DNA of 64,000 bases, from positions 3,937,501-4,001,500 of the forward strand of contig NZ_CP106679.1 in the NCBI RefSeq assembly GCF_025502585.1, in the 5' to 3' direction. This document shows positions 1 to 64,000 of the stretch, in pieces. Each line of letters opens with the position of its first letter. Within the stretch, counting starts at the first letter, position 1. The notes beneath the pieces were generated by a model that worked only from the letters and a program-made list of their open reading frames with translations, searched no databases and was not told the DNA's origin. Source of the stretch: Reichenbachiella agarivorans. GTDB taxonomy: Bacteria > Bacteroidota > Bacteroidia > Cytophagales > Cyclobacteriaceae. The position numbers were made by a program, and so were the translations under genes.

Positions 1-602
1 CGTGCAAAGCTCTTTTGGAAAATCTGTGGATTGACAAAGCTTAGCTTTTCACAGATATCCTGCTTGACATCCTTGGTCGCAGTAGCAGTCAACGCAATCT
101 TCTTGACGGCTGGGAGGATGTCATACACCTGAGCAATGTCTGCATAAGATGGGCGAAAGTCATAGCCCCACTGCGAGATGCAATGCGCCTCATCCACCGC
201 CAATAGGCTCACATTCATTTGCTTAACCCGAGCGACAAAGAGATCTGAAGTCAATCGCTCTGGCGCTACATAGAGAAACTTCACCTGACCCTGCACGCAA
301 TTGTCTAGCAATACATCAATTTCGCGATTGGGCAAGCCTGAATACAACGCGGCAGCTTTGATTCCACGTTTTTTCAATTGATAGACTTGATCATTCATCA
401 GAGCGACCAATGGAGAAATCACCAAACATACACCTTCCAACATCAATGCTGGCACCTGAAAACAAATGGATTTACCTCCTCCAGTTGGCAAGAGAGCCAA
501 GGTGTCCTTGCCCGCCAACACAGACTCGATGATGTCCAGCTGCATGGGACGAAAATCCTCGTAACCCCAGTATTGTTTGAGTATGTCGTGTGGAGTAGCC
601 AA
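1..602 (-). CDS. recQ: ATP-dependent DNA helicase RecQ, N-terminal part (cut by window edge)
   Basis: RecQ is a 3'-5' superfamily-2 DNA helicase acting in recombination and fork repair. About 200 N-terminal residues are visible. Motif 0 (FRPMQ, near residues 17-21), Walker A (PTGGGKS, 39-45), ISPLVALMNDQ, and the DEAH box at 137-140 followed by the RecQ-typical CISQWGYDFRPSY are all present. The reading frame has no ATG near its 5' end; the first plausible start is TTG at 602, giving M-ATPHDILKQYWGYEDF, which is where RecQ proteins normally begin. The gene lies 40 bp downstream of the hydroxyacid dehydrogenase gene on the same strand. The rest of the helicase, RQC and HRDC domains lie outside the window. 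The family call is secure; the start is less so. Confidence 0.93.
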   Translation of the reverse strand, partial: MATPHDILKQYWGYEDFRPMQLDIIESVLAGKDTLALLPTGGGKSICFQVPALMLEGVCLVISPLVALMNDQVYQLKKRGIKAAALYSGLPNREIDVLLDNCVQGQVKFLYVAPERLTSDLFVARVKQMNVSLLAVDEAHCISQWGYDFRPSYADIAQVYDILPAVKKIALTATATKDVKQDICEKLSFVNPQIFQKSFA

Positions 603-642
603 TAGATCAACAGTCGTGATAAAAGGTGACTTGCTTCATGGA

Positions 643-1575
643 CTAAAGATCGAGTTTAGCGATCTTATCTACAAGGACTCGGTTGATATTCTGATAAGAC
701 TCATAGGACCAACCACCCACATGTGGTGACACCAACACTCGATCCATGGCAAACAAAGCATCATAGGTCTGCTTTTGTTCGGCCGTGAGTTTGGTAAATT
801 TTTCGTTCTCCAACACATCCAATCCTGCATGGGTGACTTTGCCAGATTGCATTGCCTGCAACAGGTCTTTGGTCACCACCACTTCTCCTCTGGCAGCATT
901 GATCAGTACTATGTTCTTTTTGAATTGCTGCAAGTAATCTGCATCTACGAGATTTCGTGTATGATCAGTGAGCGGGACATGCAAACTGAATATATCTGCC
1001 TGCTCAAAAATATCCTCCATGCTAACCTCCTCTACATACAGGTCTGTAAAATTGGTCTTGCTGATGTCGTAAGCGATCACGCGACAGCCAAAACCAGCCA
1101 ACTTCTCCGCCACCGCACTGCCCATGTGTCCATATCCCAACAGCGCAATGGTTTTGCCACTCAACTCAAAACCTCTGTTGCCTTCTCGGTCCCAGATGTA
1201 GCTTTTCACCTCCCGATTGGCACGTACCAGGTTGTTGGACAAACTCAGCAACATCCCGAGTACATGCTCACCAAGGGCATCACGGTTTCCTTCAGGAGCA
1301 TTGAGGATTTGAATCCCGTGCTCATGAATATAGCTTACCTCCAACTGATCGATACCCGCTCCAGCTCTGCCTATAAATTTGACACTCGGCTTGGTTGACA
1401 GCAACTCCGCATCAATGGTGGTTTTACTCCTCACGATCATGCCTACGTATAGATCGGGAGCCTCCATGATTTGCTCGCGTGTCACGAAGGGTTGATAATC
1501 TGCTTCAAAACCAATCTTGTGGAGCATGGCAGTGATGCTGTCATGCATGTCATCAATGATGAGAATTTTTTTCAT
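643..1575 (-). CDS. D-2-hydroxyacid dehydrogenase (phosphoglycerate dehydrogenase type)
   Basis: A 310-residue NAD-dependent D-isomer-specific 2-hydroxyacid dehydrogenase. The Rossmann fingerprint GYGHMG lies near residues 147-152. The family catalytic triad is visible: Arg in NAARGEV (about 229), Glu in GLDVLENE (about 256) and His in SPHVGG (about 285). It has the length of short SerA-like proteins without a C-terminal ACT domain. A role in the first step of serine synthesis, oxidising 3-phosphoglycerate, is likely but not proven by sequence, since lactate and glycerate dehydrogenases share this fold. MKKILIIDD at 1575 is preferred as start; an in-frame ATG at 1593 would add six residues. 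It sits between mgtE and recQ on the same strand. Confidence 0.88.
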   Translation of the reverse strand: MKKILIIDDMHDSITAMLHKIGFEADYQPFVTREQIMEAPDLYVGMIVRSKTTIDAELLSTKPSVKFIGRAGAGIDQLEVSYIHEHGIQILNAPEGNRDALGEHVLGMLLSLSNNLVRANREVKSYIWDREGNRGFELSGKTIALLGYGHMGSAVAEKLAGFGCRVIAYDISKTNFTDLYVEEVSMEDIFEQADIFSLHVPLTDHTRNLVDADYLQQFKKNIVLINAARGEVVVTKDLLQAMQSGKVTHAGLDVLENEKFTKLTAEQKQTYDALFAMDRVLVSPHVGGWSYESYQNINRVLVDKIAKLDL

Positions 1576-1696
1576 GATTGTATTTGTACTCAACTCAAAT
1601 TTTACTTTATCCTATTTGAGTGAATGGAAAATAATAATGTTCCACTTTTTAACTTTCATACCTTTAACTCTAAACTCCCGAATTTTTCAATTCAGA

Positions 1697-3061
1697 TTAA
1701 AGTCCATACAGCTGATGTGCTACGAAGAAATACACAGCTAATCCCAACAAATCATTGGCAGTGGTGATAAACGGCCCAGAAGCAATCGCAGGATTCACGC
1801 CGAGCTTATCCAAAATCAACGGCGTAATCGTTCCCATAAAGGACGCCAACAGCACCACACTAAACAAGGCCGTACTTACTGTAGTCGCGATGGTTTGATC
1901 TGAAGTCGAAAAGATCACGATTCCAAACACAATGATCGCAAGGATAATTCCATTGACTACCGCTACCAGAAATGTCTTGATGAGTTTCTTGAAGATCGAA
2001 TCTCTGAACACACTGGAGTTGGCCAGCCCCTGCACCACGATGGTCGAGGATTGAATCCCTACATTGCCTCCTGTGGCAGTAATCAGCGGGATGAAAAATG
2101 CCATGACTGGCACCAAGGCAATATCAGCCTCAAACAAACTGATAAATTTGGCCCCCAACAGTCCCCCTACCAAACCAATCACCAACCACGGCAATCGTGC
2201 TTTGGATATGATCCACACCGTATCGTCTTCTTCCACATCGGCGGAGATACCAGACATCATTTGTATATCCTCTTCCGCCTGCTCCGTGATGACATCTAGG
2301 ACGTCATCGATGGTAATTCTTCCCATCAACTTGCCACGTACATTCACGACTGGCAGGGCATCCAAATCGTATTTTTGCATGATCTGCACGACTTCCTCCT
2401 CCTCGACAAAAGTCTCTACCATCGCTATATCCGAATCGTATATATCGGCTATTTTGGTATTGTCGTCCGCCAGAATAATTCTTTTGAGCGAAACCTTACC
2501 CAACAATTTGTCATGGTCGTCTACGACATAGACGGAGTAGATTTTCTGTACGTTTTCGGCTTGTTTCCTGATTTCCTCGATGCAGCGCTTGATTGTCCAA
2601 TTGTGATTAGCTTTGATCAATTCCTTGGCCATCAACCCTCCTGCTACATCATCATCGTAGCGGAGTAGATCCAAAAGGTGACCTGCCTTCTCTTCATTTT
2701 CAAGCAAAGAAATAACTTCCTCTCGTCTGGATATAGAAAGGAGATTGAGCAGATGAACCCCATCATCTGAATCCAAACAATCAATGTAGCGAGCGATTTC
2801 TTCAGAGCTAAATATCGTCAAGAATCTGCCCTGTAGGTCCTCTTCGAGTTCGATCACTACCTCTGCTCCTACCTGTGGAGCCAACAGATCCAATACATAC
2901 TTGGACTCCTCGGCATCAAACTCTTCGAGCAGTTCGGTAATGTCCACAGGTTTGACACCCTCCAATGAAGATTGGATAAAATCTGCCTCTTGCCCCTCTA
3001 CCGCTAGGGTGAAACGATCTAGAAATTCTTTGGAAAGCGCGAAATCCATGATTTCAGACAT
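1697..3061 (-). CDS. mgtE: Magnesium transporter MgtE
   Basis: A 454-residue inner-membrane Mg2+ channel/transporter. Order of domains: cytosolic MgtE N-domain of helical repeats (about 25-125), two CBS domains (about 130-255, containing KLLGKVSLKRI and KLMGRITIDDV) that sense intracellular Mg2+, then a C-terminal membrane domain from about 290 with five hydrophobic helices including the GGNVGIQSSTIVVQGLA pore segment. The length is normal. Its start codon overlaps the 3' end of rsmA by 8 bp, so the two genes are translationally coupled in one operon. Gating by magnesium through the CBS domains is family knowledge. Confidence 0.95.
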   Translation of the reverse strand: MSEIMDFALSKEFLDRFTLAVEGQEADFIQSSLEGVKPVDITELLEEFDAEESKYVLDLLAPQVGAEVVIELEEDLQGRFLTIFSSEEIARYIDCLDSDDGVHLLNLLSISRREEVISLLENEEKAGHLLDLLRYDDDVAGGLMAKELIKANHNWTIKRCIEEIRKQAENVQKIYSVYVVDDHDKLLGKVSLKRIILADDNTKIADIYDSDIAMVETFVEEEEVVQIMQKYDLDALPVVNVRGKLMGRITIDDVLDVITEQAEEDIQMMSGISADVEEDDTVWIISKARLPWLVIGLVGGLLGAKFISLFEADIALVPVMAFFIPLITATGGNVGIQSSTIVVQGLANSSVFRDSIFKKLIKTFLVAVVNGIILAIIVFGIVIFSTSDQTIATTVSTALFSVVLLASFMGTITPLILDKLGVNPAIASGPFITTANDLLGLAVYFFVAHQLYGL

Positions 3062-3839
3062 GACTATGGATCATATTGGTTAGTTGAATAAATGCGTCAA
3101 CGGAGAGCTGCTCGGCTCTCTTGTTGAAGACCTCCTGCTCCGTAACTGACTCAGGCAAATTTAGAGTTTTTAGGGCGTTGCGCAAGGTTTTTCGACGCAT
3201 TTGGAAGCCTGCTTTCACGACTCTTTTGAATAATTTTTCATCACAACCCAAATCCGTCACTCCGTTTCTCGTGAGCTTAATCACTCCTGAGTGTACTTTA
3301 GGCGGTGGCAAGAAAACCTCTGGTGGCACGGTAAACAAATACTCTATGTCATAGTAAGCCTGCAACAGTACACTGAGGATGCCATAATCTTTGTTACCCT
3401 CTTGCGATGCGATGCGCTCAGCGACTTCCTTTTGCAACATGCAGACTACCTCATCCACTTTGTCTCTGTTGTCCAGAACCTTGAAAAATATCTGAGAAGA
3501 AATATTGTAAGGGAAGTTGCCAATGATGCTAAAATTTTGACCCGCAAACAATGTCTCGAGATCTTGTTTGAGGAAATCCGCAAATAAAATTTCTACTTCC
3601 TTGTCTTTGTATTTCTTTTCCAAAAAATCTATGGACTCCTTGTCGAGATCGACCATGACCAAACGATCAATGCGATCATTGTCCACCATAAACTCCGACA
3701 AGACACCCGTACCTGGACCTATTTCCAGGACATTGTGATTGTGCGGGGCATCTAGCAAAGCCAAGACAATATTTTCTGCTATTCTCAGATCTTTGAGAAA
3801 GTGCTGACCCAATCTTTTTTTCGGCCTTACGTACGCCAT
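3054..3839 (-). CDS. rsmA: 16S rRNA (adenine1518/1519-N6)-dimethyltransferase RsmA
   Basis: RsmA (KsgA) dimethylates two adjacent adenosines in helix 45 of 16S rRNA during late 30S assembly, using S-adenosylmethionine. The product has 261 residues. The canonical N-terminus KKRLGQHFLKD, the SAM motif LEIGPGTGVLSE and the catalytic NFPYNISSQIF motif are all present, with VFLPPPKVHSGV further on. The start MAYVRPKKRLGQHFL at 3839 is chosen; an upstream in-frame start at 3917 would run through the promoter region of divergent pdxA. It is the first gene of an rsmA-mgtE pair. In enterobacteria rsmA is co-directional with pdxA; here the two are neighbours but divergent. Confidence 0.96.
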   Translation of the reverse strand: MAYVRPKKRLGQHFLKDLRIAENIVLALLDAPHNHNVLEIGPGTGVLSEFMVDNDRIDRLVMVDLDKESIDFLEKKYKDKEVEILFADFLKQDLETLFAGQNFSIIGNFPYNISSQIFFKVLDNRDKVDEVVCMLQKEVAERIASQEGNKDYGILSVLLQAYYDIEYLFTVPPEVFLPPPKVHSGVIKLTRNGVTDLGCDEKLFKRVVKAGFQMRRKTLRNALKTLNLPESVTEQEVFNKRAEQLSVDAFIQLTNMIHSHV

Positions 3840-3923
3840 AGATTTATTGATTTTTATTTTAAATTGCAGACAAACGCTGGAACCGACATCAAAACCCATC
3901 AGTCCAGTAGTAACCACATCAAC

Positions 3924-4949
3924 ATGGAGAAAGACATTTCAAGCCAATCAAGAAAACCTGTTATCGGCATTTCTATTGGTGATTTCAATGGCATTGGACC
4001 CGAAGTTATTATCAAAGCACTCGGAAACAATAAAATGACCAAATATTTCACCCCTGTCATTTATGGTTCAGCAAAAGTACTTTCATTTTATAGAAAGTCC
4101 CTTGATCTCAACACTTTCAATTTCACTCCGATCACGAATATCAAAGATGCCTCTCACAAAAAGGTAAATGTAATGGAGTGCTGGACAGAAGATGTCGAGA
4201 TCACCCCCGGCATCAGCAACGAAACGGGAGGCAAATATGCCTTCATTGCCCTCGAAAAAGCAACCAACGACCTCAAAGAAGGTCACCTCCAAGCATTAGT
4301 CACAGCGCCAATCAATAAGCTCAATATTCAGAATGACCAATTCAAGTTCCCAGGTCACACAGAATACTTGGCTGAGAAGGCTGGTGCAAAAGACAGTCTG
4401 ATGTTTATGATCTCGGACACGCTCAGAGTCGGAGTCCTCACGGGTCATATCCCGCTCAAGGACGTATCTGCTGCCATCACCAGAGAAAAGCTAGAAGCCA
4501 AACTCAAAATGATGGTCGCTTCGCTCAAAAAGGATTTTGGGATTCAAAAGCCTAAAATAGCTGTACTTGGACTCAATCCGCATGCTGGAGAGGAAGGTTT
4601 GCTAGGCAGTGAAGAAGTTGAAATCATCAAACCTACGATCGACTCGATGAAGGAAAAAGGTCAAATCATCATGGGACCCTATCCCGCTGATGGTTTTTTT
4701 GGCAAAGGACAGCAGCACAAGTTTGACGCAGTACTGGCCATGTACCACGACCAAGGGTTGATTCCATTCAAGAGCTTGACCTTCGCCAATGGTGTTAATT
4801 TCACTGCGGGGCTTCCATTCGTCAGGACATCTCCTGATCATGGCACAGCCTACAGCCTTGCTGACAAAAACGAAGCAGACGAAAGCTCGATGAGGACGGC
4901 CATCTTTGCAGCGCTCGACATCTCCAACCATAGACTAGACAACCAGTAG
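3924..4949 (+). CDS. pdxA: 4-hydroxythreonine-4-phosphate dehydrogenase PdxA
   Basis: PdxA oxidises 4-phosphohydroxy-L-threonine with NAD in DXP-dependent pyridoxal phosphate synthesis. The 341-residue product shows the N-terminal ISIGDFNGIGPEVI motif and the metal-binding histidine contexts FPGHTEYLAE, AMYHDQGLIPFK and SPDHGTAY. Length is normal for the family. The ATG at 3924 is chosen because MEKDISSQSRKPVIGISIGD gives the usual N-terminus; the longer frame from 3801 would overlap rsmA on the opposite strand. An 84-bp divergent gap separates it from rsmA. The phosphopantetheinyl transferase gene follows 12 bp downstream, likely in one transcript. Confidence 0.95.
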   Translation: MEKDISSQSRKPVIGISIGDFNGIGPEVIIKALGNNKMTKYFTPVIYGSAKVLSFYRKSLDLNTFNFTPITNIKDASHKKVNVMECWTEDVEITPGISNETGGKYAFIALEKATNDLKEGHLQALVTAPINKLNIQNDQFKFPGHTEYLAEKAGAKDSLMFMISDTLRVGVLTGHIPLKDVSAAITREKLEAKLKMMVASLKKDFGIQKPKIAVLGLNPHAGEEGLLGSEEVEIIKPTIDSMKEKGQIIMGPYPADGFFGKGQQHKFDAVLAMYHDQGLIPFKSLTFANGVNFTAGLPFVRTSPDHGTAYSLADKNEADESSMRTAIFAALDISNHRLDNQ

Positions 4950-4961
4950 GTACCGTCAGAG

Positions 4962-5576
4962 ATGATCAAAAAACAGTTCAAAATATCCAATCACATCATA
5001 CTTGGTATCTGGGAAATAGACGAAAGCCTAGAACAGTTGGCGCAAGGTTTTGATCAGAAGGAATTGGACTGTATCGCTCATTTCCATCCACTCAAGAAGG
5101 CAGAACACATAGCCTCTCGTCAACTGATCCAGTCCATGTGTCAGGAGATGGACATCCCGTTTCACGGCATCTGCAAGGACAGTCATGGCAAACCACACTT
5201 GATTGATTCGGACTACCATATTTCGTTGTCCCATAGCTACCCCAAAATCGCTGCGATGATCAATCTGGACGTACCCTGCGGAATAGATATTGAGCAACCA
5301 CGTGAGCAATTGCGCAGGGTAAAAAGCAAATTCTTGAATCCTGCCGAACTCCAAGTATGCCAAGATGATTTGGATTTGCTATGCATCTATTGGTGCGCCA
5401 AAGAGTCTATTTACAAGATGCACGGGAGGAAAAATTTGAGTTTTGCGCAAAACATCGAAATCAATCGAATCAAAGACAATCAAATCTTTTGTTCCATCAA
5501 CAAAGACCAGGAACGGAAGAAATTCGTACTAAACATGCAACAAGAAGATGATTACCTGATCACCTACAACTTGTAA
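4962..5576 (+). CDS. 4'-phosphopantetheinyl transferase superfamily protein
   Basis: A 204-residue enzyme expected to transfer 4'-phosphopantetheine from CoA to a serine of a carrier protein. Two magnesium/catalytic signatures are visible: GIDIE at about 107-111 and WCAKESIYK at about 144-152, preceded by HISLSHSYPKIAAMI, which matches the substrate-binding segment of Sfp/AcpT-type enzymes. Its size is close to Sfp-type proteins (about 220) and much larger than AcpS (about 120). The natural target is unknown; no carrier-protein gene is nearby. It lies 12 bp after pdxA. Confidence 0.88.
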   Translation: MIKKQFKISNHIILGIWEIDESLEQLAQGFDQKELDCIAHFHPLKKAEHIASRQLIQSMCQEMDIPFHGICKDSHGKPHLIDSDYHISLSHSYPKIAAMINLDVPCGIDIEQPREQLRRVKSKFLNPAELQVCQDDLDLLCIYWCAKESIYKMHGRKNLSFAQNIEINRIKDNQIFCSINKDQERKKFVLNMQQEDDYLITYNL

Positions 5577-5614
5577 TCGAAATACTCATCAAGACAATTC
5601 CACATCGCATAGTT

Positions 5615-6178
5615 ATGAGCAAATACATCCTATTCATACTCGCCAACCTAAGCAGCCTGTTTGTCTCCGCCCAAGACGTCAACCTAGACGCACTCAAACT
5701 CTGGAATGTGCAGAAAGAAGACATAGTCAATTTGCCTATTAACAAAGGGATCACGGTCATCCTTTTTACCAGTACGGATTGTCCCTATGACCAATTGTAC
5801 GAAGACCGCATTTTCGCACTTCAAAAAAAATATGGAGGCAAAGCTGATTTCTTCATGATCAACGCCAATACACCCAGCAATACTGGTGACAACTCTACGA
5901 AGACCAAAGCCCAAGCCAAGCAATACAACATCCCCTACTTTATAGATCAAAACCTAGATGCTGTTCGGGTTTTTCAAATAGAAAAGAGTCCTGAAGCGGT
6001 CGTCCTGACGACCAAGAATGGTAACACGACCATGGTATATCATGGTGCCATTGACGACAATCCCCAATCCGAAAACAATGTAAGAGTCAAGTATCTGGAG
6101 TCTGTCCTAAACAACGTGATTCAAAACAAGACTTCCCCCTATGACTTCAAGCGAGCTGCAGGTTGTAGGATTAGGTAA
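5615..6178 (+). CDS. Exported thioredoxin-fold (redoxin-like) protein
   Basis: A 187-residue protein with an N-terminal signal peptide (MSKYILFILANLSSLFVSAQ) and a thioredoxin-like fold. The motif FTSTDCPYDQLYEDRI resembles the peroxiredoxin-like family in which only the first cysteine of the usual CxxC is kept. ARVFQIEKSPEAVVL-like residues with the cis-proline region follow later. A second cysteine occurs only near the C-terminus (AAGCRIR). Likely periplasmic, perhaps peroxide or thiol handling; substrate unknown. It follows the phosphopantetheinyl transferase by 38 bp. Its stop codon directly abuts the stop of the convergent gene, with no base in between. Confidence 0.75.
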   Translation: MSKYILFILANLSSLFVSAQDVNLDALKLWNVQKEDIVNLPINKGITVILFTSTDCPYDQLYEDRIFALQKKYGGKADFFMINANTPSNTGDNSTKTKAQAKQYNIPYFIDQNLDAVRVFQIEKSPEAVVLTTKNGNTTMVYHGAIDDNPQSENNVRVKYLESVLNNVIQNKTSPYDFKRAAGCRIR

Positions 6179-7045
6179 CTAATCTCGGCTATCATCGATG
6201 ATTCTGAGGAGGGTTTTGATGTCGTCAGACTTTTTGTACTCCCCCAATTTCTCAAATGAGGCAATCAAATTCCTCAGAGATCTCGACACGATATCCACAT
6301 TGGAGCATGGTTGATAATAAGCATCTTGCTTGACCAGATGCAACTGCTCGATGTAGTTGTCAATGTCAGCTTTGGTAAAGATGATCCCATTGTTGAAAAC
6401 ATTGATATAAAACTGTGTATCATCCGTCTTGTAAGTCACAATGAAGAGGTTTGGCAAATTGACTCCATAAATCGGCATCTTGAGTTTCTGCGCAATCAAC
6501 AAATAAATCACACACAAACTAAGAGGATTACCTTTCTTGGATTCCATCACGAGATTGATCATGCCATTGGATGGAGAATGAAAGTTCTTGGAATTGGGAC
6601 GGAATTTCAGTCTGTTATAAATGATGTCGTTCAGGATTTTTACTTCCTGAATCGGTGTGTACTCACCGTTGAACTCCTTCCACGCTTCGTAGTAGAATTG
6701 CTCCAGTTTGCGTGTGAGATAACCCAAATTGAGATCTGGGTATTGGTAGTTGGCCACCAACATCATCCCTTCGAGTAGATTCTCTGCACCAGTCGTCTTC
6801 CATTCCATCAATCTCTCTTTGAGCAGCTCGTACTGGAGTTCATGGATGATATCTTCGATGCGACTTCTTACATCTGGAATGAGGCTGTTATTCATCCACT
6901 CCTTTTCCAAATACGGAATTACTGAGGTACCCAAAGACAGCAACTTCTTTTCCACGTGATTGGATACTTCGACATCCTCATCGTCTAGCAAGGATATCAG
7001 AGCTGTCAATTCCTTTTCGTTGATATCTATCTTCTCTTCTGTCAT
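6179..7045 (-). CDS. SirB1-like transglutaminase-core family protein
   Basis: A 288-residue protein of the SirB1/transglutaminase-like core-2 family. Diagnostic segments are NDIIYNRLKFRPNSKNFHSPSNGMINLVMESKKG (read here as two motifs, NDIIYNRLKF and NLVMESKKGNPLSL) followed by LLIAQKLKMPIYGVNLP, typical of this family. The first 100 residues look helical and HEAT-like (LISLLDDEDVEVSNHVEKKLL). Biochemical function is not established for the family, so none is assigned. Convergent with the redoxin gene with abutting stop codons, which leaves no room for a conventional terminator. Confidence 0.8.
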   Translation of the reverse strand: MTEEKIDINEKELTALISLLDDEDVEVSNHVEKKLLSLGTSVIPYLEKEWMNNSLIPDVRSRIEDIIHELQYELLKERLMEWKTTGAENLLEGMMLVANYQYPDLNLGYLTRKLEQFYYEAWKEFNGEYTPIQEVKILNDIIYNRLKFRPNSKNFHSPSNGMINLVMESKKGNPLSLCVIYLLIAQKLKMPIYGVNLPNLFIVTYKTDDTQFYINVFNNGIIFTKADIDNYIEQLHLVKQDAYYQPCSNVDIVSRSLRNLIASFEKLGEYKKSDDIKTLLRIIDDSRD

Positions 7046-7239
7046 CTATTCCTCAATTGAAGCGTGAATCTATTCAATCGACCAGTTTCAATCCAAAAGA
7101 AGATAATAATAATTGCCTCAAAAACATAACAAGACCTTTACAATTCGCTTTTCGCTAAACGCTGTTCGTCCAAAAAATATTAGATAGTAGATTTAAGAAC
7201 CCAGACAAAAGGCAAAGCTCTAAAATCTAGCGTCTAGAT

Positions 7240-8865
7240 TTAAGTTTGAATCACGCCTACATTGAATTTATCAACGGGTGCGTGATCGGCAGCTTCTATG
7301 CCCATGGATACGATTCTGCGTGTCTCCAATGGATCTACTACACCATCTACCCATAGTCTAGCTGCTGCATAAAGAGGCTTGAGTTGTTCGTTGTATTTTT
7401 CAGTGATCTCTCGGAGGAAAATCTCCTTTTCTTCCTCTCCTACCTCTTGATCCTTGGCTTTGAGAGATGCTACTTTGATCTGCAAGAGTGTATTGGATGC
7501 AGCTGCTCCACTCATCACCGCCATCTGTGCCGTCGGCCAAGCGTATATCAGCCGAGGATCATAAGCCTTGCCACACATGGCGTAATTGCCCGCTCCGTAA
7601 GAATTGCCCACGATGAACGTGAATTTGGGTACCACAGAGTTGGCCATGGCATTGACCATCTTTGCGCCGTCCTTGATGATCCCTCCGTGCTCAGCTTTGC
7701 TACCTACCATGAATCCACTCACGTCGTGCATGAACACCAATGGAATTTTGCGCTGGTTGCAATTCATGATGAATCGCGCTGCCTTGTCTGCTGAGTCAGA
7801 GTAGATCACACCCCCCATCTGCATTTCTCCTTTCTTGGTTTTCACCATTTCACGTTGATTGGCGACTATGCCTACTGCCCAACCATCAATGCGGGCATGC
7901 CCACAAAGCAGGGTTTGACCGTAATCCTTCTTATACTCATCAAACTCCGAATCATCTACCAAGCGACCTATAATCTCTCTCATATCGTAGGACTTGGCTC
8001 TGTCCGTCGGGAGCAAACCGTATATTTCTTCTGGATTCAGTTTTGGTAGTTTGGATTCAGCTCTATCGAAACCTGCTGATTCGGGCTTGCCAATCTTGTC
8101 AAATATCTTTTTGACGGCATCCAGACACTCCTCATCAGAGTCATACTTATTATCGGTCACTCCAGAGATCTCGCAGTGAGTGGTTGCTCCTCCTAGTGTT
8201 TCGTTATCTATGTTTTCGCCTATGGCAGCTTTGACCAAATAACTCCCCGCCAAAAAGATAGAACCCGTCTTGTCCACGATCATGGCCTCATCGGACATGA
8301 TAGGCAAATAAGCTCCACCAGCTACACAACTACCCATAATCGCCGCGATCTGCACTATCCCCATCGCCGACATTTTGGCATTGTTCCTAAACTGTCTCCC
8401 GAAATGTTCCTTGTCAGGAAATATTTCATCCTGCATGGGCAAAAACACCCCCGCACTGTCCACCAAATAAATAATGGGCAGATGGTTTTCCATCGCGACC
8501 TCTTGTGCTCTGAGGTTCTTTTTGGCAGTGATAGGAAACCAAGCTCCGGCTTTTACAGTGGCGTCATTGGCTACCACGACGCAGGTACGTCCTTGTACTC
8601 TACCGATACCTGTCACGACCCCACCCGATGGGCAGCCACCCTGCTCCTCGTACATTCCATCACCTACGAAGAGTCCTATCTCTACAAAATCATCAGGATC
8701 ATCCAATAAGTAACTGATTCGTTCGCGGGCACTAAGTTTTCCTTTGGCATGTTGAGCAGCAATACGCTTTTCACCTCCACCCAACTTGACCTTCTTGGCC
8801 TTTTCGTTGAGACGAAAAAGTAGTTGCTTGTATTCGTCTTCATTTTTGTTGAAAGCAATATCCAT
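7240..8865 (-). CDS. Acyl-CoA carboxylase, carboxyltransferase (beta) subunit
   Basis: A 541-residue biotin-dependent carboxyltransferase. It carries N- and C-terminal crotonase-fold halves; KLSARERISYLLDDPDDFVE, the ASAG-like oxyanion segments MGSCVAGGAYLP and GNSYGAGNYAM, and LVDSAGVFLPMQDEIFPDKEHFGR are visible. The last motif is most like methylcrotonyl-CoA carboxylase beta (LVDSGGANLP-type) rather than classic propionyl-CoA carboxylase. The MCC-like assignment is inference; the acyl substrate cannot be fixed from sequence. No biotin carboxylase subunit gene is adjacent. The start is MDIAFNKNEDEYKQLL at 8865; a longer frame to 8973 encodes a non-homologous, AT-rich extension. Confidence 0.9.
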   Translation of the reverse strand: MDIAFNKNEDEYKQLLFRLNEKAKKVKLGGGEKRIAAQHAKGKLSARERISYLLDDPDDFVEIGLFVGDGMYEEQGGCPSGGVVTGIGRVQGRTCVVVANDATVKAGAWFPITAKKNLRAQEVAMENHLPIIYLVDSAGVFLPMQDEIFPDKEHFGRQFRNNAKMSAMGIVQIAAIMGSCVAGGAYLPIMSDEAMIVDKTGSIFLAGSYLVKAAIGENIDNETLGGATTHCEISGVTDNKYDSDEECLDAVKKIFDKIGKPESAGFDRAESKLPKLNPEEIYGLLPTDRAKSYDMREIIGRLVDDSEFDEYKKDYGQTLLCGHARIDGWAVGIVANQREMVKTKKGEMQMGGVIYSDSADKAARFIMNCNQRKIPLVFMHDVSGFMVGSKAEHGGIIKDGAKMVNAMANSVVPKFTFIVGNSYGAGNYAMCGKAYDPRLIYAWPTAQMAVMSGAAASNTLLQIKVASLKAKDQEVGEEEKEIFLREITEKYNEQLKPLYAAARLWVDGVVDPLETRRIVSMGIEAADHAPVDKFNVGVIQT

Positions 8866-9044
8866 GGCATCTGTTGTTTGTAACAAAAATAACCAATTGC
8901 ATTTCTCAGTCTCTATGGATACCATAGATTCTAGAATCAGACAGTAGACAATTGCATATTCATACAAAATCATCCTTTTCAGCTTATTCGAATAGTACTA
9001 ATTAATGTATAGATTGCAATTAATTCAGACTACCAATGTAACCT

Positions 9045-9455
9045 ATGTTCTTTTCAGAGACACAAGTCAGAGTGAGGTATGGAGAAACAGACCAAATGGG
9101 GTATGTTTATTATGGCAATTACGCCATGTATTATGAGGTCGCCAGAGTCGAGTCACTCAGGACGCTAGGCCTATCGTATCGAGAAATGGAGGCCATGGGA
9201 GTAATGATGCCCGTACTAGAAAACCGCTCCAAATACATCGCTCCAGGTAGATACGACGAACTACTCACCATCAAAGTCAAATTGCCAGAGATGCCCAATG
9301 TGAGGATTCGGTTCGAATACGAAATCTACAATGAACAGAACAAATTGATCAACATCGGTGAAACCACCTTGGTCTTCGTGGATATGGAGTCCAACAAACC
9401 TTGTAAGATGCCAGAAGTGATGGAAAAACTATTAGCACCTTATTTCAATGACTAG
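9045..9455 (+). CDS. Acyl-CoA thioesterase (hotdog fold, YbgC/FadM type)
   Basis: A 136-residue 4-hydroxybenzoyl-CoA-type thioesterase that would hydrolyse acyl-CoA in the cytoplasm. The N-terminal signature RVRYGETDQMGYVYYGNYAMYYEVAR, read as GETDQMGYVYYGNY, contains the conserved Asp and the HxxY-type tyrosine/asparagine neighbourhood of the active site. Length is standard. Its last eight bases overlap the start of the YihY-family gene, so the pair is translationally coupled; why a thioesterase is coupled to a membrane protein is not evident, though the arrangement of ybgC-like genes beside envelope genes is common. Confidence 0.9.
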   Translation: MFFSETQVRVRYGETDQMGYVYYGNYAMYYEVARVESLRTLGLSYREMEAMGVMMPVLENRSKYIAPGRYDELLTIKVKLPEMPNVRIRFEYEIYNEQNKLINIGETTLVFVDMESNKPCKMPEVMEKLLAPYFND

Positions 9456-10410
9456 ACAAGCGCTACATAAGAGACTGTTGAGGTATCCGCGCTACAAACG
9501 TTTCATCAAGATACTCAAAACGACTCGTCTCAACAAAAGAAGAACGACACTCTACAGAGCCATTGTTATTTTCTTGGATAGCATACTGGACAATCGATTA
9601 CTAACCATGGCCAGTGGAGTAGCATTTAGCTTTACGCTCGCCATCTTTCCATTGATCATATTCATTTTCACACTCATCCCTTATATCCATACGATCTCAC
9701 CGCACATTGATGCCAACAGCATCATGAGTTTCATCGCTAATGTGATGCCTGCCAACATGTACCAAGCAGCTAACGATACTATACATGATATAGTGAGCAA
9801 CAAGCGGGAAGGATTGCTATCATTCGGGGTGTTCTTTGCACTGCTATTGGCAACCAATGGCATGCACGGTCTGATGAGTGCTTTCAACAGTATCTATAAG
9901 ACAATAGACCGCAGAGGTTTTCTCAAAACAAGGATGATCGCAACGATGCTCACCTTGATGATGGCATTTGTCCTGTTCTTTTCCATCTTTATGCTGGTCA
10001 TTGGCAAGGCATTTCTCTCACACCTGTCAAATACGGGTTTTTTCAGACAAGAATACATCTATCATCTCATCATTACGCTCAAGTACGGAGTGATTGGGGT
10101 GTCATTTTTCATTGCTATATCGTTGATTTATTACTTTGCACCAGCGATACATGATCGATGGACCTTCTTCTCTGCTGGCACTATTTTTTCGGCGGTTTCC
10201 TGTGTAGCGGTTTCTTATGCATTTTCATTTTATATCAACAACTTTTCTGCCTACAACAAGTTCTACGGATCATTGGGAATGCTCATCGCATTGATGATTT
10301 GGCTGTATCTACTTTCGATCATTTTGCTGGTTGGATTTGAGTACAATGCCAGCGTAGATAAGGCGGTCCATTCGGACAAAATAGAGGTGACCACATCAGT
10401 GTTTGAATAA
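9448..10410 (+). CDS. YihY/BrkB family inner-membrane protein
   Basis: A 320-residue polytopic membrane protein. It has about six hydrophobic helices starting with [21 protein letters not shown] near residue 54, the family-typical [20 protein letters not shown] and the conserved C-terminal [28 protein letters not shown]. The family was once annotated as ribonuclease BN, an assignment now abandoned; its actual function is unsettled. It overlaps the upstream thioesterase by 8 bp and is followed by the tRNA-Ser promoter. Confidence 0.9.
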
Positions 10411-10434
10411 TTTTTTACTTTTTTTCATCCAATA

Positions 10435-10465
10435 TTTGACTAGATAAAATATTCTTCTAGATTTG
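10435..10465 (+). promoter_or_regulatory. Bacteroidota-type promoter of tRNA-Ser
   Basis: TTTG at 10435-10438 and TAGATTTG at 10458-10465 with a 19-bp spacer match the Bacteroidota primary sigma consensus (-33 TTTG, -7 TAnnTTTG). Transcription would begin roughly 35 bp before the mature tRNA 5' end at 10502. Confidence 0.75.
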
Positions 10466-10501
10466 CACTCCCATTCAAAGGAATGGAAATAATAACGACC
10501 T

Positions 10502-10586
10502 AGAGAAGTGGCAGAGTGGTCGATTGCACCGGTCTTGAAAACCGGCGTACCGCGAGGTACCGGGGGTTCGAATCCCTCCTTCTCTG
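10502..10586 (+). tRNA. tRNA-Ser (anticodon UGA)
   Basis: An 85-nt class II tRNA without encoded CCA. The acceptor stem pairs AGAGAAG (10502-10508) with CTTCTCT (10579-10585), discriminator G at 10586. The anticodon stem CCGGT/ACCGG carries the loop CTTGAAA with TGA at 10536-10538. A long variable arm (CGTACCGCGAGGTACC region) and GGTTCGAATCC T-arm confirm serine identity. Confidence 0.98.
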
Positions 10587-10590
10587 CTTT

Positions 10591-10632
10591 ATAAAAGCTT
10601 TCATTTTAACTAATGAAAGCTTTTATTTTTAT
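10591..10632 (+). terminator. Rho-independent terminator after tRNA-Ser
   Basis: A perfect 15-bp stem, 10591-10605 paired with 10612-10626 (ATAAAAGCTTTCATT and its complement), with a 6-nt loop and a T-rich tail. It begins five bases after the tRNA and would also face the converging subtilase gene. Confidence 0.85.
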
Positions 10633-10650
10633 GAGCCAACCTTCATTTAT

Positions 10651-12276
10651 TCAATACTTAACAAAACGACTAACTCTGGTCCCAAAATCACTTCTTACCT
10701 GAATAAAATAGATTCCTGCGGGATAGTCACTCAGATCTATCTCCCATTTGATCAGCTTATTAGATTGATCATTGTTTTCAATCGCTAACTGTTGTCTCCC
10801 CTGAGTGTCAACCAATCTAATACTTACTATGGAAGGCATCGGAAGGATCAGTTTTATAGTTATTTCTCGTTGAGCAGGGTTAGGGTACAGTAATATTTCA
10901 TTTTCACTCAACAATATCCTCTCGTCTATCAAAGATTGCAGTGCATGTGCCGCATTGATTCTTCCCCACCCATAGTAGGAGTCCCACCCCTCTATATCTT
11001 CTTGGAGACTCCCTATTTGATCCTCGCATGAGGAGGTCATGATGGCTGTCAGCTGAGAGGGAGACATATTTGTATCTGCAGCCAATAATAGAGACACCAC
11101 ACCAGCTACCATAGGTGCTGACATGGAGGTGCCCGCCCATATGTTGCCTGGTCGCTCCGAACTGTACTGATTCAATCCTAAAATATAATTGCCTGGTGCC
11201 AGCACGTCGATATGATCGCCATAGTTACTACCTCCTGCTCGACCGTTAAACGCTGTGCTACGCTGATCATCAGGATCACTGGATCCTACTGCCAGTGTGT
11301 GATAATAGGCAGCTGGATAATTAGGGATCGACGAATTGTCATTGCCCATGCTCGCTACGATCAGTACTCCTTTGCTATAGGCATAGTCCACGGCTTCTTT
11401 GAGTGCCTTGGAGTCATCCTTACCTACCAGCGAAAAATTGATCACGTCGGCACCTTCCTTCACTGCATAATAAATAGCACTAACCCAATCACTGTAGTAG
11501 CCTACTTGATTGGCATCAACTACCTTGCATATCATCAATCGACAGTTCCAATCAATACCTGCATACCCAAACCCATTGTTGCCATTGGCTGCCAAGACTC
11601 CTGCAACCGCTGTACCGTGACCATTGTCATCGGTCGGGTCATTGTCGTCGTTGACAAAATCCCAGCCGATGTAGTCATCTATGTATCCATTGTGATCGTT
11701 GTCTTCTCCATCTTCTGGTGCGTCGTTGTTTTGCCACAGACGCCCTTCAAACTCCTTGTGCTTGGGGTTAATCCCGCTATCTATGATCGCGACTGTGATG
11801 GATTCGTCCCCCTGTGACAGATCCCAAGCTGACAGTGCTTGTATATCCGCACCAACCTTTGGTCGTCCAAAATTAAATGTACCGTCGTTGTGCAAGTACC
11901 ACTGCTGATCAAACTCTGGATCACTGGGAATATCAACTTGCTGTCCTGCGGCATAGCCCACATAGTCCGGCTCCACATAGGAAAACACCTCCGACTGGCT
12001 ATATACATACAGTAAACTATCCAAAGATTGACTCTCCGCAAACTCCAAGACCCAAAGGTCATCCACGGGCTGGCTTGTGGACAAAGCCTTGCTTCTACTT
12101 GGAATAGTCAATTTACGATCATTGATCACTCTACTGAGACCAGATGAACTGTCTGGGCTGGAAAACATCTGGTCATGCCTGAGTTTGACGATCAGTCTTG
12201 GTTGAGCCAGCATAGTATGATGCCCACACCAGAGTACAGCTATAAATAATACATTTTGAAGATTTATTCTTGTCAT
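10651..12276 (-). CDS. Secreted S8 (subtilisin-like) serine protease with T9SS sorting domain
   Basis: A 541-residue extracellular protease. The N-terminal signal peptide ends near MLAQ (residue 25). The subtilase catalytic triad is intact: Asp166 in IIDSGINP, His220 in NGHGTAVAGV and Ser384 in GTSMSAPMVAG. Residues 25-115 resemble an inhibitor-type propeptide. The last ~75 residues (LYPNPAQREITIKL ... YPAGIYFIQVRSD ... SRFVKY) form a type IX secretion system type A C-terminal sorting domain, so the mature enzyme is expected at the cell surface or secreted. Calcium-loop-like DxDNDxxG residues occur near 190-215. It is the last gene of the minus-strand surface island. Confidence 0.95.
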   Translation of the reverse strand: MTRINLQNVLFIAVLWCGHHTMLAQPRLIVKLRHDQMFSSPDSSSGLSRVINDRKLTIPSRSKALSTSQPVDDLWVLEFAESQSLDSLLYVYSQSEVFSYVEPDYVGYAAGQQVDIPSDPEFDQQWYLHNDGTFNFGRPKVGADIQALSAWDLSQGDESITVAIIDSGINPKHKEFEGRLWQNNDAPEDGEDNDHNGYIDDYIGWDFVNDDNDPTDDNGHGTAVAGVLAANGNNGFGYAGIDWNCRLMICKVVDANQVGYYSDWVSAIYYAVKEGADVINFSLVGKDDSKALKEAVDYAYSKGVLIVASMGNDNSSIPNYPAAYYHTLAVGSSDPDDQRSTAFNGRAGGSNYGDHIDVLAPGNYILGLNQYSSERPGNIWAGTSMSAPMVAGVVSLLLAADTNMSPSQLTAIMTSSCEDQIGSLQEDIEGWDSYYGWGRINAAHALQSLIDERILLSENEILLYPNPAQREITIKLILPMPSIVSIRLVDTQGRQQLAIENNDQSNKLIKWEIDLSDYPAGIYFIQVRSDFGTRVSRFVKY

Positions 12277-12309
12277 TTAATCAAAGAGAAGACCAAACAG
12301 GTCTTCATT

Positions 12310-12450
12310 TTATGAATATCTCCAACACAAGAAAACACAGATCACAACTGCCTCTATCCCTATCAATGCGATGATAACCCTCCACACCAGTTTCCTACTA
12401 ATTATACTTTTGCTCTCGTGATCATAGACCACTTGATTATGATTGTTCAT
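12310..12450 (-). CDS. Possible 46-residue single-pass membrane protein
   Basis: A short frame starting with ATG at 12450 encodes a 20-residue polar N-terminus (MNNHNQVVYDHESKS ...), a positively charged ISRKLVWR stretch and one hydrophobic helix (VIIALIGIEAVVICVFLCW) before a short WRYS tail. It fills the gap between the YWTD lipoprotein and the subtilase on the same strand, 13 bp after the former. No homologue is recognised. The membrane-helix pattern and co-directional position favour a real gene, but a chance frame of this length cannot be excluded. Confidence 0.45.
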   Translation of the reverse strand: MNNHNQVVYDHESKSIISRKLVWRVIIALIGIEAVVICVFLCWRYS

Positions 12451-12463
12451 AATTAGTTTATTT

Positions 12464-13423
12464 TCATTGAATTAAAACATTTGGCTCCCACGTGCTGTGG
12501 AACACATGTAGACCTTGACCCAAAGCAATATCCGTGATCAACTCCTCTGACGGGCCGCCATATATATCTCCTCTGTAGATACTGCCGCTATTGAGCTGAT
12601 TGAGCCAATAGAGATCGCCTGTCTGTTCATCGACCACCACTGCGTAGGCATTGCTGACCCCATCGTCTCCGTCATAGAGTGTCTCTAGTTTTTGTTTTCC
12701 ATCGAGACTGCCTCGCAAAATGCGGTCTGAGTAAGCAGCGCCCGGCAGGGCATTGTCCGTGATGAATAATTCCTGTGTAGCCTCGCTAATCGCCATTCCA
12801 TAGGGATTCAGAAAACCACTCCCTCCTGCATACAACAACTCTGGAAGGCTCTCGCCTGACAGTTTGCTCCTCCACAGCTCATTGTCCTCATACTCAATCC
12901 AGTATAGGTAATCCTCTGACAACTGTAGGCCAATGCCCCAAGCGCCCCGTATCCCATCCTGAGCGGTAAACAATGTATCTACAGGTCCCAATCCATCAGC
13001 TGGAGCTGTTAAGATAAGGTCATCATATGGTTGTGTCCAGTACAACTGTCCTGCCTCCACATCCATGACCATCTCCACAGGCCCGTAGCTCCTAAGTGGT
13101 GCAGTATAGAGTACCTCAGGATTGCCACTACCGTCCCAAGCACCTCTCAATACCTGACGGGTAGCAAAATCAGTCCAATAGAGCATTTGGTTAGGCTCGT
13201 CCACGACCAAAGAAGTCGGCGTATCCAGGCCCTTGAGACTACCGAATGCCTGCTCAGTCTGGAGCAAAACTGCATCCTGATACACGGCTCGCATGATCTG
13301 ATGATCTGCCATACTTGTCCAGTAGAGATAGGTATAGTCCACTGTAGGTATAGGTGTATTATCCGTCTCCGAACAGGCAACAAATGTCAAAAAAATGGCA
13401 AGGATGTAGAGATTATGTTTCAT
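12464..13423 (-). CDS. YWTD-type beta-propeller lipoprotein
   Basis: A 319-residue lipoprotein. MKHNLYILAIFLTFVAC ends in a lipobox (FVAC), then a short low-complexity linker, then a six-bladed-propeller-like series of LDL-receptor class B motifs: YLYWTSM, MLYWTDF, QLYWTQP, YLYWIEY and DLYWLNQ at about 40-45 residue spacing. This fold normally binds ligands; no catalytic role is implied. The ATG at 13423 is preferred over an upstream in-frame start at 13504, because it places a normal signal peptide at the N-terminus. It is a paralogue in domain type of the propeller half of the lipoprotein at 15291-16841. Confidence 0.8.
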   Translation of the reverse strand: MKHNLYILAIFLTFVACSETDNTPIPTVDYTYLYWTSMADHQIMRAVYQDAVLLQTEQAFGSLKGLDTPTSLVVDEPNQMLYWTDFATRQVLRGAWDGSGNPEVLYTAPLRSYGPVEMVMDVEAGQLYWTQPYDDLILTAPADGLGPVDTLFTAQDGIRGAWGIGLQLSEDYLYWIEYEDNELWRSKLSGESLPELLYAGGSGFLNPYGMAISEATQELFITDNALPGAAYSDRILRGSLDGKQKLETLYDGDDGVSNAYAVVVDEQTGDLYWLNQLNSGSIYRGDIYGGPSEELITDIALGQGLHVFHSTWEPNVLIQ

Positions 13424-13533
13424 AGGTTCAACTACTATGGACGAATGTAACATTCGCATATTTTGTTTGCTATCATCATTTGTTATCACTGTATTATTTT
13501 TCATAAGTCACTGCTAAACAATCCTACACCATG

Positions 13534-13607
13534 GCGAGGCACGAAGCGATCCGTCCATACGGCCTACTACCCTCCGACAGACTGCTTCGCTATCGCTCGC
13601 AGTGACG
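13534..13607. repeat. 74-bp dispersed repeat, copy A
   Basis: This stretch matches 14087-14160 over 74 bp with a single mismatch (67 bp from 13541 are identical). Its arms GCGAGGCACGAAGCGATC and GACTGCTTCGCTATCGCTC are related, inverted versions of each other, as in a degenerate palindromic element. It lies just downstream of the GIY-YIG gene. Confidence 0.9.
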
Positions 13608-13686
13608 GGTGGAGCGAGGCTCACAGTGACGGGGTTAGGTGTACACTCATGGCGATGAAACAGACATGGCACTGCTCCATGATACT

Positions 13687-13986
13687 TCACCATTTCAAAA
13701 CCTCCTCGTACAAGTCTCTCCACTCGGGATTCATATCGTTGATCAAGCTCTCCTTTTTCAATCTAGAACCTGCCTTTAGCTGTTTTTCTCTCGCAATGGC
13801 CTCTACGATAGAGTGATAGCCCTCATAGTAGACCAACTTGGTCACATTGTACCTCGCCGTAAAGCTCTTTGGGTACTTATGATTTTTGTGGTCATGTATG
13901 CGACCTGCCAAGTCAGACGTAACTCCCACGTACAGCGTCGTGTTGTTCTTATTTGCCGTTATATATACACATCCTCCCTTTTTCAT
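13687..13986 (-). CDS. Small GIY-YIG nuclease family protein
   Basis: A 99-residue single-domain protein. The GIY-YIG signature appears as CVYITANKNNTTLYVGVT, followed by the catalytic-arginine segment SDLAGRIHDHK and the glutamate-bearing EAIAREKQLKAGSR. This matches the short UPF0213/YhbQ-like group that lacks the UvrC partner domains. Cellular role is unknown for the group. It is flanked on both sides by nearly identical 74-bp repeats (13534-13607 and 14087-14160) in the same orientation, an arrangement that hints at mobility or repeat-linked maintenance (inference). Confidence 0.88.
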   Translation of the reverse strand: MKKGGCVYITANKNNTTLYVGVTSDLAGRIHDHKNHKYPKSFTARYNVTKLVYYEGYHSIVEAIAREKQLKAGSRLKKESLINDMNPEWRDLYEEVLKW

Positions 13987-14086
13987 TCCTTTAAGTTAAT
14001 CATCCCAAGCCACGCGGCAAGGCGTGAAGCGATCTGCCAGCCATCCGTCCCCACACGTCATTGCGAGGCACGACCTACCGTCATTC

Positions 14087-14160
14087 GCGAGGTACGAAGC
14101 GATCCGTCCATACGGCCTACTACCCTCCGACAGACTGCTTCGCTATCGCTCGCAGTGACG
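14087..14160. repeat. 74-bp dispersed repeat, copy B
   Basis: Near-identical direct repeat of copy A at 13534-13607, one mismatch (T at 14093 for C at 13540). A shorter arm fragment beginning CGTCATTGCGAGGCACGA lies just before it at 14056-14073. Confidence 0.9.
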
Positions 14161-14201
14161 TGACAGGGGACTCGCAGTGACGGGCATACCTATGACAGGG
14201 G

Positions 14202-14245
14202 TACGGGCATTGGCTACCCATACGTATGGGTAGCCAATGCCCGTA
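14202..14245. repeat. 44-bp perfect palindrome
   Basis: The left half TACGGGCATTGGCTACCCATAC (14202-14223, 22 bases; core GGGCATTGGCTACCC) is followed immediately by its exact reverse complement at 14224-14245, with no spacer. It lies in the gene-free stretch 13987-14363, which otherwise holds only repeat copies and no open frame I would support. Confidence 0.95.
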
Positions 14246-14276
14246 TGTATGGAGTACATAGGCTGATCATCAGGGG

Positions 14277-14356
14277 GATTGCTTCACTATCGTTCGCAAT
14301 GACTGTGGGTTGCACCTCCCCATGACGGACAGATCGCTTCGTGCCTTGCAATGACG
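14277..14356. repeat. Dispersed repeat element, diverged copy C
   Basis: Arms GATTGCTTCACTATCGTTCG (14277 on) and GATCGCTTCGTGCCTTGCAA (14332 on), each running into CAATGAC, are recognisable versions of the repeat arms seen in copies A and B, here separated by an unrelated spacer. Confidence 0.75.
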
Positions 14357-14363
14357 CTGTTCA

Positions 14364-15065
14364 TCACTGGACAGTAAATACCACCCCAGACACCCCTGTA
14401 CGTAGGGTCTTGGTCTTGTAGGCGGTGTTTCGGATCTCTATGCGGTAGTCTCCTGCGACCAGATTGGGCACCATCAGACTGAGTGTCTGGGGCTGATTGA
14501 TGCGGATGCGCTCCGCCTTCTGCTCAGCTCCACCTGACTGACTGAGGAAAAACACGCCTTCCTCTTCGATGTTATCATAGATTTTGAGATTTTCCCCTTT
14601 GATCTCTAGGGTTTGGCCAGCTGTGATTTGCTCATTTTCGGTATTGCTGCCCCAGTCGTACACACTCTCGATATCAGGTGAGCGGTCTTCTGCCTTGATG
14701 TATTGCAGCTATACATCGAGTCCTCTGCTCAGGAGCTGTTGCTTGAGAGAGGCGATCACATTGAGGCTATGACGGGTGGTATCGAATCTGTCATCCACTG
14801 TGACGAATACGCCTCCTATACTGAATCGGACGCTCAGGTACTCGTCTGCATAGCCCTCCCCCTCGCTGATCCATTTGGCTATTTGTCCCCAGTAGGCATC
14901 TATCACCGCATTGGATTCGGTCGGTTTTAGGATGGATCCCGAGCCAGTGATCCCGAGGACCAGGTCTTCGCGGGTGTGCATGGTGACCTCATAGGGTACT
15001 CCTACATAGTCGTCTGGGATGTCTTTGGTTATCTTGTTTTCTCTCAGTGTATATCTTAGTGACAT
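14364..15065 (-). pseudogene. HU-like DNA-binding / DUF4469 protein gene interrupted by an in-frame amber codon
   Basis: Two co-directional frames in the same phase are separated by a single TAG at 14709-14711. The first 118 residues (MSLRYTLRENKITKDIPDDY ...) match the HU/IHF-like DNA-binding domain of Bacteroidota Bvu_2165-type proteins; the downstream part (LQYIKAEDRSPDIESVYDWG ... GDYRIEIRNTA ... VVFTVQ) matches the C-terminal DUF4469 Ig-like domain. Both normally form one protein of about 230 residues, and the reading frame is otherwise uninterrupted over 234 codons. The simplest reading is a nonsense mutation; a sequencing error or readthrough is possible. The upper part alone could still yield a DNA-binding domain. 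The neighbourhood is rich in repeats. Confidence 0.82.
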
Positions 15066-15096
15066 AGTGTTGTTTTTTTAGTATGTGAAATGATGA

Positions 15097-15130
15097 AAAA
15101 CCACCAAGACACGAAGACCTTGGTGGTTTT
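15097..15130. terminator. Bidirectional terminator-like hairpin
   Basis: AAAACCACCAAG (15097-15108) pairs perfectly with CTTGGTGGTTTT (15119-15130) around a 10-nt loop, with A- and T-tracts on both sides. It lies just upstream of the HU-like gene. Confidence 0.6.
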
Positions 15131-15146
15131 ATGAATTGAGTGTAAG

Positions 15147-15212
15147 TGTCATTGCGAGCGGTAGCGAAGCAGTCTGCATGTGGCTGAGATCGCTTCGTGC
15201 CTCGCGATGACG
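15147..15212. repeat. Dispersed repeat element, copy D (inverted orientation)
   Basis: TCATTGCGAGCGGTAGCGAAG at the left end (first 20 bases quoted as TCATTGCGAGCGGTAGCGAA) and GATCGCTTCGTGCCTCGCGA at the right end are the complements of the arms in copies A and B, so this element is in reverse orientation with a short central spacer. Confidence 0.8.
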
Positions 15213-15245
15213 TGTACCTCGCATGATCCGATACGATGACAAAGA

Positions 15246-15271
15246 AGGCGTGTACCAACATGTACACGCCT
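15246..15271 (-). terminator. Terminator of the IPT/YWTD lipoprotein gene
   Basis: AGGCGTGTAC (15246-15255) pairs with GTACACGCCT (15262-15271) around 6 nt. On the minus strand it is followed by TTCTTT and begins 20 bp after the stop codon of the lipoprotein gene. Confidence 0.65.
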
Positions 15272-15290
15272 CTACAAAATAGAATATAAT

Positions 15291-16841
15291 TTACTCTGGC
15301 AGCACTTCGCCGATTTCTATGTCAAATAAAGATCCATTTTCAAAACCACCGAAAAGTACCTCGACAGTTTCACCATCCAGTGTGGAACGCATCACCTCAC
15401 TATTAGATGTATTGGCGGGAACTTGTGAATTCATCCAGAAGATATATCCATTTTCCAAATCAATTTCCATATCATAAGGTGCTTTGACATAGTCTCCTGA
15501 GGAAACAATGGCTTCCAAATCTCCACTACCATCTAGGTTACCTACCAGGATTTCACTAGTACCTACAAAATCTACCCCATTGTTAGAAATGTAGATTTTT
15601 TCGTTATCTGAATCAACAGCGATGCCCGTAGGATAGTACAAACCATCCACTTCATCAAATAAAACAACTGCATCAGTAGAACCATCGATACTCCCTGTCA
15701 TAACTCTGAAATAAGAACCATCCGTCCAATAGATTTTATCCTCAGAGATGCTCAACTTGATTGACTCAACCCCGAACTCATCATCAGTGGAAACTTCATA
15801 AATGGTTTCTTCTTCCACAGAACCATCCATAGGTACTTTATTGATATAAGCTGTTCCAAAATCAAGTGAGTATGCACAGAAATAAAGCATCTGATTCTCT
15901 GGATCCAAAGCAACATCATAGAAAACATAATTGTCAGAAGCTAATACGGTCTCTATTGTTCCATTGCCATCTATAGAGGCGCGGTATATACCATTCCCCG
16001 ACCAGTACACATATCCACCCACAGCATCTACAGCTATACCAAAAGCACTACCAGCTTCAGTGTGATCTACTGTAGGGTAAATATTAGTAATAGTAGCACC
16101 TGTTTCATTGATCACTCCCTTGTGTATCCCATCAATAGTTGGCCAATAAACAGTCTTCACATCTACAGGTATTTTATTGACGGTATAGCTCAGGGTCTTG
16201 TCTGCCGCAGCTCCCTCTCTGCTGACACTCACCTGCACTTCACCCTCAGTCATGCCCTCTGGCACAGCTGTCGTAATGGTCGTAGCTGTTACTCCTGATA
16301 CTGTAGCTACTGTTTCTCCAAATTTCACCTCGATCGCCTCGATACCTTCTCCGAAGTTCTCTCCCGTGATCACCACCTCTGATCCAGGGAAGCCATTGGT
16401 AGGGCTCAGACTGGTCAGTACTGGATTGTCCAAAGAAACGTTCACCACGAAATCCATAGACGACTCCAGCTCTTCGCCATTGGCGATCACGATGATGTGA
16501 CCATCCTGTGCTGTAGCAGGAACAATTACTACGATGGTGGTCGATGTACCTGATACCAAGGTTGCATTTACATATTTTTTTACAGCTACTCCATCTACGA
16601 AGGTCTCTCCTGCATAGAACTTTACTTCGTTTTGGCTGTAGTCTGGGTTGAATCCTGTGCCTATGATGGTCACTTGCTCTCCTATCCGCGCTGTAGCTGG
16701 ATCGATAGCTGTGATGGTCAGTTCTGAACCTTCTCCCGGCTCCTCTCCGCCCTCATCGTCTTTGCAACTGCTCATCAGTGTGACCATTGCGACCAACATG
16801 GCCAGCATCAGGCCTGTTATTTTTCCTGTATAATTTCTCAT
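15291..16841 (-). CDS. IPT/TIG-domain lipoprotein with YWTD-like propeller
   Basis: A 516-residue surface lipoprotein. The signal peptide ends in LMSSC, followed by an acidic linker (KDDEGGEEPGEG). Two IPT/TIG Ig-like domains follow at about 40-130 and 135-220, each with the AxxGxxVTIxGxxF pattern (ARIGEQVTIIGTGFN, GFPGSEVVITGENFG). The remaining 290 residues hold propeller repeats: VYWPTIDG, GGYVYWSGNG, MLYFCAYS, KIYWTDGSY, KIYISNNG and YIFWMNSQ. Such IPT-NHL/YWTD lipoproteins are common partners of TonB receptors in glycan utilisation, but the ligand is unknown. It lies downstream of the TonB receptor and beta-helix genes. ATG 16841 is preferred over 16877 because it gives a compact signal peptide. 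Confidence 0.82.
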   Translation of the reverse strand: MRNYTGKITGLMLAMLVAMVTLMSSCKDDEGGEEPGEGSELTITAIDPATARIGEQVTIIGTGFNPDYSQNEVKFYAGETFVDGVAVKKYVNATLVSGTSTTIVVIVPATAQDGHIIVIANGEELESSMDFVVNVSLDNPVLTSLSPTNGFPGSEVVITGENFGEGIEAIEVKFGETVATVSGVTATTITTAVPEGMTEGEVQVSVSREGAAADKTLSYTVNKIPVDVKTVYWPTIDGIHKGVINETGATITNIYPTVDHTEAGSAFGIAVDAVGGYVYWSGNGIYRASIDGNGTIETVLASDNYVFYDVALDPENQMLYFCAYSLDFGTAYINKVPMDGSVEEETIYEVSTDDEFGVESIKLSISEDKIYWTDGSYFRVMTGSIDGSTDAVVLFDEVDGLYYPTGIAVDSDNEKIYISNNGVDFVGTSEILVGNLDGSGDLEAIVSSGDYVKAPYDMEIDLENGYIFWMNSQVPANTSNSEVMRSTLDGETVEVLFGGFENGSLFDIEIGEVLPE

Positions 16842-16897
16842 TGTTCTAGTGTATGTACTCTTATTGTTCGATTTCATTTTGAATTTCTTATGAATTA

Positions 16898-16930
16898 AAC
16901 CCTGTTAGGGTTCAGAACCCTAACAGGGTT
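16898..16930. repeat. Palindromic hairpin 1 (AACCCTGTTAGGGTT)
   Basis: AACCCTGTTAGGGTT (16898-16912) and its exact complement at 16916-16930 are separated by 3 nt. The sequence of each arm is itself nearly palindromic. It lies upstream of the IPT lipoprotein gene. Confidence 0.85.
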
Positions 16931-16951
16931 GTTTGATGTTATGCTTAAATG

Positions 16952-16984
16952 AAACCTGACAGGTTTTGAAAACCTGTCAGGTTT
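16952..16984. repeat. Palindromic hairpin 2 (AAACCTGACAGGTTTT)
   Basis: AAACCTGACAGGTTTT (16952-16967) pairs perfectly with 16969-16984 around a single G. It resembles hairpin 1 in design (AACC...GGTT arms around CTG/ACAG) and sits 21 bp from it, so the two appear to be members of one repeat type. Confidence 0.85.
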
Positions 16985-17112
16985 AGAAGTAAGAAGAGAC
17001 CATGCATCCATCTGGATCCACCAGCGCTATGGCGTACTGCAAACAACCTTTGCGGAGTAGTGCGGGTTGGCATGGATAGGTACTGGGTCTCTGTTATAAT
17101 CAAAAAATCAAA

Positions 17113-18516
17113 TTAAAACTGCTCCCAGCCAGTATTCCAGTTTACAGTATTAGTCTTGCCAATAGCTCCACGGAAACCTACAGCAGTAAAACCAGTCAAC
17201 AAGCCACTGCTAAGGTCAGATGATTTTTCAGTAACTGGTTGGAAACTCAATATAGAAGTAGGAGCCCAAGCATTAACACCCAATCCAGATCTTTTGACCA
17301 AAGTATTATTGTTAACAGAACCGCTAATGCTTGCGTTCAAGCACTCATTGTTAAATCCAGAAGCAGAGAAATTAGGTGCATTGGTGCTATCACCATCGTG
17401 GGCTACTCCAAAAGTTGGATAAACCAAAGTCACACCCTCAGCAAACACAGTGCTACCAAAAGCAGCAGGAACGTCTAGCTCCAACTGGTAATTAGGATAT
17501 CCTACGATGATAGAGTTGAATATATCCAACTCGCTACCATCTCTGATCAATGCACCAGAGTTGTAAGCAGCATTGACTGCTGTACCTACGTTGTACTTGA
17601 TTGGTCCTATCACAGTGAAGTTAGAGAAAGTAGCGTTCGTCAAATTACAACCAGAATAAGTATCCTCATCGCCATTAGACTCAAATCCACCTGTTGGGAA
17701 AGAAGAAAATACACTAGGATCTCTCAAAGAAACAGCAAACTGGATGTGTCCACTGTAGCCCTGATCTGTATCGAAATCATCGTCTTTGTTGTAAGACGCG
17801 ATTAAGTAGCTGGCATTGACAGTACCTCCGAAGAATTCGAACCCATCGTCCAATCCATGCGTCACCTGTACGTGATCGATAGTTGTACCACTACCTACTC
17901 CACCCAGTGTCAAACCATTGATCTCATCACCATCCACCAATACGTTTCCCGCATACTCGATACGCACATACTGTAGTGTTCCAGAGTTGTCTGCATCATC
18001 GACTCCTCCATATCCATTATCTCCAGTTGCTGAAGATGGAATACCTTCAATTTCAGCAGTACCGTTATAGCAAATAGGAGCCTTACCTAAAATAATCACT
18101 CCACCCCAGTCACCTGAAGCAGGAACTGTTTCGTTAGATGTAAATACAATAGGAGCAGTAGAAGTACCTACAGCTTCAATTTTACCCCCACGCTCGATTA
18201 CCAAAGTACCTGGAGGTGTTCCTGTTGCTGGGTTACCAGACAAAGTACCAGTGATACCTTTGATCAAAGTACCTGACTCGATGGTCAAAATCTGACCACT
18301 AGGTACACGGACAAATTCGTCTAGGATATATACAGTGTCTCTGTCGAGGGTACGAGTAGTAAGAAATCCACTCAAAGTAACCTCAGGTGCAGCTGCTGCT
18401 GATCCCTGAAGCTCTGGCTGTGGAGTATCCAATAATTGATCTTGACAAGAAGTAGTTACTATTGCAGCTATCACTCCAAGACCTAATACAAGCTGATTAA
18501 ATTTTAATGTGTTCAT
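17113..18516 (-). CDS. Beta-helix-like surface lipoprotein of the TonB/FecR locus
   Basis: A 467-residue lipoprotein with signal peptide and lipobox near VTTSC (residue 24). The mature part shows repeated short beta segments with G-D-N turns (TLVIERGGKIEAVGTSTAPIVF, GDWGGVIILGKAP, LQYVRIEYAG, GLTLGGVGSGTTIDHVQVTHG, DDGFEFFGGTVNASYLIASYN), suggesting a right-handed parallel beta-helix. This family is frequent in Bacteroidota downstream of FecR-controlled TonB receptors, where it may act as a surface-exposed binding partner like SusD; this role is inference. It lies 211 bp downstream of the TonB receptor gene on the same strand. Confidence 0.75.
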   Translation of the reverse strand: MNTLKFNQLVLGLGVIAAIVTTSCQDQLLDTPQPELQGSAAAAPEVTLSGFLTTRTLDRDTVYILDEFVRVPSGQILTIESGTLIKGITGTLSGNPATGTPPGTLVIERGGKIEAVGTSTAPIVFTSNETVPASGDWGGVIILGKAPICYNGTAEIEGIPSSATGDNGYGGVDDADNSGTLQYVRIEYAGNVLVDGDEINGLTLGGVGSGTTIDHVQVTHGLDDGFEFFGGTVNASYLIASYNKDDDFDTDQGYSGHIQFAVSLRDPSVFSSFPTGGFESNGDEDTYSGCNLTNATFSNFTVIGPIKYNVGTAVNAAYNSGALIRDGSELDIFNSIIVGYPNYQLELDVPAAFGSTVFAEGVTLVYPTFGVAHDGDSTNAPNFSASGFNNECLNASISGSVNNNTLVKRSGLGVNAWAPTSILSFQPVTEKSSDLSSGLLTGFTAVGFRGAIGKTNTVNWNTGWEQF

Positions 18517-18727
18517 AACATTTAGTTTTAAATAACTTAATTTTGTTTGTTTGTTAAATTGTAATCCACTGGCTCACAGTCGGTGGTTGCAACTGGTCTC
18601 ACTACTGCCCTCGGCGGTGTGGGACTTTTTTTTGGTCGGTGATTTCAAGTCATGGTGTTTTAAGTGGTTTTGGTTTGGTGTTCTTTTTTATCATTTTATT
18701 GTTGATCCATTATTAAAATTGTCACTG

Positions 18728-21700
18728 CTAAAACTCAAACTGGAAGCCTAGCGAATAGTAACTGCCTGGCCGGTAGCTGCGTGTCGCATAGTCATAGCCA
18801 TATTTGGTATATTCTTGTTCATTTTCTCTGTAGATAAACTCTTGCAGCTTTCCTTCATCATATTTCTCATCCAGATTCGTATCACGGTACTGGGTGATCG
18901 CCTGATTAAGGATGTCCTGCACCCCGACCTTCATCTGTAAGAAAGAAGTGATCTGTTGAATCCATACCAAATCGAGGGTGGTTCTGCTGGTCTCATACAC
19001 AGGAGCTACATTTAATCTACCACTGGCGACCATACGCTGCCCGATGCTATTGACCAGTACCGAGAGGGTAGTACCCCACTCAGGCTGCGCAAAATAGAGG
19101 CTGGCATTGACCACATAGGGGGCAGCTCCCATGAAGGGACGGTAGGGTTTGCCCTCAGGTTTAACTCCCAGCTCCTCATAGACAGGTCTCAGATCCAGTC
19201 GATTTTGCATGTAGGCTGCATTGGCAATGATTGAAAAATACTGCATGGGTCTCCAAGGGATGAAGCCGAGGTTCTTTCGTGCCTCTAGCTCCACGCCCTT
19301 CACCGTCGCCTCAGGTGCATTGGCATAACTCGTATATATTATCCCCGTTTCAGGGCTGATATTCCTAATCACCTGCTCGATGATGTTTTTCATGTCCTTG
19401 TAGAATACCCCTATGGCGATGAACTCTCCCTCTGAGGGGTAGTACTCCCAGCGCAGGTCATAGTTTTGGATCTCGGCATCCTTTAATCCCGCATTACCCG
19501 TGACTCTACTAAAACTTTCAAAATCATAGTAAGAGAAAGGAGATGCCTCGCGATAGGCAGGGCGATCTATGGTCTTGCCATAGGTAGTGGTGAGCTTCAT
19601 GTGGTGCGTGATGTTCCAGTTGATACTAGCTGAGGACAGCCAATGCACCTGCTGGGTGTCAGGAATGGTGTCGCCCAGAGGCTCACCAGTACTCCAGTCA
19701 TAGCCCCCACTGGTAAAAATCTCTCGATCCAGTGGGTCTGACAATACCCGATCATTCCACTCGTAGCGCAGACCGGCATTGAGCTGAAATTTCTTGTTCA
19801 TCAGAGGGACTTCTGCTCCCGCATAGGCCGCCTGGTAACGGTTGTGTACAAAGAATATGCCTTCTGCAAAATCACGCTGGAGATAAAGTCCCTGACCACT
19901 TTCGTCCAAGATCAGGCTATCGTTGACGATCCCACTTAGCTGATTCCAAGGAGTAGAGCCAGCATACTGATAGGTGTTATCTTGACTTGAATCTGCATAT
20001 CTATAATCATAGTACCACGATTCGAAGGTACGATCCTGCTTTTGGTACATGCCACCAGCTTTGAGTTTGAGATCATGAGCCAAGGTCACACTGTAGTCCA
20101 GTCCCAGATTGATTCCTTTTTCATCCGTCAAGAAACTTCCCCTCCGGGTAGTTCCGTCTGAATTCCTTACATAAAATTGACCTTGGGTCTTCGCAGAGTC
20201 AACAAAATTAAAGACATAGGTCTGTATGTCTGGAGAGGTCATGGCTGAGTAGCTCGTTCCTGCTCGCCAGACTACCTCATGCGCCCCCAATCGATGCTGT
20301 CCGCTGAGCTGTCCACTGTACAGATCCTGTACACTGTACTCATAGTTGACCTCTCTTTCAAGCAAACGGTTTGTCGTCCCCTGATCGATAGCTTTGTCTC
20401 TAATCCCTGTCTGGTCATCGACGGATCGGTTGAGTAAGACTACCGCCTGTACGCTGTGCAGGTCATTGACCTGCCAAGTCAGATTCTGCAAGGCACTCAA
20501 TCTGACTCTCTGGTTGTACACAGAGTCGATCGATTCGAAAGAAGGCAATTGTGCCAACGCCTGCTCTTCGTTAAAAAAGGGGGTGATCTCCCCCACTACT
20601 TTTGACCTGCGAAACTGAGTCTGGTTGGTGTAACCCAGTGAGGTGAGGTTGTTGAGTCGGGTACTGCCGATCTTCCATGAGTCGTAGTAGTTGAGCCGGG
20701 CGCGCTGGTCCATGCCTATGTGATCAGGTTTCAGATCGTAGGGCTCGGGGAAGTCTCTAGTCACCTGTCGCATGGCTTCAGGAGCAAAAATTTTATTCCC
20801 ATCATGCGGAAATTTGTAACCCGTATCGTAAAGCTTGTCCTCGTACATCCTGTCCTCCAGACCTGTTCCCATCCAGTCCTTGCTCGTCGCAGCGCTGTTG
20901 CTGTAGCCATCGGTGAAGCTCGTGCCGTCTCTGTACTGTCCAGAGAAGCCGATCTGGATGCGACGCACCGCACCAGGTGCTTTGGTAGAGACCTTGACCA
21001 CTCCCCCAGCAAATCCTCCTGGCAACTCAGGTGAGGGACTCTTATAGATCATGATGTTGTCCAGCAGACCTGAGGGCAGGAGATCGAAGGAGAAAGCCCG
21101 CTGATCCTCCTCAGTGCTAGGTGCCAGCATGCCATTGATATAGGTCATCGTGTAGCGCTGGGACATGCCTCGGATCAGTACAAAGTTGTTGAGCAAAGAG
21201 ACTCCCGGTACACGGCGCACTACGTCCGCCGCATCTCTATCGAGTGATCTCGTGATCTGCTGGCTGGAGATGCCCGTGATCACGACATTACTACGCTGGA
21301 TCTCACTCATCAGCGAGATCTCCGTAGAGTTTTGGATCGGGGCAAACTGCACGGGGATATCTCCTCGCACCACGACCTCTCCCAGTTCGGTAGAGCTCTG
21401 GTCTAGGGCTACTTCTATCACAGAGATATTGTCCTGGAGAATCTTGATCTCCTCTAGTCGACGGGTCTGGTAGCCTACGAAGGAGACTGCCACTGTATAG
21501 ACACCCACTGGCACTTCCTTAAACTCGAAGGTGCCATCTACGCTCACCGTAGTGCCTAGCCCAGTACCCTCTATCCGTACTGTGGCACCTACCAGCATAT
21601 CGCTGTGGCTATCTGCATCGTAGACCTTGCCTTTGAGTCCGCCTGTTTTAGGAGGTATGTTTCGCTTGATCACTATGCGACCATTCATGACTTTGTAAGT

Positions 21701-22009
21701 CAGGTTGTTGGGTTTGAGTATGATATCTAGTATCTGTCCAGTAGACACCTGTGTTTGTGAGATGCGGTCTAGTTGTATATCTCTGATGTCTATCTCACTG
21801 TACACGAATCGTGAATTGAGTTGCTCTTCGAGTTGCTGCAATACTTCCTTGAGCTCACAAGGACCACAGTAGATACTGACTTTGGTTTCTAAAATGCCGG
21901 AGCTGCCTGCTGCAAGTCCGTATTGATAGGTAGTCAGCAGACCACCTAGTAGGATCACACCTGACAAGATGAGTTTCCTAAGGCACCTATTGAGTAGGTT
22001 TTTTTTCAT
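18728..22009 (-). CDS. TonB-dependent outer-membrane receptor with STN domain
   Basis: A 1093-residue receptor. After a signal peptide, residues about 40-125 form a secretin/TonB short N-terminal (STN) domain (VSIYCGPCELKEVLQQLEEQ) used for contact with FecR. A CarboxypepD_reg-like domain follows (about 128-215, GKVYDADSHSDMLVGATVRIEG), then a plug (about 220-380, with DAADVVRRVPGVSLLNNFVLIRGM) and a 22-stranded barrel ending in the aromatic YSLGFQFEF. The STN domain together with the FecR and sigma genes upstream indicates trans-envelope signalling: ligand binding outside should release the ECF sigma inside. The ligand is unknown. The next gene downstream encodes the beta-helix lipoprotein. 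Confidence 0.93.
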   Translation of the reverse strand: MKKNLLNRCLRKLILSGVILLGGLLTTYQYGLAAGSSGILETKVSIYCGPCELKEVLQQLEEQLNSRFVYSEIDIRDIQLDRISQTQVSTGQILDIILKPNNLTYKVMNGRIVIKRNIPPKTGGLKGKVYDADSHSDMLVGATVRIEGTGLGTTVSVDGTFEFKEVPVGVYTVAVSFVGYQTRRLEEIKILQDNISVIEVALDQSSTELGEVVVRGDIPVQFAPIQNSTEISLMSEIQRSNVVITGISSQQITRSLDRDAADVVRRVPGVSLLNNFVLIRGMSQRYTMTYINGMLAPSTEEDQRAFSFDLLPSGLLDNIMIYKSPSPELPGGFAGGVVKVSTKAPGAVRRIQIGFSGQYRDGTSFTDGYSNSAATSKDWMGTGLEDRMYEDKLYDTGYKFPHDGNKIFAPEAMRQVTRDFPEPYDLKPDHIGMDQRARLNYYDSWKIGSTRLNNLTSLGYTNQTQFRRSKVVGEITPFFNEEQALAQLPSFESIDSVYNQRVRLSALQNLTWQVNDLHSVQAVVLLNRSVDDQTGIRDKAIDQGTTNRLLEREVNYEYSVQDLYSGQLSGQHRLGAHEVVWRAGTSYSAMTSPDIQTYVFNFVDSAKTQGQFYVRNSDGTTRRGSFLTDEKGINLGLDYSVTLAHDLKLKAGGMYQKQDRTFESWYYDYRYADSSQDNTYQYAGSTPWNQLSGIVNDSLILDESGQGLYLQRDFAEGIFFVHNRYQAAYAGAEVPLMNKKFQLNAGLRYEWNDRVLSDPLDREIFTSGGYDWSTGEPLGDTIPDTQQVHWLSSASINWNITHHMKLTTTYGKTIDRPAYREASPFSYYDFESFSRVTGNAGLKDAEIQNYDLRWEYYPSEGEFIAIGVFYKDMKNIIEQVIRNISPETGIIYTSYANAPEATVKGVELEARKNLGFIPWRPMQYFSIIANAAYMQNRLDLRPVYEELGVKPEGKPYRPFMGAAPYVVNASLYFAQPEWGTTLSVLVNSIGQRMVASGRLNVAPVYETSRTTLDLVWIQQITSFLQMKVGVQDILNQAITQYRDTNLDEKYDEGKLQEFIYRENEQEYTKYGYDYATRSYRPGSYYSLGFQFEF

Positions 22010-22078
22010 AGTTTTGTTTTACTTATTAATTAATACTAGAGGGGTGTCTGTGACAGCAGCACCCTTCATTTTACTTGA

Positions 22079-23050
22079 TTATTCGGCCAAGGTCACTTCA
22101 CGAATCAGGTAGTGATTGGCAGTCAATTCCTGAACTTCGAATGGGTAAACCTCCTGCATGATCTTCAATATCTGTGAAAAAGAAAGTCCTGTAAAGTCTC
22201 CTGAGAATGGGAAGTGCTGGATATGTTCACCCTCGATCTCTACCTGCAGGTCAAAGCGATTTTGCAAGTACCAAGCTATCTCTGCCATACTACTGTTGTC
22301 GAATATCAACCCCCCTTCTCTCCACTGTAGATACTGCGCGACCTGGGTCTCATCGACATCTATACGCTCATCACGTCGAGAGATTCTTCCTCCAGGTAGC
22401 AGCGTGGCAAGGACAGCACTTGAGTCACTGATTTGAACCTTTCCTGTACGTACCATGACCTCATATATATCTAGATTGAGTAGTGCTTTGACATTGAATG
22501 AGGTACCTAGGACTCGGGTCTCCCATGCTCCCGAATGGACAACAAAAGGTTTGTTAGGATTCTTTTGGACATCAAAAAAGGCTTCTCCATCCAATGCTAC
22601 ATTTCGCTGATCACCTAAGAAGAACCTATTGTAGCTCAAAATACTACCCGACCTGATCCAGACCTTGGATCCATCAGGGAGATCGACAATCATCATCTTG
22701 CCCTCAGGCACTTCGATGGTCTTGCTGGTCATGGCTATGACTTGTTGATAAACTACACTGCGATAGGCTATCCCGATGATTGCAGAAACCAGTAGTAAGG
22801 TGATCACTGCTGCCCAACGGTATGGTAGTTTGAATTTGGTCTCATACTGGGTTCTTTTGAGAATGCGTGCCCATATACGCTGTGCTATATGACTACCATC
22901 GGTACGTCTCAAATGTGAAACATGTAAATCATCATCCAATTGATCAAAGCTATCGTACCAAGCTTCTACTTCCAGTTTCTCCTGCTCGGTCAGCATATTC
23001 ATAGCCAACCTATCGAGCAAGTATTTCATTCTCTTCTCATCCATATGCAT
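22079..23050 (-). CDS. FecR-family anti-sigma factor
   Basis: An approximately 323-residue membrane-spanning regulator. The N-terminal cytosolic part (MLTEQEKLEVEAWYDSFDQ) is the anti-sigma region; one transmembrane helix follows near residues 83-100 (WAAVITLLLVSAIIGIAY). The periplasmic FecR domain contains VPEGKMMIVDLPDGSKVWIRSGSILSY, quoted here as VDLPDGSKVWIRSGS, and a C-terminal DUF4974/STN-like region (LSFSQILKIMQEVYPFEV). Two ATGs (23050, 23044) are better starts than the GTG at 23071. It sits between the ECF sigma gene (upstream) and the TonB receptor (69 bp downstream), and should transmit the signal between them. Confidence 0.92.
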   Translation of the reverse strand: MHMDEKRMKYLLDRLAMNMLTEQEKLEVEAWYDSFDQLDDDLHVSHLRRTDGSHIAQRIWARILKRTQYETKFKLPYRWAAVITLLLVSAIIGIAYRSVVYQQVIAMTSKTIEVPEGKMMIVDLPDGSKVWIRSGSILSYNRFFLGDQRNVALDGEAFFDVQKNPNKPFVVHSGAWETRVLGTSFNVKALLNLDIYEVMVRTGKVQISDSSAVLATLLPGGRISRRDERIDVDETQVAQYLQWREGGLIFDNSSMAEIAWYLQNRFDLQVEIEGEHIQHFPFSGDFTGLSFSQILKIMQEVYPFEVQELTANHYLIREVTLAE

Positions 23051-23254
23051 TGCCTCTATTGCGACACTCACACATAGAGTTACCTAAGGAGACCCCTTCC
23101 CTAGGTGTATGTTGTTATGGTATTGTTAAATGAAACTCTAACTAATAACAATGAGATAAAGGCGGGAAATAACTACTGACTGAGTTCGATTCTATAAAGA
23201 AGGCTCATGATCCACAATAGGGCAAAACTAAAATGACCTTTGATAAAAAGGGCA

Positions 23255-23277
23255 GAATAACCCTTGAAGGGTTATTC
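23255..23277 (-). terminator. Hairpin between the ECF sigma gene and fecR-like gene
   Basis: GAATAACCCTT (23255-23265) pairs with AAGGGTTATTC (23267-23277) around one base. Read on the minus strand it is followed by TGCCCTTTTTATC, so it could terminate the sigma-gene transcript and uncouple it from the fecR-receptor unit. Confidence 0.6.
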
Positions 23278-23335
23278 AAAAGCGAAATGAGGTTACTTGA
23301 CTCTCTACGATAAAAGCAAAGAGCATAGTGATGAT

Positions 23336-23929
23336 CTAAGCACTCGTACCAGCCATGGTATAAAAGAACAAACTAACCAATAAATAATCTGGACAGTTGC
23401 TGCGCAAATATTGCAGAGAATAATTGATGTGGTATTCAACAGTTTTGTCCGTTACCCCCATACGAAGTGCTATCTCTCGATTGGTGAGGAAATGTTTTCT
23501 ACTCAACTCAAACACGTGTTTAGATTTATCAGGTAGCATCTCAATCAGTTCTTCCACTTTTTCAAGAAGATCCTTTTGCACCATACTGCGCTCCAGCTGA
23601 TCATTATGTTGCAAGCTTTGATTTTTGATTTCCTGATGATGGGTCTCATGCCTGTACTGATCACGAAAATGTCTCAACACATGGTTGCGCACACTTCCAT
23701 ATAAATATGCCTCCACAGACACAGCCACATCGACCTGTTTTCTTTTTTCCCACAATTGACAAAACACATCCTGCACAATCTCTTCGGCCAATTCCGCTAC
23801 ACTGACACGCTTGTAAGCATGGATATACAAAGGTTTCCAGTAGCGGTGATAGAGTGTCTCAAATGCCTCTACGTCACCTTGCCGCAAAGACAAAAGTAAA
23901 TCAGGATCGTAGATTGATTCCATTGTCAT
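23336..23929 (-). CDS. ECF RNA polymerase sigma factor (sigma-70 family)
   Basis: A 197-residue extracytoplasmic-function sigma factor. Region 2 contains DVEAFETLYHRYWKPLYIHAY and the core-binding DVFCQLWEKR; region 4 has the helix-turn-helix FLTNREIALRMGVTDKTVEYHI. It should direct transcription of the downstream TonB receptor locus when released by the FecR protein; this pairing is standard in Bacteroidota. The C-terminus ends in a hydrophobic stretch (LLVSLFFYTMAG), slightly longer than usual. It is separated from the fecR-like gene by 285 bp that include a terminator-like hairpin. Confidence 0.93.
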   Translation of the reverse strand: MTMESIYDPDLLLSLRQGDVEAFETLYHRYWKPLYIHAYKRVSVAELAEEIVQDVFCQLWEKRKQVDVAVSVEAYLYGSVRNHVLRHFRDQYRHETHHQEIKNQSLQHNDQLERSMVQKDLLEKVEELIEMLPDKSKHVFELSRKHFLTNREIALRMGVTDKTVEYHINYSLQYLRSNCPDYLLVSLFFYTMAGTSA

Positions 23930-24082
23930 GACGAGTGGTATATAGGATTTGATTCACTCAAATTTATATACCTACCTACTCATCATCTATCAATTGATTT
24001 TATGATTATATTAAGTTTAGCAATGATGTTAGAAATCTAATAGGATAGTCCAGTGACTGATTACACCCACACCTATTCTTTA

Positions 24083-24514
24083 CTACTTTTCTTGCTCACT
24101 CAATGCAATGATGTACTTCATCAAATCTGTAGTGGTCACTATTCCCACCAATTGATTGTTTTCCGTGACAGGCAGTGCATGAAATGGACATCTGGCAAAC
24201 AACTTGGCCACATCTAGGATGCTGTGATTTACCCCGATCGTGACAGGGTTGTGCTTCATCAACTGATTGACAGAGATCATGTCCAAAATTGATTCATCAG
24301 CTTTGGTCTGCTTGTCCATCAGGTCACTCCCAAACTTCAGTCGCTCAATATCCGAGTGGCTAATGATGCCAACTAAGGTATCCTCGGCCATCACAGGTAG
24401 ATGGCGAATCTTGATTTGCTCAAATACATTGATGACCTCTTTCATCGGGTCGGTGATGTTGATCGTCACCACATCTCGGGTCATTATTTTGGATACGCTT
24501 TCGTCCTTAATCAT
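24083..24514 (-). CDS. CBS-pair domain protein
   Basis: A 143-residue protein made of two CBS motifs (VSKIMTRDVVTINITDPMKEVINVF and VNQLMKHNPVTIGVNHSILDVAKLF, each continuing to an HLPV/HALPV core and VGIxxxxDxxK end). Tandem CBS pairs bind adenosyl nucleotides; stand-alone ones act as regulators of other proteins. The partner is not evident from context. It is monocistronic by spacing. Confidence 0.85.
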   Translation of the reverse strand: MIKDESVSKIMTRDVVTINITDPMKEVINVFEQIKIRHLPVMAEDTLVGIISHSDIERLKFGSDLMDKQTKADESILDMISVNQLMKHNPVTIGVNHSILDVAKLFARCPFHALPVTENNQLVGIVTTTDLMKYIIALSEQEK

Positions 24515-24693
24515 CTTCTTATCTATTTATCCTGAAACATTCAATTCAGGAGTCAAAAGTTAAAAATTTAGTTGGTTACTAGACTATACATGAAGGAGAA
24601 ATCCAAAAAAAAGACATGAAATTATTCAAAACAACAAGCCCTCTTCTATCAGTTGTACTGTCTGTTTTCTTTTTTGTATAGATTATACACCCA

Positions 24694-25359
24694 CTACACC
24701 ATAGGGATGTAAATTACCTCTCGAACCCACTTGAGGCTTTTGAGGTATTGGATGGTGAGGTCATTGAGGCCAGAATCCATCTCAATGATTTGGCAGGCCA
24801 TGTCATTTTTACCCTTGCGGGAAACGGTCATCGTAGCGATGTTGCAGTCGTCATGCGATATCACATCCGAGATAAATGCAATGCTACCGACCACATCATC
24901 TGCAGTGACCAAAACGGTATGCAGATTGGCCGTAAAACCCGCATCAAACCCATTGACCTTCGTGATCCGAATCACTCCACCACCACGGCTTTCTCCCTCC
25001 AGTTCCATGAGTTTATCTCCCTTTTTCAATTTGAGAAAAAGCGTATTGGGATGCTTGGTAGAGGCGTTGCCTATGGATCGAAAACTGTATTTCAATTTGC
25101 CCTTGGCATGGTCAAAAGACTGCTTGATGCGCTCATCATCTGTCTCGTAATCCAGCAATCCCGCAACGATCGCGCGATCACTCCCGTGGCCCTCATAGGT
25201 ACGGGCAAAGGAATTGTAAAAAATGATCTCTGCTTCGTCTGGGATACCTCCCAGCAACTTGACACCTACTCGACCGATGCGTACGACACCAGCGGTATGA
25301 GAACTAGATGGACCAATCATAACCGGTCCTATCATATCAAAAATGCTGCTCTTTTCCAT
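24694..25359 (-). CDS. sdaAB: L-serine ammonia-lyase, beta subunit
   Basis: A 221-residue iron-sulfur serine dehydratase beta chain. The N-terminal motif DMIGPVMIGPSSSHTAG is diagnostic, and the C-terminal ~75 residues (TVLVTADDVVGSIAFISDVI ...) form the ACT domain that binds L-serine as a regulator. L-serine is deaminated to pyruvate and ammonia with the 4Fe-4S-carrying alpha subunit, which is not in this window. The ATG at 25359 is used; the preceding GTG at 25362 is less likely. Confidence 0.9.
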   Translation of the reverse strand: MEKSSIFDMIGPVMIGPSSSHTAGVVRIGRVGVKLLGGIPDEAEIIFYNSFARTYEGHGSDRAIVAGLLDYETDDERIKQSFDHAKGKLKYSFRSIGNASTKHPNTLFLKLKKGDKLMELEGESRGGGVIRITKVNGFDAGFTANLHTVLVTADDVVGSIAFISDVISHDDCNIATMTVSRKGKNDMACQIIEMDSGLNDLTIQYLKSLKWVREVIYIPMV

Positions 25360-25517
25360 CACGTTGGGTTAATGTGGAACGCTAAGAAAACAAATATTTC
25401 AGACATCCCATCAACGATTCACCTTTTCTATCTCATCAGTTTTAACAGTCAACCGATCTGATACTCCATCACATTTTTGTCTAAAGTCTAATGGCTAACC
25501 ATCTAGTATCTTAACTA

Positions 25518-26312
25518 CTAAACAGCTACCGCTCCCTTGATATGTGGGTGGTATTCATACCCTACCAACTCAAAATCCTCGAACTTGAATTCAAAGATAT
25601 CCTTCACTTCTGGATTGATTTTGAGCGTAGGGAGTGTTTTAAAATCTCTGGACAACTGCAAGTGAGTCTGTTCGATATGGTTGGAATACAGATGCGCATC
25701 TCCCAGCGTATGTACAAAATCTCCAGGCTCCAAACCACAGACCTGCGCCACCATCATCGTCAGCAAAGCATATGAGGCTATGTTGAATGGCACACCCAAA
25801 AACACATCCGCACTGCGCTGATACAGCTGGCAACTCAACTTGCCCTCAGCCACATAAAACTGAAAGAAAGCATGACAAGGAGGCAAAGCCATCGTAGGGA
25901 CGTCTGCCACATTCCAGGCACTGACGATCAAGCGTCGAGAGTTTGGATTGGTCTTGATGTCATGGATCAGCTGCTCGATTTGGTCGATTGTACCGCCATC
26001 TCTGGTAGGCCAGCTACGCCACTGCACGCCATATACAGGCCCTAGATTCCCTTCTTCATCTGCCCATTCGTCCCAGATCGAGACCCCGTTATCCTTCAAG
26101 TATTTGATATTTTGATCACCTTTCAGAAACCAAAGCAACTCATGAATGATGGATCTGAGGTGTAGTTTTTTGGTAGTCACCAAAGGAAAGCCCTTGGACA
26201 AGTCAAACCGCATCTGGTGACCAAAAACACTGACAGTACCCGTACCTGTACGATCGCCTTTTTGAACTCCTTCGTCTAAAATTCGCTGCATCAGCTCGTG
26301 GTATTGCTTCAT
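25518..26312 (-). CDS. thyA: Thymidylate synthase ThyA
   Basis: A 264-residue thymidylate synthase, the same length as the Escherichia coli enzyme. It methylates dUMP to dTMP with 5,10-methylenetetrahydrofolate. Landmarks: [18 protein letters not shown], the catalytic Cys146 in [28 protein letters not shown] and the C-terminal KGAVAV. The start at 26312 ([12 protein letters not shown]) is certain; the upstream in-frame extension to 26423 is not homologous. No dihydrofolate reductase gene follows, although thyA-folA pairs are common. Confidence 0.97.
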
Positions 26313-26519
26313 CTCGATAGTGTTTTGTCTAAAAAATGGTTCTTCAAAAGTAGTTGATTTAAGCAAAAGATGAAGGTAGCTGAGAGGACAAAACCAAATT
26401 ATTGCAAAGTATCTGTATGCCATCTACATCTCTCAAGCTAAAGTCAAGAATATGGCCATTCGAATACACATTCTGTGTTATATTCGACTTTTAATCATCC
26501 CATAGAAAACTCCGAACTT

Positions 26520-27248
26520 ATGATTGGATTGTCAAAAAAGTTGTTGTCATTCAACTCCTCTCGCTATCGACTGCTAGATGAAAACAGGAAGTTTGCTCAG
26601 ACCATCCCATCTGGCGCAGTGGTACTCGACGCAGGAGCTGGAGATCAAATCTACAGAAGCCTACTCCAGCACACCCAATACGAGTCTGCGGACTTTGAAA
26701 AAGTAGACAAAGAATACGCACAATCTACCTATGTCTGTGATCTAAAAGAAATACCCGTAGAAAACAACCGCTTTGACTACATCCTGTTCAACCAGGTGAT
26801 GGAACACCTCCCAGAACCCAATCTGGTCTTGACTGAGCTGAATAGGGTACTAAAACCTGACGGGAAAATCATCTATACCGGTCCCTTGTTCTATGAAGAG
26901 CATGAAATCCCCTATGACTTTTTTAGATACACCCAGTTTAGCCTCAGAAAAATGTTCAGCGATGCGGGATTTGAAATAGAAAGATTGGACTGGATGGAGG
27001 GCTATTTTGGCACGGTAGGGTATCAATTGAATAGAATGGCGCAATACCTACCGACCAATCCCAAGGATTTGGGCGGTGGACTCATGGGATACCTACTCTG
27101 CCCAATGATGTTGCTGTTGAAAATATTCAGTGCGCTGACCTCTATATTTTTTCACAAACTGGAGGTGAAAAACAAATACACCAAGAAGGGATACCCCAAA
27201 AATTATGTAGGGATATTCAGAAAGTCAACGGTCTCGACTGGCGCATGA
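26520..27248 (+). CDS. Class I SAM-dependent methyltransferase
   Basis: A 242-residue methyltransferase of the Methyltransf_11/12 type. Motif I is VVLDAGAGDQIYRSLL (about residues 42-57); NQVMEHLPEPNLVLTELNRVLKPDGKIIYTGP provides motifs II and III, with the HLPEP family form. The C-terminal third has an amphipathic/hydrophobic segment (LCPMMLLLKIFSALTSIFF) hinting at membrane association. The substrate is not predictable. ATG at 26520 is preferred; an upstream TTG-type start at 26475 would add 15 residues. Confidence 0.8.
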   Translation: MIGLSKKLLSFNSSRYRLLDENRKFAQTIPSGAVVLDAGAGDQIYRSLLQHTQYESADFEKVDKEYAQSTYVCDLKEIPVENNRFDYILFNQVMEHLPEPNLVLTELNRVLKPDGKIIYTGPLFYEEHEIPYDFFRYTQFSLRKMFSDAGFEIERLDWMEGYFGTVGYQLNRMAQYLPTNPKDLGGGLMGYLLCPMMLLLKIFSALTSIFFHKLEVKNKYTKKGYPKNYVGIFRKSTVSTGA

Positions 27249-27270
27249 GTCTTTGGAAATTGAAATGCTG

Positions 27271-27777
27271 CTATGAAAACGACACACCAAATTTCTCGGA
27301 CAGCAGCGCATCGAGTTGATCGACCTCCGCTAGGAAAGTTGGATGGTCTTGGGTCACAGTTGATTCAGTCACATCCTTCCGCATCAATTTTTTCAGTTCG
27401 AGGACTTTAAAATAGAAGGATTGGGATTGGAGAGTGAACGGCAGTACCTCCATCATTTGTTCGATAGCGATCTTTTTTTGTTTGACCACAGCAATCACTT
27501 CGATTGCTTCCTCATATGCTATTTCCTTTTGATTGAGGGATGTCAACAGTCCGCAATCAAAGTCGGCACAGGCAGTCGGCCTGTTGGTGTATATCGTACA
27601 ACCATCACAACCCAAGTTCTGACAGGGCTGCAGAAAGAACCCTTCTCCCTCGGTATTTTCGATCTCCAGCAAGTTTCGCAATGCTGGCACCTCCTCGCGA
27701 GCCAGCTGCACAAAACCAATGAGCGTCCCATCACAGCAGCACCCACAGGACAAACAAATATTTGACGACTCACTCAT
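27271..27777 (-). CDS. YkgJ-family cysteine-cluster protein
   Basis: A 168-residue protein with an N-terminal cysteine cluster CLSCGCCCDGTLIG and a second set CQNLGCDGCTIYTNRPTACADFDC. These match the YkgJ/Fe-S or zinc-binding cluster family, whose function is not settled. The remaining 90 residues are helical and less conserved. It is convergent with the methyltransferase gene, 22 bp apart. ATG 27777 is preferred over the in-frame 27840 start because the CLSCG motif lies near the N-terminus in the family. Confidence 0.8.
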   Translation of the reverse strand: MSESSNICLSCGCCCDGTLIGFVQLAREEVPALRNLLEIENTEGEGFFLQPCQNLGCDGCTIYTNRPTACADFDCGLLTSLNQKEIAYEEAIEVIAVVKQKKIAIEQMMEVLPFTLQSQSFYFKVLELKKLMRKDVTESTVTQDHPTFLAEVDQLDALLSEKFGVSFS

Positions 27778-28039
27778 ATTTCTTAAGTTTAAGAAGTGCT
27801 GAAGCCAACTGAACTCTCCCTGCTGTGGGGCGAGACACAAGTCAATTCCTACTGCCTAACCATATGAAGCAGATCCAGAGCCACTAATATGCCGCAAGGT
27901 CAGCATTAGTTCTTACACTAGGGGTCTTCTTTCTATTATTCTGCACTTAACTGAGAGGTAGCACGAACCAACAAGATCCCTAAGCACAGGTCATTGTACA
28001 CGATACTAGCGATAAGAGATAGAAAATATTTTTCTTGGA

Positions 28040-28327
28040 GCTCCACGATGTGCGTTGGAGTGAAAATTATTTTTTTCAGGCTTCCTCGCATCCAGTTGGA
28101 GCGAAAATTATTTTTTTCGGGCTTCCTCGCATCGAGTTGGAGTGGAAAACATTTTTTTCAGGCTTCCTCGCATCGAGTTGGAGTGAAAATTATTTTTTTC
28201 GGACTTCCTCGCATCAAGTTGGAACGAAAATTATTTTTTTCGGGCTTCCTCGCATCGAGTTGGAGTGGAAAACATTTTTTTCGGACTTCCTCGCATCGAG
28301 TTGGAGTGGAAATATTTTTTTTTCAAG
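28040..28327. repeat. Seven-copy 41-bp tandem repeat array
   Basis: Units start at 28081, 28122, 28163, 28204, 28245 and 28286 (each 41 bp apart), with a degenerate first copy from 28040. The unit begins CTTCCTCGCATCGAGTTGGA and continues with GTGGAAAACATTTTTTTCGG or GTGAAAATTATTTTTTTCGG. Copies differ by a few substitutions. The period is not a multiple of three, so the translated frames across it are not genes. No spacer-repeat structure is present. Confidence 0.95.
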
Positions 28328-28720
28328 CTGCTTGACTAACCGTGACCGTGTCAGAGACACTATTGATCATGTAAAGTTTCAAGTGAAAAAACACTTTAAT
28401 GCAACAGGGGTATTATTCTTGTTTTTCATGAATCACAACCCTGTCGCGAGGCACTGATTGTATCAGAGGCAAAGCATTACATTTTTAGTACGCCACGATA
28501 TTTTACTGGAGAACTACGATTAACTAACTGTATTGGGATAGGATAAGGAAGTTGCAAACTTGGAACCAATGCAGACGATTAGGGTAAATGCTCTCTGTGC
28601 ACGACGGCATGTTTGAATCAACTACAAATCAAACTTAATTGATTCACGATTTTCTACACAGGCCTCTACTGAGATTGGTCAATCTAAACTAATATTGCGA
28701 TTCGATTTTCGTCTTGTCTC
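28328..28720. other. Gene-free stretch before the RND exporter
   Basis: No frame here looks coding. It follows the tandem array. About 75 bp before the exporter start there is an inverted repeat, TGAATCAA (28614-28621) and TTGATTCA (28639-28646), which could be an operator or hairpin for the exporter gene, without further support. Confidence 0.4.
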
Positions 28721-30970
28721 ATGATCAATAAGAAGTCCTCCATTCTCTCGATTGTCATCACATCTATCGTGGTATTGTTGATGGGTAGCCAGCTGGTTCA
28801 CCTCAAGTTCAACAACGATCTGGATGCATTTTTTCCACTGGATGATCCTGACCTGATCTACTACAAGGACTTCACCGACAAATTTGGCTATGACAATGAC
28901 TACATCCTCATCGCCCTCAAAAACGACCAAGGAATCTTCCAGGCCGACTTCCTACAGCGTGCAGATTCGCTCATCAGCGATCTGGAAGACATAGTGGGTG
29001 TCAAGAAAGTCATTTCTCTCGTCAACCTGTCCAAGGTAATCAAGACACCCATGGGGTTCATAGAGGTGCCTTACCTCCATCTAGACAACACGGATGAATT
29101 ACTCAAAGACAGCATCAAAGTCTACAAGGAGCCACACGTACGGGATCAATTCATCTCCGAAGACTCTCAATCCACCAAAATCATCCTATCCCATCGCAAG
29201 TTTGAGAACAAGAAACTATCTGATGCACTGGTAAGCCAAGTCTACGAGGTGATGGACAACTATCAGTTTGACAAAGTCCACATGGCAGGTCGACCGATTG
29301 GTGAGCGTGCCTATGTGTGGGCGGTGCAGGAGGATTTTAGTTTCTTCTTGATCTTCAGTGGTGCTACCATTTTGATTATGTTAATCATATTCATCAGACG
29401 ACCGTCTATGGTGGCAGCCTCGCTACTCATCTCTCTCCTATCCGTGGTGATGACCCTCAGTTTCATGACCCTTGTAGGTAAGGAAATTGACATCCTGTCC
29501 ACACTGATTCCGTCTATATTGCTGGTCGTATCGATGTCCGACATCATCCATTTGTTTGCACATGCACAAGAGGCCTATGCCCAAGGTGCCACGCTCCCTG
29601 ACGCGATCAATCAGACCGTCAAGAAAGTAGGCTTTGCTACCTTCTTGACCTCTGTTACTACGGCCGTGGGATTCATTACCTTGATTTCGATACGCGTGCA
29701 GCCGATCATCGATCTGGGCATGTACAGTGCCGTGGGGATTGTCTTTGCCTTCCTTCTTACTTATTTGTTGTTTCCGCAGATGATGTTTTTGATCAAGCCT
29801 AGGTTCAAAAGAAAGCGTCAAAACAAACTGCTCAAATCGTTTTTGCAGGTACTCTATCACCTCGTGATGACGAAGCAAAAAACGATACTCATCACCTTTG
29901 GGGTTGCATTTCTGCTAGTCCTAGTAGGGATATCCAAATTGCAAATCAATGCTTACCTGATCGAGGACCTGCCCAAAAACGATCCCGTCAAAGAGGACTT
30001 CATGTACTTTGACAGCCAATATGGAGGTACGAAACCCTTCACCATGAGTGTATGGACACCAGATAGTGCAGAGATCTACTCCAAGGAAGTCATCACGCTG
30101 ATCGACTCGATTGAGACGCTGGCGCATGAGACCCTCAATGCCAACAACCTCGTCTCACCTGTGACCATCGTCAAGTCCATCTATCAAATGCAAAATGGTG
30201 GCTTTGCGAAGAATTACAAATTGCCAGAGACGGACACCGAATGGAAAAAAGTCTTCCGAGCCATCAAAAAAGGGCAGATCGAACAACGCTTCTTCAAAGT
30301 CACCGAAAACAACCTGGCACAGATCAGCGGCTTCTCCAAAGATTTTGGGTCGAGAGATGCGACCCTACGTAGCAAGAAGTTTTCAGAAAAACTAGACCAG
30401 TCATTGGATAAATCTGTGTTGGATTACAGAATCACAGGCTCGTCACAATTGATCGAAAAGAGCCACGAAACCCTCTCCATGAACCTGATGAAAGGGCTCT
30501 TCGGAGCGGTCATCATCGTCAGTATCATCGCTGGCTACATGTTCAAATCTTGGCGCATGATCCTGATCACGCTGATTCCTAATCTCTTCCCTATCATGGC
30601 GATCGCTGCAGTGATGGGATTTTTTGGTATCCCGATCAATCTGGGCACCTCGATCATCTTTGCGATCTCCTTTGGGATTGTGGTAGACGACACCATCCAT
30701 TTCCTCAGCAAGATGCGGGAGGAAAGACTCTCTGGCCGCAGCATGGTCTATGCCATCAAGCGAACCATCTTCGCAACAGGTGAACCGATCATCGTCACGA
30801 CCATTATTTTGACCTCAGGTTTTGCGATCTTCTGCTTTTCACAGTTCGCCGCTACTTTCAACACTGGGCTTTTTGTGAGTGTCTCCTTCATCGTGGCATT
30901 GATCGCAGACCTGACGCTGTTGCCTGTATTGATACTCTATTTTCTTCCCAGAAGAAATCTGGGAAGATGA
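28721..30970 (+). CDS. MMPL/RND family exporter
   Basis: A 749-residue membrane protein of the MMPL (RND superfamily) type. The arrangement is the standard duplicated one: one N-terminal helix, a large periplasmic loop (about 35-205), a block of six helices containing a sterol-sensing-like segment (SMSDIIHLFAHAQEAYAQG), helix, second loop (about 400-570), and a second block with ISFGIVVDDTIHFLSKMREER carrying the proton-relay aspartate pair. Length and layout fit two-module hydrophobic-substrate exporters (lipid or hopanoid like); the actual substrate is unknown. It is single by spacing and followed by a terminator. Confidence 0.88.
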   Translation: MINKKSSILSIVITSIVVLLMGSQLVHLKFNNDLDAFFPLDDPDLIYYKDFTDKFGYDNDYILIALKNDQGIFQADFLQRADSLISDLEDIVGVKKVISLVNLSKVIKTPMGFIEVPYLHLDNTDELLKDSIKVYKEPHVRDQFISEDSQSTKIILSHRKFENKKLSDALVSQVYEVMDNYQFDKVHMAGRPIGERAYVWAVQEDFSFFLIFSGATILIMLIIFIRRPSMVAASLLISLLSVVMTLSFMTLVGKEIDILSTLIPSILLVVSMSDIIHLFAHAQEAYAQGATLPDAINQTVKKVGFATFLTSVTTAVGFITLISIRVQPIIDLGMYSAVGIVFAFLLTYLLFPQMMFLIKPRFKRKRQNKLLKSFLQVLYHLVMTKQKTILITFGVAFLLVLVGISKLQINAYLIEDLPKNDPVKEDFMYFDSQYGGTKPFTMSVWTPDSAEIYSKEVITLIDSIETLAHETLNANNLVSPVTIVKSIYQMQNGGFAKNYKLPETDTEWKKVFRAIKKGQIEQRFFKVTENNLAQISGFSKDFGSRDATLRSKKFSEKLDQSLDKSVLDYRITGSSQLIEKSHETLSMNLMKGLFGAVIIVSIIAGYMFKSWRMILITLIPNLFPIMAIAAVMGFFGIPINLGTSIIFAISFGIVVDDTIHFLSKMREERLSGRSMVYAIKRTIFATGEPIIVTTIILTSGFAIFCFSQFAATFNTGLFVSVSFIVALIADLTLLPVLILYFLPRRNLGR

Positions 30971-30973
30971 AAG

Positions 30974-31013
30974 AGAGTCAGAAACAATAACAGATATCCT
31001 GACTCTTTTGCAT
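30974..31013 (+). terminator. Terminator of the RND exporter gene
   Basis: AGAGTCAG (30974-30981) pairs with CTGACTCT (30999-31006), followed by TTTTGCATTTTTTC. The rest of the 356-bp gap to 31326 shows no gene; the start of the CDF gene was moved downstream to 31327. Confidence 0.6.
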
Positions 31014-31326
31014 TTTTTCATCACTGTCGTTACAACATTTCTGAATGCCAAATTCTTCAAGGTCAATCATTAAAAAAGTCAAATATCCCTGAATCACAAC
31101 GAGACGACTAATTTCGTAAAACACTCCACTCATTGCAGGCTCTCTAGGCTCCTGTTAATCAAAGTAAGAAAAGAAGCCCAAAGAGAAATGATTATCCATA
31201 AAGGAGGACAAACAATTTAAATCCAAAATTTAAGAGAATACCCTATGTCAGCTCCTTCTTGGATTAACTAATTTGCGTCAGCAATCATCTAGTGAAGAAA
31301 GCCATTTCTTTGCCTATCATTTAAAA

Positions 31327-32196
31327 ATGAATCACGAAGAATCCGCCATCAACACCACCTATATCAGTCTAGCATCCAATGCTATCTTGGCACTGATCAA
31401 GGGAGTTGCAGGAATATTGGGGAACTCCTATGCCCTGATCGCGGACGCCATAGAGTCTACTGCGGACATTTTCTCCTCCCTACTCGTACTGCTAGGTCTC
31501 AAATACGCCAAACGTCCAGCAGATGCCAACCACCCCTATGGTCATGGCAAAATCGAACCTCTCATCACCATCTTGGTAGTTGGTTTTTTGATTGGTTCTG
31601 CCGGACTCATTGCCTACGAGAGTATCCAGCATATCCAGACACCGCACAAAGTACCCAAGCCTTGGACTCTGTACATTTTGGCAGCCATCATCCTCTGGAA
31701 AGAACTGTCCTACCGAATGGTGATGAAAAAAAGCAAAGAAACCAATAGTTCTGTCTTGCGTGCCGAGGCTTGGCATCATCGCAGCGACGCAATTACCTCT
31801 GTTATGGCATTTATAGGCATTTCTATCGCGCTGATTTTTGGCAAGGGCTATGAAACAGCCGATGATTGGGCCGCCTTGCTGGCTTCTGCCCTTATTATAT
31901 ACAACAGCTTTTTGATCCTAAGACCTGCAGTAGCAGAGATCATGGACGAACACAGGTATGATGATTTGATAGACGAAATCCGGGAGATTTCATTCACCGT
32001 AGAAGGCATCCGTGGAACGGAAAAATGCTTTGTACGCAAGACTGGTATGCGCTACCACGTAGATCTACATGCCCGTGTGGACGGTCATATCTCAGTCAAG
32101 CACGGGCATGATTTGGCACACCGACTGGTCGATGCTTTGCATGAAAAAATCCCTATGCTCGGTCAAGTTTTAATCCATATCGAACCTCATGAATAG
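31327..32196 (+). CDS. Cation diffusion facilitator (CDF) transporter
   Basis: A 289-residue zinc/iron/manganese-type antiporter. The membrane domain has six helices; metal-site II residues lie in ADAIESTADIFSS and in LGLKYAKRPADANHPYGHGKIE, the latter a family hallmark with HPYGHGKxE. The C-terminal cytosolic domain (about 205-289) begins at VEGIRGTEKCFVRKTG and has the histidine/acidic binding pattern VDLHARVDGHISVKHGHDL. The preferred start is the ATG at 31327; the frame to 31273 begins with TTG. Metal specificity cannot be told. It is not operonic with its neighbours. Confidence 0.9.
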   Translation: MNHEESAINTTYISLASNAILALIKGVAGILGNSYALIADAIESTADIFSSLLVLLGLKYAKRPADANHPYGHGKIEPLITILVVGFLIGSAGLIAYESIQHIQTPHKVPKPWTLYILAAIILWKELSYRMVMKKSKETNSSVLRAEAWHHRSDAITSVMAFIGISIALIFGKGYETADDWAALLASALIIYNSFLILRPAVAEIMDEHRYDDLIDEIREISFTVEGIRGTEKCFVRKTGMRYHVDLHARVDGHISVKHGHDLAHRLVDALHEKIPMLGQVLIHIEPHE

Positions 32197-32322
32197 AATA
32201 TCATTGCTCTATGGGATATTTACTTACCACAAATAGTCTAAAACATGCATAATTTTGACTGTGCTAACCAACTTACTAAGTATTGAATTAAGTTTGAAAC
32301 AATAAATAATTGAAAGACTACC

Positions 32323-34944
32323 ATGCGAAATTTGATTAACCAACTGACCTTTGGTTTTGCACTTCTATTAGGTGCTTGTTCTGGCCCACAGTATGATGAG
32401 GCATCTGTCCCCGACGAACATAGATTCACCCAAGAAGTATTCTTGACCAACCTCAACGAACCTGTGGAGTTGGAAGTGCTGCCCAATGGACAGATACTTT
32501 TCGTCCAAAGAAAAGGAGGAATCAAACTGTACGACCCCCAAAACATGCGTATGGTACGCACTGACAGTATCGCCGTATTCTATGGGTTCGAAGATGGGCT
32601 CATGGGTATGGCCGTGGATCCCAACTTTGACCAAAACAACTGGTTGTATCTCTATTACTCACCAGTAGGAGATGAACCCAAGCAGCATTTATCCAGATTT
32701 GTCTATGACGAAAACGGTCTTTCGGATGAAAAAGTAATTTTGATTGTTCCTACTCAACGTGACGAATGCTGTCATACGGGTGGGTCTATAGAGTTTGGCA
32801 GTGATGGTTTGTTGTATCTATCCACAGGAGATGACACCAATCCTTTTAAATCTGAAGGTTTCGCTCCCATCGACGATCAAGAGGGTAGATCCTCATTTGA
32901 TGCACGCAGAACCTCCTCCAACACCAATGATTTGAGAGGCAAAATCCTCCGAATCAAACCAGAAGATGATGGTACCTACAGCATCCCGGCAGGCAATCTC
33001 TTTGAAGACAATGATCCCAAAACCAGACCTGAGATCTATGTCATGGGATGTAGAAACCCATACCGCATCACTGTAGATCAAAAAAGAGGTTGGTTGTTTT
33101 GGGGAGATGTCGGCCCAGATGCTGGTGACAATGATTCACTCAAAGGCCCAAGAGGTCACGACGAAATGAATGTAGCCATGAAACCAGGCTACTATGGCTG
33201 GCCTTTGTTCATCGCGGACAACAAGGCCTATGGTGATCGTGATTTCGAAACCCAAAGAGTCGATGGCTATTTTGATCCCAAGAATCCGATAAATGATTCC
33301 AAATACAACACGGGTATTAAAAATCTCCCTGCAGCTACGCCAGCGATGATCTTCTATCCCTACTCTCCTAGCGAAGAATTCCCACAACTAGGACAAGGTG
33401 GACGAACTGCCATGACAGGCCCTGTATTTTATACTGCCAAAGGCATGGACAAGAAAAACGGCTTTCCTTCCTATTTTGACGAGAGACTATTCATCTATGA
33501 CTGGATGAGAGATTGGGTGTACACGGTCAAAGTAGATGAAAACGGAGTTGCATCAGATTATGTGCCATTTACCCCCTCGGCAGACTACCGCAACATCATC
33601 GACATGGATTTTGGGAATGATGGTATGCTCTACATGATAGAATACGGCACAGCATGGTTCAAACAAAACGAAGACGCCAAACTGAGCAGAATTAGTTTTG
33701 ATAGAGGCAACAGAACCCCAGTAATGAAAGTCAAGTTGTCCGAAAGCGTGGGCAGCAGTCCATTGACAGTCACACTTGATGCTAGCGATTCTGAAGACTA
33801 TGACGGAGACGATTTAAAGTATGTCTGGAAGATTGGACAAGAAGAATTTGAATCGGCAAGCATTACCTACACTTTCACAGAAAATGGGGTTCACTATCCA
33901 AGGTTGACACTCACAGACGGTGCAGGGCATACCCTGATGGAACAATTCAAAATAGAAGTTGGAAACGATGCACCTGTAGTTGATATCAACATAAAAGGCA
34001 ACAAAACTTTCTACTGGCCTGGTAGAAACATCCAATACGATGTAAGTATCACAGACAAACAAGACGGTACCTTGAATCACGGAATTGAACGAGAAGAGGT
34101 AAATTTCGACATCTTGTACATGGATGGGTTTGATCAAGCTCAAGTCCTAGGACACCAAATGCCTGTCACGTCAGGAGAATACTTGATCAGTAAATCAGAC
34201 TGTATGTCCTGTCACAAAATCAATGACAAATCTGTAGGGCCTTCGTTTGTAGAGGTGTCCAACAGATACAAAACTGACCCTGATGCCATCGAATACCTAA
34301 GTGCGAAAATCATCAAAGGAGGTAGCGGAGCATGGGGAGACCACGCTATGTCTGCCCACCCAGATTTTACTCAAGAAGAAACCCAAAGCATGGTAGAATA
34401 TGTACTGTCTCTTGGGGAGGAGAAACCTGCGCTTCGTCCTCTCAAAGGCATATACACTGCAGACGACAAGGAGGACAAAAAACTCATTATCATAAGCGCA
34501 CAATATGAGGACAAAGGTGCTCAAGGTATGTCCAATATATCGGCTGTAAAATCCATCATGCTCAAGTCCAATGTACTCAAAGGCTCGGAATCCATTGAGA
34601 ATAAAAACATTGAGGCTAATAAGAATGGTACGATCAACAGGGTGTACCATGAAGGCTGGCTGGCCTATGACAATGTGGACTTGACTGATATCGTATCGCT
34701 CGAACTCCGAACCAAACTATTGAGTGATCAACCTGTTCTAATCACAGTAAAAGCAAACAGTCTGGAAGGATCTGAAATTGGTAAATTGACACTTACAGAG
34801 AGAGATAAAAATTTTACTTCTCATGAGATCCCTCTACACATCAATACGGGAGCTGTTAACAAAATATATTTGATAATCACTGGACAAACAAAAGACCAAA
34901 ACTTAGTACAAATTCAAACACTAAAATTCAATCCGCATGATTAA
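32323..34944 (+). CDS. Lipoprotein: PQQ-dependent sugar dehydrogenase - PKD - cytochrome c - CBM-like fusion
   Basis: An 873-residue exported lipoprotein with lipobox LLGAC. Residues about 35-455 form a glucose/sorbosone dehydrogenase-type beta-propeller (NEPVELEVLPNGQILFVQRKG start, ECCHTGGSIEFGSDGLLYLSTGD, RGHDEMNV). A PKD domain follows (about 460-550, TLDASDSEDYDGDDLKYVWK). A class I c-type cytochrome has the heme motif CMSCH at 627-631. The last ~140 residues look like a CBM6-type beta-sandwich. The order suggests that electrons from sugar oxidation pass to the attached heme; electron acceptor and sugar are unknown. It overlaps the next gene by 8 bp. Confidence 0.88.
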   Translation: MRNLINQLTFGFALLLGACSGPQYDEASVPDEHRFTQEVFLTNLNEPVELEVLPNGQILFVQRKGGIKLYDPQNMRMVRTDSIAVFYGFEDGLMGMAVDPNFDQNNWLYLYYSPVGDEPKQHLSRFVYDENGLSDEKVILIVPTQRDECCHTGGSIEFGSDGLLYLSTGDDTNPFKSEGFAPIDDQEGRSSFDARRTSSNTNDLRGKILRIKPEDDGTYSIPAGNLFEDNDPKTRPEIYVMGCRNPYRITVDQKRGWLFWGDVGPDAGDNDSLKGPRGHDEMNVAMKPGYYGWPLFIADNKAYGDRDFETQRVDGYFDPKNPINDSKYNTGIKNLPAATPAMIFYPYSPSEEFPQLGQGGRTAMTGPVFYTAKGMDKKNGFPSYFDERLFIYDWMRDWVYTVKVDENGVASDYVPFTPSADYRNIIDMDFGNDGMLYMIEYGTAWFKQNEDAKLSRISFDRGNRTPVMKVKLSESVGSSPLTVTLDASDSEDYDGDDLKYVWKIGQEEFESASITYTFTENGVHYPRLTLTDGAGHTLMEQFKIEVGNDAPVVDINIKGNKTFYWPGRNIQYDVSITDKQDGTLNHGIEREEVNFDILYMDGFDQAQVLGHQMPVTSGEYLISKSDCMSCHKINDKSVGPSFVEVSNRYKTDPDAIEYLSAKIIKGGSGAWGDHAMSAHPDFTQEETQSMVEYVLSLGEEKPALRPLKGIYTADDKEDKKLIIISAQYEDKGAQGMSNISAVKSIMLKSNVLKGSESIENKNIEANKNGTINRVYHEGWLAYDNVDLTDIVSLELRTKLLSDQPVLITVKANSLEGSEIGKLTLTERDKNFTSHEIPLHINTGAVNKIYLIITGQTKDQNLVQIQTLKFNPHD

Positions 34945-35809
34945 TCGCAATTCAATCTTACTGTCTCTTTTTGCTGTATGCGCAGTGACATTTAGTTCAT
35001 GTAGTTCTAAAACTGAAACGAACAGCGAAACAGTAAAAGTAGCCAACACATCTGGAATCGGTCTCCAACTCTACACAGTAAGGGATGCGATGGCTGCTGA
35101 CCCAGTACAAGCATTGACTAAAATCTCTCAATTGGGTTACCAATACTTGGAGTTGGCTGGCTATGACAATGGCAAATTCTATGGTTACGAACCTGCCGAA
35201 TTCAAAGCGATCATAGATTCTCTCGGCATGACAGCCATCAGTTCACACACCAGTATCAATTTCTTGGAAGAAAACCCTGAATTGGCGATCGAATCCTCTA
35301 AAGCATTGGGTCTGTCATACATCGTGTTACCTTGGTTGAGTCCAGATCTCAGAGATTCTATCGGTGATTATCAGAACCACATCGCCTTGATGAACAAAGT
35401 AGGTCCTATGATTTCTGCTGCCGGGATGACATTCGCTTACCACAACCATGACTTTGAATTCGACACGCTGCAAGGTCAAGTCCCTATGGAGTTGATCCTG
35501 GCGCAAACCGATCCAGCACATGTCAAACTAGAATTGGATTTGTATTGGGTATCAAAAGCGGGTCTAGACCCGATTGCTTTCATGAGCAAAATCCCTAGAA
35601 GAGTAGTCCTGTGGCACGTCAAAGACATGGACGACAGTCCTGAGCAGAAGTTCACCGAAGTGGGAAATGGCACGATCAACTACGCTGAAATCTTCAAGCA
35701 AAAGGAAAGTACGGGGATGGAATATTTCTTCATCGAACAAGATCAGTCTGATGCACCCATGACTAGCATCGAGACTTCTATCAACTATGTCAAACAATTG
35801 TTAAAATAG
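34937..35809 (+). CDS. Exported sugar phosphate isomerase/epimerase-like protein
   Basis: A 290-residue lipoprotein (lipobox VTFSSCSS region) carrying a xylose isomerase-like TIM barrel (AP_endonuc_2 family). Core segments: IGLQLYTVRDAM, GYQYLELAGYD, the metal-ligand histidine contexts YHNHDFEF and LWHVKDMDD, and the acidic FIEQDQS near the end. These TIM-barrel lipoproteins are common beside PQQ dehydrogenase genes in Bacteroidota; the sugar remains unknown. The start overlaps the dehydrogenase gene by 8 bp, showing tight coupling. Confidence 0.87.
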   Translation: MINRNSILLSLFAVCAVTFSSCSSKTETNSETVKVANTSGIGLQLYTVRDAMAADPVQALTKISQLGYQYLELAGYDNGKFYGYEPAEFKAIIDSLGMTAISSHTSINFLEENPELAIESSKALGLSYIVLPWLSPDLRDSIGDYQNHIALMNKVGPMISAAGMTFAYHNHDFEFDTLQGQVPMELILAQTDPAHVKLELDLYWVSKAGLDPIAFMSKIPRRVVLWHVKDMDDSPEQKFTEVGNGTINYAEIFKQKESTGMEYFFIEQDQSDAPMTSIETSINYVKQLLK

Positions 35810-35864
35810 ACACTAGATATTAGATTTTAGACACTAGATTATTCTAATATCTAGTGTCTAAAAT
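35807..35864. repeat. Overlapping, mutually exclusive hairpins before the TonB receptor
   Basis: TAGACACTAGATATTAGA (35807-35824) pairs with 35843-35860, while ATTTTAGACACTAGAT (35824-35839) pairs with 35849-35864. The two stems share the 3' arm, so only one can form at a time. TAGACACTAGAT occurs twice in direct orientation. No T-tract follows. Similar degenerate TAGA/CTAG sequences sit at about 7174-7235 and 25478-25515. Confidence 0.7.
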
Positions 35865-35879
35865 CTCAAAAACACACAG

Positions 35880-38111
35880 ATGAGGGTATTAGGGGCGGCA
35901 GTTTTATTATTATTGAATACAGCGCTTTGGGCGCAAAAGATTGAAGGAGTAGTGCATGATCCGATCAATGGAGATGCTTTGATTGGTGCTACGATCCTGC
36001 TTGACAAGGGACTATCAGGGACTAGCTCAGACGAAAATGGCAAGTTCTCTTTCGAGGGAATCGCACCAGGTTTACACAGCATCACTATCAACTACCTCTC
36101 CTACTTGCCCTATACACAACAGGATGTTTGGGTCAAGACGGGCAAGACCACTTATCTAGAAATCGCCATGCAACGAAACCCTAATCAGCTAGATGAGCTG
36201 GTAGTGACAGAAAGCAAGTCTCTTTCTCAAATGTCCTCTATAGAAATCACGGAGGAAAAAATCAACCGCTATGCAGCTACGTACTATGACCCTGCCAGAC
36301 TCGCGTTGGTCAGCCCAGACGTGATGGTCACCAACGACCAAAACAACCAAATCTCCGTAAGAGGTCTCTCCCCCGAACTCAATGTCTGGAGACTGGAAGG
36401 TGTAGAAATCGTCAACCCCAATCACCTGTCCAACGCCGGAACGTTCAACGACCAACCGGCTGCTACAGGCGGTGGCGTCAACATCCTCAGTGCCCAGATG
36501 CTGGACAAATCTCAGTTCTACATTGGCGCAATGGACAACTCCAAAAACAACGCCGTAGCAGGGCTATTTGACATGAACTTTAGAGACGGATATGCAGGTG
36601 GCAGACAATACACGGCTCAGGCATCTTTGATTGGTCTGGATTTCAGCGCAGAAGGCCCTTTCAAAGAAGGAGGAAAAGCCAGCTACATCGCCAACTACCG
36701 TTATTCATTCACAGGATTACTGGGGCTCATGGGTGTAGATTTTGGCGGTGAGGTCATAGGATTTCAAGACCTCTCCTTCAATATCAATCTACCGCTCAAA
36801 AACAATGCATCCATCAATGTCTTTGCGCTAGGAGGACTAAGTGACAATGACTTCAAAGCGAAGAGTTATGCCGATAGTGAAATAGAAAAAGATCGTTCAG
36901 ACATTCACTACCAAGGTAAAATGGGCGCAATTGGTACGAGTTATGAAACGCCGCTTGGAGATGACTTCAGGTTGAAATTTACCTCTGTATATTCCGCTTC
37001 CAAAGAATCAAGAGATCAAAACTACTATGACAACAATGACAATCTAATTGACTTCCTTGACAACAAGGAAAGTCAAAACATATGGAGCAATCGACTTAAC
37101 CTTACTTGGGATTGGAACAGATCACTTGTAGACATTGGCAGCAATTATAACATCTATGAATACAAACAAGAAGCTAGTATGCTATCTATTCCTACAATCA
37201 TCAACCCTCCTAATATACAAAAACAACTAATCACACCTTATCTCAACTGGGATTTGCAACTGACACAATCGTTCTCGCTGCAGACTGGACTGACCTATTA
37301 TATCCTCTCACATAAGTCTGATTTCGAATATACTTTAGACTATCGTGGATCTCTCCAGTACAATTTAACGAATACAAAATTTGGAATATCCGTAGGTAAA
37401 TACAGTCAACTGCAACAACCCAACACTACCTACATACATTACAGAGAACTCCCAGCTAATCCCATAATCAATCAACAAAACCTACTCCAGAGTTACCGTT
37501 ACATAGCTCAAATCGGTCATTCTTTGCATCAACAAAACATCAAATTGGAAGGCTTCTATTATTACTTCCCAGAGGTAAATTTGTTGGAAATAGGTCAATT
37601 CGAATTATTCGAACAATCTTATCAAACTTTGATATTGAATCAATACTCCTCAGAAACCAAAGGCATCAGCCTCAGCATCAATGGAGCAACCCAACTCTTC
37701 TATTATCAAATGGGTGGGACGTGGTTTGATGCTACGATAGATGGTCAAGACACTCCATACAACATCAGACAATCTTACAGTGGAGCGATAGGAAAGAAAT
37801 GGCTATTCGATGCCTCTGGTAGCAACAAAGAACTATCAGTAAACCTAAAGGGAATCCTGCAAGGTGGGGTGCATCAGTTCAGTACAGATGAACAATTCAA
37901 TCATCAACTCAACAACTATGCACGTCTCGACCTACGTGTACAATGGACGAAGAGCAAGAAAAATTCCACGCGTGCTTTGGCTCTAGACATCCAAAACCTC
38001 ACCAATCAACAAAACGAAGCATATCAATACTTTGACACCTTTACAGGTCAGGTAGAAATGAATTATCAATTGGGCATGCTTCCCATTTTAACTTACAGAG
38101 TAGAATTCTAA
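35880..38111 (+). CDS. TonB-dependent receptor (short, with carboxypeptidase-like domain)
   Basis: A 743-residue outer-membrane receptor. Signal peptide to about 20 (ALWAQ), CarboxypepD_reg-like domain (about 22-110, IEGVVHDPINGDALIGATIL), plug (about 115-240, TEEKINRYAATYYDPARL ... VLRG-like ISVRGLSPELNVWRLEGVEI) and a 22-strand barrel. No STN domain is present, so it is not of the FecR-signalling type. It begins 70 bp after the isomerase gene behind a complex hairpin, which suggests separate or attenuated expression. The ligand is unknown. Its stop overlaps the next start (TAATG). Confidence 0.9.
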   Translation: MRVLGAAVLLLLNTALWAQKIEGVVHDPINGDALIGATILLDKGLSGTSSDENGKFSFEGIAPGLHSITINYLSYLPYTQQDVWVKTGKTTYLEIAMQRNPNQLDELVVTESKSLSQMSSIEITEEKINRYAATYYDPARLALVSPDVMVTNDQNNQISVRGLSPELNVWRLEGVEIVNPNHLSNAGTFNDQPAATGGGVNILSAQMLDKSQFYIGAMDNSKNNAVAGLFDMNFRDGYAGGRQYTAQASLIGLDFSAEGPFKEGGKASYIANYRYSFTGLLGLMGVDFGGEVIGFQDLSFNINLPLKNNASINVFALGGLSDNDFKAKSYADSEIEKDRSDIHYQGKMGAIGTSYETPLGDDFRLKFTSVYSASKESRDQNYYDNNDNLIDFLDNKESQNIWSNRLNLTWDWNRSLVDIGSNYNIYEYKQEASMLSIPTIINPPNIQKQLITPYLNWDLQLTQSFSLQTGLTYYILSHKSDFEYTLDYRGSLQYNLTNTKFGISVGKYSQLQQPNTTYIHYRELPANPIINQQNLLQSYRYIAQIGHSLHQQNIKLEGFYYYFPEVNLLEIGQFELFEQSYQTLILNQYSSETKGISLSINGATQLFYYQMGGTWFDATIDGQDTPYNIRQSYSGAIGKKWLFDASGSNKELSVNLKGILQGGVHQFSTDEQFNHQLNNYARLDLRVQWTKSKKNSTRALALDIQNLTNQQNEAYQYFDTFTGQVEMNYQLGMLPILTYRVEF

Positions 38112-38467
38112 TGAAAGCAAAAATATTCAGCGCACTATATTTTCTCATTTTCGCGGCATTCGCCTACCTGCAATTCAACGATCCCGATCCTATGTTTTGG
38201 ATTACGATTTACGGTATGGTTGCCATCGTTTCTATGCTTCGCCTATTTGGTCTTTATCATCGATGGGGCTTTTTTGTCATCACTATTTCCCTGTTAGGGA
38301 TAGCTTGCTTCTACCTGCCTGGACTTGTAGAATACCTGATTCAACCCAACAAAAATGAAATCGTAGGACAGATGGTGTATAAGAAACCCTACATTGAAGA
38401 AACAAGAGAGTTCATTGGGCTATTGATGGCAGCTGGAGCGATGTACCATCTTGGCAAACTCAAATAA
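38111..38467 (+). CDS. TMEM220-family small membrane protein
   Basis: A 118-residue protein with four likely transmembrane helices. The N-terminal ALYFLIFAAFAYLQFNDPDP motif is typical of the transmembrane-220 family; the rest (WITIYGMVAIVSMLRLFGLY ... REFIGLLMAAGAMYHLGK) continues the pattern. Function unknown. Its ATG shares a base with the stop codon of the TonB receptor gene (TAATG). Confidence 0.8.
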   Translation: MKAKIFSALYFLIFAAFAYLQFNDPDPMFWITIYGMVAIVSMLRLFGLYHRWGFFVITISLLGIACFYLPGLVEYLIQPNKNEIVGQMVYKKPYIEETREFIGLLMAAGAMYHLGKLK

Positions 38468-38478
38468 TACATTGGTAA

Positions 38479-40278
38479 TTACTGAGGCAAACTAACAAAG
38501 AAGGTACTACCCTCTCCATGTGTAGATTCAAGCCAGATTTTCCCTCCTAGATCAGAGACATACTTCTTGACTATAGACAAACCTAGACCCGTCGATGACT
38601 CTCCGCCTGTAGGAGTTGCGCTTAATTTTTGAAAGCGATGAAACATCAGTTCTTTGTCCTCTTCGCTGAAACCAGGACCATTGTCCTTGACTACAAAAAT
38701 AATGGTTTCATTTTCATACTTTGTTTCCAAGATCACTTCAGAATCTGGCGGAGAAAATTTGATGGCATTAGAAATCAAATTTTCCAAAACCAAAAACAAG
38801 AGCATATGATCTGTCACCAAATTGTAATGACTGCTAGGTAAATTCACCTTAAAATCAATTGCTTTTTGAGTAGCAGCAGGACGATAGCGACTAGCCACAT
38901 CATTCATTGTAGAGCGGATATCCACTTTTTCTCTGAGCAGCGTACTCTGATTTCTCTCCAAAGCATCCACATCCAAGATTTTGTTGACCATCTGGTGCAT
39001 TTTGGCCGCAGCGTCATTGATCAAGTTCAAAAAGCTCCTTTCATCTTCTGACATTTCTGTCTTAGCATCCTCTAGCAAATTGGACAATCCTACGATATGA
39101 TTAAGAGGAGAACGAAGATCATGTGCCAGGATATTGACGAGATTATTTTTCTCTTCATTGAGTGCTAGCAACTGAATGTTTCGATTGAGGAGCTGCTCAT
39201 TTTTCTGACGGATGTCGCTTTGCTGTTCTTCGATCTGGGCCTTTTGTTCAATTAATATTTTGGTGGTTCTCTGATTGTTAAAAAACAAAACTGCAATCAC
39301 CAGCAGAAACAGTCCTATGATTACGATCCCAAAAACCAACATCCTTTTGTATTCCTTTTCCTCTTCCAGTTTCAAATTGGCATTCTGAATGAGTGCCAGT
39401 TGCATCTCTTTTTCTTTGGTCAGGATAGAAGTACTCAACTGCTCGTGCTCATCGACATGATCCATGAACTCAAACAACTCAGGTCCCATGTACTCAGATA
39501 CAATTTGTGCAATTTCCATTTTGACATCAGGGTCAGACATGAATTCATTGAAGGGAATATCCCAATCACTACTTGGGGGCATGATAAAACTATACCCTTT
39601 CCCTTTGGTTGTAAAGAAATTTTGACGTGTCAATACCTCTCCTCTCTTGATCAACATCAGATAAATCGGTAAGTCAATAAACCCAAACCTGTCTGTAGAT
39701 TGATTGATCACATCTAGAATATTACGATCACTCTCGATAAAAATAATTTCGAACTCCACCCCCAATTGATTCCTCAGGTCAATCAGCATATTTTCATAGC
39801 TTGTACCCTTTATGGTCACTGCCTTCATGCTGATCATCATATCGTAGATTTGATCATAACCATGTACGATTGGTGTCCCCTTACTGGAGACCAAAACTGT
39901 AATATCAGGAAGATATGGTTCTGTAAATTTTAGAAAGTCCTTTCTTTCGTCTGTGATAGACAAAGCAGATACACCAATAAACTGAGGTTGGCTAGAATCT
40001 CTTACTCTCTCAATGATTCTATAAAAATTATTAGTTTCCACCCAATTGAGCTTCAAATCCACTTGATATTTGTCATTCAAATAGATTTTGAAAGCCTCCA
40101 TGATTTCACATTCTACTCCGACCATTTTGCCAGATGGATCAGCGTATATAAAGGGAACCGAAGTGAACCAAAGCAAATCCAATTGAGCCTTTTTATTGAT
40201 CTGCGCATTGCGCCATGACTGTCCATTTACTAGCCAAGGGATTAACAACATACAACAAATCAACACATGTCTATACAT
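38479..40278 (-). CDS. Histidine kinase with periplasmic solute-binding sensor domain
   Basis: A 599-residue hybrid sensor kinase, single-component at the gene level. After the signal peptide (MYRHVLICCMLLIPWLVNGQ), an extracellular SBP_bac_3-type solute-binding domain spans about 25-260 (VPFIYADPSGKMVGVECEIMEAFK, GVSALSITDERKDFLKFTEPY). A coiled segment, one membrane helix (about 312-335) and a HisKA dimerisation domain follow (phospho-acceptor His in LAHDLRSPLNHI), then HATPase_c (NLISNAIKF, DNGPGFSEED, GESSTGLGLSIVKKYV). No receiver gene is adjacent. The start at 40278 is preferred over the frame at 40329. Confidence 0.9.
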   Translation of the reverse strand: MYRHVLICCMLLIPWLVNGQSWRNAQINKKAQLDLLWFTSVPFIYADPSGKMVGVECEIMEAFKIYLNDKYQVDLKLNWVETNNFYRIIERVRDSSQPQFIGVSALSITDERKDFLKFTEPYLPDITVLVSSKGTPIVHGYDQIYDMMISMKAVTIKGTSYENMLIDLRNQLGVEFEIIFIESDRNILDVINQSTDRFGFIDLPIYLMLIKRGEVLTRQNFFTTKGKGYSFIMPPSSDWDIPFNEFMSDPDVKMEIAQIVSEYMGPELFEFMDHVDEHEQLSTSILTKEKEMQLALIQNANLKLEEEKEYKRMLVFGIVIIGLFLLVIAVLFFNNQRTTKILIEQKAQIEEQQSDIRQKNEQLLNRNIQLLALNEEKNNLVNILAHDLRSPLNHIVGLSNLLEDAKTEMSEDERSFLNLINDAAAKMHQMVNKILDVDALERNQSTLLREKVDIRSTMNDVASRYRPAATQKAIDFKVNLPSSHYNLVTDHMLLFLVLENLISNAIKFSPPDSEVILETKYENETIIFVVKDNGPGFSEEDKELMFHRFQKLSATPTGGESSTGLGLSIVKKYVSDLGGKIWLESTHGEGSTFFVSLPQ

Positions 40279-40468
40279 GCTTCTAAAGATGTTCAAATTA
40301 GTCTTGAAAACCAACGGATTTGAGTTCAAGTCTTCAAATTATAATATTTATAAATTAGAAGAAAGCACAATATAGTTAGTTGAAGATTAATTTCTTCCTA
40401 TCTAATATTCTCAAAATTTCTTTCAACTCAAAATATCATAAGTCAAGTTCCTCAACAGATTATTAATA

Positions 40469-40515
40469 AAAAGAGCCAAGACCTAAGATATATAATCCCG
40501 TGTCTTGGCTCTTTT
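40469..40515 (-). terminator. Terminator of thrS
   Basis: AAAAGAGCCAAGAC (40469-40482) pairs with GTCTTGGCTCTTTT (40502-40515). On the minus strand the stem is followed by TTTTTATTAAT and comes 18 bp after the thrS stop codon. Confidence 0.75.
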
Positions 40516-40533
40516 ATCATGTCCTGTAGTGCT

Positions 40534-42477
40534 TTAAACCTTGATGGTCGCTGCTTGCCTGAATAATGCCGCAAACTCGTCCTGCGTGAAACTACCTAAG
40601 TCTCCTTCGCCATGTCTACGTGCCGAGACTTTGCCTTCTTCCTGCTCCTTCTCTCCTACAATCAGCATAAATGGAATCTTTTTGGTCTCCGCATCACGGA
40701 TCTTTCGACCTATTTTTTCATCTCGGTGATCAATGAATCCTCTGATATCATTTTCCTCCATAAACGAATATACTTGCTCTGCATATGCTGCATATTTCTC
40801 TGAGATAGGTAATACAGCAATCTGATCAGGAGTCAACCACAATGGGTAATTGCCCGCACAATGCTCAGTCAGTACTGCCACAAACCTCTCCAAAGAACCA
40901 AAGGGTGCTCGGTGCAGCATGACAGGTCTATACTTTTGATTATCTGAGCCAGTGTATTCCAACTCAAATCGCTCAGGCAGGTTGTAATCTACTTGGATGG
41001 TACCTAGTTGCCAACTTCTCTTTAGTGCATCCTTGACCATAAAATCCAACTTAGGACCATAGAAAGCCGCCTCGCCATATTCGGTCACCGTCTTCAGCCC
41101 TTTTTCTGCAGCAGCTTCTTGGATGGCAGATTCTGCTTTTGCCCAGTTTTCGTCTGAGCCTATGTATTTGGCTTTATTCTCTGGATCACGGAGAGAAATC
41201 TGAGCTGTATATTCTTCAAACCCCAAGGCCTTGAACACATACAGTACCAAATCAATCACCTTCAAAAACTCATCCTTCACCTGATCTGGTGTACAGAAGA
41301 TATGCGCATCATCCTGCGTAAAGCCTCTTACCCGAGTCAGGCCATGGAGCTCACCACTTTGCTCATAGCGATAAACCGTACCAAACTCGGCAAATCTTAC
41401 AGGCAAATCCTTGTATGATTTAGGTTTCGCCTTGTAAATCTCACAATGGTGAGGACAGTTCATAGGTTTCAAAAAGAACTCCTCTCCTTCGTTGGGAGTT
41501 CTGATAGGTTGAAATGAATCTTCACCGTATTTTTCATAGTGGCCAGAGGTCACATACAATTCCTTGTGTCCAATATGCGGTGTCACTACAGGACTATAAC
41601 CCGCTTTGACCTGAGCCCTTTTCAAGAAATTCTCCAATCTCTCTCTAAGCATGGCACCTTTTGGCAACCATAGTGGCAATCCTTGACCTACTTTTTGAGA
41701 GAAAGTGAATAATTCCAACTCCTTGCCGAGTTTTCTATGGTCTCGTTTCTTAGCTTCTTCTAGCAACTCCAAGTGCTCTGTCAATTCCTTCTGTTTCGGA
41801 AAGGTGATTGCGTACAACCTAGTCAATTGCTTGTTCTTTTCATCACCTCTCCAATAGGCTCCAGCCACGTTCAATATCTTGGCCGCTTTGATAAAACCAG
41901 TATTTGGGATATGAGGTCCTCTACACAAATCCGTGAAATTACCTTGCTTATAAAAAGTAATGCTCCCGTCTTCCAAGCCCTCAAGCAAATCGAGCTTGTA
42001 CACATCTCCCTTCTCTTTGAAGTAGGCTACAGCATCGGACTTGGAAATACCCTCACGGATGTATTCATTTTTCTGACGAGCCAGTTCGAGCATTTTATCC
42101 TCAATCAATTTGAGGTTGTCCGAGTCAAAACTTTGATCTCCAAAATCAACGTCATAGTAGAAACCGCCTTCGATCGCAGGTCCTATTCCTAGCTGAATAC
42201 CTGGATACAATGCCTCCAGTGCCTCAGCCATCAAGTGTGCAGAAGAATGCCAAAAAGTAGATTTTCCTTTGTCATCATTCCATGTGAGCAATTTGATCGT
42301 GGCGTCCGTATGGATCGGTCTGGTGGCATCCCACACTTCTCCGTTCACCTCAGCAGCCAAAACATTTCTAGCCAAGCCTTCGCTGATACTCATTGCTACA
42401 TCCAAACCACTAGCACCTTTGTCTAGTTCCTTCTTACTGCCATCAGGCAGAGTGATCATAATTTTGCCGTCACTCAT
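40534..42477 (-). CDS. thrS: Threonyl-tRNA synthetase
   Basis: A 647-residue class II synthetase that charges tRNA-Thr in the cytoplasm. The TGS domain comes first ([15 protein letters not shown]), then the editing domain with [16 protein letters not shown], then catalytic core motifs including [11 protein letters not shown] (zinc ligands), motif 2 with the [16 protein letters not shown] segment and the C-terminal anticodon-binding domain ([15 protein letters not shown]). The ATG at 42477 overlaps the TGA of the upstream TPR gene. A strong terminator follows at once, so this thrS is not the first gene of a thrS-infC-rplT operon. No T-box leader is seen. Confidence 0.96.
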
Positions 42478-43574
42478 CAATCTACTGTTTTTATAATATT
42501 GGGAGAAATAAAATCGAAGCTAGGTAAAGCTTCTCTTCGCTCCTTTATTTTGCGCAAATATGCAATTTTTCCATTTACTTTTCTCACTCCCTCCAATGCT
42601 TCTTGGTTCAAAGAATCAATAGCTAAAATGGATTCATAATACGAAATGGCAGAGGGGTAGTATCGCTTGTGATCATAGATCTCTGCCTTAGCCATCAATG
42701 CAGGTATATACATACTGTCTACCTCCAACATTTGGTCGCTGTAATACAGAGCAGAATCCCATTGATTGCGCTCTTCAAAAAAAGCTACTAATTCGCCCCC
42801 AGAGGTCAAATCTCCACCTGACAGCAATTCCTCCAATAGCACATTGGCCTCCACATCCATCTGTTGAGTTCGATATATTTTGATCTTAATATATTTGACT
42901 CGCTTCGAGCCTTCATTATTCTCCGCATGGCCCAGCCAGTCTATGGCAGATACCATGTCGCCCTTGTTAGCGTACAAATCAGCCAATTCTATCGCCAAAT
43001 CCACCTGAGCCGTGTCCATATACCATGATTTTTCATAATAGTTGATAGCAGACAAGGTGTCCTTCATATTCAAATAAATCGTGGCTTTTTGATCATACAG
43101 TTCTGCGTCACTTCTATTGATGAGAATTGCATTGTTGACCTGATCAATTGCCAACTCGTATTCTCCTTGCTCCTCAAATATTTTGGATTTCAAATTGTAC
43201 ACCTCTAGCATAGGCATGGCAGATTCATCGATACCAGTCAACAATCCCAAGGCTCTGGATAGTTGACCTTGAGCATAAAAATACTCCGCCAACAAAAAGT
43301 TTAAATAAGGCGATTGAAATGCCTCTGACACCACAAAGTCTGCTTGCACAGGAGTAAGTGCTAACCACCCCTTCTCCCTATCCTCCTGCATAAATTGGAT
43401 GACATACTCTAGGTCTTGAATCTCATCAGAATCTACATCGAGTGTATAACCGCTCTGACTACCCATTTGTGCAGATTCATTCATTTCGTACAGGCCATAC
43501 CTCTTCGTGCAAGAACAAAGTCCCGAAGCAAAGCATAGTAGCAGCAGATAAACGATTGGTGTCAACAATTTCAT
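42477..43574 (-). CDS. TPR-repeat lipoprotein
   Basis: A 365-residue lipoprotein. After [22 protein letters not shown] (lipobox LCSC), several tetratricopeptide repeats occur: [97 protein letters not shown]. These act as protein-protein scaffolds; partner unknown. The start at 43574 gives a normal signal peptide; the frame from 43640 is longer. It directly precedes thrS with a one-base overlap. Confidence 0.8.
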
Positions 43575-44053
43575 AACAACAAAACTAGGAATAATACATA
43601 GACAAACCCCTGAATAGACAAGATAAGATGGATGATACATTAGAGAAAAAGTGCAAAATCAAGACTATCAATTGGGTCAAAAACTAAGAGAGCAAATGAA
43701 ACATTTATCATATAGGTAAATCTCTTAGTAACCCCTGTATAACGCTTAAATGAAGGTAAAAAAAATAGCAAAATTTGGATGTTAAACTTATTCTTGGTAA
43801 CATTCGCAATTGATTTATATCATAAAGTGTTGATTGAGGAAAAGAAGACATTGCCGAAAAAAAAATTCAGTAATACAGTTGTAGCCGAACCACCCACCGT
43901 ACAACAAAAACAAGAAATGCCCCTTCTTTTTCTTTGAATAATACAAATAATACCTGTAACTTGATAAGTGTTCAAATACAGAGTAAAGATTTTGACCTAT
44001 TAACTTAACAATCGACTTGTTCTACTGAATGAAGAAAAAAGTCAAGATGAAAG
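43575..44053. other. Long upstream region of the Sia-like signalling cassette
   Basis: A 479-bp AT-rich gap. An inverted repeat ACTAAGAGA (43683-43691) and TCTCTTAGT (43721-43729) is present. A 52-codon frame (43779-43937, ATG start, product MLNLFLVTFAIDLYHKV ... ) exists but is not supported by anything else. The region probably holds the promoter of the cassette. Confidence 0.5.
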
Positions 44054-44626
44054 ATGGATCTTTTAAAGAGCAATAAAAATATTTACGACAACAACCTATT
44101 GTTGATGTATAAGGGTGAAGTAACCTTCGATCTGGTAACCTCAATCATCGAGACTTTAGATGGTAGAATTGCCGAAATCGAAAGTGATCGATTGATCAAA
44201 AAGAAATTTTATGGTGCTGCTACCGAATGTATTCAAAACCTCTACCATCACATGGATGAGGTTTCGGACGAGAGCATTGACACCTATGATTCTAAAGCAG
44301 GTCTGTTGATGGTAACTGCAAGGAAAAAATTCTTCAACATCATGACTGGAAATTTTATTCCCAACACAAAAGTCAATGTGATTAAATCCAAACTAGACAA
44401 CATCAACTCGCTTGACAAAGAAGAACTGAAGAAACTATACAAGGAGATACTCTACAACGGAGAATTTTCGGATAAAGGAACTGCAGGATTGGGATTTGTA
44501 GAAATCGCAAGGAAAACAGGCCAGAAATTATCCTACGAATTTCATCAAGTAAATGAAGATTACTCTTACTTTACTTTTCAAATAAGAGTATCAAGGGTGA
44601 CGAATAAAGAGTTAGCAGAAGCGTAA
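44054..44626 (+). CDS. SiaB-family protein kinase (DUF6272)
   Basis: A 190-residue kinase-like protein of the SiaB type. In Pseudomonas the SiaABCD pathway uses SiaB to phosphorylate SiaC (a DUF1987 anti-anti-sigma-like protein) and the PP2C phosphatase SiaA to reverse it. Here the sequence shows LLLMYKGEVTFDLVTSIIETL, AATECIQNLYHHMDEV and KGTAGLGFVEIARKTGQ, the last a GHKL-like nucleotide-lid motif. A PP2C-type phosphatase is in the same cassette, but no DUF1987 gene is in the window. Cassette first gene; next gene is 21 bp away. The partner and signal are unknown. Confidence 0.75.
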   Translation: MDLLKSNKNIYDNNLLLMYKGEVTFDLVTSIIETLDGRIAEIESDRLIKKKFYGAATECIQNLYHHMDEVSDESIDTYDSKAGLLMVTARKKFFNIMTGNFIPNTKVNVIKSKLDNINSLDKEELKKLYKEILYNGEFSDKGTAGLGFVEIARKTGQKLSYEFHQVNEDYSYFTFQIRVSRVTNKELAEA

Positions 44627-44647
44627 TAGCTTTCAATTAAAATAAAC

Positions 44648-45196
44648 ATGAAAGAACTTTACCACGAGGAGCAGAAGATTTTGTCAGACTATGTCGGCAA
44701 GGTAAAGAACAAGGATCTGAGTATGGAGGATGCTGTTGGTATAGCAGTCAACTACAAGGATCTATTGGATCAAAGTAAAGTGATCACTAGAATCAGCGAC
44801 AGACTACAGAAGAAGCTGGATCACGCCAACCAAAAAATTAAAAGCCAAAACTCGGAAATTCAAAAGAAAAACTCTGAATTAGAAGTCACCATCGACCAAC
44901 TAGACAAAATGACAGTTGGTAAAAAAGCTTCTAGAATCATGTTCGTCATAGCCATAGTAGTGTTCGTAGCGGAGGAGCAATTCCTCTCGCCAGTCATACA
45001 AGACTATGTAGGTGGTGATTATTTAGGATTGGCACTACTGCTTATTATTGCTATGATTTTGAAATTCTTTGAAGGAGGTCTAGAAAAATACTTCCTGAAA
45101 CAAACCAAAAACAAGATATTGGGCAATACGAGTTCTGCACAGAAAAATCAAGGTGTGGCCAATAAGAGTAATTTATCTTATGTAGAGGGGAAGTAA
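44648..45196 (+). CDS. Coiled-coil membrane protein of the Sia-like cassette
   Basis: A 182-residue protein without recognised homologues beyond a coiled-coil linker. Residues 1-90 form a helical region with a coiled coil at about 48-86 (DRLQKKLDHANQKIKSQNSEIQ); two membrane helices follow at about 96-114 and 125-141, then a short basic tail. Both ends are likely cytosolic with a hairpin in the membrane. Placement between SiaB-like kinase and histidine kinase suggests it forms a membrane anchor or signal coupler (inference). 39 bp precede the kinase gene. Confidence 0.55.
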   Translation: MKELYHEEQKILSDYVGKVKNKDLSMEDAVGIAVNYKDLLDQSKVITRISDRLQKKLDHANQKIKSQNSEIQKKNSELEVTIDQLDKMTVGKKASRIMFVIAIVVFVAEEQFLSPVIQDYVGGDYLGLALLLIIAMILKFFEGGLEKYFLKQTKNKILGNTSSAQKNQGVANKSNLSYVEGK

Positions 45197-45235
45197 TTAT
45201 GAATCAACACCTACCTGTAACTAAAATTTAGAAAA

Positions 45236-47137
45236 ATGAAAAAGGACAATCTGATTAGATCGTATGTGTTGACCTTGATATTGATAATTATCGGACTTTT
45301 CATAGGTCAATTTTTAGTTCAAAGTACCATTCGAGTCAACAAAAATGATGCGCGACTTGTGAAACTCGCACAACGCCAAGCTACGTTGAGTGAAGACATT
45401 GCAAAAAACTCTCTTCTCATGAGTACAGATAGAATTCAAGAGAGTGACAAGAACTTTACGATTGTCAAAAGACGACTCAAAAAATCAATAGACGAATTCA
45501 CACAGATTCAAAATGCACTCACCAAAGGCGACAGAGATTTGGGAATCAATAATGTAGATAATTCTGATCAAATTATTGCATTGCTGACAGAGTCAGAGGT
45601 ATTCTACAAAGAAGTGCGAGATGCTGCACTTGAAATCTACAATGTGGCATTTGAAGACAGCCCTGAAGACAAGGCCCTAATCATCAACCGAGCAATTATC
45701 AACATCTCTGATCAACAGAAAAAATTCACCGACAAAGCAAATGAAATCGCAGACAGGTATGAAGAAGAAGCCTACGAAAACAAAGCTGGCTCTTCGTCCA
45801 TGGGCTATATCATCACTGCCATCATCATAGGAGTCATACTATTGCAAGCTTCATTCGTATTCCGCCCAGCAGTAAACTTGGCTTACAAAAACTTCTTGAC
45901 GGCAAACGAAGCATTCGTCAAATTGCAAAAATCAGAAGAGCACCTCAGGCGCAGTGCTGAAAGGCAACTAGAAGCCAACGAGCGACTTATCCTCTCTCAA
46001 CGTGCCTTGGAACAACGAAACAAAAAACTCAAACTATCTGAGCAAGAGATTCTCAAAAGTTCTCGAAAGCAAATAGAGGTCAACGAAAAATTGATTCGAG
46101 TACAAGAAGAACTCAGAAAAGCCTACGACAGAGTAAAATACTCAGAAGAGCGCATGAGAAACATTGCAGAAGAACAATTAGAAGCTACTGAAAAACTGAT
46201 GATCACAGAGAATCAGTTGAAGATGTCTCTCGAACATGAAAAAAGCAGTAAGAACGAACTTACCAATACACTCAATAACCTAAAAAGCACACAATCTCAG
46301 TTGGTACAATCTGAAAAGATGGCCTCTCTGGGACAGCTTACCGCTGGTATCGCACACGAGATCAACAACCCGATCAACTTCGTGTACAATGGTATCGATA
46401 CACTTAAAGTATCCCTGGATGACTTGATGATCATCATCAAAAAATATGGAGAACTAGAAGATAGTGAAGATTACAATGCTGCGATCGAAGAAATCAAGGC
46501 GTTGAAAGAGGAATATGGGTTCGAGGACCTACTAGAAGATGTAAAAGAACTGGTAGCCGATATCAAGAAAGGGGCTGTAAGAACGATTGAAATCGTCAAA
46601 GGCCTAAGGGTATTCTCTAGACTAGACGAGGAAGAAATGAAGCCAGCCAACATGAACGAATCGCTGGATGCTACTTTGACTCTGTTAAGAAATAAAACCA
46701 AAAACATCATTAACGTCAAAAAGTACTATGATGAGGACATTGAGGAAATCAACTGTTATCCAGGGCAGCTCAATCAGGTATTTATGAATATCATTAGCAA
46801 CGCCATACAGGCCATACCTGAGGAAAGAAAAGATGGAGAAATCCAAATCTATACCGAAAATCAAGATCAGCACTTGATGATCAAAATCAAAGACAATGGA
46901 GCAGGAATGTCCGAACAAGTCAAACGAAGAATATTTGAACCTTTCTTTACAACTAAACCCGTAGGGATTGGCACAGGACTAGGAATGTCAATTACCTTTG
47001 GAATCATTGAAAAACATGGTGGCAACATCTATGTAAATAGTGAAGAAGGAAAAGGAACTGAGTTTTCTATTTTGATCCCAAAACATCTGGCAGAAAAGAA
47101 AAATCAGGGTAAGGTTTCTCAATCTCAACAAGCATAA
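45236..47137 (+). CDS. Membrane histidine kinase with triple coiled-coil repeat
   Basis: A 633-residue sensor kinase. Transmembrane helix 1 at about 11-28, a helical periplasmic domain (about 30-187), helix 2 at about 190-208, then a long coiled coil in which a 35-residue unit is repeated three times: 233-267 (SEEHLRRSAERQ...), 268-302 (SEQEILKSSRKQ...) and 303-337 (SEERMRNIAEEQ...). The HisKA phospho-acceptor is His374 in GIAHEINNP; HATPase_c follows with NIISNAIQAI, DNGAGMSEQ and GLGMSITFGIIEKHGG. The receiver-phosphatase gene immediately downstream (16 bp) is its obvious target. Confidence 0.9.
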   Translation: MKKDNLIRSYVLTLILIIIGLFIGQFLVQSTIRVNKNDARLVKLAQRQATLSEDIAKNSLLMSTDRIQESDKNFTIVKRRLKKSIDEFTQIQNALTKGDRDLGINNVDNSDQIIALLTESEVFYKEVRDAALEIYNVAFEDSPEDKALIINRAIINISDQQKKFTDKANEIADRYEEEAYENKAGSSSMGYIITAIIIGVILLQASFVFRPAVNLAYKNFLTANEAFVKLQKSEEHLRRSAERQLEANERLILSQRALEQRNKKLKLSEQEILKSSRKQIEVNEKLIRVQEELRKAYDRVKYSEERMRNIAEEQLEATEKLMITENQLKMSLEHEKSSKNELTNTLNNLKSTQSQLVQSEKMASLGQLTAGIAHEINNPINFVYNGIDTLKVSLDDLMIIIKKYGELEDSEDYNAAIEEIKALKEEYGFEDLLEDVKELVADIKKGAVRTIEIVKGLRVFSRLDEEEMKPANMNESLDATLTLLRNKTKNIINVKKYYDEDIEEINCYPGQLNQVFMNIISNAIQAIPEERKDGEIQIYTENQDQHLMIKIKDNGAGMSEQVKRRIFEPFFTTKPVGIGTGLGMSITFGIIEKHGGNIYVNSEEGKGTEFSILIPKHLAEKKNQGKVSQSQQA

Positions 47138-47153
47138 TTGATTAGAAATTAAA

Positions 47154-48440
47154 ATGGAGCAAAACGAAGAAATGGTAGCGGAGCAAAAAGCTCCAAATCG
47201 AAGAGACAAATACACCATCCTATATGTGGATGATGAAGAAAGCAATCTTCGAATATTTCGTATGGCTTTCAAAAGAGAATACAATGTACTCACTGCCATG
47301 GGCGGCAATGAGGCGATAGAAATGCTCCGAACCAATGACATTCAATGTCTGATCACAGATCAGAAAATGCCAGAAATGACAGGTACGGAGCTATTAGAAC
47401 GCGTACTGCCGGAGTTCCCAGATGTCATCAGAATGATCCTAACAGGTTTTGCAGATATTGAAGCAATCGTCAAAGCTGTCAACAAATGTGGTATCTACAA
47501 ATACATCACAAAACCTTGGGACAAAGGTGAGATGAAACTGACGATAGACAAGGCTTTGGAAGCATACGAACTGAAAAGTGACAAAATCAACTTGATCCGA
47601 GAGCTAGAAAAAGCAAACTCAAGTCTAGAAGAAAAAGTAGAAACCAGAACCAAAGAGCTAGCGGAAGTCAACAAAAGACTCATGGACAGTATCAAATACG
47701 CCATGACCATTCAAAATGCCATGCTGGTCTCTCCAGAGTTGATCAAAGAGGCGTTTTCAGATTTCTTCTTGATATTCAAACCACTTGATATTGTAAGTGG
47801 TGACTTTTATTGGATAGCCGAGATTGAAAACGAAGATGGGGATGCAGTCACCTGTATTGCATGCGTGGACTGTACTGGACATGGTGTAGCAGGTGCCTTG
47901 ATGAGTATGATCGGGGAGTCACTTTTGAACCAAATCGTACACGAGCATGAAATCACAGATGTAGATGAGATTCTTGAAAACCTCAACATCGGAATCATAG
48001 AGATTCTCAATCAATCTGAAAACGAAAACCATCACGGCATGGATGCGAGCATCTTGGTCATAGATCGAGCAAAGAGCCAGGTTCATTTCGCCGGTGCGAA
48101 ACAAAACCTGCTCTATACCAAAGATGGCAAAATAGAGACCATCAAAGGAGAGAGAATTTCAATTGGTGGATTCGTAGATGAAGAAAGAGGTTATAAGAAG
48201 CATGTAGTGGATTTTGAAGAAGGTGAAACCTCATTCTACATGTTTTCGGATGGATTCCCAGATCAATTTGGAGGTCCAGGAAACAAGAAATTTAGTGCTG
48301 CAAGGTTGACAGAGTGTCTGGAGCAAAACATGGATAAACCCATGGATGAACAAAAGGCAATTTTGGAAAAGACCCTGACAGATTGGATCGGTGATGAAAA
48401 ACAGACCGATGACATTATGATCATGGGAATACGAATATAA
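47154..48440 (+). CDS. Response regulator with PP2C/SpoIIE-type phosphatase output
   Basis: A 428-residue protein. The receiver domain (about 20-135) has the acidic pair DD26-27, phospho-acceptor Asp69 in CLITDQKMP, and Lys120 in YITKPWD. A coiled segment (about 150-190) connects to a SpoIIE/PP2C phosphatase domain (about 205-428) with metal-binding motifs SGDFYW, VDCTGHGVAGALMS, FSDGFPDQFGG and the final DDIMIMG. Phosphorylation by the preceding kinase should switch the phosphatase, which would dephosphorylate the SiaB-type kinase's substrate by analogy with SiaA (inference). It is the fourth gene of the cassette. Confidence 0.9.
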   Translation: MEQNEEMVAEQKAPNRRDKYTILYVDDEESNLRIFRMAFKREYNVLTAMGGNEAIEMLRTNDIQCLITDQKMPEMTGTELLERVLPEFPDVIRMILTGFADIEAIVKAVNKCGIYKYITKPWDKGEMKLTIDKALEAYELKSDKINLIRELEKANSSLEEKVETRTKELAEVNKRLMDSIKYAMTIQNAMLVSPELIKEAFSDFFLIFKPLDIVSGDFYWIAEIENEDGDAVTCIACVDCTGHGVAGALMSMIGESLLNQIVHEHEITDVDEILENLNIGIIEILNQSENENHHGMDASILVIDRAKSQVHFAGAKQNLLYTKDGKIETIKGERISIGGFVDEERGYKKHVVDFEEGETSFYMFSDGFPDQFGGPGNKKFSAARLTECLEQNMDKPMDEQKAILEKTLTDWIGDEKQTDDIMIMGIRI

Positions 48441-48473
48441 AGTGGGATATTTGTAAATTAAGAGGAGGAGTGT

Positions 48474-48716
48474 ATGAAGATAAAGGTAATCACATTAAAA
48501 AATTGGTGTAACAGCAACATTACACCACTGGCTTGGCAAAGGATCATTATCAAAATCCTTCCTCAATTGAGGGAAAAAGGATTTGAACTGGATGAACTAG
48601 AAGAACCAGCGCCAGACAGATTATTTCAGGAGGAGGAATTCAAATTGTTCTCAGGAGCACTGAATGCACTCTACAACATTACTTTTCCTCAGGAAGTCAT
48701 GGATAAAATCCAATAA
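48474..48716 (+). CDS. Small protein of unknown function (80 aa)
   Basis: An unrecognised 80-residue cytosolic protein, with no signal peptide or membrane helix. It has a Trp-rich N-terminus (LKNWCNSNITPLAWQRIIIKIL) and acidic middle (ELDELEEPAPDRLFQEEEFK). It is preceded by an unusually good Shine-Dalgarno sequence, AGAGGAGGAG at 48461-48470, rare in this group and favouring a real gene. Stop and the next start overlap (TAATG). Context ties it to the Sia-like cassette; a role as regulator or substrate is guesswork. Confidence 0.6.
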   Translation: MKIKVITLKNWCNSNITPLAWQRIIIKILPQLREKGFELDELEEPAPDRLFQEEEFKLFSGALNALYNITFPQEVMDKIQ

Positions 48717-48982
48717 TGAAGAAATTGATATCCAACATATCAAATAATGTAAGCTTCTCCTCGAAGCTTTTTTTATTCTCCATCCAGAAAAAGAGTATTT
48801 CTACCTATGTCCTCGTTGCTATTCTTGTTCTATCCAGTCTGGGATTTTCATCCTGTACCCATAAAATAGCTTCCAACAGAGTATCAGTAGTCAAGCCAAA
48901 AAACAGGATATTCTACAGATACAATCACCAAAAACATGCAAGGAAGAAAAGGACTAGAATCGTGCGCTACAAGACTATCTAG
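48716..48982 (+). CDS. Small lipoprotein-like basic protein (88 aa)
   Basis: An 88-residue protein starting at an ATG that overlaps the stop of the preceding gene. A hydrophobic stretch (STYVLVAILVLSSLGFSSC) ends in a lipobox-like LGFSSC near residue 47, so the n-region would be about 28 residues, longer than usual. The remaining tail is strongly basic (RYNHQKHARKKRTRIVRYKT). No homologue recognised. Its last bases overlap by 4 bp with the convergent acyl-CoA dehydrogenase gene. Could be a true lipoprotein with a mis-called start or a translated tail without function. Confidence 0.5.
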   Translation: MKKLISNISNNVSFSSKLFLFSIQKKSISTYVLVAILVLSSLGFSSCTHKIASNRVSVVKPKNRIFYRYNHQKHARKKRTRIVRYKTI

Positions 48983-50778
48983 ATCAGATGATCCTTTGAT
49001 ACCTCGATCAAAAGTTTATCTGCACTATTTAGTCTGGTAATGAGCGATTCAGATTTAGGCAATTCATATTCGAAATAATAGCGCATGGTGTACAATTTGC
49101 TTTCGTAGAATTCATCCCCTCTATTTTCATTGATTGCGATCTGGCTAGGGATGGCCTGCAACAACCATTGCCACCCCACTGCTATGATACCGAATAGTTC
49201 GAGATACAGCGTAGCATCCATCAAAAACACTTCCTTCTTTTCCTTCATAGCCATCGTTGACAATCTCATCGTAACATTTTGAAGTCTAAACAAAGCATCA
49301 TTGAGTTTTTCGGCATACCTGGTCAATTCCAGTATTTCCATCTTTACCTTTTTGATTGTCTTAGACACCTCTTCTGTAAAGGCTCTAAAAGCGATCCCTC
49401 CACCCATGATGATTTTTCTACCTAATAAATCCATCCCATGGATACCACTGGTCCCCTCGTGCAGGGTATGTATTTTCATATCCCGATAATACTGCTCTAC
49501 TGGGAAATCTCTACAATAACCTGCTCCGCCGAAAATTTGGATGGCATTAGAAGTGGCCAGCATACCGTTTTCGCTTGGATAAGTTTTGGCTACAGGTGTC
49601 AAAAGATCTAAAGTGAGTCGGTAAATTTCTTTGACATCCTGTGTCCCCGCCTTAGCCATGTCTGCATAATAGGAACAGTTCAGCAAAAGCGACAATGAGC
49701 CCTCTACCATAGCTTTCTGCTGCAATAGCATTCGCTTCACATCTGCATGTTCGACAATAGGTATTTGGGGAGTATTTGGGTTCTTTTCATCTGGTTTTCT
49801 ACCCTGCACTCTTTCCTTGGCATAGTTGAGAGAGGCATAGTAGGCCGATGAAGCAATTGCCGTGGCACTTAACCCCACTCCTATCCTTGCCTCATTCATC
49901 ATTTGAAACATCTGAGACAAGCCTTCGTTGGGCTCGCCTAACAAATGACCATAACAACGATCCTGCTCTCCAAACGACAAATGTACGATTGGCGTACCTT
50001 TATATCCCATCTTGTGATACAACCCAGTCGTCTTCACATCATTCAGTACGACCTTGTCTTCCTCGTTGGTCATTTTTTGTGGTACAATAAAGAGAGAAAG
50101 CCCCTTTACACCTTCAGGAGCACCTTCAATTCGAGCCAACACCAAGTGAATCACATTGCCTACACCATCGTGATCACCAGCAGAGATGAATATTTTTTGA
50201 CCTGTGATTCTATAGAGATCGTTTTCATCGTCGATAGACACAGCTTTTGTTTTCAAATCAGACAAGGAACTGCCCGCATCTGGCTCAGTCATAGCCATGG
50301 TTCCTTGCCATACACCACTGTATAAATTGGGCACAAAGGTTTCCTTGAGGTAATCCGAGCCATAGGTCTCAATCAATCGTGCGGCACCCATAGACAGCTG
50401 AGGATAAACACTGGCTGAGAAATTGGCCGCCCCAAAAATGAAATTGCTGGCAGAAGAAACCATAATAGGAAGATTCATCCCTCCAAACTCATCTCCTGCA
50501 GAAGCGGAGATCCAGCCTCCCTCTCCATACTTCTTCATAATCGCCCTTACCTGAGGGTGTACCTTGACCTTTCCCTGATCCAACTTTGGCTCTATTTGAT
50601 CCATCTCTCTAAAAAATGGATACAACTCTCTCTCAGCAAACTGGTCTGCCGCATCTAGCGTCATCCGAATGCTATCCAAATCATGCCCTTTGTAAACATC
50701 CAATTTCAGGACTTCTTCTATCTTGAAGACTTCGGTCATTAAAAACTCCAGATTTCTACGAGAATAAAACTGCGACAT
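48979..50778 (-). CDS. Acyl-CoA dehydrogenase family protein with extra C-terminal domain
   Basis: A 599-residue FAD enzyme. The acyl-CoA dehydrogenase core (about 30-430) includes MAMTEPDAGSSLSDLKTKA, KIFISAGDHDG and the glutamate-containing EARIGVGLSATAIASSAYYAS, with the C-terminal EGTSGIHGMDLLGRK. A further ~130 residues (MKKVKMEILELTRYAEKLN-like region onward) correspond to the acetyl-CoA dehydrogenase-like C-terminal domain. Length of about 600 fits long-chain or DUF-extended forms such as those linked to long-chain acyl-CoA. Chain specificity cannot be judged. It is convergent with the small lipoprotein gene. Confidence 0.88.
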   Translation of the reverse strand: MSQFYSRRNLEFLMTEVFKIEEVLKLDVYKGHDLDSIRMTLDAADQFAERELYPFFREMDQIEPKLDQGKVKVHPQVRAIMKKYGEGGWISASAGDEFGGMNLPIMVSSASNFIFGAANFSASVYPQLSMGAARLIETYGSDYLKETFVPNLYSGVWQGTMAMTEPDAGSSLSDLKTKAVSIDDENDLYRITGQKIFISAGDHDGVGNVIHLVLARIEGAPEGVKGLSLFIVPQKMTNEEDKVVLNDVKTTGLYHKMGYKGTPIVHLSFGEQDRCYGHLLGEPNEGLSQMFQMMNEARIGVGLSATAIASSAYYASLNYAKERVQGRKPDEKNPNTPQIPIVEHADVKRMLLQQKAMVEGSLSLLLNCSYYADMAKAGTQDVKEIYRLTLDLLTPVAKTYPSENGMLATSNAIQIFGGAGYCRDFPVEQYYRDMKIHTLHEGTSGIHGMDLLGRKIIMGGGIAFRAFTEEVSKTIKKVKMEILELTRYAEKLNDALFRLQNVTMRLSTMAMKEKKEVFLMDATLYLELFGIIAVGWQWLLQAIPSQIAINENRGDEFYESKLYTMRYYFEYELPKSESLITRLNSADKLLIEVSKDHLI

Positions 50779-51004
50779 GATTTGCTCTGCTTATGATGAT
50801 TTTAAAGTATTGAATTTAACAAAAGACAATGTAATATATCTATTCACCTGCAAGAATCTACTTTCTCTGACTCTATTGTCTCTATTCAAAAGTATTTTTA
50901 AAAATATTTTTACCTAAGAAAAAACATAAACTACTCTATATCAATACACAACAATTAAGCTCTCATGATTAGCTAAATTTTTTATAAAATATTCTCATAC
51001 AGGT

Positions 51005-51036
51005 ATTGGATTGTAACGATAATGCGCCTAGTTTTG
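51005..51036 (+). promoter_or_regulatory. Promoter of tRNA-Asp
   Basis: ATTG at 51005-51008 and TAGTTTTG at 51029-51036, spaced 20 bp, fit the Bacteroidota -33/-7 promoter. The mature tRNA starts 39 bp downstream. Confidence 0.6.
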
Positions 51037-51075
51037 CATCGCAATTGAGGGAAATAACACTCACAAATGCACCAA

Positions 51076-51149
51076 GGAGCGGTAGTTCAGCTGGTTAGAA
51101 TGCCTGCCTGTCACGCAGGAGGTCGCGGGTTCGAGTCCCGTCCGCTCCG
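51076..51149 (+). tRNA. tRNA-Asp (anticodon GUC)
   Basis: A 74-nt tRNA without encoded CCA. Acceptor stem GGAGCGG (51076-51082) pairs with CCGCTCC (51142-51148); discriminator G at 51149. The anticodon stem CCTGC/GCAGG encloses CTGTCAC with GTC at 51110-51112. The T-arm GGGTTCGAGTCCC is canonical. Confidence 0.98.
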
Positions 51150-51150
51150 C

Positions 51151-51187
51151 AAAAGCTTGCTAGTTTACACTAGCAAGCTTTTTTATT
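51151..51187 (+). terminator. Terminator after tRNA-Asp
   Basis: AAAAGCTTGCTAGT (51151-51164) pairs with ACTAGCAAGCTTTT (51169-51182) around TTAC, followed by TTATTTTA. It starts one base after the tRNA. Confidence 0.85.
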
Positions 51188-51273
51188 TTAAAGGAAACAG
51201 TCCTTAATAAAGGAGGATCAGTCAGTAAAGTTGGGGGATTGGTAAATTCATGCATAAATTTTGGATAATCTAA

Positions 51274-51504
51274 ACAGAAAGAATTCTGCATTTTAAAGGG
51301 AATAAGTTGACTTCCAAGGGCTTTTATGATGAGGTTACAATTCAGGATTTTCCAGTCCGTGGCAAAGCCCTGTTACTTGAAGGTGAAACGCAGAAACGGC
51401 TCAATGAAGACACCGGTAAGAATGTAAGAAGGGATTGGAAAATGGTCAAAAATAGCACGCGGAAGACTGAGGAGTTCGCGCTTCTCTTAAAACGGAACTC
51501 CTAG
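51274..51504 (+). pseudogene. Fragment of an ISAon1-type transposase
   Basis: An open frame after an in-frame TAA at 51271 gives TERILHFKGNKLTSKGFYDE onward, then VTIQDFPVRGKALLLEG, LNEDTGK, RDWKMV and TEEFALLLKR. These resemble the N-terminal region of ISAon1-family transposases (KLTSKGFYDEVTIQDFPVRGK and RRRRWLNEDTGK ... TRMTEEF), with divergence in the middle and loss of the rest. No complete IS, inverted repeats or ATG start is present. It lies about 125 bp after tRNA-Asp, a common insertion neighbourhood. Family assignment rests on recall of the motif, not on a search. Confidence 0.65.
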
Positions 51505-51575
51505 ATTACAAGCCTGTAAGTTGTAAGTTCATTTCTAAACTTTTCCGAATCAATGAACCAATCCAAATTTCTGGT

Positions 51576-51923
51576 TTAAGCCAACTGAAAAATTTTATCC
51601 ATCGGCACCCACTTTTGTCCATCTTCTGCCCAAGGCAGTGGGATTTGAAACTGATCCATTAGCCTCTCCCACTCTTGTACCTTGGGGTTATTTACATCCA
51701 TTTCGGCCTTCTTTTTGGGATCGAAAGTTTCGTCCACCTCCATAATCATGAAGAGACGGTTGCCAGTACAGTAGATTTGCATATCGCTAATACCCGCTGA
51801 CTTGATACTATCAGTGATTTCTGGCCATGCTTGGCCAGACCAATGGTACTCTTTGTATTTTTTGATTAGTGCTGGATCATCCTTCAGATCCAGCGCCAAA
51901 CAAAAGCGTTTGTTTTGATTCAT
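51576..51923 (-). CDS. rhaM: L-rhamnose/L-fucose-type mutarotase
   Basis: A 115-residue mutarotase of the RhaM (PF05336) type, which interconverts alpha and beta anomers of L-sugars. Visible motifs: CLALDLKDDPALIKKYKEYH, the active-site histidine in KEYHWSG, and IYCTGNRLFMIMEVDETF with the final WVPMDKIFQL. Length matches RhaM. As last gene of the seven-gene L-sugar operon it most likely serves L-galactose (or L-fucose) rather than L-rhamnose; one base separates it from the permease gene. Confidence 0.85.
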   Translation of the reverse strand: MNQNKRFCLALDLKDDPALIKKYKEYHWSGQAWPEITDSIKSAGISDMQIYCTGNRLFMIMEVDETFDPKKKAEMDVNNPKVQEWERLMDQFQIPLPWAEDGQKWVPMDKIFQLA

Positions 51924-51924
51924 A

Positions 51925-53238
51925 TTAGTTATTTTCTTTTGAGAAATTGCCGTACATGGCTACTACTGCCAGACATACCATAGGGACAACAAAGGCAAAA
52001 CTGATCTCTGGTATCCAGCCCAAAACATCGACATCTGCGAGTCCAGACCCTCCCATGTCCAGAATCGTACCGAATAGCAGCGGGCCAAATGACCCACCTA
52101 CGATAGCCATCACCAAGCCAGCAGACCCTATTTTCGCTTCGTCTCCCATGTCCTTGAGCGCAATGCCGTAGATCGTAGGAAACATGATCGACATAAACAT
52201 AGAGGTCAACACCAGTGCATAGAGGCCTGGCATACCACCTGCCAGTATGGTTACTAACAAACACACTACGCCTGCTATACCGAACATATTGAGCAGTTGA
52301 GCTGGGACAACTCGCTTCATCAAAGCTGTACCAATCCACCTACCTAGCAGAAACAAGATCATAGCGGCCATGTTGTACCAGGTGGCGGTAATTTGCTCAT
52401 GTGCTGGCAAGGTGGTATTCAAGTGATCAACATATTGATAGATATATGTCCAGCACATAATCTGCGCTCCTACGTAAAACATCTGCGCTACCACACCGAG
52501 CACATAGCGTTTGTTTTGAAACAGGGTGGAAAATGACTCTTTGAGTCCCATACGCTGTTGCTCTCCATGTGCAGGAATTTTAGTTAAGATCACAATAATT
52601 AGTATCACAAGGACAACTACGCCTAAGCCTATATAAGGCAAGCTAATCACCCCCAGATCGTTGATTCTAATGGCAGCTTTGTCCGCTGAACTTAGCAGAT
52701 CGTAACTCTCTGGCGTATAGACAGAGGAACGCAATGATTCCATCACCAATACCTGCGCCATTAGCATCCCCGTAAGCGAGCCTATCGGATTAAATGCCTG
52801 TGCCAAGTTGAGTCTGCGTGTGGCGGTTTCTTTATCTCCCAAAGCCAACACGAGTGGATTGGACGTTGTCTCTAAAAAAGAAAGCCCACAAGTAATGACC
52901 CAAAGTGAGATCAGATAAAAATCAAAACTTTCTAGCTGTGCTGCGGGATAGAACAAAAATGCTCCTACAGCATAAAAAGAAAGCCCTAGAATGATCCCTG
53001 CTTTGTAGCTAAATTTTCGGATGAACAATGCCGCTGGCAAGGCCATGAAGAAATAGCCGAAGTAAAATGCGAACTGCACCAATGAGGCATGCGTATTGGA
53101 TAACTCTGGCATCACTTTTTTGAAGGCCGACACCATCGGATTGGTCAGATCATTGGCGATCCCCCACAGCGCAAATAGCGAAGTAATAATTATAAAAGCG
53201 AATAGGTAATCTCTCGATACTACGGGTATCTTTTTCAT
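51925..53238 (-). CDS. fucP: FucP-type sugar:H+ symporter
   Basis: A 437-residue MFS permease of the FHS family with about 12 helices. N-terminal FALWGIANDLTNPMVSAFKK is typical of FucP (FFLWGFANDLTNP), then SLVQFAFYFGYFFMALPAA and SFLETTSNPLVLALG, quoted as separate motifs. It imports L-fucose-like sugars together with protons across the inner membrane. Given the LgoD/UxaB/UxaA context, L-galactose is the proposed cargo (inference). 28 bp after the SDR gene; one base before the mutarotase gene. Confidence 0.88.
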   Translation of the reverse strand: MKKIPVVSRDYLFAFIIITSLFALWGIANDLTNPMVSAFKKVMPELSNTHASLVQFAFYFGYFFMALPAALFIRKFSYKAGIILGLSFYAVGAFLFYPAAQLESFDFYLISLWVITCGLSFLETTSNPLVLALGDKETATRRLNLAQAFNPIGSLTGMLMAQVLVMESLRSSVYTPESYDLLSSADKAAIRINDLGVISLPYIGLGVVVLVILIIVILTKIPAHGEQQRMGLKESFSTLFQNKRYVLGVVAQMFYVGAQIMCWTYIYQYVDHLNTTLPAHEQITATWYNMAAMILFLLGRWIGTALMKRVVPAQLLNMFGIAGVVCLLVTILAGGMPGLYALVLTSMFMSIMFPTIYGIALKDMGDEAKIGSAGLVMAIVGGSFGPLLFGTILDMGGSGLADVDVLGWIPEISFAFVVPMVCLAVVAMYGNFSKENN

Positions 53239-53266
53239 ATCATTTAGTCTATCAGTGAAATTTCAA

Positions 53267-54061
53267 TTAATGTGCAGACAGCAAAGCCCTATCCAAGTGT
53301 ACATAGCCACCATCCACAAATATGTGCTGACCAGTCGTATGAGAAGAGAGCGCCGATATGGTAAATAATGTCTGGTTTGCGATTTCAAAAGGCTCTGTCA
53401 TCCGATTGCCCAACGGCACCTTCTCTTTGATCGAGTTTAATTTTTGTTCACCATCTTTGAGGGTCTTGATCCAATCTTCATATGCAGGTGTATAGCTCTC
53501 AGCAATTATGAGGCAATTGACCCTGATACCATACTGGATTAGATCCACTGCCCACTCGCGAGTTAGGGCCAACACACCGCCCTTCGAAGCTGCATACCCA
53601 GATGTCCCTCCCTGACCTGTGTAACCCACCTTGGAACCTATGTTTAGGATGTTTCCCTTCGACTCTTTCAGCCATGGGAGACAGTGTTTGGTCATCAAGA
53701 AGTAACTGATCATGTTGAGCTTAAGCGAATCCATAAAGGCTTCCAGAGGAGCTTCCAAACTTACCCCATCATTGACCCCTACATTGTTGATCAGTACATC
53801 GATGCGGCCGTACTTATCAACGACCTTCTTGATAGCAGTTTCAATCTGCTCAGGTATGGTCAGATCGGTCGCTACAAAAAGAGCATCCACCCCTTTGTCC
53901 TGTAGTTCTTTCACATAAGCCTCGCCACGCATATTACGGTCTACGATGGCTGGGATTGCTCCCTCGGTCACCAGTTGACTCAAGATAGTCTCACCAATGC
54001 TGCCCTTCATACCAGCGCCACCTGTGATCACTACTACTTTATCTTTTAATTTCAAATCCAT
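53267..54061 (-). CDS. SDR sugar 1-dehydrogenase (L-fucose/L-galactose dehydrogenase-like)
   Basis: A 264-residue short-chain dehydrogenase. Nucleotide-binding TGGAGMKGSIGE and NNVG motifs and the catalytic Ser-Tyr-Lys set (NIGSKVGYTG ... GYAASKGG) are intact. Its glycine-rich loop is longer than the common TGxxxGIG. The best family match by recall is bacterial L-fucose dehydrogenase; in this operon it would oxidise L-galactose at C1 to the lactone. That assignment is inference because SDR substrates cannot be told from motif alone. Located between lactonase (10 bp upstream) and permease. Confidence 0.78.
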   Translation of the reverse strand: MDLKLKDKVVVITGGAGMKGSIGETILSQLVTEGAIPAIVDRNMRGEAYVKELQDKGVDALFVATDLTIPEQIETAIKKVVDKYGRIDVLINNVGVNDGVSLEAPLEAFMDSLKLNMISYFLMTKHCLPWLKESKGNILNIGSKVGYTGQGGTSGYAASKGGVLALTREWAVDLIQYGIRVNCLIIAESYTPAYEDWIKTLKDGEQKLNSIKEKVPLGNRMTEPFEIANQTLFTISALSSHTTGQHIFVDGGYVHLDRALLSAH

Positions 54062-54071
54062 TTTTCGTGCT

Positions 54072-54902
54072 TCATTTTATACCGTAAAATCTCACGGCGT
54101 TGTCTCCATAAATTTTATCTTGATCAGCCTGAGAATATCCTTCAAAGTACCGATCAACCAGTGACTTCACCTTGTCGTAAGATCCTCCCAGCAAACATAC
54201 TGGCCAGTCCGATCCATACATGAGTCGATCTACACCAAAAGCCTCAACGACCACATCGAGATAAGGCACAAAATCCTCATATTTCCATCCCGTCCAATCA
54301 GCTTCAGTCACCATGCCTGAGAGTTTGCACATCACATTTTCATGAGCTGCCATCTTTCGCATATAATCGATCCATTCATCGATCTTTCCTTCTTTGATAT
54401 ATGGCTTTGCAATGTGATCGATCACAAAGGGTTGCTCAGGATGTCGCTCAATCGTTTCGAGTGCCGCCTTCATCTGCGTAGGGAAAATCAGAATATCATA
54501 AGTCAAACCATGATCCTTCAACTGTGTCAATCCTCTCTGGAAATTAGCTCCGAGCATAAATTCAGGGTCAGGCTCTTCCTGCACAACATGTCGTACGCCA
54601 ACGAATTTTTTGTTTTTGGCATAGTGAGCCAATCGTTCTGCCACATTTTCGGCTTGCAAATCAACCCACCCTACTACCGCTTTCACGTAATCATACTTAA
54701 GTGCCAAGTCCAGCAAAAACTCCGTCTCAGCCTCCGTTTGATCGGCTTGTACTGCTACTGTACCATCCAGTCGATTTTGCTGGAGTAAATCCCTAAGATC
54801 GGAAGGAAAAAAATCGTCTTGGATCACAGACATACTGTCATCAATCCAGGCATGTTTGGTCGGATCATACTTCCAAAAATGCTGATGCGAATCTATTCTC
54901 AT
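54072..54902 (-). CDS. Sugar lactonase of the amidohydrolase (fuconolactonase, COG3618) family
   Basis: A 276-residue metal-dependent amidohydrolase. The N-terminal IDSHQHFWKYDP holds the HxH pair; VIDHIAKPYIK carries another metal histidine, and YGSDWPVCLLGG the catalytic aspartate near residue 230. These features match L-fuconolactonase/L-rhamnono-lactonase enzymes. It would open L-galactono-lactone to L-galactonate in the proposed pathway. Its start overlaps the uxaB stop by 4 bp (ATGA). Confidence 0.85.
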   Translation of the reverse strand: MRIDSHQHFWKYDPTKHAWIDDSMSVIQDDFFPSDLRDLLQQNRLDGTVAVQADQTEAETEFLLDLALKYDYVKAVVGWVDLQAENVAERLAHYAKNKKFVGVRHVVQEEPDPEFMLGANFQRGLTQLKDHGLTYDILIFPTQMKAALETIERHPEQPFVIDHIAKPYIKEGKIDEWIDYMRKMAAHENVMCKLSGMVTEADWTGWKYEDFVPYLDVVVEAFGVDRLMYGSDWPVCLLGGSYDKVKSLVDRYFEGYSQADQDKIYGDNAVRFYGIK

Positions 54903-56338
54903 TGGGTAATCAGTTTTTTGATGTTTCCGTCCAATATAACCGTGAGATTAGCAGCCACTGCGTCTGTCAAACCTGTCACAACAGTCAAATCCTGTCCCCA
55001 GAAGTCAGTCTGGCTAAGGAATGCTTTGACTACTTCGCCTATCGAAGCAGCATCGCTGTAGCTTGCCCATGCCTGGTCTGCAAAATCGATGACGGTCTGG
55101 TCATCGTTGCGCTGGATCACTTTGCCTGCCACTTCTCCTCTATAAAAGGCGATGAGTGCAGCCAGTGAAACGCACAACTTCTCTGGCAATTTCCCTTTTC
55201 GCTCGACATATTCAAGGAGTGAAGGCAACACACGTGTCTTGAATTTGGAAACCGAATTGAGAGAGATACTCATAAGGGCATGCATAAGATAGGGATTCCT
55301 AAAACGATCCAGTACATCGCATGCAAAGGACTTCAATTCCTCCTCTGGCAGATCGAGTGTTGGGCATATTTCTTCAAAGATCGCCTGACGTATCCATGGA
55401 CCGAAAACCTCGTCCTCCACGGATTCTCGCACATATTCGATCCCATAGAGGTATGCCACAGGCACCATCGTAGTGTGGGCACCGTTGAGGATACGTACTT
55501 TTCTGGTGCGATAAGGCTCCATATTGTCTGTAAATATTACATTCAAATTACAAGCCTCCGCTGGGAATTCCTTCTGAATCTGCTCAGGCCCCTCGATCAC
55601 CCAAAGGTGAAACTTCTCGCCCTCTACAACCAACTGATCCTGATAACCCAACTCCTCAGTGATCGCTTCCATCTTGTCTTTCGGATAGCCTGGTACTATA
55701 CGATCCACCAATGTATTGGCAAAAATGTTATGCTTTTCTACCCAATCCTTAAATTCCACTGACAGGCCCCACTCTTCTGCATATTGCAAAATGATACGCT
55801 TCAAATTGTCCCCATTGCGGTCTATCAGTTCGCAGGGGATGAAAATCAAGCCCTTGTCAGTTGCACCATCAAAAGTCTCATATCTGCGATGAAGCAGCAG
55901 TGTCACCTTGGCAGGAAAACTACTCGGCGGTGCATCGTTCATGCTATTGTTGTCGTGATAGGCGATACCTGCCTCAGTCGTATTGGACAAGACAAATCTC
56001 AAGTCAGGGCTTTCGGCCAAAGCCATGTATTCTTCCCACTGAGTATAGGGATCCAGTCCACGCTGGATACAATCGACCACTTCGTGCTCACTGACTGCCT
56101 GACCGTCCTTGATACCATTGATATATACAGTGTACAATCCATCTTGCTCATTGAGCATCTGGATTAGTCCTTTGTCGATGGGTTGTACGGCCACCACTCC
56201 TGCATCAAAGTCTACCTTTTGGTTCATCTGATGAATCATCCAGTCGGCAAAGGCACGGAGAAAATTCCCTTCTCCGAATTGAAGGATGCGCTCGGTATAG
56301 GTTTGGGTATTATGTGTTAATCTATTTAGTTTTTTCAT
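54899..56338 (-). CDS. uxaB: Tagaturonate reductase (altronate oxidoreductase)
   Basis: A 479-residue mannitol-dehydrogenase superfamily enzyme. The N-terminal ERILQFGEGNFLRAFADWMIHQMN and SNTTEAGIAY fit UxaB; NGAHTTMVPVAYLYG carries the catalytic region. It interconverts D-tagaturonate and D-altronate with NADH. Length matches UxaB (about 480). In the pathway it reduces the tagaturonate formed from L-galactonate. It lies 15 bp after the uxaA gene and overlaps the lactonase gene by 4 bp. Confidence 0.9.
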   Translation of the reverse strand: MKKLNRLTHNTQTYTERILQFGEGNFLRAFADWMIHQMNQKVDFDAGVVAVQPIDKGLIQMLNEQDGLYTVYINGIKDGQAVSEHEVVDCIQRGLDPYTQWEEYMALAESPDLRFVLSNTTEAGIAYHDNNSMNDAPPSSFPAKVTLLLHRRYETFDGATDKGLIFIPCELIDRNGDNLKRIILQYAEEWGLSVEFKDWVEKHNIFANTLVDRIVPGYPKDKMEAITEELGYQDQLVVEGEKFHLWVIEGPEQIQKEFPAEACNLNVIFTDNMEPYRTRKVRILNGAHTTMVPVAYLYGIEYVRESVEDEVFGPWIRQAIFEEICPTLDLPEEELKSFACDVLDRFRNPYLMHALMSISLNSVSKFKTRVLPSLLEYVERKGKLPEKLCVSLAALIAFYRGEVAGKVIQRNDDQTVIDFADQAWASYSDAASIGEVVKAFLSQTDFWGQDLTVVTGLTDAVAANLTVILDGNIKKLITQ

Positions 56339-56353
56339 TGTGTTGATTGTTGA

Positions 56354-58006
56354 CTAGAGTGAGATATCTCGTTTCCATGGGATAAAGTCATCGTGCCCAA
56401 GGCGTACAGCGTGCGGTACCACTTCACCACTGGCCACTTGTATCAAGTACTCAAACAACTCTTCTCCCTTGGACTCTATGGTATCCTCTCCACTGATCAC
56501 CGTGCCCGCATTGACATCTATCACGTCTTTCATTTTCTCAGACAACTTATTGTTACTGGACAGCTTCACTACCGGTACGACCGGATTACCAGTAGGTGTA
56601 CCCAGTCCAGTGGTGAATACGATCAGGTTGCAACCTGATCCTGCTAGTCCTGTGGTACTTTCTACATCATTACCTGGCGTGCAAAGCAAATTTAGACCTG
56701 GTTTGGTGACGGATTCTGTATAATCCAAAACCTCAGTGATAGGTGAAGTACCGCCTTTCTTAGCCGCACCTGCAGACTTCATAGCATCAGTGATCAGACC
56801 ATCCTTGATATTACCTGGGGATGGATTACTTTCAAACCCAGATCCCACTGCGATGGCCTTATCTCCATAAGCCTTCATCAGAGCGGAAAATTTCTCTGCG
56901 TCATGATCTTCTACGCATCTATCGATCAGTTCCTGCTCTACTCCATTGAGTTCTGGGAACTCACTTAGCACCGGCGAACCGCCCAATGCTGCCAATATAT
57001 CTGAGGCATAGCCCAATGCTGGATTGGCAGAGATACCAGAGAAGCCGTCTGAACCTCCACATTCCAGTCCGAGAACCAACTTGCTCAGTGGAGCAGGTTT
57101 CCTTTCTATTTTATTGGCCTCTTGTAGCCCCAAGAAGGTCATCTTCACTGCACCTTCTATAAACGAACGCTCACTCTTGCTCTGCTGCTGCTCCAAAATG
57201 TGTAGCGGCTTGGAGAAATTCGGGTCTTTCTTCTTGATGGCATTTTCTAGCACCTCTATTTGGGCATTTTGACAACCCAGACTCAGTACAGTGGCTCCTG
57301 CCACGTTAGGGTTGGTCAGATACCCTGCCAGCAAGTTGCAGAGTACTTCTGAGTCGGCACGTGTACCTCCACATCCTCCTTCATGACGTAGGATTTTGAT
57401 CCCGTCTACATTAGGAAATACACGGTTCTTCACTATTTCTTCCTGACTCTTGATGATTTCGGCACGCAGGATTTCTTCCTCTCCCCCTCCATTGCGCATC
57501 AATTTGACCAACTGCTCGGTATTGACTATATAGTCCTTTTCAGTTTGATAACCGAGAGATTCTGTCAAGGCAACTTTAAGTACGTCGAGATTGCGGTTTT
57601 CGCAAAAGGTAAGTGCAAATACAATCCAGTAATTGCCTGTACCAACTTTGCCATCTGCACGATGGTAACCATTGAAGGTACGTCCCTTCCATTTGCTCAC
57701 ATCTGGACCGATCCAATGTGGCTTTTCCCTCTTACCAGAGTATTCAGCAGAGGCATGCTTCATGTTTTGAACGGTAATGGCTCTCCCTTGCTCAATAGCA
57801 GTGGTAGCTCTACCGACCAACACCCCGTACATGTAAACTGGATCCCCGTCAGCCAGATCATGAAGAGCAAATTTGTGTTTGGCTTGAATATCTTCTTTAA
57901 GTACCAGTTGAGTACCTGCAAGCAATATTTCTTCCCCATTTTTTAAATCCTGAATCGCTACGATCAAGTTGTCACGAGGATCTATACGTACATATCTATT
58001 TGACAT
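56354..58006 (-). CDS. uxaA: Altronate dehydratase
   Basis: A 550-residue iron-dependent dehydratase converting D-altronate to 2-keto-3-deoxy-D-gluconate. The N-terminal SAF domain (residues about 1-85, YVRIDPRDNLIVAIQDLKNG) and the large UxaA C-terminal domain (GYHRADGKVGTGNYWIV, GCGGTRAD, LGLECGGSDGFSGISANP, GNIKDGLITDAMKS, TPGNDVESTTGLAGSGCN) are complete. Cysteines in these motifs are plausible metal ligands. 12 bp after the LgoD-like gene. Confidence 0.93.
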   Translation of the reverse strand: MSNRYVRIDPRDNLIVAIQDLKNGEEILLAGTQLVLKEDIQAKHKFALHDLADGDPVYMYGVLVGRATTAIEQGRAITVQNMKHASAEYSGKREKPHWIGPDVSKWKGRTFNGYHRADGKVGTGNYWIVFALTFCENRNLDVLKVALTESLGYQTEKDYIVNTEQLVKLMRNGGGEEEILRAEIIKSQEEIVKNRVFPNVDGIKILRHEGGCGGTRADSEVLCNLLAGYLTNPNVAGATVLSLGCQNAQIEVLENAIKKKDPNFSKPLHILEQQQSKSERSFIEGAVKMTFLGLQEANKIERKPAPLSKLVLGLECGGSDGFSGISANPALGYASDILAALGGSPVLSEFPELNGVEQELIDRCVEDHDAEKFSALMKAYGDKAIAVGSGFESNPSPGNIKDGLITDAMKSAGAAKKGGTSPITEVLDYTESVTKPGLNLLCTPGNDVESTTGLAGSGCNLIVFTTGLGTPTGNPVVPVVKLSSNNKLSEKMKDVIDVNAGTVISGEDTIESKGEELFEYLIQVASGEVVPHAVRLGHDDFIPWKRDISL

Positions 58007-58018
58007 ATCTCCTTACTC

Positions 58019-59032
58019 TTAAAAATTAACCATTGCTTTGATGACACCCGTCTCAGGCTTGAGCCAGCTATCGAAGTTTGCGATCATGTCGCCGTACTCC
58101 ACACTATGCGTAATGAAAGACTTCGTAGGGAACTTGCCACTACTCAGCACCTTCACTACATACTCGAAATCCTCAGTTGTAGCATTTCTACTACACATGA
58201 TGGTTGTCTCTTTTGCGTGGATTTTGGGATGAACGAAAGTCAATTCCCCTTTAGATAATCCCACCAGTACATACCTACCTCCATGCGCCATATAGTCTGG
58301 ACCTGATTCCAATGCTCCTTTGTGTCCTGTCGCATCAAATACTGCAGTAGCTAGATCACCACCTGTGATCTCAGCCACTTTCTCTACAGGGTTATTGGTC
58401 ACATTCACTACGTGATCTACGCCGATTTCTTCCTTGGCATATTTCAGTCTGTCGTCATTCATGTCTATGGCGATCACCTGAGCACCAGCGATCTGTGCGA
58501 GCTTCATCATTCCGATTCCTATGGGTCCACATCCGATCACCACTACTGTTTCACCAGGCTGTACATTCGCTCTTCGAATGGCATGTGCACCTATAGCCAG
58601 TGGCTCTACAATCGCCATTTCATCGTCATTAAGTTCTCCTGCTGGTAGCAAGATATTGGCTGGCACAGTGATCTGTTCCTGCATGCCGCCATCGCCATGC
58701 ACACCCAATACACTGATATTGGAACAACAATTGGTCTTGCCAGACCTACATGCCACACACTCTCCACAACTCACGTAGGGCATCACGATCACGCCATCTC
58801 CTGCTTTGATACCTTGAGGATTGTCATCAATCTCCAACACGCTAGAGGCTAACTCGTGTCCTAAAATCCTAGGATAAGTAAAGAAGGCCTGATTGCCTGC
58901 ATAGGCATGCAGATCGGTTCCACAGATCCCTACTTTATTGATCTTGAGCAATGCTTCACCCCTCTTACGCACAGGTGTCTCTTTTTCTTTGAGCTCAAAC
59001 TTACCTGGCTCTGTGCACACGATGTATTTCAT
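58019..59032 (-). CDS. lgoD: Zinc-type L-galactonate 5-dehydrogenase (LgoD/YjjN-like)
   Basis: A 337-residue medium-chain dehydrogenase. Catalytic zinc ligands lie in GICGTDLHAYAGNQAFFTYPRILGHE (C and HE), and structural-zinc cysteines in CGECVACRSGKTNCC. The cofactor motif is VIGCGPIGIG. From recall, not alignment, these stretches, ISVLGVHGDGGMQEQ, and GGRYVLVGLSKGELTF with KETTIMCSRNAT are very close to E. coli YjjN/LgoD, which oxidises L-galactonate to D-tagaturonate, exactly the substrate needed by the following UxaB. First gene of the operon; start at 59032 (MKYIVCTEPGKFELK) preferred over the longer frame to 59128. Confidence 0.72.
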   Translation of the reverse strand: MKYIVCTEPGKFELKEKETPVRKRGEALLKINKVGICGTDLHAYAGNQAFFTYPRILGHELASSVLEIDDNPQGIKAGDGVIVMPYVSCGECVACRSGKTNCCSNISVLGVHGDGGMQEQITVPANILLPAGELNDDEMAIVEPLAIGAHAIRRANVQPGETVVVIGCGPIGIGMMKLAQIAGAQVIAIDMNDDRLKYAKEEIGVDHVVNVTNNPVEKVAEITGGDLATAVFDATGHKGALESGPDYMAHGGRYVLVGLSKGELTFVHPKIHAKETTIMCSRNATTEDFEYVVKVLSSGKFPTKSFITHSVEYGDMIANFDSWLKPETGVIKAMVNF

Positions 59033-59098
59033 ATCTAATTCTGTTTCTTCTTTGATAGTAAAACACAAAAATTCGGGATCAAGAGGAAAAGCAGGTGA

Positions 59099-59110
59099 GC
59101 AAACGCTTGC
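59099..59110 (+). promoter_or_regulatory. Candidate LacI-type operator 1
   Basis: GCAAACGCTTGC (GCAA / TTGC ends) lies in the divergent gap between the LgoD-like gene and the GH16 gene. An 11-of-12 match, GCAAACGCATGC, occurs on the minus strand at 61711-61722 before the GH2 gene. LacI-family operators commonly have this kind of CG-centred inverted repeat. The regulator gene is 1.1 kb away. Confidence 0.5.
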
Positions 59111-59233
59111 GCAAAAAATGGAAGACAACCCTGTTGTCAGACAGCTACAGAATAGAGAAACTTTCAGAATAAATAGAATACTTGACTGCTATCGAGATGA
59201 TTCAACTTTGGGTTTTAATAAAACCATAAGCGC

Positions 59234-60124
59234 ATGAACTATCGAAAAAAACTATTCGCCCTTTTACTATTGGTACTGCCCTGGCTATCGCTATACGCTC
59301 AGGACGAAGACGACAACAGCAACCCTCCGACCAAACCTGCTGGCTACTATACTGACACGGTCGATCTTGCCTCTGCCCCTCTGAGAGTGAACCAACAGTA
59401 TCCCTTATCGGATCAAAGCAATACAGATGGGTGGAAACTCAACAAGGAACTTTCGGATGAATTTGAAGGACGAAAATTGGATACCGACCGATGGCATCCC
59501 AACAATCCCGGATGGAAGGGACGTCAACCTACTTACTTTCATGGCTCGAACGTCAGCTTGAGAAAAGGAGAGTTGGTTTTAAAAATCAACCAACATGGCG
59601 ATGAAGAACTACCCGAAGGATACACCCACACGGCAGGATTCATCAAATCCAAAAAGCGGTTAAAATATGGCTATCTGGAAGCCGAGATGAAACTGATGGA
59701 CGCACCATGGGTATCAGGCTTTTGGGTCACGAATGTGAGCAAAGACTGGTGGACAGAAATTGACATCTGTGAAAACGACCCTGGTGTGATTGAAAACTCC
59801 CACGATCTTCACTCCAACATACACGTATTTCGTGCCCCACCAGAGCATGGGGACGTCAAGGAGCATTTCATGCGCTCGAAAACCTACTACCTACCCATAG
59901 AGCTCCAACAAGACTATCATGTCTGGGGACTGGAATGGAACGAAGAAGTGATCAGGTTCTACATAGATGGCGTGCTATTCAGAGAAGCCAAAAACACCCA
60001 CTGGCACCAGCCACTAGAAATCAACATCAACAATGAATCCAACAAATGGTTTGGCGCATTGCCCGATGAGCGAACAGATAGAGAGTTTCATATCAAGTAC
60101 ATGCGAGTCTGGACGAAAGAATAG
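59234..60124 (+). CDS. Secreted GH16 glycoside hydrolase (agarase/porphyranase-like)
   Basis: A 296-residue exported endo-hydrolase. Signal peptide to about residue 22 (LYAQ). The GH16 catalytic signature EIDICE at 175-180 has nucleophile Glu175, Asp177 and acid/base Glu180 in the E-x-D-x-x-E spacing typical of agarases, porphyranases, carrageenases and laminarinases. GRQPTYFHGSNVSLRKGEL, GYLEAEMKLMDAPWVSGFW and WGLEWNEEVIRFYIDGVL match the jelly-roll core. Neighbourhood of L-galactose genes favours a porphyran or agar substrate, but subfamily needs phylogeny. Divergent from the operon with a 201-bp gap. Confidence 0.82.
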   Translation: MNYRKKLFALLLLVLPWLSLYAQDEDDNSNPPTKPAGYYTDTVDLASAPLRVNQQYPLSDQSNTDGWKLNKELSDEFEGRKLDTDRWHPNNPGWKGRQPTYFHGSNVSLRKGELVLKINQHGDEELPEGYTHTAGFIKSKKRLKYGYLEAEMKLMDAPWVSGFWVTNVSKDWWTEIDICENDPGVIENSHDLHSNIHVFRAPPEHGDVKEHFMRSKTYYLPIELQQDYHVWGLEWNEEVIRFYIDGVLFREAKNTHWHQPLEININNESNKWFGALPDERTDREFHIKYMRVWTKE

Positions 60125-60190
60125 GCTGATTGAAAACTGAAGGGGGCATTTCATAAAATTTCCTTCCAAAGAGAACAAATGAGGTAGATG

Positions 60191-61222
60191 TCATCCTATT
60201 TTATAAAACCGAGCATCACCATGCACAGTTGAATCCCTTGCAATTAACTGATTGGGCAACACAATAGAAGAAACAGGCTGTGAGGGATTTCTTAACTCTT
60301 CGAGTAAAATCCCCGCTGCCCTTTGCCCCATTAGAAAAGCTGGCTGCTGTACTGAGGTAAGACGGGGAGTCATATAGCTTGCCACTGGCTCATCTGCGAA
60401 ACCCACGACGGCTATTTCCTCCGGCACTTTTTTGCCCAGCCTCTGAATCACCTGCACTGCATCGAATGCTAAATAGTCACTATAAGCCAGTACTCCATCT
60501 ATTTTATCCTCCCTGATAAGACTCTCTAATTTCACATGCCAATCCTCATTATTGGTAGACAATACCCAATGGTCTGGATGGGGCAAGCCACGTTTTTTCA
60601 TTGCTTCTTTGTATCCTGTGAGGCGGGTAAATGTAGTAGACAAACGATCTGGACCAGAGAGATATACTACCCGACTAGCCCCTGATGCTACCAAATGATC
60701 AATAGCTAAACGACTACCGTCGAAATCGTCGCTGATTACATAGGAAGCATCTAAATCCTCACACATCCTGTCTATAAAGACCAAAGGAATCTCCTCTTCC
60801 AAGAGCGACAAATAGTGCTCAAAATTGTCAGTCTCGCGGGCATAGGAAGCCAACACACCATCCACATGCATTTCACTCAGTACCTGTACAATCTCCTTTT
60901 CCTTCTCCACACTTCCCTCATGCACATTGATGATCAAATGATACTCGCTCTGATTGATTACTTGATTGATACCTGATAGCACCTTGGCAAAATAGTGATG
61001 AGTAAACTCTGGCAGGATCAGTCCTATCAATCCAGATTTTTTCTTCTGTAGATTTCGGGCGAAAGGGTTGGGTCGATAGCCCCACTTCTCAGCAAATGCC
61101 ATAATGGATGCCTTGGTTTTCTTGCTTACCCTCCCTTGATTGCTCAAAGCTCGTGACACAGTCGATGGAGACACTCCCAGTGCCTTGGCTATGTCTTTGA
61201 TATTGATGCGTCTTTTATGCAT
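60191..61222 (-). CDS. LacI-family transcriptional regulator
   Basis: A 343-residue regulator. The N-terminal helix-turn-helix (INIKDIAKALGVSPSTVSRALSN) and hinge (NPFARNLQKKKSGLIGLILP) precede a periplasmic-binding-protein-like effector domain (about 65-335). It probably controls the flanking operon, GH16 and GH2 genes in response to a sugar, with the GCAAACGCWTGC motif as candidate operator (inference). The start at 61222 gives the standard HTH N-terminus; a longer frame begins at 61246. Convergent with the GH16 gene across 66 bp. Confidence 0.92.
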   Translation of the reverse strand: MHKRRINIKDIAKALGVSPSTVSRALSNQGRVSKKTKASIMAFAEKWGYRPNPFARNLQKKKSGLIGLILPEFTHHYFAKVLSGINQVINQSEYHLIINVHEGSVEKEKEIVQVLSEMHVDGVLASYARETDNFEHYLSLLEEEIPLVFIDRMCEDLDASYVISDDFDGSRLAIDHLVASGASRVVYLSGPDRLSTTFTRLTGYKEAMKKRGLPHPDHWVLSTNNEDWHVKLESLIREDKIDGVLAYSDYLAFDAVQVIQRLGKKVPEEIAVVGFADEPVASYMTPRLTSVQQPAFLMGQRAAGILLEELRNPSQPVSSIVLPNQLIARDSTVHGDARFYKIG

Positions 61223-61406
61223 GTTGGATTTGAGATTTGGGATCACTAAATCAGCGTATCAGCACTTTATACTTTCCTCTCCCATCACAAAGATAAACAG
61301 TCCCTGTCCATTCCAGCTAGTTCAACTGACAAATGCTCGCTATTAGCAACAAACTCAACACTGCTATGAATGTTCAGGGTCTGGATAGGGATTACAGGTT
61401 CTTTAA

Positions 61407-61604
61407 CTATAACCAAATGGTATCGTACGGCGCACATGAGGTTTTCTCTAGCTTTTCAAAACTCTCATGACCGATCTGATAGCCGATCTTCCTGCTGGGT
61501 AGATCATCTTCCAAATAGCGAATGACCGCAACCAGATGCACATAGTCGTACCAGCCCTTGATGCTCCAAGCTGCCATATCCACATCTCGCATGACTCTCC
61601 CCAT
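61407..61604 (-). CDS. Orphan 65-residue frame, possibly a gene remnant
   Basis: An ATG-initiated frame on the minus strand encodes a protein-like sequence (AWSIKGWYDYVHLVAVIRYL ... RKIGYQIGHESFEKLEKT). No homologue is recognised. Amino acid composition is plausible for a helical globular fragment, but there is no strong ribosome site and no partner, so it may be a remnant of a longer gene or chance. Confidence 0.25.
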   Translation of the reverse strand: MGRVMRDVDMAAWSIKGWYDYVHLVAVIRYLEDDLPSRKIGYQIGHESFEKLEKTSCAPYDTIWL

Positions 61605-61704
61605 ACAAAATAAGCATCCACATCAGCATATCAAAAATTGGCACCAAGTAGAGCAAATAACAATTCCCCCCTCATATTCAACACAATCCTTTCCCATGAC
61701 ACCC

Positions 61705-61722
61705 GCAAATGCATGCGTTTGC
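61705..61722 (-). promoter_or_regulatory. Candidate LacI-type operator 2 (GH2 promoter)
   Basis: GCAAATGCATGCGTTTGC is an inverted repeat (GCAAA / TTTGC). Read on the minus strand, its 3' part (61711-61722) is GCAAACGCATGC, an 11/12 match to operator 1. It lies 27 bp before the -7-like TAGTTTTG of the GH2 gene, a position compatible with repression or activation. Confidence 0.5.
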
Positions 61723-61781
61723 AACCTGCTTGCATTTCTAAATGGTTTTAGTTTTGAGAAAACAATTATTGAGATTAAATT

Positions 61782-64000
61782 ATGGTACTGAGGACTAAAA
61801 ACTTATTATTTCTCTGCGTGGTCTGTCTTCTGATAGCCTGTGGTGAAAAAGAACAAAACAAATACCTGCCCGATCAGGCATTCAACGAAGAGTGGCTATT
61901 CAAAAAAGCCGAACTAGAAGCACAAAACTTCGATTTTGACGACCACAACTGGGATGCCGTCACACTGCCCCACGACTGGGCGATCGCAGGCCCCTTCGAC
62001 CGCCAGCACAACGCCCGTACTGGAGGTCTACCCGTGACTGGCATGGGTTGGTATCGCAAACACTTCGACGTACCAGCAGATATGAACAACAAACGTATCT
62101 CCATCGAATTTGACGGAGCGATGAACGATGCCTACGTCTGGGTCAACGGCCAGTTGGTTGGCAATCGCCCATTTGGCTATATCGGTTTTGAATTTGACAT
62201 CACGGATCATATCCGATTCGGAAAAGAAAACGTAATCGCCGTACGCCTCAACCCCAAAGATCTGAGCTCTAGATGGTATCCTGGAGCAGGTCTATACAGA
62301 AATGTTAGGATCAAATACAACGAAACTACACATATCGCGCAGTGGGGTACCTACATCACCACGCCAGAGATCAGCGATGAGCAAGCACACATCAAGATTG
62401 AAACCAAAATAAATGGCTCAAAAGCTACTGAGGCACAACTCAGAACTACGATCATCGACGCTCAAGATCAGACCATCGCCACACAAACTCAGGCTATCAC
62501 AACAGCCATCATAGATACAGAATTGAGCGTCAAAAGCCCCAATCGCTGGCAGCCTGATGCCCCATATCTTTATACGCTAGTGTCTGAAGTGCTAGATGAT
62601 GACCAGGTGATCGATCGATACGAGTCCCCATTCGGCATACGTACCATCGAAGTGACCGTCAATGACGGTCTGCTGGTCAACGGCGAGCGTCTGCAGCTCA
62701 ACGGCGTGTGTATGCACCACGATCTCGGCCCACTGGGTGCTGCGGTCAACTACAGAGCAACCGAGCGACAAGTCGAAATCCTCCAAAATATGGGGGTCAA
62801 TGCCATTCGTACTAGCCACAACCCTCCATCGCCTGAGCTACTCGATATCTGCGACAAAAAAGGTGTCGTGGTGATCGTGGAAGCCTTCGATGAGTGGCAG
62901 ATGGGCAAAGTAGAAAATGGTTACAACCTCCTTTTCGACGAATGGCACGAACGTGATCTAAGAGATATGATCAAACGTGACCGCAACCACCCCTCTGTCG
63001 TCATGTGGAGCATTGGCAATGAAATCCTAGAGCAGTCGCAAAAAGACGGTTGGAAACTTACCAAGCACCTCTCAGATATTTGCCACGACGAAGACCCTAG
63101 TCGTAAAACCACCATAGGGTTCAACTACTATCCTGCACCCTACAAGAACCAGTTGGCGTTTCAAGTCGACGTAGTAGGGCTCAACTACTGGCCTCTACAG
63201 CTCAAAGAGTTAAGAGAACAGTACCCTGATATGATCCTATATGGCTCAGAAACCTCCTCCCAAACGAGTAGCCGAGGAATCTACCACCTACCTATCCAAG
63301 CTGATGTAGTCAAAGAAACAGGTCAAGTTTCCAGCTATGACGGGACCGTGGGACCTCCGTGGGCATACCCACCAGATGTAGAGTTTGAGCAACAAGAGCT
63401 CAATCCGCATTCGCTGGGCGAGTTTATGTGGACGGGTTTTGACTATCTGGGAGAGCCTACTCCCTATGGCGGTCGTGACAACTCTACCAATGGCTACTGG
63501 AATGACGACTGGCCGTCTCACTCGTCTTACTTTGCGCCGATAGATCTCACTGGCCTGCCCAAGGATCGCTACTATCTCTACCAGAGCCAGTGGACAGAAA
63601 CGCCGATGGTACATGTTTTGCCTCACTGGAACTGGGAAGGAAAAGAGGGAGAAGAAATTCCTATCTATGCCTACACCAATGCTCAGGAAGTAGAGCTCTT
63701 CGTCAACGGCAAGTCCATGGGTAAAAAAGTGAAAGGAAAAGACAAAACACCTATTCCCGCCGAATTTCACTTTTTTGAGAAAGGAACCTATATGAGTCCA
63801 TACAGACTGAGCTGGTCTGTTCCCTACGAGCCAGGCACATTGGAAGTAGTGGCTTACAAAGACGGCAAAGAAGTCGCCAGAAAGTCTGTCAACACGGCTG
63901 GAACCGCTGCCCAAATCCAGCTGAGTCCTGATCGCCAGGAGATCACAGCCGACGGCAAAGATTTGTCATTCATCACGGTGAGTGTTAGAGACGAAGAAGG
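61782..64000 (+). CDS. GH2 family lipoprotein (beta-galactosidase-like), cut by window edge
   Basis: A glycoside hydrolase family 2 enzyme of at least 739 residues. The ATG at 61782 gives a signal peptide and lipobox (LLIAC) for outer-membrane or periplasmic lipidation. The sugar-binding domain shows GWYRKHFDVPADM and NGQLVGNRPFGYIGFEFDIT. In the catalytic barrel the acid/base Glu lies in WSIGNEILEQ and the nucleophile Glu in LYGSETSS. Family activity includes beta-galactosidase; with the GH16 and L-galactose operon a role in cleaving galactose from agar/porphyran oligosaccharides is likely (inference). The C-terminal end lies outside the window. Confidence 0.9.
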   Translation, partial: MVLRTKNLLFLCVVCLLIACGEKEQNKYLPDQAFNEEWLFKKAELEAQNFDFDDHNWDAVTLPHDWAIAGPFDRQHNARTGGLPVTGMGWYRKHFDVPADMNNKRISIEFDGAMNDAYVWVNGQLVGNRPFGYIGFEFDITDHIRFGKENVIAVRLNPKDLSSRWYPGAGLYRNVRIKYNETTHIAQWGTYITTPEISDEQAHIKIETKINGSKATEAQLRTTIIDAQDQTIATQTQAITTAIIDTELSVKSPNRWQPDAPYLYTLVSEVLDDDQVIDRYESPFGIRTIEVTVNDGLLVNGERLQLNGVCMHHDLGPLGAAVNYRATERQVEILQNMGVNAIRTSHNPPSPELLDICDKKGVVVIVEAFDEWQMGKVENGYNLLFDEWHERDLRDMIKRDRNHPSVVMWSIGNEILEQSQKDGWKLTKHLSDICHDEDPSRKTTIGFNYYPAPYKNQLAFQVDVVGLNYWPLQLKELREQYPDMILYGSETSSQTSSRGIYHLPIQADVVKETGQVSSYDGTVGPPWAYPPDVEFEQQELNPHSLGEFMWTGFDYLGEPTPYGGRDNSTNGYWNDDWPSHSSYFAPIDLTGLPKDRYYLYQSQWTETPMVHVLPHWNWEGKEGEEIPIYAYTNAQEVELFVNGKSMGKKVKGKDKTPIPAEFHFFEKGTYMSPYRLSWSVPYEPGTLEVVAYKDGKEVARKSVNTAGTAAQIQLSPDRQEITADGKDLSFITVSVRDEE

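Follow-up and report, generated by a model that had tools for sequence, protein, structure and literature searches.

A seven-gene operon in Reichenbachiella agarivorans predicted to catabolize L-galactose via D-tagaturonate, with an SDR-type entry dehydrogenase

Red algae contain porphyran and agar as major galactans. For Bacteroides vulgatus, Hobbs et al. are said to have described in 2014 an L-galactose pathway (BVU_0219/BVU_0222) leading from L-galactose via L-galactonate to D-tagaturonate, and BVU_0219 is reportedly an enzyme of the AKR type. According to the available excerpts of PMC12632266, BVU_0219, the first enzyme of this pathway, clusters with plant L-galactose dehydrogenase, and Luteolibacter LG18 uses the route considered here down to KDPG, as shown by assays and gene disruption. 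Papers on porphyran and agar breakdown, as far as their excerpted text goes, follow D-galactose and 3,6-anhydro-L-galactose; words beginning with ‘galactonate’ or ‘tagaturonate’ are absent from the main text of PMC12316285.

The window (the whole analysed stretch of 64,000 nucleotides of the R. agarivorans genome) contains a real operon of seven co-directional ORFs on the minus strand (51576-59032, ORF listing of the window). Starting at the promoter side, the genes run LgoD-like, UxaA, UxaB, lactonase, SDR, FucP and mutarotase, with spacings of 12, 15, -4 (overlap), 10, 28 and 1 bp. The preliminary description had given seven genes on one strand with gaps of 1-28 bp or a 4-bp overlap, which matches the ORF coordinates and spacings, and its gene families agree with the domain and NCBIfam matches for all seven. 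It had also placed the genes in order of reaction, with LgoD between lactonase and UxaB; the observed order differs, LgoD being the operon gene with the highest coordinates.

The predicted LgoD-like Zn-dependent L-galactonate 5-dehydrogenase (58019..59032, minus strand; ADH_N and ADH_zinc_N; L-galactonate to D-tagaturonate) likely starts with the ATG at 59032, which gives 337 aa; a longer 369-aa TTG frame is also listed, and a 339-aa form with two extra residues was used for profile and similarity searches. Identity to E. coli K-12 LgoD is 41% over 337 columns and the best solved match is RspB (4ilk, E 1.4e-50). Cysteines 39, 91, 94, 97 and 105 (339-aa numbering) presumably have zinc roles. 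The protein reaches no NCBIfam cut-off (nearest PRK10083, 209 bits vs 376), and none of the 25 models matched is named LgoD. It is followed, also on the minus strand, by a predicted UxaA-family altronate dehydratase (56354..58006; SAF, GD_AH_second and GD_AH_C; D-altronate to KDG) and the tagaturonate reductase UxaB (54899..56338; D-tagaturonate to D-altronate; NF002969, 687 bits vs a cut-off of 359). The amidohydrolase-family sugar lactonase, predicted to act on L-galactono-lactone (54072..54902, minus strand; Amidohydro_2), matches a single distinct solved protein at E ≤ 0.001 (the sequence of 4dlf/4dlm/4dnm/4do7, E 1e-61); it scores 293.7 bits with the L-fucono-1,5-lactonase model NF052480, under the cut-off of 400, as does its fucose-operon paralogue (282.1). 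The SDR sugar 1-dehydrogenase (53267..54061, minus strand), a predicted L-galactose dehydrogenase, has 4gkb/4glo/4gvx as best solved relative (E 3.7e-75), which we take to be an L-fucose dehydrogenase, and passes the NCBIfam cut-off for L-fucose dehydrogenase (FucosDh, 350.4 vs 300). A FucP-type sugar:H+ symporter (51925..53238, minus strand; TIGR00885, 487 bits vs a cut-off of 280), the predicted L-galactose importer, and a RhaM-family sugar mutarotase (51576..51923, minus strand; PF05336, E 7.5e-31) as final gene complete the operon.

By family assignment, a sugar 1-dehydrogenase, a lactonase, an L-galactonate 5-dehydrogenase, a tagaturonate reductase and an altronate dehydratase are thus encoded together. 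Within a porphyran-degrading locus, the operon very probably forms the monosaccharide end and would catabolize L-galactose via D-tagaturonate to KDG, with all reactions and substrates predicted from gene content, order, relationships and conservation. Porphyranases, sulfatases and alpha-L-galactosidases would release L-galactose, the FucP-type symporter would take it up and the mutarotase would provide the right anomer. The SDR would oxidise C1 to yield L-galactonolactone, the lactonase would open this to L-galactonate, the LgoD-like enzyme would oxidise C5 to give D-tagaturonate, UxaB would reduce the latter at C5 to D-altronate and UxaA would dehydrate D-altronate to KDG, which KDG kinase and KDPG aldolase would finish to pyruvate and glyceraldehyde-3-phosphate. 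The L-galactose pathway had been proposed before and is now backed by a separate L-fucose operon, the SDR tree, the exchange of the SDR for an AKR, KdgK and Eda in sister operons and the porphyran setting. Calling it complete was too strong, because the operon stops at KDG and kinase and aldolase are encoded elsewhere: when the search was extended beyond the window, both genes were found near each other 1.57 Mb from the operon, KdgK at C1:2418141-2419178 (74% identity to KdgK inside the run of locus L044) and Eda at C1:2416202-2416795, the genome's one PF01081 match.

The same genome holds a separate full L-fucose operon (L008) consisting of a UxaA paralogue, an SDR, an FAH-type hydrolase, a lactonase, an SDR matching the FucDH model, FucP, mutarotase and an LldD-type gene. 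The genome has no match to PF07881, which models the N-terminal domain of L-fucose isomerase. Together, these findings mean that fucose is already served. The entry-gene paralogues of the two operons show 51-56% identity (SDR 52%, FucP 53%, UxaA 56%). Whereas L008 shares paralogous SDR, lactonase, FucP, mutarotase and UxaA with the window, it continues with the additional SDR, the FAH-type hydrolase and the LldD-type gene and is without LgoD or UxaB; KDF dehydrogenase and FAH-type hydrolase, present at L008, are absent from the window operon. UxaA by itself does not tell the two pathways apart, given its paralogue in the L-fucose operon. The operon UxaA is 58% identical to UxaA of a further uxaB-uxaA pair of this genome (C1:2634465-2637536), and a single change on the FastTree tree (100, starred) accounts for LgoD-associated (59 rows) versus fucose-associated (6 rows) UxaA. 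UxaB and UxaA are D-galacturonate enzymes and UxaC is present in the genome, which would fit a hexuronate (D-galacturonate) operon as an alternative in which UxaA and UxaB are simply borrowed. However, the sole UxaC match lies at C1:555185, away from the operon, the uxaB-uxaA pair is separate, and D-galacturonate use requires no sugar dehydrogenase, lactonase or LgoD, which makes this explanation highly improbable.

To assess conservation, relatives were picked by LgoD similarity; 80 were named, 75 whose downstream DNA spans 8.9 kb or more were used and 5 were set aside. UxaA, UxaB, lactonase, SDR or AKR, FucP and mutarotase all occur downstream of LgoD in 43/75 relatives, more than chance co-occurrence. 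UxaA is missing from the run in 20 and UxaB in 26, and 15 of the 75 carry KdgK plus Eda within it. The last number bears on the idea that the operon serves L-fucose (or D-arabinose) by an unusual route, with 6-deoxy substrates for LgoD and UxaB. It had been argued that L-fuconate, without a C6 hydroxyl, could not feed UxaB. This argument is misplaced: UxaB acts at C5, and it is KDG kinase for which the C6 hydroxyl counts (the UxaB-type LguC reduces C-5 and KDG kinase acts on C-6, excerpts of PMC12632266). Such chemistry is possible because L-fuconate has a C5 hydroxyl; the models that come closest are those for FucP, FucDH and fuconolactonase, and UxaA has a paralogue in a real fucose operon. 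Nevertheless, 6-deoxy-KDG is without the C6 hydroxyl which KDG kinase phosphorylates (same excerpts), so that KdgK and Eda in sister operons, together with the AKR swap and the porphyran neighbourhood, render the 6-deoxy route most improbable.

An SDR phylogeny, which the preliminary description had suggested, was computed for 93 rows, with neighbour labels counting same-strand genes only. The window SDR falls apart from its fucose paralogue and 4gkb. Its clade comprises 65 rows (56 LgoD-labelled, 9 unlabelled, 0 FAH/KDF-labelled); the other clade has 28 rows, including all 18 FAH/KDF-labelled rows, 4gkb and the own-genome paralogue, and a branch with SH-aLRT 100 separates the window SDR from 4gkb. 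G17 and S21 occur in 65/65 rows of the former and 0/28 of the latter. The 9 unlabelled rows, too, have an LgoD-like gene nearby (7 are shifted away by an inserted KdgK-Eda pair, L053 is divergent, L204 has 41% identity). Same-strand L-fucose-branch neighbours were found for none of the 65 rows; in L144, which belongs to this clade, the opposite strand has FAH and KDF-dehydrogenase relatives (58%) at a distance of a few genes, and L150, L155, L156 and L160 have weak downstream SDR matches (30-33%) to KDF dehydrogenase. Six rows of the fucose-type clade adjoin LgoD too (3 ‘LgoD’, 3 ‘both’), so one type of entry enzyme can be common to both pathways.

In an alternative reading, SDR, lactonase, FucP and mutarotase might serve L-fucose and L-galactose alike, with LgoD, UxaB and UxaA taking L-galactonate alone. 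The match to the L-fucose dehydrogenase model would fit, as would the mixed relatives L056, L060 and L073, in which LgoD is accompanied by FAH and KDF-dehydrogenase relatives (L073 joins both branches in one run), the pairing of lgoD/uxaA/uxaB with L-fuconate genes in Halomonas and Chromohalobacter (excerpts of PMC5507952) and the side activity of an SDR L-fucose dehydrogenase, human HSD17B14, for which L-galactose is a side substrate only (4.1 vs 29.6 µmol/min/mg at 2 mM). Given the separate L-fucose operon and the count of 0/65 above, a dual operon is unlikely. For the preferred L-galactose reading, the entry enzyme itself is informative: it is an SDR in 55 of the 75 loci, an AKR filling the same slot in 7, and neither is in the run in 13, with no locus having both. 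The best solved match of the AKR is an L-galactose dehydrogenase. The LgoD tree calls for 6 changes between SDR and AKR; starred branches force 4 or more of them. L-galactose dehydrogenases are likely to be of two non-homologous kinds, the second being this SDR clade, descended from L-fucose dehydrogenase and marked by three residues inserted into the glycine-rich cofactor loop and by altered residues following the catalytic tyrosine. The SDR would be the commoner first enzyme of the L-galactose operon in marine Bacteroidota, often red-algal galactan degraders, swapped with the AKR at least four times.

As described before, GH16, LacI and GH2 genes adjoin the operon, in what appears from its gene content to be a porphyran-degrading neighbourhood: besides a GH16_14-type porphyranase and GH2, there are two porphyranase-domain genes and four sulfatases, and L-galactosidase-type GH29 genes lie 97-111 kb off. 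The GH16 (59234..60124, plus strand) is a predicted endo-6-O-methyl-beta-porphyranase of the GH16_14 type; its best solved match is BpGH16C (8EP4/8EW1, E 7e-105), and Gly replaces the Ser/Thr of PorA/PorB, at the column where PorB (3juu) has a Thr tied to room for the methyl group (PMC12316285). The GH2 beta-galactosidase (61782..64000, plus strand; GH2 domains; 819 aa) extends past the window to genome position 4001741; the 739 aa within the window score 827 bits with NF041463 (GalB), under the cut-off of 900, and the whole ORF is in L004. PF18206 occurs in 5/17 family genomes with LgoD ≥ 60% identity vs 6/179 others (one-sided p = 0.0009, kinship not controlled); G068, of the same genus, has two PF18206 matches and no LgoD match at 1e-70. 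The LacI-family regulator (60191..61246, minus strand; PF00356 and Peripla_BP_3) probably represses the operon. A candidate LacI-family operator upstream of LgoD (59096..59115, no strand assigned; core GCAAACGCTTGC at 59099-59110) is common to the window, R. versicolor (L083) and R. agariperforans (L084) inside TTTGCGCAA(S)CGTTTGCTCA. The core pattern is found in 4/80 named upstream regions vs a mean of 0 in 100 resampled sets and is missing at 29/31 loci with a divergent LacI gene.

If true, these results give marine Bacteroidota a route for L-galactose, offer an operon that marks the use of this sugar and expose a misleading automatic annotation in need of correction, as the SDR would be called L-fucose dehydrogenase; the SDR/AKR exchange would be a clean natural case of non-orthologous replacement. 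The pathway is already known; the novelty is probably the SDR-type L-galactose dehydrogenase. The Halomonas and Chromohalobacter lgo/lfo loci have lgoD, uxaA and uxaB beside L-fucose/L-fuconate genes, but belong to Gammaproteobacteria with TRAP uptake of L-fuconate/L-galactonate, and the excerpts of PMC5507952 mention no algal galactan link. E. coli LgoD-UxaB-UxaA shares the chemistry from L-galactonate onward (LgoD 41% identical), but starts from L-galactonate, whereas the window operon would start from L-galactose; in the 11 kb examined, E. coli lgoD has the regulator lgoR as its neighbour, and the annotation shows neither a sugar dehydrogenase nor a lactonase. B. vulgatus, compared by description, is alike in its route through L-galactose dehydrogenase and L-galactonate dehydrogenase, while the window uses an SDR as first enzyme and carries its own UxaB, UxaA and FucP. 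According to PMC12632266, whose text contains no word beginning with ‘lactonase’, Luteolibacter LG18 lguABCDEF likewise unites in one cluster an L-galactose dehydrogenase, a D-altronate dehydratase, a D-tagaturonate reductase and an L-galactonate dehydrogenase, but it includes the KDPG aldolase, forms a dual L-glucose/L-galactose system and has in LguA an enzyme clustering with GALDH_ARATH and BVU_0219, whereas that of the window is an SDR.

According to the gene calls, the operon runs on the minus strand from 59032 down to 51576 and encodes an LgoD-like Zn dehydrogenase, UxaA, UxaB, an amidohydrolase-family lactonase, an SDR, a FucP-type symporter and a RhaM-type mutarotase, with intergenic spacings of 12, 15, -4, 10, 28 and 1 bp in this order. 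The genes had been described as lying in order of reaction, which is not so, as this order differs from the reaction sequence. A GH16 gene starts divergently at 59234 (gene call), with a LacI gene (60191-61246) beyond it and a GH2 gene from 61782 beyond the latter. The other side is bounded by a tRNA-Asp gene (51076-51150) beside the operon end; a terminator-like hairpin (51151-51182) adjoins this tRNA gene. Promoter-like sites showed no excess (19 vs 21.2) and terminator-like sites were barely above expectation (11 vs 8.5).

The enzyme activities are predicted from sequence. The family evidence is strong in the case of UxaB and FucP. For LgoD and UxaA it is general, and it is ambiguous for the SDR and the lactonase, whose nearest sugar models carry L-fucose names; NCBIfam model names by themselves left the substrates undecided. 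The specificities predicted for FucP, mutarotase and lactonase rest on the neighbourhood.

The genome, a single contig (C1) of 4.47 Mb, also contains a full L-fucose operon at C1:342000-361999 (L008) with genes for a UxaA paralogue, an SDR, a FAH-type hydrolase, a lactonase, a FucDH-model SDR (424 bits, cut-off 300), FucP, a mutarotase and an LldD-type protein. The genome had no match to PF07881, which models the N-terminal domain of L-fucose isomerase. Five genes are common to both operons with 51-56% identity. The two are sister operons, LgoD and UxaB standing in the window in place of the fucose branch. In L008, a UxaA-family protein (10061-11674) occupies the place expected for L-fuconate dehydratase. 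UxaA homologues are therefore poor substrate markers, and UxaA alone is no proof of the L-galactose case made in the preliminary description. Two other readings of the window operon, one with L-fucose as its sole substrate and one as a galacturonate operon, were rejected.

For comparison, the best 80 of 170 LgoD relatives were taken as named loci; since they were selected by LgoD similarity, the counts apply to that neighbourhood rather than to bacteria at large. Among these 80, Reichenbachiella versicolor and R. agariperforans are the closest (89% LgoD identity). Counts were made in the 75 loci with 8.9 kb or more of DNA downstream of LgoD; 5 were set aside. Within the run that follows LgoD, the lactonase was present in 69, FucP in 56, UxaA and the SDR in 55 each, the mutarotase in 51 and UxaB in 49 of the 75 loci, and 43 had the whole set. 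The fucose FAH gene was found in the run of 0/75 loci, and a weak KDF-dehydrogenase match (30-31%) in 3/75.

In 7/75 loci, an aldo-keto reductase (AKR) stands between lactonase and FucP in the place of the SDR; SDR and AKR occurred together in none, and 13 had neither. The best solved match of the AKR is an L-galactose dehydrogenase (E 6e-21) with IolS as close second (1e-19), so that the AKR assignment is carried by position more than by similarity. The SDR/AKR state, scored for the 63 of 80 loci with either enzyme, changes six times along the LgoD tree, and starred branches force at least four of these changes; both kinds were found within each of Wenyingzhuangia, Tamlana, Polaribacter, Lutibacter and Mariniflexile. 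That one slot takes two unrelated dehydrogenases, one of them of L-galactose type, is the strongest evidence for the SDR doing the same predicted job. More distant AKR relatives (48-50%) lie near LgoD-like genes in L078 and L049, which suggests that the AKR-type pathway extends beyond the seven swap loci. Nine Arenibacter loci (L097, L104, L106, L109, L122, L130, L133, L142 and L157) carry LgoD-UxaA-lactonase without UxaB, SDR and FucP, followed in L097 and L104 by genes resembling exopolysaccharide genes; two others, L118 and L121, carry LgoD-SDR-FucP-mutarotase, which gives the impression of an operon split in two.

The SDR tree was built with the "quick" method without bootstrap from 93 rows, i.e., 92 matches at ≥ 45% identity, each above the 200-aa floor, and the solved 4gkb chain, an L-fucose dehydrogenase. 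Rows were labelled by their neighbours on the same strand within 7 kb, with ≥ 45% required for LgoD and KDF dehydrogenase. A branch with an SH-aLRT of 100 divides the tree into 28 and 65 rows. The 28-row side holds 4gkb and all 18 rows located by FAH or KDF-dehydrogenase genes. The window's side comprises 56 LgoD-labelled and nine unlabelled rows. In seven of the nine (L110, L115, L116, L120, L139, L143 and L147) LgoD lies farther away with a KdgK-Eda pair inserted, in L053 LgoD is divergent, and in L204 an LgoD-like gene at 41% is slightly below the threshold; thus, an LgoD-like gene lies near the SDR in 65/65 rows. A fucose-branch label, as defined by same-strand genes, occurs in 0/65. Such labels miss opposite-strand genes: a few genes off the LgoD-lactonase-SDR-FucP-mutarotase run of L144, relatives of FAH and KDF dehydrogenase (58%) are found on the other strand. 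A Gly is inserted in the cofactor loop in 65/65 rows, compared with a gap in 28/28, and the replacement of Gly by Ser at position 21 is listed among the fixed differences of the two clades. Positions 119, 121, 125, 142, 186 and 189 of the window SDR also carry residues fixed between them. The split is imperfect, as six SDR rows of the fucose clade are also located by LgoD (label LgoD: L054, L055, L074; both labels: L056, L060, L073).

Separation of LgoD-labelled from FAH/KDF-labelled rows required two changes for the SDR and, on FastTree trees, one for UxaA (starred branch, 100), two for the mutarotase, three for the lactonase and four for FucP; hence, lactonase and FucP track the two pathways less cleanly. 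L073 (4269-14645), L060 and L056 are combined loci with LgoD plus the L-fucose-branch genes FAH and KDF dehydrogenase. With UxaB, UxaA and KdgK in addition, and an Eda-like gene, L073 has the appearance of a dual L-fucose/L-galactose operon.

It had been argued that the lack of a C6 hydroxyl keeps L-fuconate from feeding UxaB. This argument fails, because LguC, a UxaB-type enzyme of Luteolibacter LG18, acts at C-5 by reduction (PMC12632266), where L-fuconate does have a hydroxyl. Phosphorylation at C6 by KDG kinase, in turn, is impossible for a 6-deoxy sugar. KdgK and Eda are inside the run in 15/75 named loci; among 40 family loci, the run includes KdgK in L044 and KdgK with an Eda-like gene in L073; in L045 and L056, KdgK lies next to the run. 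With these genes in sister operons, the corrected C6 argument is stronger than the original one. In the window's genome, genes for KDG kinase and KDPG aldolase were located beyond the window, clustered with a PPi-type phosphofructokinase at C1:2416202-2419178 (L009 region), 1.57 Mb from the operon. The same three genes recur in L152, within the LgoD run, and in L162, next to it. Since a PPi-using KDG kinase occurs in Luteolibacter (PMC12632266), the PPi-type enzyme may by analogy have a role in KDG metabolism.

The window GH16 matches best BpGH16C (8EP4/8EW1, E 7e-105), an endo-6-O-methyl-β-porphyranase of GH16_14 (PMC12316285). It has Gly where PorB carries Thr. Beyond the window lie the remainder of GH2, two genes with the porphyranase domains PF18206/PF18040 (GH86), as well as CBM6, four sulfatases and GH43; PF18206 has five matches in the genome. 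The DNA next to the porphyranase-domain genes (L004 16966-17979 and L005 2670-15382) encodes a Kelch-repeat protein, a CBM6 protein of 646 aa that lacks a Pfam catalytic domain, the four sulfatases and GH43. The sulfatase at L005 7187-8686 has relatives (61-62%) within 10 kb of LgoD in 7/80 named loci and a 63% relative in locus L046, and is a candidate L-galactose-6-sulfate sulfatase. Three GH29 proteins encoded 97-111 kb away from the operon (C1:3882883, 4093439 and 4107825) are closer to the exo-α-L-galactosidase BpGH29 (7SNK, 7LJJ; E 3e-85, 5e-128 and 4e-133) than to any solved fucosidase (2e-63, 9e-90 and 1.5e-80). This structure comparison covered these three; a fourth GH29, close to the fucose operon, is at C1:370578, and a fifth PF01120 match (C1:3884555) is fragmentary.

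PF18206 was present in 5/17 family genomes whose LgoD is ≥ 60% identical, hand-picked from the LgoD match table, compared with 6/179 others (one-sided p = 0.0009, kinship uncontrolled), and in 4/16 when the own genome was removed (p = 0.0048, kinship likewise uncontrolled). One genome of the same genus (G068) has PF18206 without LgoD. Linkage of the named loci to porphyran genes is modest: relatives of GH16, GH86-type, GH2 or sulfatase genes were within 10 kb in 15/80 at the thresholds used.

Upstream of LgoD, a candidate operator, GCAAACGCTTGC, is found at 59099 within TTTGCGCAA(S)CGTTTGCTCA, which is conserved in R. versicolor and R. agariperforans, and a core with one mismatch lies upstream of GH2 (61711-61722). 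Allowing ≤ 2 mismatches, the 12-mer had 8 matches in the window (3.6 expected), a number reached in 5/100 shuffles, so that only its conservation counts as evidence. Control of the operon by LacI is predicted. A general operator for all relatives was rejected, since the core was present in 4/80 named upstream regions, absent from 76/80, and found in 2/31 with a divergent LacI gene.

E. coli has the L-galactonate half of the pathway from L-galactose to KDG, and the pathway of Bacteroides vulgatus was reportedly described by Hobbs in 2014. The route is known in B. vulgatus and Luteolibacter LG18 (PMC12632266), and in Halomonas the pathway genes are co-located with fucose genes (PMC5507952). The use of an SDR for the first step, and its wide occurrence among marine Bacteroidota, appear to be new; no description of this SDR-type operon was found in the open-licence literature searched.
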